Of a DNA stretch of 41,358 bases, positions 1 through 41,358 are shown piece by piece (positions within the stretch are counted from its first letter, which is position 1; each line of letters opens with the position of its first letter). The DNA lies in the IMG/VR virus record IMGVR_UViG_3300028800_000175, positions 1 through 41,358 of that record; one strand, given 5' to 3'. Origin of the DNA: a virus. Below the pieces are notes generated by a model. That model was not told where the DNA came from and searched no databases. It was given only the letters and a program-made list of their open reading frames with translations. The translations under genes were made by a program, and so were the position numbers.

Positions 1-1
1 G

Positions 2-2320
2 ACCGCCGAGCTACTTGCAGGGTTTGGTTACCCCGCCCAGCCGCCTGTCATCTATCCCGGCGCGCCCCCTCCGTTTGTTCCCGATCTCCCGCCGCCTCAG
101 AAGCTCTATGCAGGGTTTGGTCAGGCTGCCCAGCCCCCGGTCGTCTACTCGATCCAGCCGGCTCCCTACGCAGTCCTTCCGCCTACGGATTACATCTTCA
201 AGGGGTTCGGTCAGGCGGCACAGCCGCCTGTCATCTACACGACCGACGACAACTCCGTGCTCACGCCTTTCTCGGCGGACTTGCCGCCCTACCAGTGGCT
301 CTCCTCTGGGTTCTCTCAGACGTTCGGTGGTGTCGATGCGTTCACGACTGGGTTCGGCTTCCCCGTCAAGCTCTACTCGCCTCCTCCGTTCCAGCCGTTC
401 CTCCCGCCCAGCACGGATCTCCCGCCGGCCCCCAAGCTCTATGCGGGACACGGGCAGGCCGCGCAGCCGCCGGTTCTGGTCTACCAGGACCTGTACCCCG
501 CGCCCTATGCGGTTCTCCCGCCCCAGGATTACATCCTCAAGGGATTCGGTCAGGCTGCGCAACCGCCTGTTGTGTACAAGCAGGACCTGCTTCCACCGAG
601 CACCGACCTCCCACCGCAGGACTTCACCATCCAGGGCTTTGGGTACCCTGCACAGCCTCCTGTCATAGTTGTCGGACCCCCAGACGCCAAGTCCCCGTAC
701 CCCACAACAACAGCGCAGCTCCTTGCGGGGTTCGGGTATCCCTCGCAGCCTCCCGTCGTCTACCGGCAGGATCTCTTGCCTCCTGCGACAGATCTACCTC
801 CCCAAGACTACGTTCTCAAGGGTCATGGGTTCCCGGCGCAACCACCAGTCGTCTACACGCAGCCGATCGTTCCACCGAACACGATACTGCCCCCCACGGA
901 TTATGTGTTCGCGGGGTTCGGACAAGCAGCTCAGCGTGCACAGGTCTTTCAACCGTTCGTGCCCCCGAGTACGGACCTGCCTCCGCACGACTATGTCTAC
1001 GCTGGTCATGGGCAGGCCGCACAGCGTGCACAGGTCTTCCAGCCGTTCGTCCCACCGAGCACGGATCTTCCTCCGATCGACTACGTGTTTGCGGGCTATG
1101 GACAGACCGCTCAGCTGGCTGTGTTGGTGCAGCCCGTCATCCTGCCTCCGGCCACACTGCTGCCGCCGACCGATTATGTGTTCGCCGGATTCGGCAACCC
1201 TGCACAGCGTGCGGCAGTCTTCCAGCCGTTCGTTCCCCCGACGACAGACCTTCCCCCCACGGATTATGTGTTCGCGGGCTACGGACAAGCTGCTCAGCGT
1301 GCAGCGCTCTACCAGCCGTTCGTCCCTCCGAGCACCGATCTACCTCCGCACGACTACATTTTCGCGGGGCACGGCTTCCCTGCACAGTCTGCACATCTCT
1401 TCCAGCCGTTCCTGACGCCGCCCACGACAGATCTGCCGCCTCAGGATTACGTGCTCAAGGGCTACAACGTGCCCGTTGCGCACCCCATGCTGGAGGCCTT
1501 CACCCTCCCGCCCGACACGCTGCTGCCGCCTCACGACTACATCTACGCGGGGTTTGGCCCCGTGGCGGTCACGGCCCATCTGACGAACCTGCTCCCACCG
1601 ACAACGGATCTGCCGCCCGAGGACTACATCGCCAAGGGCTTCGGGACACCCGCGCAGAGAGCAGCGCTCTTCCAGCCGTTCGTCCCACCCTCGACGGATC
1701 TACCGCCCACGAACTACGTGTCCATCGGGCACGGACAAGCTGCACAGCCTCCGGTCATCATCCCTGCCTCGCTGGCACCGCTTGTTCCGGATCTGCCACC
1801 TCCCCAGATGCTCGCGCGAGGGTACGGACTGCCGGCTCAGGCACCGTTCATTGTATCGCTCCCGGCCCCGTCGCCCTACGTGGACCTGCCTCCCGAGGAC
1901 TACATCGTCAGGGGTTTCGGTACGCCCACTCAGCGTCCTGTCATCTACCCGGGCGTCCCGGCTCCTGTTGTTCCGGACCTTCCCCCGCCTCAGACGCTCG
2001 CTGCCGGTTTCGGCTCGCCTGCTCAGAAGGCCCAGCTCCTTCAGGCGTACGATGTCCGCGATGTGTACCCCACGGCAGTACCGAAGCTCTTCGCGGGCTA
2101 TGGACAGACCGCTCAGGCTCCCGAGATCATCCACGGGCCGGCAGACCCACTGTCGCCTTACCCGACCACGACCGCCGAGCTGCTCAAGGGCTTTGGACAA
2201 GCGGCGCAGCCCGCCTTCATCTACGTCCAGCCCCCGGCGCAGTACGTCTCGCTGCCGCCCCTCAGCGTGCTCCTGCGCGGGTACAACCCGATCCACGTCC
2301 CGCCGATCCCGATCGTCCGG
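2..2320 (+). repeat. Array of about 24 degenerate 90-93 bp coding repeats
   Basis: The DNA counterpart of the 30-residue protein repeat. Neighbouring units in the middle of the array (about 895-1400) are most alike, for example repeated GTGCACAGGTCTT and CCAGCCGTTCGT words, while outer units are diverged. This pattern suggests expansion by recombination in the centre. The array continues upstream of the window. Confidence 0.85.
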
Positions 2321-2725
2321 ATCACGCCGGTCTCGCAGATCATCGCGCGCCCCTACTGGCTCGATCTCTTCAAGCAGCACGAGCTGCCGCTGTACGTCTA
2401 CGAGAAGGACGCGAAGAACCGAAAGCACATGCGCGGTCCGTACGCGGTCTCCTACACCCTGTTCATGGTGCGCGACCTCTTCCTGGAGCAGATCGGACCC
2501 TCGTACCGCACGCCGGCTCCTGGACCCAAGGTCGGCCACTTCTATGTCACGGGAGTTGTTGGAGAAGGTGGCCAACCGGGCATCTGGATGGTGCGCTGGA
2601 CCGTTCAAGAAACCTTCAATGCACAACCGATCACGAAGGACTACTACTTCGAGGTGCTCGACGCTGTGTCGGCGCACTTCCCTGACGACACGACGCCCCG
2701 CAAGCCCAAGCGCGGATGGGACTGA
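2..2725 (+). CDS. Proline-rich 30-residue repeat protein, 5'-partial; possible neck or whisker fibre
   Basis: The reading frame is open from base 2, so the gene begins upstream of the window; the GTG at 257 lies inside the repeat array and is not the start. About 24 imperfect repeats of 30-31 residues fill bases 2-2320. A typical unit reads VFAGFGQAAQRAQ followed by VFQPFVPPSTDLPPTDY; G, the AQ pair and LPP are the most constant positions. The last roughly 90 residues (bases 2407-2680) form a non-repetitive domain with VSYTLFMV, VGHFYV, WMVRW and FEVLD, which matches the N-terminal domain of the gene at 3343. The tail ends in basic residues. I know no named family for the repeat. A long extended fibre anchored by its C-terminal beta-domain is an inference from composition and from its neck-gene neighbours. 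Several repeats are degenerate (around 300-360 and 1470-1580). Confidence 0.85.
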   Translation, partial: TAELLAGFGYPAQPPVIYPGAPPPFVPDLPPPQKLYAGFGQAAQPPVVYSIQPAPYAVLPPTDYIFKGFGQAAQPPVIYTTDDNSVLTPFSADLPPYQWLSSGFSQTFGGVDAFTTGFGFPVKLYSPPPFQPFLPPSTDLPPAPKLYAGHGQAAQPPVLVYQDLYPAPYAVLPPQDYILKGFGQAAQPPVVYKQDLLPPSTDLPPQDFTIQGFGYPAQPPVIVVGPPDAKSPYPTTTAQLLAGFGYPSQPPVVYRQDLLPPATDLPPQDYVLKGHGFPAQPPVVYTQPIVPPNTILPPTDYVFAGFGQAAQRAQVFQPFVPPSTDLPPHDYVYAGHGQAAQRAQVFQPFVPPSTDLPPIDYVFAGYGQTAQLAVLVQPVILPPATLLPPTDYVFAGFGNPAQRAAVFQPFVPPTTDLPPTDYVFAGYGQAAQRAALYQPFVPPSTDLPPHDYIFAGHGFPAQSAHLFQPFLTPPTTDLPPQDYVLKGYNVPVAHPMLEAFTLPPDTLLPPHDYIYAGFGPVAVTAHLTNLLPPTTDLPPEDYIAKGFGTPAQRAALFQPFVPPSTDLPPTNYVSIGHGQAAQPPVIIPASLAPLVPDLPPPQMLARGYGLPAQAPFIVSLPAPSPYVDLPPEDYIVRGFGTPTQRPVIYPGVPAPVVPDLPPPQTLAAGFGSPAQKAQLLQAYDVRDVYPTAVPKLFAGYGQTAQAPEIIHGPADPLSPYPTTTAELLKGFGQAAQPAFIYVQPPAQYVSLPPLSVLLRGYNPIHVPPIPIVRITPVSQIIARPYWLDLFKQHELPLYVYEKDAKNRKHMRGPYAVSYTLFMVRDLFLEQIGPSYRTPAPGPKVGHFYVTGVVGEGGQPGIWMVRWTVQETFNAQPITKDYYFEVLDAVSAHFPDDTTPRKPKRGWD

Positions 2726-2727
2726 CC

Positions 2728-3339
2728 ATGAGCCGAGAAATCCAAGCCCTCAAGAACGCCCGACTGGTCTTCAATGTGCTTGCTCGTGCCGTCAAGGCTG
2801 AGGAGCACGACGCGACGACATTCCCGAACGAAGAGGCTCTGAGGGACTACCTCAAGGAGCACCCTCGCGCGAAGCCCGAGAACCACGATGTCAGGCGGCC
2901 CAAGCACGACGACACGGCGAAGCCTGCCGAGAAGGAAAACGTCGAGAAGGCTTCGAAGCGTGCGATCAAGAAGATCGAATGGGTCGAGGACATGCTCGCA
3001 CGCCATCACAAGAAGGAAGACGCGAATTACGCAGTACCTCTGCATGAGCAGATGGCTCCGATCATGGGGGAATACCGAAAGGATGTGAATGAGATGCTAG
3101 ACGGCATCAACCACATCCCGCCCGGCAAGGATCGTGAGCGCGCCAAGCAGATTGCCAAAGCGATCGACAATGCGATGGAGGCTCCCAGCAAAGAGATGGG
3201 CTTCCGCTGGAATCGCCCTGACCGCAAGGCATACCTGCCTCCCGAGCATGTCGAGAAGATCCTCAAGACCACCAAGCCCTTGATCCATGAATTGGACCAG
3301 CTCTTTCAGGGTCAACGCACGCTCATAGCTGGAAAGTGA
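2728..3339 (+). CDS. Helical charged protein of unknown function
   Basis: About 203 residues, not recognised. ATG 2728 is chosen over the in-frame ATG 2716 because GGATGGGA at 2714-2721 sits at ribosome-binding distance from 2728, and the upstream gene stops at 2723-2725, just before it. The protein is rich in Lys, Glu and Ala and looks almost wholly alpha-helical, with an acidic/basic linker (residues 45-80) and a helical second half beginning KKIEWVEDML. No membrane segment, signal peptide or Cys is seen. It lies between two proteins that share a neck-type domain, so a head-tail-joining or internal head role is possible but is only inferred from position. Two stop codons in tandem (TGA TAG) separate it from the next ATG. 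Confidence 0.75.
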   Translation: MSREIQALKNARLVFNVLARAVKAEEHDATTFPNEEALRDYLKEHPRAKPENHDVRRPKHDDTAKPAEKENVEKASKRAIKKIEWVEDMLARHHKKEDANYAVPLHEQMAPIMGEYRKDVNEMLDGINHIPPGKDRERAKQIAKAIDNAMEAPSKEMGFRWNRPDRKAYLPPEHVEKILKTTKPLIHELDQLFQGQRTLIAGK

Positions 3340-3342
3340 TAG

Positions 3343-4254
3343 ATGGCCACAACAGCGTTCTTCAGAGGTCAGCAGCTCGGCAGGCAGGACCTCAACATCT
3401 ACCTGACGAACATCAACGGCACACCCGTCAACGCCGCTGAGGTCAGCTACGCCCTATACGACGTCACAACCGGTGTCGAGGTCCTGGTGGGGCCCACGCA
3501 TCGTGTGCCCGCGAACCCCTCAGTGGGCGAGTACTACGCCAGCATCATCATCCCTCTGGACGCCAACATCGGTAGCTATCGCATCCGCTGGTGCTTCCGG
3601 GAAATCGTCGGCGGCCCACTCCAGCAGGTCGTCATGAACTTCTCGGTCATCGACAAGGTGTCGCGAGGGCATGATGGTGGTGAGGGCGGCTACGAGATGG
3701 ACCACCACGAGCGAGATCTCACTCGTCGCTTGCGGGTCATGCTGCGCGACAACAACCCGGATAGGAACTACCACTTCCGGCCGCCGGCCCACGAGGAGAC
3801 GGTCTCGCAGTACAGCCGCGTGTTCGGCTTCATCTGGGAGGACACTGAACTCCTGGACTACATGTTCTTTGCCCTCAACGATATCATCGCGGCCCCACCC
3901 AAGACACCCTTCGCCAACATCGCTCAGATGGTGCAGAGCTTCCCTGAGTGGAGGACGATGCTTCTGACGGGCGCCACGTACTACGCCTTGCAAGCCATCC
4001 GAGCCAACTGGATCGCTGACGAGTTCGACTACAGCATCGGCGGGGTCTCGCTCAACCTGGAGAAGGCGTCCAAGTACGAGGGCGCTCAGCAGGCCGCGGG
4101 CGAGCACTTCCAGACGCAGCTCGAAAAGGGCAAGGCGACCGTGAACTACCTCAAGGGCGTCCAGCAGCCCAAGTACGGCACCGGTATCCGAAGCGCCTTT
4201 GGGCCCTACGCAGGTAGGGGGGTCCTAAGTCCCCGCAAGTTCGTCGGGTTCTAG
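3343..4254 (+). CDS. Putative neck/virion protein with N-terminal beta-domain
   Basis: 303 residues; ATG 3343 follows GGAAAG at a good distance. Residues about 24-106 form a beta-sandwich-like domain (VSYALYDV, VGPTHRVP, VGEYYAS, YRIRWCFRE, FSVID) that matches the C-terminal domain of the repeat protein ending at 2725. The remainder is mostly helical, with LTRRLRVMLRDNNPDRNYHFRPP-like charge pattern at residues 125-147 and an acidic-aromatic stretch (FIWEDTELLDYMFF). This layout resembles conserved neck-region proteins of large myoviruses, but I cannot name the family with certainty. The shared domain suggests that the two proteins bind the same or adjacent ring in the virion. An accumulation of GGGG runs at 4216-4222 lies inside the coding region and has no clear meaning. 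Confidence 0.75.
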   Translation: MATTAFFRGQQLGRQDLNIYLTNINGTPVNAAEVSYALYDVTTGVEVLVGPTHRVPANPSVGEYYASIIIPLDANIGSYRIRWCFREIVGGPLQQVVMNFSVIDKVSRGHDGGEGGYEMDHHERDLTRRLRVMLRDNNPDRNYHFRPPAHEETVSQYSRVFGFIWEDTELLDYMFFALNDIIAAPPKTPFANIAQMVQSFPEWRTMLLTGATYYALQAIRANWIADEFDYSIGGVSLNLEKASKYEGAQQAAGEHFQTQLEKGKATVNYLKGVQQPKYGTGIRSAFGPYAGRGVLSPRKFVGF

Positions 4255-4255
4255 C

Positions 4256-4270
4256 GGTTCCTCTTATGCC
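4256..4270 (+). promoter_or_regulatory. Recurrent intergenic motif, copy A
   Basis: GGTTCCTCTTATGCC lies just after the stop codon of the upstream gene and about 52 bases before the start at 4322. It is one of seven pyrimidine-rich elements (TTCTCTT followed by A/T-rich bases) found in most gaps over about 25 bases. Whether it is a promoter, processing site or structure is unknown. Confidence 0.35.
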
Positions 4271-4310
4271 TCGCCCTCTGTGGGATGAGCGCGTGACTGT
4301 ACGCGCCCCC

Positions 4311-4315
4311 GGAGG
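4311..4315 (+). promoter_or_regulatory. Ribosome binding site deciding the start at 4322
   Basis: GGAGG directly abuts ATG 4316 (spacing zero, unusable) but lies 6 bases before ATG 4322. The second ATG is therefore the likely start. Confidence 0.7.
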
Positions 4316-4321
4316 ATGAAG

Positions 4322-4615
4322 ATGAGTACCGAGAAGCCCCCGACACGTCTGACCCCGAACGATCCCGTCTCGCCGGATGTGCTGAAGAAGATGGCGCAAA
4401 TCACGGCCGCCAGGTCCCAGCTCGGAGACCAGCTGCTCGACTTGGAGCACGAGAAGATCAAGATCCTCGTTTCGGCCCGCCAGCTCGACGAGGAGAAGCA
4501 GAAGCTCTTCGCGAAGGAGCTGTCTGACCGTGGCCTTGGTCCCAACACACCTGTCGAGGTGGACGCGAAGACAGGTGTCATCACCTTCGCGCAGGACACG
4601 CCACCCGCGCAGTGA
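4322..4615 (+). CDS. Small coiled-coil protein, unknown
   Basis: 97 residues from ATG 4322, chosen by its GGAGG at 6-base spacing. Residues about 20-70 form one long amphipathic helix (leucines in SQLGDQLLDLEHEK and ARQLDEEKQKLF), then a short beta-rich end containing VEVDAKTGVITF. No enzyme motif is present. It is preceded by motif copy A and followed by copy B, so it may form its own small transcriptional or processing unit. The role is unknown; a scaffold- or spacer-like virion or assembly factor is possible from position and coiled-coil character. Confidence 0.75.
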   Translation: MSTEKPPTRLTPNDPVSPDVLKKMAQITAARSQLGDQLLDLEHEKIKILVSARQLDEEKQKLFAKELSDRGLGPNTPVEVDAKTGVITFAQDTPPAQ

Positions 4616-4632
4616 CTCTTCCCTTTATGGGG
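4616..4632 (+). promoter_or_regulatory. Recurrent intergenic motif, copy B
   Basis: CTCTTCCCTTTATGGGG starts immediately after the stop codon. A weak inverted repeat, TTCCC (4619-4623) with GGGAA (4644-4648), surrounds the rest of the 38-base gap, so a small hairpin upstream of ATG 4654 is possible. Confidence 0.35.
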
Positions 4633-4653
4633 GTCGTTCTTTAGGGAACCTCC

Positions 4654-5235
4654 ATGTCGTACGCCTCAAACAGGGACCGGAAGCCGATCGAGCTGGAGTA
4701 TTCCAGGGCGCCGTGGCCTATCTCGCCCTTGAACTTCTTCATGCGCAGCGGGTACAAGCCGGGCGCGTACGACCTCACTTGGGACGATCCCGGCATCCTG
4801 TCGATCAACGGCCGGTTCAACATCTTGGGGGTCAACATCTACCGGTCGTTCGACTCGGAGTTTGGCCCCTACGAGCGCGTGAACCAGCTACCGATCGGGT
4901 CTCGCTACTGGAAAGACCACACGAACAACGACCTCGTGACAGACGAGGATGTATCGAGCCGCTGGATGATCTTCGGTGAGCAGAGCACGGGCATGGCCGG
5001 CTACGGCCCTCGCTATGTCTTCAAGACCCTCTTCAACCCCATCGTCAAGGAGGCGTCGCAGCAGATCTATGCCAACTCCCCCCATGACGTGCAGGTCCTC
5101 GTGGACGGCGTACAAGTGCCTGTCCTGCGTGTGGACGGCCAGACCGGTGAGGTGGAGATCGATGTCCGCCGGTACCCCGACACGGGAACGCAGAACTATC
5201 TCCCACGGTGGTCCCCTCGTCAACGAGTGTTGTGA
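4654..5235 (+). CDS. Fibronectin-III-like neck protein, N-terminal part (apparently frameshifted)
   Basis: 193 residues as read. Residues about 35-95 look like a fibronectin type III fold: YDLTWDDP, then FNILGVNIYRS, GPYERVN and PIGSRYWKD, the usual pattern of strands B, C, C' and E. Residues 145-180 give a paired-strand motif, VLVDGVQVPVLRV then GQTGEVEID, which in phage structural proteins is normally completed by a strand like VTVSYRY. That strand (VVTCSYRY) is found in the -1 frame just after base 5208, while this frame ends in the unconvincing PRWSPRQRVL. The natural product is therefore probably a fusion with the next entry. Either a real -1 frameshift, a recent mutation or a sequencing indel near 5203-5216 would explain it. 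A neck role is inferred from gene order. Confidence 0.75.
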   Translation: MSYASNRDRKPIELEYSRAPWPISPLNFFMRSGYKPGAYDLTWDDPGILSINGRFNILGVNIYRSFDSEFGPYERVNQLPIGSRYWKDHTNNDLVTDEDVSSRWMIFGEQSTGMAGYGPRYVFKTLFNPIVKEASQQIYANSPHDVQVLVDGVQVPVLRVDGQTGEVEIDVRRYPDTGTQNYLPRWSPRQRVL

Positions 5236-6014
5236 CGTGCTCCTACCGGTACACGAAGACGCTTGTGCGCACGGACCTCGTGCAAAGGGTCTTCTATCTC
5301 GTCACCACGGTGGGCATCCCTGTGAATCACAGCACGAGTGTTGTGCAGTCGCAGGTCCCCATGGAGACGCCGCTAGAACACGCGACTGGCACCAACTCCT
5401 ACGAGCTGGAGAAGATCGACTGGATCTGGAAGGAAGCCGCGCGGCGTAACCGTTGGATGCTGGAGCAGGCCGGTGAACGCGTGAAGCTCTTCCTGCGCAA
5501 GCAGGTCGGCATTACGTGCCCGTGTATCCCGGACGACGTACACAAGCAGCCAGTCAACAATGATCCCCTTTGTTACGGGACAGGTATCATTGGGGGTTAC
5601 GAAGGGCCGTACGACATCATCATTGCGCCCGACGATTCGGAGAAGCGCATCTCCCAGAAGGAGACAGGGCGCACGGTCGAGCACACGTACGAGTCGTGGA
5701 CGGGTCCCACTCCGTTGCTCGCGCACCGGGACTTCTTCGTGAAGATCAACGGTGAGCGGTACTCCATCGGCGCAGTCCGTATGCCGACGAGTCGAGGTAT
5801 GGTCCTGCAACAGCACTTCACGGTCGGACACTTCGACGAGAAGGATATACGCCACAAGGTGCCTGTCGATAACCCCGTCAAGTACATGGCGGTGGAGTTC
5901 AGGCCCTCTGGTCCTGAGCAAGAGGCCAGCACAGAGATCACGAACAAGCCGGACATCCCCGCAGAGCGCCAGCTTCGTGGTGAGACTGATGCTTGGGGGA
6001 ACACGGAGTACTGA
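5208..6014 (+). CDS. Neck protein, C-terminal part of the split gene
   Basis: 268 codons from a nominal GTG at 5208, which has no ribosome binding site; the in-frame ATG 5361 would cut off a well-formed segment. The first residues (SVVTCSYRYTKT, then LVRTDLVQRVFY) complete the strand motif left unfinished by the gene at 4654, so I read the two as one protein of about 450 residues. The later part has CPCIPDD (residues about 105-111) and an isolated further Cys, then beta-rich sequence typical of virion proteins. It ends with TGA overlapping the next ATG (TGATG at 6012-6016), so the downstream gene is translationally coupled. No catalytic motif is recognised. Confidence 0.75.
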   Translation: MVPSSTSVVTCSYRYTKTLVRTDLVQRVFYLVTTVGIPVNHSTSVVQSQVPMETPLEHATGTNSYELEKIDWIWKEAARRNRWMLEQAGERVKLFLRKQVGITCPCIPDDVHKQPVNNDPLCYGTGIIGGYEGPYDIIIAPDDSEKRISQKETGRTVEHTYESWTGPTPLLAHRDFFVKINGERYSIGAVRMPTSRGMVLQQHFTVGHFDEKDIRHKVPVDNPVKYMAVEFRPSGPEQEASTEITNKPDIPAERQLRGETDAWGNTEY

Positions 6015-6514
6015 TGCAACGCACACGTGTCAGTGGCGTACAGCTGAAGCCGTTGGCCGGGGAGGACCTGAGGGTCGATCCGGAGACGGTCCTTCGCAAG
6101 CTCAAGGCGGAGTTGAACCGGCGCTTGAAGGCCCGGCTGCTCAACACTCCGGCCTTCTCAGACCGGGCCCGCAAGTCGTTGGCGAAGTCCATCCAGATCA
6201 AGATCTTCCCGAACAGCCTGCTGATCACGACCAACCATCCAGGCTTCATGCCCCTTCTCAATGGGCGTCGGAAGGTCCAGATGAAGTGGCTCGTCAAGGC
6301 CAGGGTACCGATCCCTATCACGCTGGACTCCGGGGAGATCATCTTCCGATGGGCCACTCCTCAGTCGATGGCCAACGGCAGCTGGTGGCACCCGGGACGT
6401 AAGCGTGTGGACTTCGTGACCAAGGCTAAGCAAGAGGCTCGGAAGATCATCCGCGAGCGTATGGCGGCCGCAGCGGTCGCTCAGCTTCGCAGTGCCATTC
6501 GAGGTCGATTCTGA
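6014..6514 (+). CDS. Putative tail-completion / HK97 gp10-like neck protein
   Basis: 166 residues from ATG 6014, chosen over a TTG at 5993 because GGAG at 6005-6008 lies 5 bases upstream and the ATG overlaps the previous stop. The protein has a helical N-terminal half (LRKLKAELNRRLKARLL), a central strand region, and the stretch FRWATPQSM followed by GSWWHPGRK at about residues 115-135. An 'FRT-S ... W-HPG' pattern of this kind is typical of small phage tail-completion or tail-terminator-region proteins of the HK97 gp10 type. The C-terminus is a helix with a basic end. Assignment rests on this motif, the length and the position among neck genes. Confidence 0.6.
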   Translation: MQRTRVSGVQLKPLAGEDLRVDPETVLRKLKAELNRRLKARLLNTPAFSDRARKSLAKSIQIKIFPNSLLITTNHPGFMPLLNGRRKVQMKWLVKARVPIPITLDSGEIIFRWATPQSMANGSWWHPGRKRVDFVTKAKQEARKIIRERMAAAAVAQLRSAIRGRF

Positions 6515-7122
6515 TGGCGGCGGGAGACATCACTGTCTTTGGTCTCGTGTCCGGGATCCACCTCATCGAGGACATACGGGTCGGGGTGGCTCATGGGTGT
6601 ACAGTCACGATTCCTGTTGAGAAGGCGCAGAAGTCCAAGGACTTGTGGCGTGCCCTTGGTCAGAAGTGCATCTGCCTCATCCAGTCGGGCCCCTATGCGA
6701 ACCGGTCCGTCAATGTGGCGAACGAGCTACAGTTCATGGGACCCACACAGGCCTCGGCCGACAGGTCCGTGCAGGACCGCCAGCAAGCCCTTGAGGAAGA
6801 GAACCGGCAGCTCCGGGAGACTCTCGCCAAGCAGCGCCAAGATGCACAAGAGGCTGAGGGACGTCAGCAAGCCAAGCTGGACTCTATCCTGGACCTTCTC
6901 CGCTCTGGGGCCCTGAATGCCCCCGCGCCTCAGGTTCAGTACATCCAGATGCCCCTTGGGCAGCAGCCAAGGGTTGTGGATGATGCCCCCACCTTCATTC
7001 CGACAACCATCCGGCCGGAACACGCCGAGACGCGTATTGAGGCCAAGAAAACTGAGTCGGATAGCACCCTTTCGGGCGCTTCGGACAAGCTTCGGGAGCT
7101 GCGGCGCAAGGCCAAGCCCTGA
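6514..7122 (+). CDS. Coiled-coil virion protein, unknown
   Basis: 202 residues; ATG 6514 overlaps the previous stop (TGATG) and GAGG lies at 6501-6504. The N-terminal 75 residues are globular and beta-rich (DITVFGLVSGIHLIEDI). Residues about 82-132 form a strongly predicted coiled coil (QQALEEENRQLRETL, then QAKLDSILDLL). A flexible Pro/Gln linker follows, and the C-terminus is a basic helix ending LRELRRKAKP. The layout, a small domain on a coiled-coil stalk, would suit an adaptor or a whisker-like attachment, but no family is recognised. Confidence 0.75.
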   Translation: MAAGDITVFGLVSGIHLIEDIRVGVAHGCTVTIPVEKAQKSKDLWRALGQKCICLIQSGPYANRSVNVANELQFMGPTQASADRSVQDRQQALEEENRQLRETLAKQRQDAQEAEGRQQAKLDSILDLLRSGALNAPAPQVQYIQMPLGQQPRVVDDAPTFIPTTIRPEHAETRIEAKKTESDSTLSGASDKLRELRRKAKP

Positions 7123-7137
7123 ACTTCTCCTTATCTG
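7123..7137 (+). promoter_or_regulatory. Recurrent intergenic motif, copy C
   Basis: ACTTCTCCTTATCTG begins right after the stop codon at 7122. CTTC at 7124-7127 can pair with GAAG at 7140-7143, which would place the motif in a loop. The next gene starts at 7162. Confidence 0.35.
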
Positions 7138-7161
7138 CGCGAAGGTACAGAGGAGACGTGC

Positions 7162-7485
7162 ATGCACCCCGTCCAGGACAAGCTCAAGAAGCAGGCTAGT
7201 GAGCTGACCGAGAAGCTCGCAAAGGGCGAGAAGAAGCAGGCTGTCGGCGCCATGCTCTGGAAGTACGTTGACCCCACCGGCAACGAGTTCTGGCTCAAGG
7301 AGAAGAAGCTGACCGTCCGCTCCCCGTACACGGGCAAGACGTTCACGGCCAAGCCCGTGCGCGAGACTCCCTCGGGTGTCGGTCAGGATCTCCGTGAAGA
7401 GGCCAAGAACGCCCCCATGGGGGCAGGTCCGGGCGGCAAGGTCCAGAACAAGCGCAAGAAGGCCGACTGGCAGGCTGAGGGCTGA
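7162..7485 (+). CDS. Small basic conserved-looking protein
   Basis: 107 residues; ATG 7162 follows AGAGGAGA at good spacing. It is basic (many Lys). The N-terminal 30 residues are helical. A central beta segment reads KYVDPTGNEFWL then KLTVRSPYTGKTF, with evenly spaced aromatic and Gly residues that look like a small folded domain, and the C-terminal 25 residues are Lys/Gly-rich and probably disordered. The role is unknown. It directly precedes the Dps-like gene by only a few bases, so the two are very likely co-translated. Confidence 0.75.
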   Translation: MHPVQDKLKKQASELTEKLAKGEKKQAVGAMLWKYVDPTGNEFWLKEKKLTVRSPYTGKTFTAKPVRETPSGVGQDLREEAKNAPMGAGPGGKVQNKRKKADWQAEG

Positions 7486-7491
7486 TCCACC

Positions 7492-8268
7492 GTGAGTGGC
7501 AAGCGCTCTGCCATTGATCCGTACGCGGGCAATCACGCCGACTCGATCTACGCGGTCTGGCACGATCCCACGACGTACGACCACCTGAAGATGGGGCCCC
7601 CCTATCTTCCGGGGCCCCATGACAGCAAGGCACAGGGGCGTCCGAAGGAGGCCTCTGAGGTCCCTGACAGTGACTCCTTGGCCGAGGTGCGCGCACTCGT
7701 CGCCAAGGAGGCTGCAAACGAGGACGTGGCGAACGTCCTCATGCACTTCCTGCTCGACTACGGCGACCAGTCGATGGCGGAGCTGGCTGCCCTTCTGACG
7801 TACCTGCGGGCGCTGGGGTTCATCCACCAGACGCATCACTGGCAGACCCGGGGTGGCTCGTTCTACGCCGACCACCTGCTCTTCGACCGTCTCTACAACG
7901 AGACGCTCCCGCTCATCGACAAGCTTGCAGAGCGGGCGGTGGGGGCTGGCACTCCCCTGCTCGTGAACCCGGTCATCCAGAGCACGCATCAGCTCCTCAT
8001 CATCAAGGACCTGTACAACGCCGCACCCATGCAGGCGGATCCTGACCAGTGCGTGCTCATCTCCCTCAAGGGTGTCCTGCGGTTCCTTGTGCTCTTGAGG
8101 GTCGCCTACGAGCTTCTGGAGAAGAAGGGCCTGCTCTCCCACGGCATCGACAATCTGCTCCAAGACGTCGCTGACCAGAGCGAGGGGTTCGTTTATCTAC
8201 TCAAGCAACGTACAGGTATTGCAGGACTCAAGGGCGTAAAGACAGCTTCCGACTGGAAGACCAAGTGA
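7492..8268 (+). CDS. Dps-like ferritin-family protein
   Basis: 258 residues from GTG 7492, with GAGG at 7477-7480. The core (residues about 78-240) is a four-helix bundle. The key segment holds HHW at 115-117, H128, D143 and E147. The spacings H116-H128 (12), H128-D143 (15) and D143-E147 (4) equal those of the inter-subunit ferroxidase ligands of E. coli Dps (H51, H63, D78, E82), and LAERAV copies the Dps MAERAV stretch. This supports an iron-oxidising Dps fold that normally forms 12-subunit shells and can protect DNA. A Pro-rich 60-residue N-terminal extension is not usual for Dps. Its place within virion genes suggests either a packaged protein or a late-expressed protector; both are inference. 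A hairpin follows the stop. Confidence 0.8.
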   Translation: MSGKRSAIDPYAGNHADSIYAVWHDPTTYDHLKMGPPYLPGPHDSKAQGRPKEASEVPDSDSLAEVRALVAKEAANEDVANVLMHFLLDYGDQSMAELAALLTYLRALGFIHQTHHWQTRGGSFYADHLLFDRLYNETLPLIDKLAERAVGAGTPLLVNPVIQSTHQLLIIKDLYNAAPMQADPDQCVLISLKGVLRFLVLLRVAYELLEKKGLLSHGIDNLLQDVADQSEGFVYLLKQRTGIAGLKGVKTASDWKTK

Positions 8269-8272
8269 CGTT

Positions 8273-8289
8273 GCCGGGTGACGCCCGGC
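8273..8289 (+). other. Short GC-rich hairpin between the Dps-like and actin-like genes
   Basis: GCCGGG (8273-8278) pairs perfectly with CCCGGC (8284-8289) across a 5-base loop. No run of T follows, so it is not a convincing terminator. It may stabilise the upstream mRNA 3' end or modulate translation of the gene at 8309. Confidence 0.5.
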
Positions 8290-8297
8290 CAGATGAG

Positions 8298-8303
8298 AGA
8301 GGA
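8298..8303 (+). promoter_or_regulatory. Ribosome binding site deciding the start at 8309
   Basis: AGAGGA runs into ATG 8303 but lies 5 bases before ATG 8309, so the second ATG is preferred. The same double-ATG arrangement occurs at 4316/4322. Confidence 0.65.
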
Positions 8304-8308
8304 TGCAC

Positions 8309-9334
8309 ATGTCAACGGAACAGACTCAATCCAGGAAGGGTGTTGGTATTGACATCGGCACGATGAATATCGTTGCCGCGCGCCAGGTGGGCGACAAGGT
8401 CTCTACCAACCGTATCCGCGACGCCTTCATCGATCTGGAGCCGGAGGCCAAGAAGCAGCTCCGACTCTCGAAGGTGGACTACATCGAGATGGGCGAGAGC
8501 CAGCTCATCGTCATCGGCGACTCAGCGCTGACGATGGCCAACCTCTTCAAGCGGGAGGTGCGCCGACCCCTCAGCAACGGCGTCATCGCCGCCGGAGAAC
8601 TCAAGGCTCAGCAGATCCTGAGCTTGCTCGTCAAGAGTGTGTTGGAGGAGCCTTCGTGCAAGGACGAGCACTGCTTCTACAGCGTGCCTGCCGCACCCGT
8701 GGACATGGCGGACCAGGACGTCGTCTACCACACAGAGATCTTCCGCAAGATCATCACGGAGCACGGCTTCACGGCGCATCCGATGAATGAGGCGATGGCC
8801 ATCATCTACAGCCAGTGCGCTGACGAGACCTTCTCGGGTCTGTCCGTCTCCTTCGGTTCAGGTATGTGCAATGTGGCCCTTGCATACCAGACCATCAAGG
8901 GACTGGACTTCTCCCTCGCTCGCGGGGGTGACTGGGTGGATTCCCATGCCGCAAAGGCAACCGGCTCCACGGCCTCTCGCATGTGCTCCATCAAGGAGAA
9001 GGGCGTGGATCTCGCGCACCCCAAGGAAGGGGACCGCGATGCAGAGGCGATCTCGCTCTACATCCGTGCGCTCGTGCGTCACTGCCTGGAGAACATCGCG
9101 GTGCAGTTCCGTAAGGCTCAAGCCAGCATCGAGCTGCCGGGTCCCATCCCGTTCGTCGTCTCGGGCGGAACCAGCAAGGCAGGCGGATTCGAGGAGGTCT
9201 TCAAGTCGGAGTTCTCCGAGATCAAGAAGAAGGGCTTCCCGATCGAGATCAGTGAGATCCGGATGGCCAAGGATCCCATGACCGCTGTCGCAGAAGGCCT
9301 GCTGGTCCTCGCGATGGAAGAGCACTCTAGCTGA
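8309..9334 (+). CDS. Actin/Hsp70-fold ATPase (actin-like protein)
   Basis: 341 residues from ATG 8309. All landmark motifs of the actin-Hsp70 superfamily appear in order: phosphate-1 GVGIDIGTMN (11-20), connect-1 MNEAMAIIYS (159-168), phosphate-2 VSFGSGMCNVAL (180-191), a RGGDWVDSHA segment (205-214) like the GGD loop of Hsp70 and MreB, the adenosine motif VVSGGTSKAGG (283-293), and connect-2 DPMTAVAEGLL (322-332). The length suits a bare actin-like core (MreB/ParM size) with no substrate-binding domain. The phosphate-2 aspartate expected at position 181 is Ser, which may slow or alter hydrolysis. Filament formation, DNA or virion positioning, or a chaperone role are all open. It sits in a virion operon next to the Dps-like gene. 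Confidence 0.8.
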   Translation: MSTEQTQSRKGVGIDIGTMNIVAARQVGDKVSTNRIRDAFIDLEPEAKKQLRLSKVDYIEMGESQLIVIGDSALTMANLFKREVRRPLSNGVIAAGELKAQQILSLLVKSVLEEPSCKDEHCFYSVPAAPVDMADQDVVYHTEIFRKIITEHGFTAHPMNEAMAIIYSQCADETFSGLSVSFGSGMCNVALAYQTIKGLDFSLARGGDWVDSHAAKATGSTASRMCSIKEKGVDLAHPKEGDRDAEAISLYIRALVRHCLENIAVQFRKAQASIELPGPIPFVVSGGTSKAGGFEEVFKSEFSEIKKKGFPIEISEIRMAKDPMTAVAEGLLVLAMEEHSS

Positions 9335-9352
9335 GACTCGGGGGTAAGCCGC

Positions 9353-10546
9353 ATGTACTACTACATCATCGGTGCGCTCAAGAGACGCATCATCAACGAG
9401 TTGAAGGGCTCGTTCGCGCGGCACCCCATCTACAGCGACATCGTTCCGTATATCCAGAACAAGTACTCCTTCAAGGAGCGGCCGCAGTCCGGCATTGTCG
9501 TCAAGGGATCTAGCGCAAACAAGATCTCTCTGGCCGGTGACAACTTCATGGGCACGGTTGAGAGCCATGTGGGTCTCTTCTACTACGGCACTCCCGCATA
9601 CCCGATCGAGTGGGTGCGTGAAGACCAGGCTGTCCTTGCAAACAATCAAGGGCAGCTGCCTATCCATCCGGGGGTCTACTACATCGAGATCCTCAAGGTA
9701 CCCCAGAACGCCTCAGACGCGGGCTTCTACACGATCGACCCGCTCTTGACGGTACCACAAGAGCCGCTGCTCCACTTCCGGTCTGGCATCGAGACAGAGG
9801 GGCAGCTCCAGAACATACCGGCCCCCGGCACGGTGCGCCTCTACGAGAACGGCAAGTGGCAGCTCACTGAGGGTAAGGACTACAAGGTCAATTACCAGAA
9901 CGGTCAGATCAACTTCACGACGACCTTCAACCCTGGGGCGTACGTCTACGCAGAGTACCGTTACGCAGTCCCCTCGATCGAGAACGTGCCCTTCTTCTGG
10001 AACGTCGCTGACTTCAAGACGTTGCCAGGGGTCATCATGGCTTTCGGCAAGCGTGCGCGCGTCGGGGATAAGGTTGCGGTGGTGGTCTATCCGGATCGCG
10101 TGGATGTGGCCAAAGCGTACGGTGGTAAGTGGGAGGTCTCATTCGAGCTGGACTGCGTGGCGCAGGACCCGATGGCGATGGAAGAGATCTCGGACTTCGC
10201 GATGATGACCCTCTGGGCCGACAAGAAGCCCCTACTGGAAAACGAGGGCATCGAGATCATCGACCTGTCGATGTCTGGCGAGAGTGAAGAGCCCATGGAT
10301 GAGACGGGCGACATCTACATGTACACGGCGTCGCTCTCCCTTCAGTTGCGCGCGGACTGGGAAGTGCACGTGCCCCTGCCTTTCACGATCAGCCGTGTCC
10401 AGCAGCTCAATCCAACCGGTCAACCAGCGAACCCCACGGACCAAAGCTCTGCGGCCGGTCTCATTGGGGGTGTCGCCAGTCCGCTGATCTACCCGACGCT
10501 TCCCTTGTTCAACGGCCGAAACAACGACTTCGAACGGATCATCTGA
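9353..10546 (+). CDS. Large virion structural protein, neck or tail-terminator region
   Basis: 397 residues; ATG 9353 follows GGGGG at 9340-9344. The N-terminal stretch YYYIIGALKRRIINEL is an amphipathic helix and is followed by beta-rich sequence, including EGKDYKVNYQNGQINF then YVYAEYRY (residues about 176-206). This is the common phage hairpin module in which a DY-x-V strand, a NG-turn and an aromatic strand repeat. The second half alternates strands with acidic stretches. No enzyme motif is present. Size, fold type and position just before the sheath gene suggest a neck or tail-terminator protein, but this is a positional inference. The C-terminus is Pro/Gly-rich and probably flexible. 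Confidence 0.65.
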   Translation: MYYYIIGALKRRIINELKGSFARHPIYSDIVPYIQNKYSFKERPQSGIVVKGSSANKISLAGDNFMGTVESHVGLFYYGTPAYPIEWVREDQAVLANNQGQLPIHPGVYYIEILKVPQNASDAGFYTIDPLLTVPQEPLLHFRSGIETEGQLQNIPAPGTVRLYENGKWQLTEGKDYKVNYQNGQINFTTTFNPGAYVYAEYRYAVPSIENVPFFWNVADFKTLPGVIMAFGKRARVGDKVAVVVYPDRVDVAKAYGGKWEVSFELDCVAQDPMAMEEISDFAMMTLWADKKPLLENEGIEIIDLSMSGESEEPMDETGDIYMYTASLSLQLRADWEVHVPLPFTISRVQQLNPTGQPANPTDQSSAAGLIGGVASPLIYPTLPLFNGRNNDFERII

Positions 10547-10553
10547 GGACCCC

Positions 10554-11000
10554 ATGCCCGCGTACACGTTCACATGTGAGGCTTGCAACATCGAGTTCGA
10601 GCGGACCCTCAAGATGGCGGAGCACCTTTCGCATCCGTGTCCCAGCTGTGGTCAGGACTCAGCCCGGGATTGGGGTTCAGACGCCATGTCCTTTGGGTTC
10701 AAAGGTGACCAGACAGGCTCCACGGCCAACACAGGCGTCCATGACAACGACTATCCGACGGCTGACAAGGTCGTGGGCCGGGATGCGGATGTCCGTTGGG
10801 CCATGATCAATGAGCGGGAGAAGGTGAAGGCAGAAGCACGTCGCCAAGGTGGGACGCACGCCCTCATTCGCCACAACAGCCGCGATTACATTGATTATGA
10901 GCCTATGACACCTGGTGGGCGTACGGCGCGACGTAACCTTGCCAAGGCCGCCATAGAGTCCGTCAGGACGCAGCGAGACGATGGCGGCGAGCATCGCTAG
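10554..11000 (+). CDS. FmdB-type zinc-ribbon protein
   Basis: 148 residues; ATG 10554 with GAGG at 10545-10548 overlapping the previous stop codon. The N-terminus carries a single zinc ribbon with Cys8, Cys11, Cys29 and Cys32 (FTCEACNIEF then PCPSCGQ), the pattern of the FmdB family of small putative regulators. The remaining 110 residues are charged, mostly helical and low in Cys, so only one metal site is expected. FmdB-like ribbons in phages have no settled role; they could bind nucleic acid or aid assembly. Its position immediately upstream of the long sheath leader makes a regulatory role for late genes thinkable, but nothing in the sequence proves it. Confidence 0.75.
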   Translation: MPAYTFTCEACNIEFERTLKMAEHLSHPCPSCGQDSARDWGSDAMSFGFKGDQTGSTANTGVHDNDYPTADKVVGRDADVRWAMINEREKVKAEARRQGGTHALIRHNSRDYIDYEPMTPGGRTARRNLAKAAIESVRTQRDDGGEHR

Positions 11001-11014
11001 TTCTCTTGTAACTC
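10998..11014 (+). promoter_or_regulatory. Recurrent intergenic motif, copy D
   Basis: TAGTTCTCTTGTAACTC starts with the stop codon of the zinc-ribbon gene and opens the 157-base leader of the sheath gene. It matches copy E (TAGTTCTCTTATTCC) over the first ten bases exactly. Confidence 0.4.
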
Positions 11015-11157
11015 TATCCAGCGTAGAACGTCAGCGCCACAACGGGCGAGATCCGTATCCGAATTAGATCAGCGAAAAGCACTCTGTCTCTCTTTCGACA
11101 GATCGCATCCAGATGCAGATGGGACTTCGTACCCTCTTCACCTGCTGAGGTACTCGG
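11001..11157 (+). promoter_or_regulatory. 157-base leader of the tail-sheath gene
   Basis: Non-coding and less GC-rich than the genes around it. It holds motif copy D at its start, a pyrimidine-rich stretch near 11083-11097, the word CCAGATGCAGATGGGACTTCG near 11108-11129 that resembles CCAGATGCA in the leader at 22359-22535, and a GAGG ribosome binding site at 11147-11150. No clear sigma-70 promoter pair is seen. A long untranslated leader suits a highly expressed sheath gene. Confidence 0.45.
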
Positions 11158-14100
11158 ATGGCACTCGGCCCGTTCATTTCATACGTTCCGCCCGGCGTTT
11201 ACACGCGGACGCTGACAGACTCCAACGTCTCCAATCTGACGGCTGGTCTTAGGATCCCCGTCATCATTGGCGTGGGGCAGCAGTCGCTGGAAAACGACAA
11301 CGTCGAGATCGTGCGCGGTTCGTCCGGCTCGGCCGACGAGCAGATCGTCAACGAGGACGTGACAGAGGAGTGGGTCGTCAACGCGACGAACCCCCAGGAC
11401 CTCATCCTCGGTGTGCAGACAGGTCTGCTGGTCACGTTCCAGGTCAAGAACTACCCGATCACAAACGGGCAGGGCACCGGGATCGTCAGCAACAACACGA
11501 ACTCCGTGACCGTGACGGTCAACGGGACCCCAGTCGCTCTCGCGTCTGTTGTGGGCGCCACGGGTCTCATCACCCTCCAGGTGCCGACGCAGCCGACCGA
11601 CCAGGTCAACGTCACCTACTACTTCCACCGTGGCGATACCTCGTTCACGGACAACGTCTCGTCTCAGGTCAGCAACAGCCTTGCGACCCTCATCGCCCCG
11701 GCCTTCGAGAACTACGTTGTGGTCGGCGGGCAGAGCGACCAGATCGTCCTCACGGTCAACGGCGTCTCGTCCACGATCAGCCTCGGAGCTGCGTCCTATA
11801 CGGCGCTGGGTCTGGCTGCGGTCGTCAACGCTGCGGGTATCGCAAACCTCGTGGCGTCGGTCTTCGCGGACAATGACGGCCTGAACCACATCCAGTTCTC
11901 TACGACCCAGAACCTTGTTGTCGGCAGCGGCAATGCCAACGGCATCCTCGGGTTCTCGGCCGGAACTGCGACGAAGCGCAATGCATCGTTCCAGGTCTAC
12001 AACATCCCGGTCGTGGACGGCACGGGCGGCGGTGTGACGACGACGGACACCTCGAAGGTGGTCGTCCTGGTCAACAACGTCCAGGTCATCCCGACGAGCC
12101 TCGACGGTGCAAACGGTACGGTGGTGCTGCCCTACGCGCCTGCAACGGGCACGACGGTCACCATCCAGTACTGGGCCAACACCTGGCAGTCCACGTTCGA
12201 CTACCTGCCGAACTCCCAAGTGACCCAGGTGCTCGCATGCGGCATCTCGCCTGGCCGCAACGACTACGTGCAGGGGGTGGACTTCACGATCTCCAACCCC
12301 TCCAAGTCGGTCTCGGTCATCCTCTGGGGAACGAGCTTCATCATCGCTTCGGGTTCGACATCGCCCGGCGCACAGCCGATCGATGACACCCTGATCAGTG
12401 GTCTGCTGATCGACGACAAGCTCTGGCTGGCACCGTGCACCCGAGTGGTGAACACGACGACGATCCCGGCAACGGTCTCGTCCAACCAGTTCACGCTGCC
12501 CGAGGTTCCCACGACCGGAAACGGACGAGACACGCCACTGGGCCTGCCTCTGTACAACTCGGTCACGAACGCTCGCCAAGACCTCGTGACGAACCGTCCG
12601 GACCTCGTGAAGGTCTACGTCGGTCGGTCCTTCCGCGACGCCCTCAACCGTGGTCCTGTCACGGTGACTGCGGTTGACGGTCCTCAGCGGCTCGTCACCC
12701 TGGCGGCTCCGGTTCCGCCCGACTTCGGCGCCTGGGCAACCTTCTGGTACAACCGCATCACGGACGACACCTTCGTCCTGACGTGCACGACGCCTGGTCC
12801 GTTCGGAGCAGGTACGTACACGATCCTCGACGCGAACGAGAACACGAACGCGTGGCAGGTCCGGTTCGGAACGACCACGGGTCTCAGCCAGCCGGTCATC
12901 TGGCCGCGCGGTGTGCAGAGCATCCCCGACGCCTTCATGACTGGAGCCGGTACCCCCGTTGCCGAAATCGTGACGGTGACCTTCGGTACGACAGGCTCCA
13001 ACAACGCGAGCTTCACGAACCGCAACGCTGAGCCGTACTCCTTCTACAGTCCGTCCTCGGCAACGTGGGTCACTGGGGTTAACGGCGTCAACCAGACGAC
13101 CACCCTCTCGAATGCTGTGCGCGGTGTGGTCGTCAGCAAGCATGTGACGCCCGTCCAGAGCGGTGGCGATCAGGGCTACATCCAGATCGCTGCATCTCCT
13201 GCCAACGTCCTCAACCTGAACATCGACGGTACCGCTGTCGCAGTGACCCTGGCAACGGGCGCTCTGACGGGTACGTACGACACCATCACGAGTAACGCCA
13301 CGGTCACAACTTCGACCTCTCAGGTCGGACTTGTGCACCCTGGGGACATCGTCACCTTCGCCTCGCAGGCTGGCACGTTCTACACGGTCCAGACGGTCAC
13401 GAGCGCCCACCTTATCCTGACGGCGGTCTACACGGGCGCCGGTTCGGGAACAGACACCGCTGTCTTCGGATCCGCGTCTGGTGGGTACTACAGCCCTGCC
13501 GCCATCGTGGCCGCGATCAACTACCAGATCGACGTGAACGCGTCCTTCTCGGGCACGGCTCCGAACGCTCTCGCCAACTTCTCCCAGATCGGGTCGAGCC
13601 CTGGCGACGTTCTGTTCTACATCTACAGCTACTCGGTTCCTGCTTCGCTGCCCGGCGGCTTCGACAGCCCCTCGGCAGTCACCATTGAGCAGGGCACTGT
13701 CGAGCACACTCTCGGCTTCCTGACCTTCCAGACGGCCAGTGGCACGACTGGAGCGATCAACAAGCCGGCGACCATCCTCAGCTCGATCGCTGGCACCTAC
13801 AACATCACGGCTGGTGTCAACGACCAGCTCGTGATCATGGTCAACGGGGTCCAGTACACGATCACGCTCCCGAATGGCTCGTCTGTCGCTACTTCGGCGA
13901 TCGTCTCGGCCATCAACGGGACTCCGGGTCTCTCGGGTGTCGCTTCGGCAGGAACCCTCGGGAACCTGAACAAGCTGCGTCTGACGAGCCCGACCAACAC
14001 GGCCGGCTCTTCGGTTGTCATCAACCTCGGATCGGCGAATGCTGTCCTGGGCTTCACGACCAACACTTCGGCGAACCAGACCTTGGTCAACGCCTACGAG

Positions 14101-15660
14101 GTCGTGGACGAGCTGATGGCCACCTCCGGCTTCAAGTCTGGGGCCATCGCGTACGTCGATCAGATCAACGGCCTGAACTACATCACGTTCGAGTCGCTCA
14201 CGCTCGGCGCATCGGCATCGAGCATCGCCTTCGCGAACTCGTCCAACTCGGCGTTCAACCCGACCACCAACATCGGGCTCACTCCGGGCACGGATGGGGA
14301 CAACGGCGAGAACCCGATCGACAGCTTCACGGTCACGTCCTCGAACACCAACGGTTCGGCCGGTGTCGGTTACCCTGGTCAGACGTACATCGACGCGGTG
14401 ACGGGTCTGCGCTTCACGGTGCTCCCGTCCGGCATCGGTAGCTACGGTGGCAGTGGTCACTTCACGCTGCTCGTCTCTCAGACGTTCAACGTGTCCTCGG
14501 CCATCCCCACGTACGCCATCCCGGGTCTTGAGACGACAGTCTCCAACCTGGTCAATGTCGGGACGAACGACACAGGGTCTATCCAGACCTTCAACCCAAG
14601 CGGGACGGCTCCTGCGGTCGGTGACTTCTACTTCGTGTCCTACCTGTACACGAAGCAGGACTTCACGGTCCGGCTCTTCCAGCAGCAGGCCACCATCAAT
14701 GCCAACTTCGGGCCCGTGGCTCCGGAGAACAGGGTGAGCCTCGCGGCCTACCTTGCCATCCTCAACGGTGCGGTTCTCGTCGGGATCAGCCAGGTGCTCG
14801 CAGTGCCGAACACCAATCAGGCGTCGGACGCGAGCTTCATCACGGCCATCCAGAGCCTCGCGACCCCGCTGCCTGGCAACGTGAAGCCCGACATCCTCGT
14901 GCCTCTCGCGACCAGCACGGCGGTCTACGCGTACCTGACCCAGCACTGTGAAGTGCAGTCGAACATCCGCAACCAGAGCGAGCGGATGGGTTTCATCGGG
15001 TTTGCGTCGGGCACCTCGCCGACGAACGCCCAGTCGGTGGTTCGGAGCCTGCTCTCGAACCGCATCATGGCGTTCTACCCGGACTCGTCGGACATCACGC
15101 TTCAGGACGAGACGGGTGCAAGCTACGATAGCATCGTGGACGGTACCTTCTACGCGGCGGCAGTGGCCGGCGCGGGGTGCTCGCCTGCGGTGGACGTCGC
15201 AACCCCCTACGACCGTCGCCGGCTACAGGGCTTCACGAGCATCCCTCGTGTGCTCGACCCAGTGACGGCCAACCAGACGGCAGTCGCGGGCATCACGATC
15301 CTCGAAGAGCTGCAACCGCTCATCCGGGTTCGGGCTGCCCTCACGACGAACATGGCCACGATCCTGACGCGTCTCCCCACGGTGACGCAGATCAGCGACT
15401 TCGTGCAGCAGCAGAGCCGCTTGATCCTGGACTCGTTCGTCGGGACCAAGTTCCTGCTGTCGCGTACCAACGAGGTCACGGTTTCGATGACCGCCCTTCT
15501 CAAGGGCCTCATCGAGGCGCAGATCATCGGCGCGTACACGGGCGTCAACGCGATCGTGGACCCCAACGACCCGACGACCCTCGATTTCACGGCCTACTAC
15601 CAGCCCATCTTCCCGCTGCTCTACCTCGTGCTGACGTTCAACCTCCGCGCGAGCCTCTGA
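11158..15660 (+). CDS. Giant contractile tail sheath protein with inserted beta-modules
   Basis: 1,500 residues, roughly two to three times the usual sheath length. The start has the sheath hallmark FISYVPPGVYTR (residues 6-17). The C-terminal third (from about residue 1,230) carries the typical sheath core, including DILVPLATS, GFIGFAS, FYAAAVAGAG and IRVRAALTTN, and ends in a helix-strand subdomain. In between lie extra modules: two copies of an 80-residue beta-domain (about 93-172 and 280-357), three flagellin-hook-IN-like repeats (about 183-275, 673-870 and 880-977) marked by VNG and LGF, and a TSTSQ module (713-770) set inside the second. Sheath subunits contract around the tube; the insertions probably decorate the outside of the tail. 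GAGG at 11147-11150 supports the start. A strong terminator follows. Confidence 0.85.
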   Translation: MALGPFISYVPPGVYTRTLTDSNVSNLTAGLRIPVIIGVGQQSLENDNVEIVRGSSGSADEQIVNEDVTEEWVVNATNPQDLILGVQTGLLVTFQVKNYPITNGQGTGIVSNNTNSVTVTVNGTPVALASVVGATGLITLQVPTQPTDQVNVTYYFHRGDTSFTDNVSSQVSNSLATLIAPAFENYVVVGGQSDQIVLTVNGVSSTISLGAASYTALGLAAVVNAAGIANLVASVFADNDGLNHIQFSTTQNLVVGSGNANGILGFSAGTATKRNASFQVYNIPVVDGTGGGVTTTDTSKVVVLVNNVQVIPTSLDGANGTVVLPYAPATGTTVTIQYWANTWQSTFDYLPNSQVTQVLACGISPGRNDYVQGVDFTISNPSKSVSVILWGTSFIIASGSTSPGAQPIDDTLISGLLIDDKLWLAPCTRVVNTTTIPATVSSNQFTLPEVPTTGNGRDTPLGLPLYNSVTNARQDLVTNRPDLVKVYVGRSFRDALNRGPVTVTAVDGPQRLVTLAAPVPPDFGAWATFWYNRITDDTFVLTCTTPGPFGAGTYTILDANENTNAWQVRFGTTTGLSQPVIWPRGVQSIPDAFMTGAGTPVAEIVTVTFGTTGSNNASFTNRNAEPYSFYSPSSATWVTGVNGVNQTTTLSNAVRGVVVSKHVTPVQSGGDQGYIQIAASPANVLNLNIDGTAVAVTLATGALTGTYDTITSNATVTTSTSQVGLVHPGDIVTFASQAGTFYTVQTVTSAHLILTAVYTGAGSGTDTAVFGSASGGYYSPAAIVAAINYQIDVNASFSGTAPNALANFSQIGSSPGDVLFYIYSYSVPASLPGGFDSPSAVTIEQGTVEHTLGFLTFQTASGTTGAINKPATILSSIAGTYNITAGVNDQLVIMVNGVQYTITLPNGSSVATSAIVSAINGTPGLSGVASAGTLGNLNKLRLTSPTNTAGSSVVINLGSANAVLGFTTNTSANQTLVNAYEVVDELMATSGFKSGAIAYVDQINGLNYITFESLTLGASASSIAFANSSNSAFNPTTNIGLTPGTDGDNGENPIDSFTVTSSNTNGSAGVGYPGQTYIDAVTGLRFTVLPSGIGSYGGSGHFTLLVSQTFNVSSAIPTYAIPGLETTVSNLVNVGTNDTGSIQTFNPSGTAPAVGDFYFVSYLYTKQDFTVRLFQQQATINANFGPVAPENRVSLAAYLAILNGAVLVGISQVLAVPNTNQASDASFITAIQSLATPLPGNVKPDILVPLATSTAVYAYLTQHCEVQSNIRNQSERMGFIGFASGTSPTNAQSVVRSLLSNRIMAFYPDSSDITLQDETGASYDSIVDGTFYAAAVAGAGCSPAVDVATPYDRRRLQGFTSIPRVLDPVTANQTAVAGITILEELQPLIRVRAALTTNMATILTRLPTVTQISDFVQQQSRLILDSFVGTKFLLSRTNEVTVSMTALLKGLIEAQIIGAYTGVNAIVDPNDPTTLDFTAYYQPIFPLLYLVLTFNLRASL

Positions 15661-15678
15661 GCTAGGAAGTCCCCGCTG

Positions 15679-15720
15679 ACAGCCCCGGATGCTCCTCACG
15701 GACTCCGGGGCTGTTTGCTT
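15679..15720 (+). terminator. Intrinsic terminator after the sheath gene
   Basis: ACAGCCCCGGA (15679-15689) and TCCGGGGCTGT (15704-15714) form a perfect 11-bp stem with a 14-base loop, followed by the T-rich TTGCTT. It is the strongest hairpin seen in the window and would limit read-through into the helicase gene. Confidence 0.8.
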
Positions 15721-15752
15721 CCATCTATCGGCTAGTGGGTGTAAGGATAGAG

Positions 15753-18700
15753 ATGGCCATGAGCTACGACCGCCGCACTGCTGCCGAACCCGTCCCGCCC
15801 CACCACGAGGACGTGGAAGATGTCGGTGATCTTGAGGTTGCCGAGTGGGTCGTCCTCATCTTCGCCTATGACACCTACTTCCGGTTCCTGAAGGAGAAGA
15901 CGGGTCTGCACGACCCCATGGATCCCGTGCTCAAGAAGGGCCTGCGCCTTCTCCAGCAGGCCAACTCCCAGAACGGGGCTGCCTTCCACGCGTTCTTGAC
16001 CGGCCACATGCCCAACGAGACGCGCAAGAAGATGCTGGCCAAGGCGTTCCGGTTCTCTACGAGCCGGGCAGGCCTCCCTCGTCAGGCGCTCCAGCTGCGC
16101 AACATCTTCTCCCTCGGAGGTACCGCCACCATCCGCAGGGTCTTCGAGTCCGCACGCGCGAGGCGTGAGGTCAGCCTGGTCATGCAGGCGCAGACCAACG
16201 CTGAGGGCTCGTCTGCGATGAGCCAGATTGCTACTGTCTCGGTTCGCAATGCCCGCACCCGGAACTGGATCGACCTGGCGGCGAAGGTTGCTGGTGCCGG
16301 TGATGTGCAGAACGCCGTGGACGCTGCATCTACGGCGACGCTGGACGACTCGCAGGCGCTCTCCATCGACAACGCCAAGAAGAACTCGGGCCCCATCCTC
16401 AGTGAGGAGACCGGAGCAGCGGCGAAGGATCACTCGGATCGCCTGGCTGTCATCCAGCAGAACGCACAGGAAGCCGCCAAGCGCGCGATGGACGTCAGTG
16501 GTGAGCCGGATGCCCCGCCTACCAAGTCCGAGGTCATCGGCATCGCTACGGCGGCCGCTGCTGCTTCTAAGGCAACTACCGCACCCTCGACCCTGGCACA
16601 TCTGGACCCGGAGCAGCTCGATGCCGCTCTGACAGACGGCAAGGTTCTGGTCCTGGCTGGCGCTGGATCCGGCAAGACCACAACTCTCACGGCTCGTGCG
16701 GCCTATCTGGTCAAGGATCGCAAGGTCAACCCGGCCCGCATCTTCGTTGTGAGCTTCAACCGGAAGGCTGCACGAGACCTTCGTGAGAAGATCGGCGCGC
16801 AGGTCGGCGATGACGCTCTCAAGCAGATGAACGTCGGAACGATGCACGGTATGTTCCGCAAGTTCGTCGTGGAGAACGGCACCCCAGAGGAGAAGGCCAC
16901 ACTGACAACGTGGCTCATGACGCCGCCATCGAAGAAGGCTGGGGATCAGGACCAGCGTGCAGGCCGTGCCCCGTCTCCCGGAGCATTCGGTGGGTACATG
17001 TCCCGTATCTGGAAGGAGTGCAGGGAGGAGGACCCGCCCAGCGGAGCGAAGAATGTCGTGCAGTCGTGGATGATGAACGACATCTCTCCTGCACAAGCCA
17101 GGGCTCTGGCCAACACGGAGGCGGAGCAGGCGCAGGCTGAATGGTACGCATGGCTCAACGGGTTCAAGGGCGTTGACAAGAACTGGAGCCCCCCGTGCAA
17201 GGACACAAAGCCCAAGGCGATGAAGCAGTGGGGGGAGTTCCTCGCGAAGTGGCGTGACAACGGTAGGGCTCGTCTCGGCGACTTCTCGGACATGATCCTC
17301 CTCTTCCGGGACCTGCTCAAGCGCGAGCCCAACGTGCGCAAGCGTGTACAGTCGATGTTCGATCAGGTTCTGGTCGATGAGGCGCAGGACCTGAACCTGG
17401 TACAGCACCAGATCATCGACATGATGTGCGAGCACATCGGCGACGGCTCGGACGGCAAGTCGGAGTGGCTCGTCGGTGATGAAGTTCAGAGCGTCAACCG
17501 CTTCGTCGGCGCTCGACCGGAGCTGCTCACACAGTTCCACGGCAAGCCCGGGTGGAAGACCAAGTCCATCCGAACCAACTACCGCTGCCTGCCAGAAATC
17601 GTCGATCACGCCAACAAGCTCATGACGAACCACCCGCGTGGGGTTCCCATGGAGGCAGTGCCTGACGCGTCCAAGCCGCGTGGGCAGGCCTCGATTGTCG
17701 TTCAGGAGCCGGCCACTCACGCCGCGGGGGCCCTCAGTGTGGTCTCGCAGATCAAGCAGGACGTTGATGCGGGCGCCCCTCTGGAGGACTACGCTGTTCT
17801 GACCCGTACCAACCTGGAGCAGAACGACTTTGAGACTGCCTGCATCATCCAGGGCATCCCGTACGCGCGCAAGGGCGGCACGAGCTTCCTCCGGTCGCCC
17901 GAGACCGTGACGGTGATGAGCTACTTCAACCTCGCTGCCGGCCAGGACTTCGAGCGCATGCAGAAGTCTCTCATCGAGGTCTTGAACAAGCCGAACAGGT
18001 TCTACCTCAAGGCGGGGGAGTCTGAGCGGATCGTCAACGAGGTCGTCGAGAAGAAGGCACGTCAGCTCGGCGTCTCGGCCAAGAACGTCAACCCCATCGA
18101 TCTCTTCAACGATCGCTCCGGCATCAACGCGTTCATGGACGCGATGGACCCCGGTCACCGTTGGGAGAACTGGAAGGTCCGTTCCACGGGCGAGGAGCTG
18201 GAAGCTCTCGGCAGGTCACTCCGTGGCATGCGCGAGTCCGTGGAGGTCGGCAAGGTCTATGACCGTGAGACCGGCAAGGAGAAGCCGTACACGACACAGG
18301 ACCTCTTCGGCGACATCCTCAACGTCAAGGGCGTGCCTGAGCGTCGAGATGCGGAGGCTCCGACGCTACGTGATGTCCTGATGCCGACCTTCGGTAGCCA
18401 CGAGGAGGAAAGCGACGCGCCGGCAGATCCGGACGACGACCCCTCGAAGAAGCCGGTTGGCAACGTAGTCTTCCTCTTCCAGATCGCGCAGCCAGACCCG
18501 GCGAACCCCTCCACCGATCCGAGCGACCCCAAGAAGTTCAAGGCGCGCATCGACAAGCTCGTGTCCGCCTCGAAGGATCTGCGCATCGATCTCGACCAGT
18601 GGGACGCGGATCAGCAGAAGCTGCCTCCGAACGAGCGCAAGCCCCCGCCTTGCGTGACCCTCTCGACTGTTCACTCGGTCAAGGGCGCGCAGTGGAACAA

Positions 18701-19103
18701 CACCTCTGTTGTCATGGCCAAGGGTGTCTTCCCGTACGAGCCCAGGCCTAAGCCGGGGGAGGAAAACCTTCCGCCGGAAGCTCAGGAGCGTCTTGCCAAG
18801 GAGCGCGCAGAGGAGTTCAAGACGGAGCGGCAGCTGGCCTACGTCGCTATGACCCGCGCTGCGAAGAGCTTGACCCTCGTGTGCCCGGCCAAGAGCGTCT
18901 ACGGCCGTGACGCGGGTCCGAGCGTCTTCGTCTCGGAGGCAGGGCTCGCAAAGGGTCAGAACGTGGCGGGCAAGAACGACCCCACGCCCGAGCCCTCCAA
19001 CGCGGCCACTGTCCTTTCCAGCTTCTTCGAGGTCGAAAGCAACGACCCGAGGGCTCCCGAGGACTTCCCGGCAGAACCTGCATACGATCGGAGGCCGTCA
19101 TGA
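15753..19103 (+). CDS. UvrD/Rep-type SF1 DNA helicase with long N-terminal extension
   Basis: 1,116 residues from ATG 15753; AGGA at 15744-15747 favours it over GTG 15735. Motor motifs are complete: Walker A LAGAGSGKTTT (301-311), Ia VVSFNRKAARDL, Walker B DEAQD (542-546), III GDEVQSVNRF (575-584), IV RTNYR (607-611), V TVHSVKGAQW (972-981) and VI AYVAMTRA (1029-1036). This is a 3'-5' superfamily-1 helicase of the UvrD/Rep/PcrA group. The first 290 residues are Ala-rich, mostly helical and unlike the family; the region between motifs IV and V is also enlarged with an acidic linker near 890-905. It sits between sheath and tube genes behind a terminator, an odd place for a replication or repair enzyme. 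It overlaps the next gene by ATGA. Confidence 0.9.
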   Translation: MAMSYDRRTAAEPVPPHHEDVEDVGDLEVAEWVVLIFAYDTYFRFLKEKTGLHDPMDPVLKKGLRLLQQANSQNGAAFHAFLTGHMPNETRKKMLAKAFRFSTSRAGLPRQALQLRNIFSLGGTATIRRVFESARARREVSLVMQAQTNAEGSSAMSQIATVSVRNARTRNWIDLAAKVAGAGDVQNAVDAASTATLDDSQALSIDNAKKNSGPILSEETGAAAKDHSDRLAVIQQNAQEAAKRAMDVSGEPDAPPTKSEVIGIATAAAAASKATTAPSTLAHLDPEQLDAALTDGKVLVLAGAGSGKTTTLTARAAYLVKDRKVNPARIFVVSFNRKAARDLREKIGAQVGDDALKQMNVGTMHGMFRKFVVENGTPEEKATLTTWLMTPPSKKAGDQDQRAGRAPSPGAFGGYMSRIWKECREEDPPSGAKNVVQSWMMNDISPAQARALANTEAEQAQAEWYAWLNGFKGVDKNWSPPCKDTKPKAMKQWGEFLAKWRDNGRARLGDFSDMILLFRDLLKREPNVRKRVQSMFDQVLVDEAQDLNLVQHQIIDMMCEHIGDGSDGKSEWLVGDEVQSVNRFVGARPELLTQFHGKPGWKTKSIRTNYRCLPEIVDHANKLMTNHPRGVPMEAVPDASKPRGQASIVVQEPATHAAGALSVVSQIKQDVDAGAPLEDYAVLTRTNLEQNDFETACIIQGIPYARKGGTSFLRSPETVTVMSYFNLAAGQDFERMQKSLIEVLNKPNRFYLKAGESERIVNEVVEKKARQLGVSAKNVNPIDLFNDRSGINAFMDAMDPGHRWENWKVRSTGEELEALGRSLRGMRESVEVGKVYDRETGKEKPYTTQDLFGDILNVKGVPERRDAEAPTLRDVLMPTFGSHEEESDAPADPDDDPSKKPVGNVVFLFQIAQPDPANPSTDPSDPKKFKARIDKLVSASKDLRIDLDQWDADQQKLPPNERKPPPCVTLSTVHSVKGAQWNNTSVVMAKGVFPYEPRPKPGEENLPPEAQERLAKERAEEFKTERQLAYVAMTRAAKSLTLVCPAKSVYGRDAGPSVFVSEAGLAKGQNVAGKNDPTPEPSNAATVLSSFFEVESNDPRAPEDFPAEPAYDRRPS

Positions 19104-19540
19104 AGCGGCAGGGCATGGCCGGGGCCGTCTACACGGAGGCCTCGTTGCAGGAGTGGGACACCTTCTTCAAGAGGGCCTTCCACGCGTTGCATCCTCGGCA
19201 GGGCAACTCGATGGGGGAGGTGACATACGACCTCTTCCTGACGCCGAAGATCGGCATCCGTGTTCGCACGACTGTCCCTACGGAGGGGGCTCAGACGCGC
19301 AAGAGCGGTGCGGACGTCATCCAGATGATCATGTACGACTTCGGCAAGAACCGGCCGATCATGCCCAGGAACATGATCCTCAAGGTCAAGCGGACGCAGA
19401 ACTGGCGCGACGGCGTGCGTGACCGCATCGAGAAGTACATGGAGATGTTCGACGAGCACGAGGAGGACATCGAGGCCGGTCGGTTCATCGACTGGTCGAA
19501 GAAGCCTCTGGACACTGAGGAGCCCGAGCCCTCGGTGTAA
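19100..19540 (+). CDS. Conserved-looking small protein between helicase and tube genes
   Basis: 146 residues; ATG 19100 overlaps the helicase stop (ATGA) and follows GGAGG at 19090-19094. The middle is beta-rich and rigid-looking (TYDLFLTPKIGIRVR then VIQMIMYDFGKNRPIMP) followed by a basic patch KVKRTQNWRDGVRDRIEKYM and an acidic C-terminal tail. The dense pattern of conserved-type residues (Gly, Pro, Trp, Arg) suggests a real, constrained domain. I do not recognise the family. Tight coupling to the helicase suggests co-production; whether it works with the helicase or with the tail is unknown. Confidence 0.75.
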   Translation: MKRQGMAGAVYTEASLQEWDTFFKRAFHALHPRQGNSMGEVTYDLFLTPKIGIRVRTTVPTEGAQTRKSGADVIQMIMYDFGKNRPIMPRNMILKVKRTQNWRDGVRDRIEKYMEMFDEHEEDIEAGRFIDWSKKPLDTEEPEPSV

Positions 19541-19549
19541 CAGTCTGGT

Positions 19550-20404
19550 GTGGAAGTCCAGCTTCAGGTTCTAGTCGATCCGAAGGTCAAGGGGCTCGCC
19601 AAGGAGGCCATCTCGTTCGAGACGGGTCTCACGCGAGCGCAGGCGGCGGATCCGCTCCTGTACGCGTACGAGCACCATGGGGAGGAGTTCACGGTCGTGG
19701 ACCCTGGCGCCCTGTGGAGCTTCTACGAGGACATGGCGCTCGGTCGGCCGATGCCGGACAAGTTCGTCACGCCGAGGCTCGAATTCGACACGCTCTTCGC
19801 CATCACGCTGTTCCTGCACAGGGACCTGGTGACGCACCCGACCGTGCCTGGCCTCATTGCTGCTGTGGACTTCGCTCACCGCAGAGGTGTCCAGGGGCTA
19901 TCGCATCTTGAGCCCGACCTGGCCAACTTCCTCATCTCGTCTAGCATCCTCTTCGCGAAGGAAACCTCCAAGCGAGAGCAGGGGGATCAGCTGAGGGCTG
20001 TCGTTGGGTGGATCTACGAGTATGTCACAGAGGGCCGACTCCCGCACGTAGGTCAGCAACTCCCAACAGCCAAGATCATAGACAAGGGCACAAATGGATT
20101 CGTGCTGGCAGAGACCACCAGTAACTTTCTCAACCTCGCATGGGTCGATCTGTACCGTCAAGGGTACCTTCGAGGCGTGCTTGTAGGGCCTGCGAGGGAG
20201 GACTCACGGTTGGATGTTCTCGCGTCTCGAAAGAGCGTTTACGTGCCTTTTAACCTGGTGCGGGCCGCATCTCTCCTTAATGAGATCGAGGCGAAATTGG
20301 GGCAACCCCCTGAATGGATCGCGAACGAGTTGTGGCTCCATTCCCCTCCCAGGGGTACGGCATTGGGTATCCCCAATTTGATGGAAGTCTTTTTGAGGGC
20401 CTGA
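19550..20404 (+). CDS. Unknown globular protein
   Basis: 284 residues from GTG 19550, nine bases after the previous stop. It is mostly helical, with a central segment FDTLFAITLFLHRDL (about residues 79-93) followed by VPGLIAAVDFAHRRGV and LSHLEPDLANFL (about 98-125). The paired His and Asp residues here could suggest a metal-binding helical domain, but no known signature fits fully. The region after 19,980 drifts to a less GC-rich composition than the N-terminal half. No Cys cluster or membrane segment is seen. Its place between helicase and tube genes gives no clear role. Confidence 0.7.
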   Translation: MEVQLQVLVDPKVKGLAKEAISFETGLTRAQAADPLLYAYEHHGEEFTVVDPGALWSFYEDMALGRPMPDKFVTPRLEFDTLFAITLFLHRDLVTHPTVPGLIAAVDFAHRRGVQGLSHLEPDLANFLISSSILFAKETSKREQGDQLRAVVGWIYEYVTEGRLPHVGQQLPTAKIIDKGTNGFVLAETTSNFLNLAWVDLYRQGYLRGVLVGPAREDSRLDVLASRKSVYVPFNLVRAASLLNEIEAKLGQPPEWIANELWLHSPPRGTALGIPNLMEVFLRA

Positions 20405-20422
20405 CGGGTACAGGCAACAACT

Positions 20423-20608
20423 ATGTCCCTACCCGTTCTCGATGAGCTGCTCGGTGATGTCGCGCACCTGGTGTTTGATGATGTTGAGTACGAGTCCGAG
20501 GAGGGAGGTAGGATTGACACCATCCCGTGTCCCCCTCCCGGTTTCGATGTGGACTTGGACCATGACGGTCTAGATCACGACGATCAGGACGACGACCCGA
20601 TTGATTGA
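20423..20608 (+). CDS. Small acidic protein
   Basis: 61 residues from ATG 20423, preceded by ACAGG. It is strongly acidic, with an Asp-rich end (DLDHDGLDHDDQDDDP). It fills an otherwise empty gap between two same-strand genes, which supports it being real, but no family is recognised. DNA-mimic, metal-binding or assembly roles are all possible in principle and unsupported. Confidence 0.5.
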   Translation: MSLPVLDELLGDVAHLVFDDVEYESEEGGRIDTIPCPPPGFDVDLDHDGLDHDDQDDDPID

Positions 20609-20623
20609 CGTTTCCTTTCGTAA
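20608..20623 (+). promoter_or_regulatory. Recurrent intergenic motif, copy F
   Basis: ACGTTTCCTTTCGTAA follows a stop codon and precedes GTG 20636. CCTT (20614-20617) and AAGG (20622-20625) could form a tiny hairpin with a TCGT loop. It is the most diverged copy of the motif. Confidence 0.25.
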
Positions 20624-20635
20624 GGCCTTGTAGGC

Positions 20636-21598
20636 GTGCGCAGGGCTATCGTCACTATCGGTACAGACGGTCTACGCGACTTTGTGACCCTGCCGGGGGG
20701 CCAGCAGATGATGCTGGGCACCGTCTCGATCCTGAGGTTCGTGACTGAGCTGACGCCGTTGAAGTTCGCCCGCAGGGTGCTGGATGCCTTCAACAAGGGC
20801 GGTTCGGCCGTTGTGACCGTGGATCTTGACGCCATGGGAGAGCTTTTGAAGCCCCATGTATCCAGGTGGGGTACCACCGGGGCTTTCACTAGTTCTCTTA
20901 TTCCGCACGCTGATCGAACCTCGATGAGGGAAGGACCCGCCATGGCTGACGCAAAGACTCTCCTGGAAAGGCTCGGGAAGATCGAGGGGGTCGTTACCCT
21001 TCTCGACAAGCACGCCTCAGGGCAACTGATCGCGCCGAAGCTGCACCAGGAGCTTCGCTCCCTGGTCGGTGGACTGCACTTCTACGGTCCGGGTGACCAG
21101 AGCAAGAACGACTCCTGGTACATCGACTCGGCTCCGAAGGTGGACACGGCGGACGGCAACGTGAAGCTTCCTGCCAATGCGACACACAGTCATGCACTGA
21201 GTGTGAAGCCGGAAGAGGCAAGCACCTCCACTACATCCGTCTACGCTCCTGAGCCTTCGACCAAGCCCGTTCATGCAAAGACGGCTTCTGAGGGTGCACC
21301 GGTGGCGGCTCCGGCAGCTGCTCAGCCTTCCCTCGAAAGCCTCAAGGGAAACACGACCCTCGCTGACTCGATCCTCAACACTGTTGAGGAGACGAACACG
21401 AAGGTCGAGGCTCTCGTGACGGCAGGACGCAAGTTCAACGCAGCCAAGGCGAAGGAAGACCTCTACGCCATCGCCTCGCGTGTGACTGAGATCGTGAACA
21501 ACGTCGATCTCGCGCAGCCTTGGGTCGCCAAGGACCTGACGGCCCTCGATCAGCAAGCAAAGTACATCCACGGGCTTTTCGCTCCGGCGAAGGTCTGA
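20636..21598 (+). CDS. Unknown protein; possibly two fused genes
   Basis: 320 residues from GTG 20636. Two parts differ. Residues 1-85 form a compact alpha/beta domain (RRAIVTIGTDGLRDFV then LRFVTELTPLKFARRVLDAF). Residues 103-320, from ATG 20942, start a helix (MADAKTLLERLGKIEGV), pass through an Ala/Pro/Thr-rich linker (about 165-235) and end in a helical domain. Between them, bases 20890-20941 look like a normal gene gap: a motif copy identical over ten bases to the one at 10998, then GGGAAGGA before ATG 20942. The reading frame simply stays open across it. Either two genes have fused by loss of a stop, or both a long and a short product are made. It precedes the tail tube gene, so a tail role is plausible. 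Confidence 0.65.
   Translation: MRRAIVTIGTDGLRDFVTLPGGQQMMLGTVSILRFVTELTPLKFARRVLDAFNKGGSAVVTVDLDAMGELLKPHVSRWGTTGAFTSSLIPHADRTSMREGPAMADAKTLLERLGKIEGVVTLLDKHASGQLIAPKLHQELRSLVGGLHFYGPGDQSKNDSWYIDSAPKVDTADGNVKLPANATHSHALSVKPEEASTSTTSVYAPEPSTKPVHAKTASEGAPVAAPAAAQPSLESLKGNTTLADSILNTVEETNTKVEALVTAGRKFNAAKAKEDLYAIASRVTEIVNNVDLAQPWVAKDLTALDQQAKYIHGLFAPAKV
20890..20905 (+). promoter_or_regulatory. Recurrent motif copy E, inside an open reading frame
   Basis: TAGTTCTCTTATTCCG matches the intergenic copy D at its first ten bases. GGGAAGGA and ATG 20942 follow, as expected for the start of a gene. The TAG here is out of frame with the coding region around it. Confidence 0.4.
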
Positions 21599-21617
21599 GG
21601 AACGAGGGTAAACAGTC

Positions 21618-22358
21618 ATGCCTGTCTCGACCAGCAACTACATTTACAGGATGGGAACTGCGCCGAACACGCGCGCAGCCGTCTCCCAGAAGAACAAGGT
21701 CTACGGGTATGCCGTCGGTGGAAGCGGGTTCGTGCAGATCGGCGCGATCTCCGAGTTCGGAACCGACGAGTCCCGTACGATCGATCCGGTGCGCGGCGTT
21801 GGCTTCGGTGATCAGATCGCCGAGCTGGTGCCGGGTGTCACTGAGCCGATGACGTTGACCCTCAACAGGACCCTCCTGTACACGGCCAACATCTTCCAGA
21901 CGGTGGGCTACAAGGCGGGCATCGACGGTATCGCCCGCTCGCTCAAGCACCACCGCTGGCCGTTCGACATCAAGCAGGAGCTGGTCATCAGCGAGATCAG
22001 CGTCCAGCAGGATGTCGGCGCGGGTCCGAACGCGCAGCCTGCATCCAACCCGGGCGGTGCTCCGCTCAACCAGTACATCTTCAATCCAGCGACGACCCCG
22101 ATCATCGCGGTCAAGTCCCTCTACACGTTCTTCGAGGGATGCTGGTTCGAGTCGTACAACGCGAGCTACACGTCAGACGCAGCGATGGTGGCCGAGAACT
22201 CCTCGGTCAAGGTCTCTGACGTCATCGACGGCTTCTCGCAGTACGGCGAGTTCATCGACACGGGCCTCGCTCCGATTTCTGCCAACGGGCAGGCGGGCGC
22301 AGGGTTCTCTCTCCGCTTCGCAAGCAACAGCGCAGCGGTCATTCCGGTGCCTGTGTAA
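21618..22358 (+). CDS. Putative tail tube protein
   Basis: 246 residues; ATG 21618 after GAGGG at 21604-21608. The protein is beta-rich and Cys-poor, with YIYRMGTAPNTRAAV at the start, VQIGAISEFGTDESRTIDP and MTLTLNRTLLYTANIF in the first half (residues 35-95). This pattern of a strand-turn-acidic loop followed by a Thr/Leu strand is common in tail tube proteins of myoviruses. Its place downstream of the sheath and just before the chaperones and tape measure is the usual place for a tube. No other tube candidate is seen. It is larger than many tube proteins (about 140-200), with a probable surface insertion near residues 128-165. A hairpin spans its stop codon. Confidence 0.65.
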   Translation: MPVSTSNYIYRMGTAPNTRAAVSQKNKVYGYAVGGSGFVQIGAISEFGTDESRTIDPVRGVGFGDQIAELVPGVTEPMTLTLNRTLLYTANIFQTVGYKAGIDGIARSLKHHRWPFDIKQELVISEISVQQDVGAGPNAQPASNPGGAPLNQYIFNPATTPIIAVKSLYTFFEGCWFESYNASYTSDAAMVAENSSVKVSDVIDGFSQYGEFIDTGLAPISANGQAGAGFSLRFASNSAAVIPVPV

Positions 22359-22364
22359 CCGGAA
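22342..22364 (+). other. Hairpin spanning the stop codon of the tube gene
   Basis: TTCCGGT (22342-22348) pairs perfectly with ACCGGAA (22358-22364) over a 9-base loop that contains most of the stop codon. No T-run follows, so termination is unlikely; it may protect the abundant tube mRNA or mark a processing site. Confidence 0.45.
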
Positions 22365-22405
22365 ACGTAGCCTGAGACGGCGACGCGATCCTAGATGTAA
22401 ATCGG

Positions 22406-22420
22406 ACCAGACCAGACCAG
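22406..22420 (+). repeat. Three tandem ACCAG pentamers
   Basis: ACCAGACCAGACCAG in the leader between the tube and chaperone genes, directly followed by ATGCA. Short direct repeats like this can bind a protein or arise by slippage. Confidence 0.7.
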
Positions 22421-22471
22421 ATGCAAAGTGGCTCCGTCTCTTCGTCGTGAGACAAGGACCCAGATGTACAT

Positions 22472-22488
22472 CGTTCTCTTCTAAATCC
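22472..22488 (+). promoter_or_regulatory. Recurrent intergenic motif, copy G
   Basis: CGTTCTCTTCTAAATCC lies 48 bases before ATG 22536. Its GTTCTCTT core is the same as in copies D and E apart from the flanking base. Confidence 0.4.
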
Positions 22489-22535
22489 GTCGCCATCTTC
22501 GGTCTCGTCCAGACACAAAGGACAAGGAGACGTAG

Positions 22536-23687
22536 ATGGGAGTCATATCAGCACGGCAGCTCAACGAAGCACTCCAACAGGCGAAGGCCGTTGGGCTTGT
22601 TGAAGAGAAGTTCACCCTGGGCGAATGCGAGGTTGTAGTACGCAACCTCCGCCCGGACGAGTATGAGTCGGTCGTCCAGGAGTGCAAGGACCTGGAAGAC
22701 CTGGTGTACCTCAACAACTGGCAAGAGGGACACATCTGCCGTGCGATCGTGGAGATCAACGGTGTCGATCTCCGGACCACTGAGTTCGTAGAGGTCGAGG
22801 AGCCGGACCCCAAGAACAAGCAGGCCACACGCACTGTCAAGCGTGAACTGCACGACTGGATCCGCAAGAACATCCTCTCGACGTGGAGCAAGGAAGCCAT
22901 CTTCACCGCGTTCCGGAAGTTCACGGACGCGGTGCAGCTCGCAGAGAACAAGGCCAAGGAAGGGGTGACCTTCATCGTCGCCGAAGAGTCCTCGGAGGAG
23001 AAGTTCCGAAGGCTCCTGGGTGAGGTGAAGGAGATGGAGAGCGAGGTTCCACCGCACATCCTGAAGGCGGCCCTCGAAGAGAACGGGTACACGTTCTTCA
23101 CGGCCCCTCAGGACCAGGAGGCCTTGCGCGATTTCGACCAGAAGATGTCAGGCGGTTCTCCGCCCCCTGAGGAATCCCCTCAGACGTCTCCTCAGGCAAG
23201 CCCTGTCGCAGCTGCTCCGCCGCCACAGCCGGCCCCCTCCCGGGGGCCTGCGCCCGAGAAGGTGGACCCCATCCAGCAGGTCGCTTCGATCATGCGCCAG
23301 CGGGTCCCCCTGAACCAGCAACCGGGGATCATCCCCGATATGCCCAAGGCCCCAATTGTGGTGCAGGAGCCAGCTACTGCCGCGCCTCAGGCCGTCACCC
23401 CACCCGTGGCCGTAGCTCGCGCTGCCGCAGTGCCAGTGGGGAAGATCCCGCTGGAAGTGGACAACATCACCGAGGCCCTGCGTGCGGCACCCCCACAAGC
23501 GGTCCTACCGCCTGGGGTCGCGCCCCCGCCGGATGCCCTACCTGGAACGTTCGCGGCCCCTGCTGACAGGGCTCCTGCTGTGCTGTCTCAGCGTGGACAG
23601 CAGCATGTGGACCCCCGTGGTCTCGCGAGCATCCTTGAGCAGAACCCCACGGCTGGCATCAACCCCAAGTTCCGACCGCAGCGGTGA
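22536..23687 (+). CDS. Putative tail assembly chaperone 1
   Basis: 383 residues; ATG 22536 after AAGGAG. Residues 1-200 form a mainly helical domain with a strand pair near 22-40 (FTLGECEVVVRNLRPDEYESV), a pattern seen in tail assembly chaperones, in which a target-like strand is followed by an acidic helix. Residues 205-383 are Pro/Ala/Gln-rich and probably disordered. It comes just upstream of the next helical protein and the tape measure, the standard place for chaperones that coat the tape measure during tail assembly. Usually the second chaperone is made by a programmed frameshift; here the second gene is in the same frame after two stop codons (TGA TGA), so separate initiation is more likely. 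Confidence 0.6.
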   Translation: MGVISARQLNEALQQAKAVGLVEEKFTLGECEVVVRNLRPDEYESVVQECKDLEDLVYLNNWQEGHICRAIVEINGVDLRTTEFVEVEEPDPKNKQATRTVKRELHDWIRKNILSTWSKEAIFTAFRKFTDAVQLAENKAKEGVTFIVAEESSEEKFRRLLGEVKEMESEVPPHILKAALEENGYTFFTAPQDQEALRDFDQKMSGGSPPPEESPQTSPQASPVAAAPPPQPAPSRGPAPEKVDPIQQVASIMRQRVPLNQQPGIIPDMPKAPIVVQEPATAAPQAVTPPVAVARAAAVPVGKIPLEVDNITEALRAAPPQAVLPPGVAPPPDALPGTFAAPADRAPAVLSQRGQQHVDPRGLASILEQNPTAGINPKFRPQR

Positions 23688-23690
23688 TGA

Positions 23691-24995
23691 ATGGTGGCGT
23701 CCGTGAGTGACTACAGGAGGGAGCAAGCGAACCTCCATTCGCGGACCGACTACGAGCGGCCTGACAGCCTCAGTTTGTACGACAAGCAGCAGGCAGAACT
23801 CGAACAGGCCGAGAACGCAGAGAAGCAGCGCATCGCCGCCCCTAAGGAGCCCGAGGTCAACCCGGAGGTCTACAAGGACGTCGAGGCGCTGCTCTTCCAC
23901 GGCTTCCTTACGCAGAGCGCGGAGATCAACGACGTTCACTTCGTCTTCAAGTCACTCAATCACCACGAGTTCGAACTGATCCGGATGGCTGGCGGCAACA
24001 CCAAGAAGGGGCAACCGTCGCAGCGCTTCTGGGACATGTTCCTGGCATATGGCGTGCTCATGGTGGACGGTATCAACGTCCTGCCGAACCGGGATCACCA
24101 CATTGCGGTGATCGCCAAGACCTTCTCGGACTTTCAGCACTCTGTCAAGCAGCGCATCGTCCGGCATATCAGCGAGATCAACCGGCGCGCCAGCAACGCG
24201 GTCATCTTGACCGAGTGCTATGTGACAGAGAAGCAGTCCAGGTACCGGTGGTTCCAGACGCACAACATGGACATGACCTCGACGGCCCTGACCGGGATCT
24301 CAGGTACTGAGAGGCTCGGTATGAATTGGGCGCAGCTCTCGTGGCGTGCCCTCAATCACTTCGAGGACATCAAGGAGAACCTGGAACACCACTGGGATCA
24401 CGCCAAGTTCATTGGGTCGTGCAGTGCCGGCAAGGGGATCTCCAAGATCTACAACCAGGACACCCAACGTCGAAGGCAGGAGCGTGAGGAGATCGTCTCG
24501 CGCAAAGACGAGCTTCTACGGCATGTCCTACTTGGGGAGCCAATGCGCCCCAAGCTGCTCAAAGACGGGGCTGTATGGGTGGCCGCTCGTTCGACAGAGG
24601 AACTGATCAACCAGCTCGACAAGGACCTTCGAGGTGAGAAGGACTGGCACGACCTCATCGTGGAGCAGTCCGAGGCGAAGATCCGCAAGGGTTACGAGGA
24701 CCGTGCCTCGGAGCTGGAGGATCTGGCCAGGGCACGCGAGGCGGAGTTCGACGGGAAAACACTTGTCGGCGGGACAGATATGTCCGGTCTGACTCCAGTT
24801 GAGGTCCGAGAGCGTATGGTTCGTCAGAGACACAGTGAGGCGCAAGCCGATGCTTCCCGGGTAGTTGTCCCGGAGCTTCATGACGAACAGTACGAGCGTC
24901 GTATGGCTCGCCTGGGGATCAGCATCCCTCAGACCACACAGCCCAACATCCCGGCGTCAGCGGCACAACCGCCAACGTTCCGTAGGGGGAGATAA
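23691..24995 (+). CDS. Putative tail assembly chaperone 2
   Basis: 434 residues from ATG 23691, three bases after the tandem stops of the previous gene; GTG 23703 is an alternative start with GGTGG upstream. Residues about 65-110 (EALLFHGFLTQSAEIN then FVFKSLNHHEFELIR) resemble the strand-helix beginning of chaperone 1 (EFELIR compares with DEYESV), which supports a shared chaperone-type fold. A central conserved-type helical region follows (RYRWFQTHNMDM, NWAQLSWRALNHFED). The C-terminal 130 residues are highly charged coiled-coil helices, then a Pro/Ala tail. Likely partner of the tape measure that starts three bases downstream; this is inferred from order. Confidence 0.6.
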   Translation: MVASVSDYRREQANLHSRTDYERPDSLSLYDKQQAELEQAENAEKQRIAAPKEPEVNPEVYKDVEALLFHGFLTQSAEINDVHFVFKSLNHHEFELIRMAGGNTKKGQPSQRFWDMFLAYGVLMVDGINVLPNRDHHIAVIAKTFSDFQHSVKQRIVRHISEINRRASNAVILTECYVTEKQSRYRWFQTHNMDMTSTALTGISGTERLGMNWAQLSWRALNHFEDIKENLEHHWDHAKFIGSCSAGKGISKIYNQDTQRRRQEREEIVSRKDELLRHVLLGEPMRPKLLKDGAVWVAARSTEELINQLDKDLRGEKDWHDLIVEQSEAKIRKGYEDRASELEDLARAREAEFDGKTLVGGTDMSGLTPVEVRERMVRQRHSEAQADASRVVVPELHDEQYERRMARLGISIPQTTQPNIPASAAQPPTFRRGR

Positions 24996-24998
24996 CAA

Positions 24999-27900
24999 AT
25001 GCCCACGGAGAAGGAAGTCCTGCAATTCAAGTTGCAGATGCAGGTCGATGAAGCTCTCAAGAACTTCAAGACCCTCAACCGCAGCGGTTCGTCGGTATTC
25101 AAGGCCCTCAACAAGGGGTCCCAGCTATTCAGCAAGGGCCTCAAGAAGGTTGCGGACATCAATCTTCGCGCCATGGGCCGGAAGATCAAGGACTCCGTCA
25201 CCGGCTACAAGAAGCTCCACAACTACAACGTCCTCATCGGCCGGTTGCAGCAGAAGATGCTGAAGGCGACCGACTCCGAGAAGCGCAAGATCAAGGAGGA
25301 GATCGAGGACAAGAAGCGCCTGCTCAAGATGGCCAAGGAGGAGCACAAGGGTGCCTCGATCCTTCATGGGGCCGGTCGTGCTGGCAAGAAGGCTGTCTTC
25401 GGCATCGGCGGGGTTGTGAAGGGCGCGTTCAAAGTGGCTGGCGCCCTGTTGCGCAAGGACATCGAGGGGGCCATCGAGCAGGCTGCCGAGACGCTCAAGA
25501 GCATCACCAGCGGTGCTGGCGCGATGGGAAAGGGCATCTCCAAGGCGGGTGACTTCTTCTGGAAGAAGGGGAGCCGGTTCTTCTTCGACAAGGCCAAGAA
25601 GATGGGGGCCAAGGGCGGAGTCAGCGGCAAGGCTGGCATGCTCGGCATGGGCGCATTGGGTGGACTCTCCAAGGCGGTGGGCGGCCTGGGCAAGGTCCTC
25701 GGCCCGATCGTTCAAGCTCTCAGTGCTCTGGGGCCCGTTATCACGATTCTCGGCAGTGTTGTATCGGCCATCGTCAAGTTGTTCATCGACGCCGAAGCGC
25801 AGGCGAAGGAGATGAACAAGCAGATCATGCAGGTGTCCGGGTCCGCGGCCATCTTCTACAAGAACGCGCAACGCAGCGATGCTGCGATCTCGGACTTGGG
25901 GGATAAGTTCAAGGACATCCGCGATAGCGCCACGCAGTGGAGCAACATCAAGTGGGGGATCAGCAAGGAGGACCATATGGCGGTCCTCACGACACTGAGC
26001 CAAGAGGGTGTGCAGCTCGAAGACCTCCAGACGCAGTACAAGGACGTTGGGCTTGAGGCGAAGGATGCGACCAAGCAGGCGCAGGCGTTCGGGCAGGCCG
26101 TCCATGTGGCTGTCGCGTACTCGCGTCAGTTCGGTGTGAGCCTCCAGGAGTTGACGCAGTTTCAGGGTGAGATGATGACCGAGATGGGTCAGAGCCTCAC
26201 GGACGTGCAGCTCAGTTTCCACATGATGACCAAGGGCGCGGCGGAGTCTGGCATCGCCACCAACAAGTTCTTCTCCATCATCCGTGGCGTCTCGGCGGAC
26301 CTGAACCTCTACAACACCCGCATGGAGGACGCTGTCCACATGCTGACGCTCTTGGGCAAGGTCATGAACCCCAAGAACGCGCAGCAGTTCCTCAGCTCCT
26401 CGATGCAAGCGGTCAAGAACATGGGCCGCGCCGAGAGGCTCAAGCTCAACATCCTCTCGGGCTCGGAGGGTGGCAAGGTCGTGGATCGTGACATCAAGTT
26501 CGCAACAGATGACCTTGCGGAGAAGATGTCCAAGGCTATCGGCGGGGCGATCGATCCTGACGAGATGGGCAAAAAGATCGCTGAGGGCGGTGTCGGCTTC
26601 GAAGAGGCTCTGGACAAGATGCCCGAGAAGATGCGGAGCACCTACAAGGAAGCCTACTTGGAGCTTCAGACCAAGAAGCAGATGCGCAAGGGCGGTGCGT
26701 TCGGGACCGGTGAAGCGCTCGGTGAGTCTAGCGTCGGGGCACAGCTCCAGGTTCTCGATAAGTCGATGGCAAAGTTCGGAGGCGACTTCTCTCTGGCTCG
26801 CGAGATGATGTCGGATCAGTTCGGCATATCCATTGAACAGTCGAAGAACCTCTACAAGATGCGCATCGCGATGACCGACCAGCGCAAGATGCTCAAGAAG
26901 AACATCCACAGTGATGCGACTAGGGCCGCGCTGGAGAAGGCGGGCATCAAGCTTACTGGGGATGATGCCAAGGACCAGCAGGCAATCGATGAGGCGGGCT
27001 ACGATCAGCTCCTCCACACGCTCGATGAGGGTGACCAGAAGGCGTTGACGGACTCGGCGAAGGAGCAGAACTACGCTCAGCAGACAGCGCAGTACACGAG
27101 CACGCTCTCAGACAAGATCGAAGCTCTGTCGCAGTGGATGATGAACCAGCTCTACAACCTCTTCTCGTCCATCTACGACACGATCGCAGATATGGCTGCG
27201 CACTTCGACATTCTTGGAAGCGGTACAGATGCGCGCAGGCAGGCCAAGATGCAGATCGCCGCGGGCAAGCCCCAGGCGCGAGCCCTATGGGCCATGGCAG
27301 CCAAGGCGCCTACTGCCGAGGACTTCGCGAAGGCTGTCTCTGCGGCCTTTGAAAAGACTGTCTCGGATACCGGTGATAGAGTGAGTCAGTTCGCCAAAGC
27401 AGCCAACGGTGACAAGATCGGCGGGACCATGTCCGGCGCTGTCCAGAAGGGTCTTGATGCAGGCAAGAGTCTTCAGGATGCCATGGACGCAGCGAAGGTA
27501 CCTCTCGAAGACCAGGTACGGCTGCTCAACAAGATCCAAGCACAGCTGATGCCCGATCAGTCCAAGGACTTCCAGGCCACAGGCCCTGCTCCCGGAGACA
27601 ACGACTTCGTGGGTCCGCCAGGCCCCGGTGACGTGAAGAGTCCTGCTCCCGGAGACAACGACTTCGTAGGCCCCCCTGGTCCTGGTGCTGCACCGTCTGC
27701 ACCAGCCAAGGCCGTCCAGACTACGGCGGACAACACCTCGCAGATACAGGCATCTTCGGCGCAGACGGCGACCACGACCGAGAAGATGAATGACCAGATG
27801 GAGAACATGACGAGCGGTACGACGCTCAATGATCTCTACAACGTGCTCTGGGTCAAGGGCATCAAGCTCAACGAGTCCTTCATGAAGGACAAGTTCTGGA

Positions 27901-28337
27901 AGGAGGGTCACGATCGCGTTCTGGACGCTAATCGCGAGTCTCTTTTGGAGTACTTCCTCTACTCCAAGCTCGGGGACGCGGATAAGATGGCGCAAGGGGT
28001 CGCAGCAGGGACCTTCTCGGCTTCCGATGTCCACTCTCTTGTGGCAGGTAGCCGCAAGGATATGGGGTGGACTGGACCTATGGCGCCCGCACATGCGGAC
28101 GGGGCCTATGTCACTAGTGTCCAGGGCGGCATCGCGAAAACCCTTAAGGCGCCAGCACACGAAGCCTTCACGTCTATCGGGAAGGGCGAGAAGATCACTC
28201 CGGCTGGAGGGGGCGGCGGAACAGGTCCCGTCAACGTGCATGTGAATGGCGTTGGGGGTCACGAGCTGGCCCGGATCATCCAGGGTCACGTCATGAACGG
28301 CATCGCCGACTACAAGCGCCGCAGCAAGTTCGGATGA
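24999..28337 (+). CDS. Tail tape measure protein
   Basis: 1,112 residues; ATG 24999 with GGAG at 24988-24991. It is the longest helical protein in the cluster and is encoded right after the chaperones. Residues 1-130 are a Lys/Glu coiled coil. Residues about 205-265 are a Gly/Ala-rich hydrophobic segment (MLGMGALGGL, GPVITILGSVVSAIVKLFI), typical of the membrane-active part of tape measures. Long helices follow, then a Pro/Gly linker with two copies of APGDNDFVGPPGPG (about 865-895), and a C-terminal domain ending in a Gly-rich loop and basic residues. The protein sets tail length and is ejected with the DNA. At about 0.15 nm per residue the tail would be near 165 nm, a rule-of-thumb estimate. 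No peptidase or lysozyme motif is seen. Confidence 0.85.
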   Translation: MPTEKEVLQFKLQMQVDEALKNFKTLNRSGSSVFKALNKGSQLFSKGLKKVADINLRAMGRKIKDSVTGYKKLHNYNVLIGRLQQKMLKATDSEKRKIKEEIEDKKRLLKMAKEEHKGASILHGAGRAGKKAVFGIGGVVKGAFKVAGALLRKDIEGAIEQAAETLKSITSGAGAMGKGISKAGDFFWKKGSRFFFDKAKKMGAKGGVSGKAGMLGMGALGGLSKAVGGLGKVLGPIVQALSALGPVITILGSVVSAIVKLFIDAEAQAKEMNKQIMQVSGSAAIFYKNAQRSDAAISDLGDKFKDIRDSATQWSNIKWGISKEDHMAVLTTLSQEGVQLEDLQTQYKDVGLEAKDATKQAQAFGQAVHVAVAYSRQFGVSLQELTQFQGEMMTEMGQSLTDVQLSFHMMTKGAAESGIATNKFFSIIRGVSADLNLYNTRMEDAVHMLTLLGKVMNPKNAQQFLSSSMQAVKNMGRAERLKLNILSGSEGGKVVDRDIKFATDDLAEKMSKAIGGAIDPDEMGKKIAEGGVGFEEALDKMPEKMRSTYKEAYLELQTKKQMRKGGAFGTGEALGESSVGAQLQVLDKSMAKFGGDFSLAREMMSDQFGISIEQSKNLYKMRIAMTDQRKMLKKNIHSDATRAALEKAGIKLTGDDAKDQQAIDEAGYDQLLHTLDEGDQKALTDSAKEQNYAQQTAQYTSTLSDKIEALSQWMMNQLYNLFSSIYDTIADMAAHFDILGSGTDARRQAKMQIAAGKPQARALWAMAAKAPTAEDFAKAVSAAFEKTVSDTGDRVSQFAKAANGDKIGGTMSGAVQKGLDAGKSLQDAMDAAKVPLEDQVRLLNKIQAQLMPDQSKDFQATGPAPGDNDFVGPPGPGDVKSPAPGDNDFVGPPGPGAAPSAPAKAVQTTADNTSQIQASSAQTATTTEKMNDQMENMTSGTTLNDLYNVLWVKGIKLNESFMKDKFWKEGHDRVLDANRESLLEYFLYSKLGDADKMAQGVAAGTFSASDVHSLVAGSRKDMGWTGPMAPAHADGAYVTSVQGGIAKTLKAPAHEAFTSIGKGEKITPAGGGGGTGPVNVHVNGVGGHELARIIQGHVMNGIADYKRRSKFG
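27585..27686 (+). repeat. 57-bp tandem duplication inside the tape measure gene
   Basis: Two copies begin CCTGCTCCCGGAGACAACG at 27585 and 27642 and encode APGDNDFVGPPGPG twice. The few differences are third-base changes, so the duplication is not brand-new. It lengthens a flexible linker. Confidence 0.85.
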
Positions 28338-28343
28338 TGAGCC

Positions 28344-29195
28344 ATGCCGGCGATCAACTCACCCTCGAATCCGAACAACTTCCCGATCAACCCCGGGCCG
28401 ACGAATCAGCCTTCGTACGTCCATGGTGTGGACTCGCGTCGGTCCTTCATCCCGATGGCGTTCCAGATCACAAGCCCGCTCGATAGCACCAAGGCTCTTC
28501 TGCCTCACGCGCTCGTCATGCACGTGAATCCTCAGAGCTTCGCGGAGAGCTACACAAAGAAGATTGAACGCATCCAGACGCGAGGGGGCTTCGTCGAGCA
28601 GCACTGGGGAGATGAGATGACGGACCTGTCCGCCGATGGTGTGACCGGTGCGTTCCTCAACATCTACACGGGCACCGCGAGCGTCACGCGACAGTACACG
28701 ATCGCGTGGGACCGTTACAGGGATCTGTACGACCTCTATCGCAACAACGGGTCTGTCTTCGACCCCTACGGCAACATCGTCCTTCAGGGCAATGTCATGC
28801 TCATGTACGACCGTGGGACGTACATCGGCTACTTTCGGACGTTCGAGGTTGAAGAGACGGACGACACTCCGTTCATGTTCAAGGTCTCGTGGTCGTTTAA
28901 GGTCCAGCAGGCCATCACTCTCATCCCCACCGGTCAGGGCGTCTCTCCAAACGGGTACATCGGTACGCCTGCCTTCCAGTCTGCAAACTTCCAGGTCACA
29001 CCTCCCCCGAATCAGACGACGCAACAGGTCGCAGCCGCCACGCAGTCGCAGGCCGCCGGTACGGCCATCGGCAACATCACCTCAGGCGCTGTAGCCTCAG
29101 AGTCCTCCTCGATAGGTGCCGCAGTGGGAAGCGGCCAGGCGTACTACACACCCTCAGAACAAGCTGTGATCACAGCGTTCAAGAACGGGACGTGA
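28344..29195 (+). CDS. Baseplate protein with VNP-type beta-domain
   Basis: 283 residues; ATG 28344 six bases after the tape-measure stop. Residues about 55-200 form a beta-domain found also in the next protein: VMHVNPQSF, RGGFVEQHWGDEM, LYDLYRNNG, YIGYFRTFEVEETD and FKVSWSFKV. This domain is common in baseplate hub-proximal proteins of large myoviruses that link tube end and hub. The N-terminal 35 residues are Asn/Pro-rich, and the C-terminal 80 residues are Gln/Ala/Ser-rich and flexible. No catalytic motif is present. Tight packing with the next gene indicates co-translation. Confidence 0.75.
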   Translation: MPAINSPSNPNNFPINPGPTNQPSYVHGVDSRRSFIPMAFQITSPLDSTKALLPHALVMHVNPQSFAESYTKKIERIQTRGGFVEQHWGDEMTDLSADGVTGAFLNIYTGTASVTRQYTIAWDRYRDLYDLYRNNGSVFDPYGNIVLQGNVMLMYDRGTYIGYFRTFEVEETDDTPFMFKVSWSFKVQQAITLIPTGQGVSPNGYIGTPAFQSANFQVTPPPNQTTQQVAAATQSQAAGTAIGNITSGAVASESSSIGAAVGSGQAYYTPSEQAVITAFKNGT

Positions 29196-29198
29196 GGC

Positions 29199-31022
29199 AT
29201 GCCGAACAATAGCTCCCCCAGCCAGACCAACCCGTCGAACACTGCGGCTTACCAACAGATCGCGCAGAACGCGAACTACTACTCGCCTGCGGTCTACTTC
29301 CAGTTCCTCTCGCAGCTCACGCAGTCGCTTGTGCTGCAATCGGATCCGATGGGGGCAGCGTTCATCCCCGTCTCCGATGCGATGTACAATCCCGACCAGC
29401 GCAAGAAGCTGTTTGTGGTGGGTCTCATCCCCCCGTCTGCTTTGCCTACGGGACGCACGCTTGACCGGAGTAGCAACGGCACGGGCCCAGCTACAGCGAT
29501 GACGAGCGGACAGCCCAGCTCGCAGACCACTGTTCCTGGTGTTCAAGGGGCCAATCAGGGACCACCCGTCTACAACAAGCTGACCCCGCAGCAAGCCGCC
29601 GCTGCCATTCTCCTGGCTTACCAGCAGAAGTACCAGAGGGATCCTACGCAGCAAGAGCTTGCGATGTACGTTGCGCAGTCTCAGACGGAAACGAGCCTCA
29701 AATGGCCGAGCTACAACCCCGGCTTCATCGGCAACTACACGGCGAATTCACCAACACTCAACAACCAGAACACCTTCCAAGTGAAGGTCAACGGGCAGAC
29801 GCGCTACTTCAATGCGTACGACAGCGCGCAGGCCGGAGCCTCAAGCTTCATCAACTACATACAACTCTTTGGGGGTCCGCAGGCTCAGGCTGCCGCACAA
29901 GCAGGGGATGCTACGGCGTACTGTCAGGCCCTTCGTGGGTACATGGGGACCTCGGATGCTGAGGTGAACGCCTATGCGAACCTCATTGGTCAGATTCAGC
30001 CGGGGCTTGTCAATCAGATCGGAAACCCCAGCAACCTGGATACGGGCGCGCTGCTGTCTAGCCTCTCCCCCATCAGCTATGGCCCCAACGGTCAGATAGA
30101 CCCAAGCACATCTACTGCATGGGCAAGTACTGGTGGTGTAGCCAGTGCTCAAGCCGGGACTCAGCTCGCAGCATCGCAGAACACGAACCTCCAGAACGCC
30201 ACGAACACAGCCACGACCTATGCGCAGGCTCAGCGTGCGATGGCCCTGGCTACACAACAGCTCATCACGCAGATGGCGCAGACCCCGCCTCTGCAATTCC
30301 TCGTCAATCCGAGTTCCTTCAAGGTCAACAACGAAAAGGTCATCGCGGACGGTAGCTGGACTCGTCTTGGACCTCAGGATGTCGTGGAACACTGGGGTGA
30401 CAACCAGGACAAGATCGAGGGCTCCGGTAAGGTCGCAGCGTTCCAGGCGATCGACACCACAACAGACACGACAGGTCCGGGTGTCACCCGAACAGCGCGA
30501 CAGTACTCTCTGTCCTACCAGAACTTCCTGTCGCTCTACCAGATCTACCGAAACAACGCGGGCATCTACTTGCCGTCATCGGACGAGCTTGGGGGAGGCC
30601 CCACGAACCTTTCTGTCCTCGGCTCGGTCTACATCTACTTCGACTACACGATGTACGTCGGGTCCTTCGACAACTTCACGGTCACAGAGACGGACAGCGA
30701 GCCCTACACGTTGGAGTACAGCTTCTCGTTCACTGCACGAGCAACGTTCATCTTCGACCAAGTGGCGGACCCGAACTTCACATACAACATCCCTGCTGGC
30801 GGCTTCACGGTGCAGCAGCCCCCAGTAATTGCTTCCGCATCGATCCAAGCCGCTGCTCCTGGCACCATCAACAACCCGGTCGATTTGGATGCTGCTCCTG
30901 GCACCATTGGCAACCCCGTTGATCTGGACGGAACCCCGTCCATTCAACCGAATTTCGATACAGGTATCGCGAACGTGGGTGCTGGCGGTCTTACTCTTTC
31001 GGGAACAGGTAGTAAGGTCTAA
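29199..31022 (+). CDS. Baseplate protein with GH73-like peptidoglycan hydrolase region
   Basis: 607 residues; ATG 29199 three bases after the previous stop. Residues about 132-260 resemble glucosaminidase (FlgJ/GH73-type) lysozyme folds: AQSQTETSL with Glu164 as the candidate catalytic acid, YNPGFIGNY (compare N-x-F-G-I/N loops), then RYFNAYDSAQAGASSFINY and GYMGTSDAEVNAYANLI, which fit the late part of that fold. Residues about 365-525 repeat the VNP beta-domain of the gene at 28344 (FLVNPSSF, VVEHWGD, LYQIYRNN, YVGSFDNFTVTETD). So a wall-cutting domain is joined to a baseplate-anchoring domain, as expected for a tail lysin that opens the cell wall during injection. The C-terminus has two 13-residue repeats. 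Enzyme assignment is motif-based and moderate. Confidence 0.7.
   Translation: MPNNSSPSQTNPSNTAAYQQIAQNANYYSPAVYFQFLSQLTQSLVLQSDPMGAAFIPVSDAMYNPDQRKKLFVVGLIPPSALPTGRTLDRSSNGTGPATAMTSGQPSSQTTVPGVQGANQGPPVYNKLTPQQAAAAILLAYQQKYQRDPTQQELAMYVAQSQTETSLKWPSYNPGFIGNYTANSPTLNNQNTFQVKVNGQTRYFNAYDSAQAGASSFINYIQLFGGPQAQAAAQAGDATAYCQALRGYMGTSDAEVNAYANLIGQIQPGLVNQIGNPSNLDTGALLSSLSPISYGPNGQIDPSTSTAWASTGGVASAQAGTQLAASQNTNLQNATNTATTYAQAQRAMALATQQLITQMAQTPPLQFLVNPSSFKVNNEKVIADGSWTRLGPQDVVEHWGDNQDKIEGSGKVAAFQAIDTTTDTTGPGVTRTARQYSLSYQNFLSLYQIYRNNAGIYLPSSDELGGGPTNLSVLGSVYIYFDYTMYVGSFDNFTVTETDSEPYTLEYSFSFTARATFIFDQVADPNFTYNIPAGGFTVQQPPVIASASIQAAAPGTINNPVDLDAAPGTIGNPVDLDGTPSIQPNFDTGIANVGAGGLTLSGTGSKV
30852..30929 (+). 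repeat. 39-bp tandem duplication near the end of the hydrolase gene
   Basis: GCTGCTCCTGGCACCAT begins at 30852 and again at 30891; the units encode AAPGTINNPVDLD and AAPGTIGNPVDLD. It adds a short flexible linker. Confidence 0.85.
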
Positions 31023-34000
31023 TGGCGCGCAGTCCCTTTCAAGGCACATACGTCAACGGTATCCGTCCGACTGTCGTCACGGCGCCGGATACGATTGTGG
31101 TCATCAACGGCAACTCGGACGTGATCGGCTGTCCGGTATGCAACAAGTCCTTCCCGATCAACAAGTACATCACCTCAGTGCAGGTGGACCTGTCGATCGA
31201 CAGCGTGCCCGGTTCGGCCAGCTTCAACCTGTCGATCCCACGTCACGCCGTGGATGACTTCTTCTTCGACAGCAGCCCCATCCTCTGTCCCATGATGGAG
31301 GTCGAGATCTACACGAAGGGCCACTTCCTCGTGGAGGGCCTGCCCCAGTACTACCCTATCTTCTGGGGCCTCATCACGGAGGTCAACGACAGCTACTCCG
31401 GTGGAGAGCACACTGTCTCTGTCCATTGCGCCGACATCCTCAAGTGGTGGGAAGTCTGCAAGATGGCCACGAACAGCGCCTATACGTCGCCGCATCCGGG
31501 CGGTATGGGGATGTCGCTCTTCGGAAACGCGTTCTTCGGCTGCAACCCCTACGACATCATCTGGACCCTGGCGCAGCAGTCGTTCGGGGACATTATCGTG
31601 GGTACCGGCGGCCTTGTAGCGCAGTACCGGGAGTCCGGCGCGCAGGCGAACCTGTTCAACGGCATTTTCGCGGACCTCGCTGTCTACTGGGAGGAGCGCT
31701 TTCAACGCATCCGCAGTGGCCTCATGCTCTATGCGGCGAACGGCACTGCTGTTCGTGGCGACGTGCTCAACGAGCAAGTGCAGACGGGCAAAGTACAGAT
31801 CGGCAGGCACTGGGTAGCCAAGAGCATCGCGCAGGCGATGGGTGGCCCCAACTCTGGGCAGACTGTCTTCGACCCGACAGACGAAGAGGTCGTGGCCTTC
31901 CGCAGCAACCTCAACCTCGACGTCCCCCTGTGGAACTCGGAGTACCAGACCAAGCTCGAACTGGCGACGGCTGCGAAGGAGTCCATCGGTTTCGAGTTCT
32001 ACATGGACGTGGACGGAAGTGTGGTCTTCAAGCCCCCGTTCTACAACCTGGACGTCTTGGGCAATAAGCCTCTCTCTTGGATCCAGGACATCGACATCAT
32101 CGATTGGTACTTCTCCGCTTCTGAGTCCGAAGTCGTCACTCAGATCGTCATCCAGGGAAGCTACGGCGGTAACGTGGACTACGGCTTCGGGCAAGAGCTA
32201 ACACCGATGACCTCTGTCACGGACTACCACTTGCTCCGTCAGTACGGTTGGCGAACGCAGACGCTCAACTCGGAGTTCCTGGGCGACAACAACAAGATGT
32301 TCTACGTCGGGATGGACATGCTCGACCGGTGGAACGCCCGCCGCAACCGAGCCACAGTGACGATCCCGATTCGCCCTGAGCTTCGCCTTGGCTTCCCCGT
32401 GTACATCGCCCCCAGGGACGAGATCTGGTACGTCAGCGGCATCAGCCACAACATCGCATACGGCGGCAGAGCCACAACTTCGTTGACGCTGACGGCCAGG
32501 CGCAAGAAGTTCATCGCTCCTCAAGGTATCGGCACGCTTACCCTTGGAAAGGCTGGCGGACAGGCTCCCCCCGCTACACCAGCGCAACCGAACGTCACGT
32601 ACACGAACAGCCAGCTGTCTCACAGCACCTTCGACCTGAAGATGGGCTCGTCGGCGACTTTCCCGCCGACCCCTCCACAGCCAACGGGCAACCAGAACAA
32701 CCCGTACGCTCCTCTGGTTCTTCGCAACAAGAAGACAGGGCGTCTGGTCGGCTACCCCAACGCGGTCATGATGTTCACCAGGTCCTTTCAGGGGACCACA
32801 GATCAGACTGGGCAGGCGGCGGGTCAGCGCGCTCAGGGTTCCTCGAACCCTGACATCCTTCCGGCAAACGCTAAGCGCTTCAAGAACACTCTTGACCAGA
32901 CAGCCTCGCAGGTGCTCACGCCGTTCACGGCTGCAAATACAGACACACGCGTGCGTGAGCAGTATCTCAACAACCGCTACCAGTACGGCTTGAACTCTGC
33001 GGGCACTTACGTCTACGCGTTCGACAAGGGCGACATCATCAAGGAGCTGCTCCTCTTCCCGAATACGAATCTCACCGTGAACGGTCTCTCAGGCACCAAA
33101 CTCCAAGGGGCGTCTAGCGTCATCCGGCCTGTCTCTGATGAACGAGGGTTCGAGGTCATAGGGGTGTTCCGCTACGGCCGTGGGGTGGTCTTGCGGGACG
33201 GGAACTTGGTCGTGCAGGGGCAAGGCCAGAAGAACTCGATGGCCAAGGTGTCTGAGCAGACCGCACTTGGCGGCGACCTCTATGCAACCCTCAATGCGCA
33301 ATCCCAAGGGATCACCAGTTTCACGAATGCATCCCTGAACCCGGCAGCCGCTCTTGCGACGCTCACTCCTGAGGATCTCCAGACCGCAGGTTTCACGAAC
33401 CCTGACACGGGCACACAGCAGTACTACACACCGCCCACACAAGGGGCGTACCCCATGCTGGGAGACCCCTCCAGTAACACCTATGGGTCACCGCAACAGA
33501 AGGGACTCCCCGCCAGTGCGGAAGCCGGGCAACTCTCCACTGGCCTGACCCTCTACGAGCTGGCACCGAAGATCGACGGTGCTCAGACCGACTACGACTG
33601 CGCCTGTCTGTTGGGACGTTCTGACCTTGCGTTCATCGCCTCGGGCAACGGTTACAGTGTCAAGACACTCTCGATGCCAAGTGCAGCTACACCCGATCAG
33701 GCTAATCTCGCCCCAGCGACAGCCTCGGCAACGAACGCACCTGTCCCTGTTGTCGATACGCAGTCCGTCCCGATGTCTCAGGCGCAGGTGGAAAACACCA
33801 TCGATACCTTCTTGTACAACCTCTACAACCAGCTCGACCAGGTTCACCAGCAGTACGAGAACGCTCTACGCGGCAATCCCACGAACCTTGATCCGAGCCA
33901 GCAGTCCCTTATCTCGCAGAGCGACCAGGAGCTGGTGCAGAACGTTGAATTCGGAACGCAGGGCGGGGGGTTCGCGAACATCAGTCCCCCGTACGGTCCA

Positions 34001-34330
34001 GGGGGGCCCGCCCAGATAACCAACCCGCTGGCCATCGCTCAGCAGGCTGACAGTGCTGAAAACACTCTGTCTCAAAATTGGCAGAACTTCGGTGCGTCCG
34101 TGAAGAACAACGCTACGAGGGCCCAGCTTGTGCAGTCCATCACCGGCTACAACAGCCAGATCGCAAGCCTTCAATCGGCCATCAACAGCTTGTCTCAGCC
34201 AGGCACCGTCACTCCTGGGAACAAGCAGCAGACGATCCAGAATCTCCAGAACCAGCTCAACCAGACCAAGCAGCTACTCGCAAACGCGCAGGCTCAGCTT
34301 GCGCAGCTCCCGCCCGCAACAACCCCTTGA
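31022..34330 (+). CDS. Baseplate hub protein with long C-terminal extension
   Basis: 1,102 residues; ATG 31022 overlaps the previous stop (TAATG) and follows AAGG at 31014-31017. Residues 1-510 carry the pattern of gp27/XkdQ-like hub proteins: SVQVDLSIDSVPGSASFNLSIP near 52-75, repeated beta-barrel strands, IWYVSGISHNIAYGG and TSLTLTARRKKF near 470-500. Such proteins form the trimeric hub that holds the spike below the tube. A CPVC pair sits at residues 37-40 with no second pair nearby, so metal binding would need a partner chain. Residues 520-1,100 are unusual: Pro/Gln-rich linkers, a beta segment with LTVNGLSG, and a Gln/Asn-rich coiled coil near the end (IASLQSAINSL, NQLNQTKQLLANAQ). The extension's role is unknown. 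Confidence 0.75.
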   Translation: MARSPFQGTYVNGIRPTVVTAPDTIVVINGNSDVIGCPVCNKSFPINKYITSVQVDLSIDSVPGSASFNLSIPRHAVDDFFFDSSPILCPMMEVEIYTKGHFLVEGLPQYYPIFWGLITEVNDSYSGGEHTVSVHCADILKWWEVCKMATNSAYTSPHPGGMGMSLFGNAFFGCNPYDIIWTLAQQSFGDIIVGTGGLVAQYRESGAQANLFNGIFADLAVYWEERFQRIRSGLMLYAANGTAVRGDVLNEQVQTGKVQIGRHWVAKSIAQAMGGPNSGQTVFDPTDEEVVAFRSNLNLDVPLWNSEYQTKLELATAAKESIGFEFYMDVDGSVVFKPPFYNLDVLGNKPLSWIQDIDIIDWYFSASESEVVTQIVIQGSYGGNVDYGFGQELTPMTSVTDYHLLRQYGWRTQTLNSEFLGDNNKMFYVGMDMLDRWNARRNRATVTIPIRPELRLGFPVYIAPRDEIWYVSGISHNIAYGGRATTSLTLTARRKKFIAPQGIGTLTLGKAGGQAPPATPAQPNVTYTNSQLSHSTFDLKMGSSATFPPTPPQPTGNQNNPYAPLVLRNKKTGRLVGYPNAVMMFTRSFQGTTDQTGQAAGQRAQGSSNPDILPANAKRFKNTLDQTASQVLTPFTAANTDTRVREQYLNNRYQYGLNSAGTYVYAFDKGDIIKELLLFPNTNLTVNGLSGTKLQGASSVIRPVSDERGFEVIGVFRYGRGVVLRDGNLVVQGQGQKNSMAKVSEQTALGGDLYATLNAQSQGITSFTNASLNPAAALATLTPEDLQTAGFTNPDTGTQQYYTPPTQGAYPMLGDPSSNTYGSPQQKGLPASAEAGQLSTGLTLYELAPKIDGAQTDYDCACLLGRSDLAFIASGNGYSVKTLSMPSAATPDQANLAPATASATNAPVPVVDTQSVPMSQAQVENTIDTFLYNLYNQLDQVHQQYENALRGNPTNLDPSQQSLISQSDQELVQNVEFGTQGGGFANISPPYGPGGPAQITNPLAIAQQADSAENTLSQNWQNFGASVKNNATRAQLVQSITGYNSQIASLQSAINSLSQPGTVTPGNKQQTIQNLQNQLNQTKQLLANAQAQLAQLPPATTP

Positions 34331-34338
34331 GGATGTAA

Positions 34339-36549
34339 ATGCCGCCGTTCATTCGACCGCCCGGGGCTCCGATGCCCCGAGAAGCCACGCAGAGGAAGGA
34401 CTCGAAGTTCTCGGACAGCGGGGATCCGTTTGGCATCAAGGTCGCGCTCATCACACGGGTGGACGAGATCAACATGCTGGCGGATCTCAAGATCCTCACG
34501 GGTGGAGGAGACCACTACGAGGTCGATCTGTCGCAAGCGATGTGCGGTCCCCGTAGCTTCTTTGGCGGGATACCAGAGGTCAACTCTCTCGTCATCCTCG
34601 GGTACAGGCGCAAGAGCGACAAGATCTACCAGGGCGTCATCCTCGGCTACTTGCCGATGGCTGCACGGCTCGCGCTCAACTTCGATCCGATGGCCCCCAC
34701 GGATCCTTCCGCCGTGGACCCCAGCGATGTAGCCTATCTCAACAAGTTCCTCGGGCCGACGGTTCGTTACAAGCGCCTGAGGCTGCGTCCTGGTGACGTA
34801 GGGGCCATGTCCTCGTCGGGCGCGGAGATGGCCCTCACCAAGGATGCCAAGTTCGTCAACCGCGCGGGAGACTTCGTCGAGCTGCGTGACGTGGACCGGA
34901 CCTTCATCACACAGGCGATCCATAGGGTCGAGAACACCTCTGGCGTCCACGAGATTGCGGGCCCCATTCGACGTGGACAGGCCTACCTTCCGCCGGACAT
35001 CTTCCAGAAGGACGGGGTGACGCTGCAAACGACGGCTAACCGGTACTTCGGTGCCACTGATCTTCAGGCCATCGGTCCGGACGTGAACAACGGTCCGAAC
35101 AAGTACGCAAACTCCAACGGCAAGGTGCTCGGTTTCTTCAACGACGTGACGGACTACCCACCTGTCACATACAACAACGGCCGCCGAGTCTTCTATCCGG
35201 CTACGAACGTCGGGGTCTCATTCGAGGACCCTAGTACCGCACTGGGTGCGATCCCCTTCACAGAGCGACGCGTCGAGATCTCGCACACGACAGACGCCTC
35301 GCAGGAGGTCCGCGACGAGATCGACGGCTTCCAGATGACGCAGGTCCGTCGCTACATCGAGCTGGCGATGGGGACTGTCGTGGGCAACGACGCCTTGTCT
35401 GGCAACGGTATGCGGCAATATGCCGAGATGCTCAAGCCGCACATCTTCGACGACACCTGGTCGGACTCGAAGGACCCCGGCAAGTTCAAGATGGACGTGG
35501 TCCCGCGTCTGCCGACGGAGCCGGACCTCGAATCGAACACCACCGCAGGTGCGTTCTTCTTCCAGATCAACCCGCCCGCGCAGCAGGACAAGATCGACCC
35601 TTTCTCGTGCTCGATCTCCAAGCAGGGCAAGCTGTTTCTCAGCGTCCCAGGCTCTGTTGTCGAGCGATACCCCAGTGGCTCCAAGAACGTGAGCGCTGAG
35701 GTTACGATGGGCGGCGCGCTCAAGATGTTCCTTGGGGCAGAGACATCTCTCGGGGCTTCGCTCATTGCGGACTTCGCGGGGGGCATCAAGGCTCGCATCG
35801 GGCACCTGGCATCAGGGCAGTCGATTGACGTGGAGTACGACTGCCCCGTGAGGGTCACGCATGCTGGTTCTGCCGCAGACGATCTGGGTCAGGCCATCGC
35901 GCTCGATACGACTGTCTCAGGCAACGAGAACAAGGTGCTGACCGGAGATTACATACTCAACGCCTACGGGCAGATCGTCGAGACGGCCAACGGTCGGCAC
36001 GCCATCAAGGCCGACAGCATCTCGCAGTCCTGTTCGAGCGCCTACACGGGCAACTTCGGTGGCTACCAGCTCACGTCTTCGGACAAGTCCTTCATGACCT
36101 ACGCCTTGATCGTCACGAAGACCATCGTGGCCGGTGGAGAGATCTCGACGATCTTGGCCGGTGCCCTTCTGGATTCCGTGGTCGCAGGCGCCCGCACGTA
36201 TAACACGGCAGCTGGCATCACGACCTTCAACAACGGTGGTGGCGCGTTCGCGATTAACGTCGGGGCGGGGGCGTACACGGTCACTGTTGGAGCTGGCGCC
36301 ATCGCTATGACGGCAGCAGCTGCCGTGAGCATGACGGCGGCCGCCGCTGTGTCGATCACGGCTACGGGATTGGTGACCATCACCTCAGCAGCCGTCGCGT
36401 CTATCGTTGCCCCCCAAATTCTTCTTGGGGGTCCAGCGGCCGTTTGGGGGATCGCTCGTGGCGCCCCCATGATGCCCCCAGGGGCGCCCAGCCTCGATTG
36501 GATCACCGGGCTACCTCTACAGGGCTGCGCCCTCTCAAGGTCGTACTGA
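34339..36549 (+). CDS. Baseplate central spike protein (gp5/VgrG-like)
   Basis: 736 residues; ATG 34339 with GAGG at 34329-34332. The N-terminal 110 residues have OB-fold-like features (FGIKVALITRVDEIN, VNSLVILGYR, VILGYLP), as in gp5/gpV spikes. The middle is a beta-rich domain of unknown type. From about residue 614 to 694 a short-period beta repeat appears: FAINVGAGAYTVTVG, AIAMTAAAAVSM, AAVSITATGLVTI, the regular alternation that builds the triple-stranded beta-helix of contractile-tail needles. The last 40 residues are Pro/Gly-rich. No lysozyme domain is present here, consistent with the hydrolase being a separate protein upstream. The spike trimer would pierce the outer envelope. Its stop overlaps the next ATG. 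Confidence 0.75.
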   Translation: MPPFIRPPGAPMPREATQRKDSKFSDSGDPFGIKVALITRVDEINMLADLKILTGGGDHYEVDLSQAMCGPRSFFGGIPEVNSLVILGYRRKSDKIYQGVILGYLPMAARLALNFDPMAPTDPSAVDPSDVAYLNKFLGPTVRYKRLRLRPGDVGAMSSSGAEMALTKDAKFVNRAGDFVELRDVDRTFITQAIHRVENTSGVHEIAGPIRRGQAYLPPDIFQKDGVTLQTTANRYFGATDLQAIGPDVNNGPNKYANSNGKVLGFFNDVTDYPPVTYNNGRRVFYPATNVGVSFEDPSTALGAIPFTERRVEISHTTDASQEVRDEIDGFQMTQVRRYIELAMGTVVGNDALSGNGMRQYAEMLKPHIFDDTWSDSKDPGKFKMDVVPRLPTEPDLESNTTAGAFFFQINPPAQQDKIDPFSCSISKQGKLFLSVPGSVVERYPSGSKNVSAEVTMGGALKMFLGAETSLGASLIADFAGGIKARIGHLASGQSIDVEYDCPVRVTHAGSAADDLGQAIALDTTVSGNENKVLTGDYILNAYGQIVETANGRHAIKADSISQSCSSAYTGNFGGYQLTSSDKSFMTYALIVTKTIVAGGEISTILAGALLDSVVAGARTYNTAAGITTFNNGGGAFAINVGAGAYTVTVGAGAIAMTAAAAVSMTAAAAVSITATGLVTITSAAVASIVAPQILLGGPAAVWGIARGAPMMPPGAPSLDWITGLPLQGCALSRSY

Positions 36550-37121
36550 TGCCCATCACTCCCCCGGGACTCGCGGCAGTCATCGCTCCGGCACTGATCG
36601 CGACAGGTCATGTTGGTCCTGCTGTCTTTCAGTACGCGTCCGGTGTGGCTGCGGGGGTCTTCACTTACCTGACGGTCCTGGCCAAGGTACTGACTGTCGA
36701 TACAGGGACGATTGGGGTTGGCGCTGGCGTCACCCCCCTCATAGTTCCTACCCCTCTCATTACGGCAGGGCTGACACAAGGCTTTGCGGCACAAGGCATC
36801 GCTGGGCCCATGGCCCCCTTGACTATCTTGGGGCTTTCCATTGGTCTGACAGAGGGCTTTCTCCAGGGAATCATCACGACAACTCATACAACTGTGGGTG
36901 TCGGCGCTGGTGTAGTACGTATCCAAGGAGGTTCTGCCATTCCGGCCATGATCGCGGGTTTCTCATCGGTCGGCATGACCGGTACAGGGGCGGTGCGAAA
37001 GGCCACAGCGATTGGGATCGCACTCGATACTACTTTTGCGGCTTTCACTACAGTGACTCCGATCGCAGGGCCAGCCGGCCCCTCTCCCTCTGTTGGGGTG
37101 GGACAAGGGACCGTCGTATGA
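36549..37121 (+). CDS. Three-repeat hydrophobic protein; candidate spike tip or cap
   Basis: 190 residues from ATG 36549 (TGATG overlap with the spike; AAGG at 36537-36540). Three tandem units of about 60 residues each end in a Gly hallmark: IGVGAG at 55-60, VGVGAG at 116-121 and VGVGQG at 182-187. Earlier in each unit an [I]A-x-G start (LIATG, LITAG, MIAGF) and a hydrophobic helix (VAAGVFTYLTV, LGLSIGLTEGF, AIGIALDTTFAAF) recur. It has no Cys or His pattern of a classical PAAR tip. A monomer with three repeats behind a trimeric spike suggests a pseudo-threefold cap. The alternatives are a small membrane-active protein, given its hydrophobicity, or a hub adaptor. Confidence 0.7.
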   Translation: MPITPPGLAAVIAPALIATGHVGPAVFQYASGVAAGVFTYLTVLAKVLTVDTGTIGVGAGVTPLIVPTPLITAGLTQGFAAQGIAGPMAPLTILGLSIGLTEGFLQGIITTTHTTVGVGAGVVRIQGGSAIPAMIAGFSSVGMTGTGAVRKATAIGIALDTTFAAFTTVTPIAGPAGPSPSVGVGQGTVV

Positions 37122-37140
37122 AGACAGGGATGCAGACAGG

Positions 37141-40100
37141 ATGGGATTCTCGATCACGGGTTATGTGTTGGAGCCCCCGCGCGTAGGCGCGGCGAACTCT
37201 CCATTCACACTGACCCCAGCGAACTTCGAGTCTGACCCCGGCTCGTTCAGCGCCTACTACTCGTCGGCCGAGAACGTTTCCAGGACGGACTACCTCGTCA
37301 CCGTCATGACGGACGGGAAGCTCGCGTCCGCCATCTTCGGCTGGACCAAGAACGAAGGGTTCAGCGTCGAGGGTGCTGCTATCCAGCGCTTTGCTTATGA
37401 CGGTAAACACCAGCAGTTTCGTCCCCTGCCTGGAAGCGTTCCGCTCAACCTGGGCTTGTTCGGCCCCACGCTCAACTCCTCGCCGGTTTCGGTCCCCGTA
37501 CAGGTCAGCAACACCTCCCTGTCCCCAACCTCGGCACCGTTCCGTCTGTCTCTAGGGACACCTGCTGCTCCGATCCTCACGCTTGTAGTCACGCTCGTCA
37601 CAAGCTTCGGAACCCCTGCCCCGGGTAACGTGGAGCTGATGACGATCGGTTCCACCGCTGGTCAGCTCAACTGGAACTCCAGTGACCTGACGAACCCCTC
37701 GTACCAGGGGCAGACGATCCTCTTTCAGCAGCAGGCGCCGTTCTCTACGCAGCAGTCCGATGGCAACATCGGCCTCATCGGAAACAACTCGCTTCTGCTC
37801 ACCCCGATCCCAGGGACGGGGCAGTACCCGCTTCTACGGATCGGATTCAGCCTCTACCTGCAAGCGATCCCAGTCACGTCGTTCACTACTACGGCCATTG
37901 GCACCGTGCAGTGGAACACCACCACGGGTCTGCTGCACTTCAACTCGACCGACATCACGAGCAACGCCGGTACGCCCATCTACTATGACGGAGTCCTCAC
38001 TGGGGCCAACCTGAGCCTGCCGGTACAGAACTCCCTGGGGACAATCAATGTGTCCTCGAACACATCACCTCAGGGAACCTCTCTGAGCCCCATTCCTGCG
38101 CCGGGCGGGGACATCATCTTCCTCACCACGAGCGCACTCACGGGAACGTTCTCTGTGACCTCAGGAAGCGCAGCTGTCACGGCATCGACTTCTCAGACCG
38201 GCCTTCTGTTCCCAGGTAACCAGATCTCGTTCTCCTCGCAGCCCGGTGTCTTCTACATGGTGCAGACCGTGTTGGGGACGGCCATCACGTTGACGGCCCC
38301 TTACTCGGGCACAACCGCTCCAAGTGCGTCGGCTGCTGTGATCGTCACGCAATTCCAGGAGGCTGTCTCCACACCTGTTGCGGACTTTGACCCTGTAGGC
38401 AAGCAGGGGCAGGTGCAGTACGACTCCACAACAGGTCAGATCCAGTTCTCGCTGGCCGATCGCATCACTTATGGGGGTCAGCCCTTCGAGATGCTCTCCG
38501 GGGACCTCGTCATCGAACGTGGCGTCTCGATGCGCTTCTTCCGGTGCCCCGTGGACCTCGCGGGTACGGACGCGGCCATCAAGGACGTGGCGGCCATCTA
38601 CCAGGTGACGGATGCCACGTTCCAGTCCCCGATCATCCAGATGCCACAGGTGTTCCTGCCTGTCGTTCCGATCGACAACCCTACGTACTCCCCCTACGTA
38701 CAGTACCCGCTTGTGGTGGAGGTCACGCAGGGCACTGGAAGCTTCACCTCCACGAACTTTCCGAACCAGGCAACGACACCCACGGCGGGCCTCGGTTACG
38801 TCCTGAACTTCGACCAGTCCCTGATTCAGTACGCACAGCGCAACAACGCTCAGACGATCCTACTCCCTACGTCCACGGCCGTTGCAGTTCTGCCGAGCCC
38901 TCTGGTCTTCGAGGCCCAGTTGCAGTTCGCCATCGAAACAGCGCCGGGCTCGGGCTTCTACACTTCCTTCACGGAAAGCCCTCCTGGCTCTGGGGTATGG
39001 ACTTCGATCTCTGGTCTGGGAGGTCTGTTCGACACGACTGCGGGTCAGTTCTCGTTCACGCATGTGAACCAGCAAATCGCGATCGGGTCCACGGGCTCGT
39101 TCTCTGGGACCACCTTCACGGATACCAGCGCGACCTTCATCGGAGATGGCCTCGCCCCTGGCATGTTCCTCGCCGTGACGTCAGGTGCGGCGAAGGGTGT
39201 GTACACAACTGGTGGCTCGTTCACACAGACGCATCTCACGACCGACGTTGCAGGCACGACATCCTCGGACCTGGACTATCAGATCTTCGCCTCGAAGGAG
39301 GTACTGGCTGATCGGTTCTTCGGGCTGGTGGAGCTTGTGGACCCGAACACCAAGGTCGAGCGCATCCGTTCGCTCGGCACCATCACAAACTCGCCGCGCT
39401 TGAGCGTGATGCCGAACTTCGTGAACTCGGTGCGGTTCCGTTATGGCAGCGGACCTACCTCCACATTCTCTACGACCGTCAATGTCGTCGCCAATGACGG
39501 GGACTTCTCCTCTCCCAGTTCGTTGTCACAGGGTGTTGTAGAGGTCAGCGCTGCGACAGGTGACCTGAACTTCGCGCAGGTAGATGTAACTGCGGGCGGC
39601 AACGTCTTCTACGTGCTTCTTCTCACGGAAGGCGCGGACTACACGATTGTTCCAGCGCTCGGGACGATCAGCTTCACGATGCGCTTCCTCGCAGGAGAGG
39701 AAGGCCTGGTCACGTACACCTCCACGAACGCGCCTTCTACGGTGATCGTCGAACCGATCACGTTCCTGGTTCGCAAGGAGCTGTGTGAGCCGCATCCGCT
39801 ACCCACAACAACGCTCAAGTTCAACCCTCTTGGGCGTACTGTTGCTACGACTCCCACACAGTCGGTATGGCGCGGCGGTCGTCCCCAGGTCATCCCCACG
39901 CAGTGCATCGTCGATCCTGTCAACTCGACCATCACATTCCAGTCTGACACCATCCTGACCAACGCTCTGCCTCACGGGGCTACCGTGGGTCCGACCGAGA
40001 ACGTCTACATCGACTACTATATCTACCAGGCGATCGGTGGGGAGAAGACGGTGACGGTCTTGCAGCCGCCCGTGAACCTTGCTCAGGTCAACATCGTCAG

Positions 40101-41358
40101 CGATACGAACATCACGGCTCCGGCGGTCGTCCCGGACAACACCTACTTCACGATCTCAGGGGACTACGCGTCGAGCTTTCCCTCCGGCTTCCTGATGCGC
40201 ATCGAACACGACCAGGTGTACCTGATCGGTTCGTCCTCGTATAGCTCTCTAACGGGTCTGACGACCGTGACGCTAGGTGGCAACGAGACCTTCACGGACG
40301 ACTACCAGAACCCGGACCTGTACGTTGCATCCGGTCCTACGCCAACGACCTCTACGGTTTTCGTTCCGTCGTATTTCCAGACAGAGCTTTCTGCGTATCA
40401 GCCTGTTGCGCAGGGGATGAACACCATCACCATCGCGGGCAACCGCAGCTCGTCGTATGAGAGCGGCACCGTCCTGCTCTTCACGACAGGACCGAAGCTG
40501 GACTTCTACGAGGTGACGGGCGTCGTCTATAACGAGACGTCCAACGTCACGAACATCACGATCTCCCGCAACACCGTCCTCCAGTACGACGTCGAGACTC
40601 TGAGCTACTCCGTGCGGCCCATCTTCGAGGCCAGCGCTACGAAGCTCACGACCACCTACGTTCCGGTGCTCACGCAGCCCTACCTGGTCTTCCGACGCAC
40701 GATAGGTCAAGTCGGCACCATCCTAAGCTCCCCCACTGACTACACGATCGACAGCTCCGGCAACGTCACAGTGACGGTGCCCTTGCAGCCCAACGAGGAA
40801 ATCTCGATCTTCTACACGGGCTACGTCTCGGTTCAGGCGGGGCTACACTTTCGGGCGAGCTACACGAACGTCATCGCGCCGAGCAGTGCCAATGGGTTGC
40901 TCAATCAGAACCTGATGGCGAACTACTACACGTACAGCCCGGATAGCTTCTACTACCGGGTTGAGTCGATGACGAACTTCCGAGGGGAGTACTCTCAGGA
41001 GCTGCAACAGGACTCTACGGGCACGACCACAAGTGGCCCGATGACGTCCAACTCCTCGTCTCCTGCCATCTACAACCAGGGTCGGACGTCGATCTTCTTC
41101 AACGAGAACCATCTGGCCAACCAGGACATCATCGCGCGTGGGACGCTCGCCTACTACAACACCATCGTCAACGACTTGGAAGCACTGCTTCAAGCATTCG
41201 ATGGTCGGGTGGTCGGCGATCACGATGGCTTGTTCAAGTTCGATGGGGTCATCGGACGCACGGTCTCCTCACCTGCGAACGCCCTCAACCAGATCGACGA
41301 CCTGGTGAAGGTCTCGCCGTTCCCCCTCCCCGATGGGACAACGCAACCCCTCTACGTG
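37141..41358 (+). CDS. Giant modular virion protein, 3'-partial; likely baseplate or tail peripheral
   Basis: At least 1,406 residues; no stop before the window edge. ATG 37141 is chosen, with CAGGGA ending at 37130 about 10 bases upstream; the frame is open further left, so a longer start such as TTG 37093 cannot be excluded. The sequence is nearly all beta-structure. Three related modules occur near residues 168-240, 252-330 and 420-470 (QLNWNSSDL, VQWNTTTGLLHFN, VQYDSTTGQIQFS). A TSTSQ module at about 341-402 matches one in the tail sheath. Further hairpin modules appear near 835 (ADYTIVPALGTISF) and 1,200 (DYTIDSSGNVTV). A later helical part reads FNENHLANQDIIA and LEALLQAFDGRVVG near residue 1,320-1,360. 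No enzyme motif is seen. Its place after the spike suggests a baseplate wedge or fibre-anchoring protein. Confidence 0.7.
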   Translation, partial: MGFSITGYVLEPPRVGAANSPFTLTPANFESDPGSFSAYYSSAENVSRTDYLVTVMTDGKLASAIFGWTKNEGFSVEGAAIQRFAYDGKHQQFRPLPGSVPLNLGLFGPTLNSSPVSVPVQVSNTSLSPTSAPFRLSLGTPAAPILTLVVTLVTSFGTPAPGNVELMTIGSTAGQLNWNSSDLTNPSYQGQTILFQQQAPFSTQQSDGNIGLIGNNSLLLTPIPGTGQYPLLRIGFSLYLQAIPVTSFTTTAIGTVQWNTTTGLLHFNSTDITSNAGTPIYYDGVLTGANLSLPVQNSLGTINVSSNTSPQGTSLSPIPAPGGDIIFLTTSALTGTFSVTSGSAAVTASTSQTGLLFPGNQISFSSQPGVFYMVQTVLGTAITLTAPYSGTTAPSASAAVIVTQFQEAVSTPVADFDPVGKQGQVQYDSTTGQIQFSLADRITYGGQPFEMLSGDLVIERGVSMRFFRCPVDLAGTDAAIKDVAAIYQVTDATFQSPIIQMPQVFLPVVPIDNPTYSPYVQYPLVVEVTQGTGSFTSTNFPNQATTPTAGLGYVLNFDQSLIQYAQRNNAQTILLPTSTAVAVLPSPLVFEAQLQFAIETAPGSGFYTSFTESPPGSGVWTSISGLGGLFDTTAGQFSFTHVNQQIAIGSTGSFSGTTFTDTSATFIGDGLAPGMFLAVTSGAAKGVYTTGGSFTQTHLTTDVAGTTSSDLDYQIFASKEVLADRFFGLVELVDPNTKVERIRSLGTITNSPRLSVMPNFVNSVRFRYGSGPTSTFSTTVNVVANDGDFSSPSSLSQGVVEVSAATGDLNFAQVDVTAGGNVFYVLLLTEGADYTIVPALGTISFTMRFLAGEEGLVTYTSTNAPSTVIVEPITFLVRKELCEPHPLPTTTLKFNPLGRTVATTPTQSVWRGGRPQVIPTQCIVDPVNSTITFQSDTILTNALPHGATVGPTENVYIDYYIYQAIGGEKTVTVLQPPVNLAQVNIVSDTNITAPAVVPDNTYFTISGDYASSFPSGFLMRIEHDQVYLIGSSSYSSLTGLTTVTLGGNETFTDDYQNPDLYVASGPTPTTSTVFVPSYFQTELSAYQPVAQGMNTITIAGNRSSSYESGTVLLFTTGPKLDFYEVTGVVYNETSNVTNITISRNTVLQYDVETLSYSVRPIFEASATKLTTTYVPVLTQPYLVFRRTIGQVGTILSSPTDYTIDSSGNVTVTVPLQPNEEISIFYTGYVSVQAGLHFRASYTNVIAPSSANGLLNQNLMANYYTYSPDSFYYRVESMTNFRGEYSQELQQDSTGTTTSGPMTSNSSSPAIYNQGRTSIFFNENHLANQDIIARGTLAYYNTIVNDLEALLQAFDGRVVGDHDGLFKFDGVIGRTVSSPANALNQIDDLVKVSPFPLPDGTTQPLYV

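Follow-up and report, generated by a model that had tools for sequence, protein, structure and literature searches.

We found that a gene of a huge contractile-tailed phage, at positions 8309..9334 on the + strand of a virus genome fragment, encodes a protein of 341 amino acids that is, as judged from its Pfam match (PF25216), its AlphaFold model and Foldseek comparisons, a volactin, a cytoskeletal-type ATPase of the actin family. The fragment is IMG/VR virus record IMGVR_UViG_3300028800_000175, and its 41,358 bases are referred to here as the window. The position of volactin within a block of genes that runs from the neck to the tail sheath is fixed throughout a widespread lineage of such phages, which are uncultured. 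The protein is real and belongs to a new, well-supported branch of an actin family that was already known; its location was unexpected, and the constancy of that location is remarkable. The volactin family is widespread in huge phages. Because volactin is fixed between genes that build the neck and genes that build the tail, the sequences suggest that these phages make their own actin filaments during particle assembly.

Family membership and fold

The reading frame at 8309-9334 is open throughout. Another in-frame ATG occurs at 8303, and the sequence GAGAGGA at 8296-8302 suits a start at 8309. Comparison of the window gene with that of its nearest relative, L001, gave a dN of 0.046 versus a dS of 0.77, indicating that the gene is under strong purifying selection.

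A Pfam search matched the protein to Volactin at 248.8 bits (cut-off, 35 bits; E = 1.3e-73), and the match spans residues 12-335, corresponding to profile positions 3-321 of 321. The MreB_Mbl model scored 19.7 bits, which is under its curated cut-off of 27, and neither Hsp70 nor ParM produced a Pfam match. PHROGs offered no useful family for the protein. A search of the PDB with the single volactin sequence returned no match, and a profile was therefore needed to reach a solved structure: with a profile built from 80 family members, MamK was the best match (E 7.5e-8) and FtsA was matched weakly. An AlphaFold2 model calculated with the family alignment (pLDDT 95.4, pTM 0.92) adopts an actin fold, with a single actin-fold unit extending across all 341 residues and no substrate-binding domain. 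When this model was compared with the PDB using Foldseek, the top matches were Mbl/MreB, MamK and BeeR, followed by actins and crenactin. Among predicted viral structures, most of the full-length matches that had a name were Hsp70 homologs of plant viruses and giant viruses.

The initial annotation had described the product as an ATPase of the actin/Hsp70 fold. This description is borne out, with the added precision that the protein falls in a filament-type clade, Volactin, whose nearest solved structures are MreB, MamK and BeeR. A sugar kinase or other metabolic enzyme, named beforehand as the contrary outcome, was absent from the best family and fold matches in Pfam, in the PDB profile search and in Foldseek. 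An Hsp70 chaperone is excluded by domain make-up and by a phylogenetic grouping away from DnaK; an Hsp70-type chaperone role is likewise unlikely, given that the protein lacks a substrate-binding domain and groups with the volactins.

The nucleotide site and the phosphate-2 serine

All five motifs of the superfamily, which had been claimed for this protein, could be located within its 341 residues. To describe their conservation we used an alignment of 143 volactins, comprising 90 from phages, 16 haloarchaeal, 21 planctomycete, 10 magnetococcal and 6 other sequences. The phosphate-1 motif, DIGTMN, occupies residues 15-20 (8351..8368, + strand), and its D15, G17 and T18 are present in 142 of the 143 proteins, with one gap. 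The motif NEAMAI represents the catalytic-Glu/connect-1 region and includes Glu161 (8789..8791, + strand) at the catalytic Glu position of MreB-type actins, which is Glu in 142/143. The adenosine motif SGGTS (residues 285-289; 9161..9175, + strand) has G286 and G287 in every one of the 143 proteins, and the connect-2 motif, DPMTAVAEGL, is found at residues 322-331. Asp208 is kept in 142 of the volactins and Asp211 in all 143.

The phosphate-2 loop reads VSFGSGMCN (residues 180-188; 8846..8872, + strand) and has Ser181 at a position usually taken by Asp. When the family profile is aligned with MamK, this Ser stands opposite the phosphate-2 Asp, and Asn188 opposite a second Asp. The annotation had singled out this loop as altered, and relative to MreB, MamK and Hsp70, which have Asp, it is. 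The change is not peculiar to the window protein, however, but is the rule among volactins: Ser occupies position 181 in 142/143 sequences, including 16/16 from haloarchaea, indicating that the substitution is old and common to the cellular family. A phage-specific mutation of the active site is thus ruled out. The signature S-F-G-x-G-M-x-N is present in the window protein and is common to the haloarchaeal members; the Haloferax volcanii protein HVO_2015 was itself outside the 143-member alignment, and H. volcanii scored above the family cut-off among the control genomes. Since the volactin of H. volcanii forms dynamic filaments in vivo (PMC10869688), Ser181 does not by itself argue for a loss of activity or of polymerization. 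The phosphate-2 serine represents an ancient, tolerated change within an actin active site.

Genes surrounding volactin

The region in which volactin lies is a contractile-tail module. Its gene and those of its immediate neighbors share one strand, with gaps of 40 bp to the upstream gene and 18 bp to the downstream gene, and no match to a sigma-70-type promoter was found between 6400 and 11400; phage promoters may differ from that type. Directly upstream is a gene for a Dps/ferritin-like protein of 258 amino acids (7492..8268, + strand; profile match to Dps structures, E 4e-11; phrog_3636, 3.2e-10). This protein conserves a ferroxidase-like pattern, HxxHW...DH...DxxAER, and is an odd neighbor for tail genes. 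Directly downstream, a 397-residue protein resembling tail terminators and necks (9353..10546, + strand) was recognized by Foldseek from a low-confidence model (pLDDT 65), with matches to the phage 812 neck (E 5.8e-8), the E217 neck and lambda gpU, and further matches to other phage necks and connectors. It is followed by an FmdB-type zinc-ribbon protein of 148 amino acids (10554..11000, + strand; PF09723, 1.6e-9) and by the contractile tail sheath (11158..15660, + strand). At 1500 amino acids (about 1420-1680 in relatives) the sheath is far above typical length, and its match lies in the C-terminal 420 residues (phrog_2839, 2.3e-23; phrog_279, 7e-8). PDB profile searches with this C-terminal part, and with the proteins encoded from 9353, 3343 and 5993, gave no convincing match, and the identity of the sheath was accordingly taken from PHROGs.

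Further upstream, a neck or virion structural protein of 268 amino acids (5208..6014, + strand) matches phrog_2806 at 1.3e-7 and, at 4e-6, phrog_1004, annotated as 'virion structural protein'. A profile search also linked it weakly (E 0.11) to one chain in the entry for the neck of phage 812. A conserved 173-residue protein without a database match (5993..6514, + strand), present in 55/61 loci, is a possible head-tail completion protein on account of its position. Probably also belonging to the head or neck is a 303-residue protein with an Ig-like-looking N-terminus (3343..4254, + strand), which is 45-70% identical across 13 aligned loci and found no match in Pfam, PHROGs or the PDB profile search. 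The window begins with a reading frame open at the contig start (2-2725) that consists mostly of Pro-rich repeats of the type DLPPxDYxxAGxGxPAQ.

Beyond the sheath, the tail module contains a UvrD/Rep-type helicase of 1122 amino acids (15735..19103, + strand; PF00580, 6.8e-44), which is found near the block in some relatives only. A 246-residue protein that has no family match (21618..22358, + strand) is a probable tail tube by position, as it comes after the sheath and ahead of two reading frames that look like tail chaperones and a 1112-residue one resembling a tape measure. A baseplate hub or tail lysozyme-like protein of 736 amino acids is encoded at 34339..36549 (+ strand; phrog_694, 4.4e-5).

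Conservation of the gene order

We counted the neighbors of volactin at 76 distinct viral loci, using as the denominator for each gene the number of loci at which it could be tested. A terminator-like gene follows it on the same strand in 70/73 loci, at a distance of 150 bases or less in 49 of them. Also downstream are the zinc-ribbon gene (65 of 68) and the gene for the tail sheath (57 of 61), and the neck gene is upstream in 55 of 59. The Dps-like gene, found together with volactin in 48/61 loci, is a looser partner than the terminator and the sheath. The tight cluster described in the initial annotation therefore stands, and is deeply conserved, as far as the neck and tail genes are concerned; its link to the Dps-like gene is weaker.

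Likewise, a reverse search that started from the neck gene alone, and so avoided selection on the actin, found volactin 1.2-7.4 kb downstream in 79 of 80 loci. The exceptional locus is L178, where the genes right after the neck gene are ones that elsewhere lie past the sheath. A second locus from the same metagenome, L101, bears the missing block with its actin and lacks the upstream genes. The absence of the block from L178 and its presence in L101 suggest that the stretch from about 5993 to the sheath probably moved as a unit in one phage genome. At L111, the neck gene is kept and there is no terminator-like gene within reach. The most divergent phage volactins, those of L024 (40%) and L028 (28%), sit in other settings without detectable neck or sheath neighbors, and the link to the tail is therefore not universal.

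Distribution and phylogeny

A scan of IMG/VR with a single-sequence query recovered 25 volactin loci. The same scan with a 16-member alignment recovered 512 confirmed stretches, on contigs of up to 618 kb, and the best 80 of these 512 were retained. In the collection of named phages, volactin is present in two huge-phage genomes, LR745208 (485 kb, 52% identity) and LR756511 (595 kb, 28% identity); megablast of the window against the same named phages gave no match. Among cellular genomes, volactin scored above the cut-off in 69/116 from haloarchaea, 49/119 from planctomycetes and 13/41 from Magnetococcia. The volactins of Planctomycetota and Magnetococcia are chromosomal (in G008, G007 and their relatives), and some genomes have two copies. 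Many haloarchaea have a second volactin domain within a much longer open frame of about 770-1260 amino acids, as at G127:C2:301909-302856 and G105:C1:2811698-2812648. None of the neighboring genes of the phages occurred at the haloarchaeal, planctomycete and magnetococcal loci that we examined.

In the phylogenetic tree that the annotation had called for, all volactins form one group with a support of 99/97, apart from MamK, MreB and DnaK. A single origin of all phage volactins was rejected (p-AU 8.7e-9). A single origin of the main phage group, from which L024 and L028 were left out, was not rejected (p 0.38). These two sit on long or separate branches, and the number of acquisitions is uncertain. 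On these sequences, several transfers of volactin between cells and phages are likely to have taken place.

The volactin of L022 (9980-12079) is split by an intein, with matches to Intein_splicing and LAGLIDADG_3, between Arg205 and residue 206 in the conserved motif ARGGDW, and the volactin of L013 has a Cys at the same site and no intein. Two contigs, L029 and L030, had been binned as 'Thermoplasmata archaeon' and 'uncultured bacterium', and their volactins group with those of phages. L030, at least, is probably a misbinned phage, since its contig also bears phage neck and terminator-like genes.

Proposed role and alternative explanations

By analogy with the PhuZ tubulin, we propose that volactin may act as a late-expressed filament that organizes virion assembly or trafficking, a proposal to which we assign about an even chance of being correct. 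Volactin would share a transcript with the neck, tail-terminator and sheath genes, and its production would therefore be late, along with the parts of the virion. It would bind and hydrolyze ATP and assemble into dynamic filaments, as the Haloferax volactin does. Such filaments could then order virion morphogenesis, with filled heads and tails being transported or collected so that they can be joined, in parallel to the movement of capsids by PhuZ in phiKZ-like phages. As its steady partners are the neck protein, the tail terminator and the sheath, the likeliest site of action is head-tail joining, or the place in the cell where this occurs. We searched 20 records of volactin phages (297-618 kb, possibly incomplete) for tubulin, using a model that recognized PhuZ as a control (E 5e-7), and for phiKZ-type chimallin, using one query sequence that could miss distant relatives. 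Neither was detected, a result that fits an alternative, actin-based system in so far as these possibly incomplete records can be relied on. More tentative is the fuller proposition that huge phages of a major lineage possess an actin cytoskeleton of their own, produced together with the neck and tail proteins and moving or gathering heads and tails, as a counterpart of PhuZ with an independent origin. If true, this would be a first among tailed phages for an actin filament system devoted to assembling virions; we would sooner expect the proposition to prove wrong than right.

A gene that keeps its place within a late operon may also encode part of the virion or a chaperone. The main rival explanation, which we consider unlikely on balance, is an actin-fold ATPase that forms no filament and helps to assemble or chaperone the neck, terminator or sheath, with ATP releasing or switching the structural protein. 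Such a function would agree with tail terminator and sheath being the tightest gene neighbors of volactin, and with a block that seems to travel as a whole, being absent from L178 and present in L101. It is less readily reconciled with a protein that is all actin fold and has no Hsp70-like substrate-binding domain, that groups with volactins away from DnaK, and whose sole characterized relative makes filaments. A role as a component of the virion, whether packed in the neck or tail or leaving the particle along with the genome to act early in the next infection, strikes us as doubtful. A dynamic ATPase with all of its catalytic residues kept would be an unusual structural part, even though the gene lies inside the virion structural block and its Dps-like neighbor could be packaged as well.

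Filaments could instead move or segregate phage DNA in the manner of ParM or AlpC, as the AlpC protein of a prophage does together with its adaptor AlpA (PMC4446434). We regard this as quite improbable for the window protein, which gave no ParM match in Pfam and is encoded among late structural genes, whereas alpC is an early gene. Moreover, family searches, which could place only part of the neighboring proteins, revealed no small DNA-binding adaptor next to it, and the 40-bp gap upstream is too small for centromere repeats. Finally, the existence of cellular volactins in Planctomycetota, Magnetococcia and haloarchaea would provide targets for an effector that joins or poisons the volactin or MreB of the host and thereby alters cell shape or division. 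Near-universal retention in a tail operon is atypical of accessory takeover genes, and we consider this explanation very improbable.

Comparison with known systems

Phage cytoskeletons have been studied mainly through tubulins (PhuZ and TubZ), along with a small number of ParM-like actins whose target is DNA. Our search of freely available papers, with few preprints among them, found no report of a phage volactin, so that priority cannot be claimed. Judged by their titles and abstracts, the retrieved papers that mention volactin concern archaea, actin evolution or mechanobiology, and the titles and passages retrieved on huge-phage actins included nothing relevant. In the papers covered, volactin is described from haloarchaea only, and the founding paper makes no mention of phages (PMC10869688). 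Similarly, in a paper on huge phages that deals with tubulins, actin goes unmentioned (PMC7162821), and the reviews consulted on the cell biology of jumbo phages, in which tubulins are the only filaments described, include no such phage actin (PMC13282480, PMC7950403). Through the present analysis, Planctomycetota, Magnetococcia and phages are added to haloarchaea as bearers of volactins. With volactin retained in 79/80 loci of a huge-phage lineage, beside the terminator and sheath genes, a single gene also provides a test of whether phages without PhuZ organize their assembly with actin.

Within the family, the closest point of reference is VolA (HVO_2015) of Haloferax volcanii, which belongs to the same Pfam family and is similar in length to the phage protein. 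The haloarchaeal members compared share the phosphate-2 signature S-F-G-[SA]-G-M-x-N with the phage protein, to which haloarchaeal volactins are about 36% identical. VolA is chromosomal and has a role in cell shape, whereas the phage volactin belongs to a neck and tail operon, where a role in cell shape is not applicable. MamK (by profile and fold) and MreB (by fold) are also similar to the phage volactin. They differ from it in forming a separate clade, in the Ser that the phage protein has for the phosphate-2 Asp and in its Asn for a further Asp, and their fold alignments with it show 15-21% identity.

Two other systems are, like the phage volactin, encoded by phages. AlpC of the prophage CGP3 is likewise a phage-borne actin homolog; unlike what we propose for volactin, it is the product of an early gene and, together with its DNA adaptor, AlpA, takes part in the replication of viral DNA (PMC4446434). 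PhuZ of the phiKZ-like jumbo phages has a tubulin fold, in contrast to the actin fold of the phage volactin. Capsids travel along PhuZ in phiKZ-like phages, according to a work cited in PMC13282480, and the placing or moving of capsids is a role that these two phage-encoded cytoskeletal proteins may have in common.
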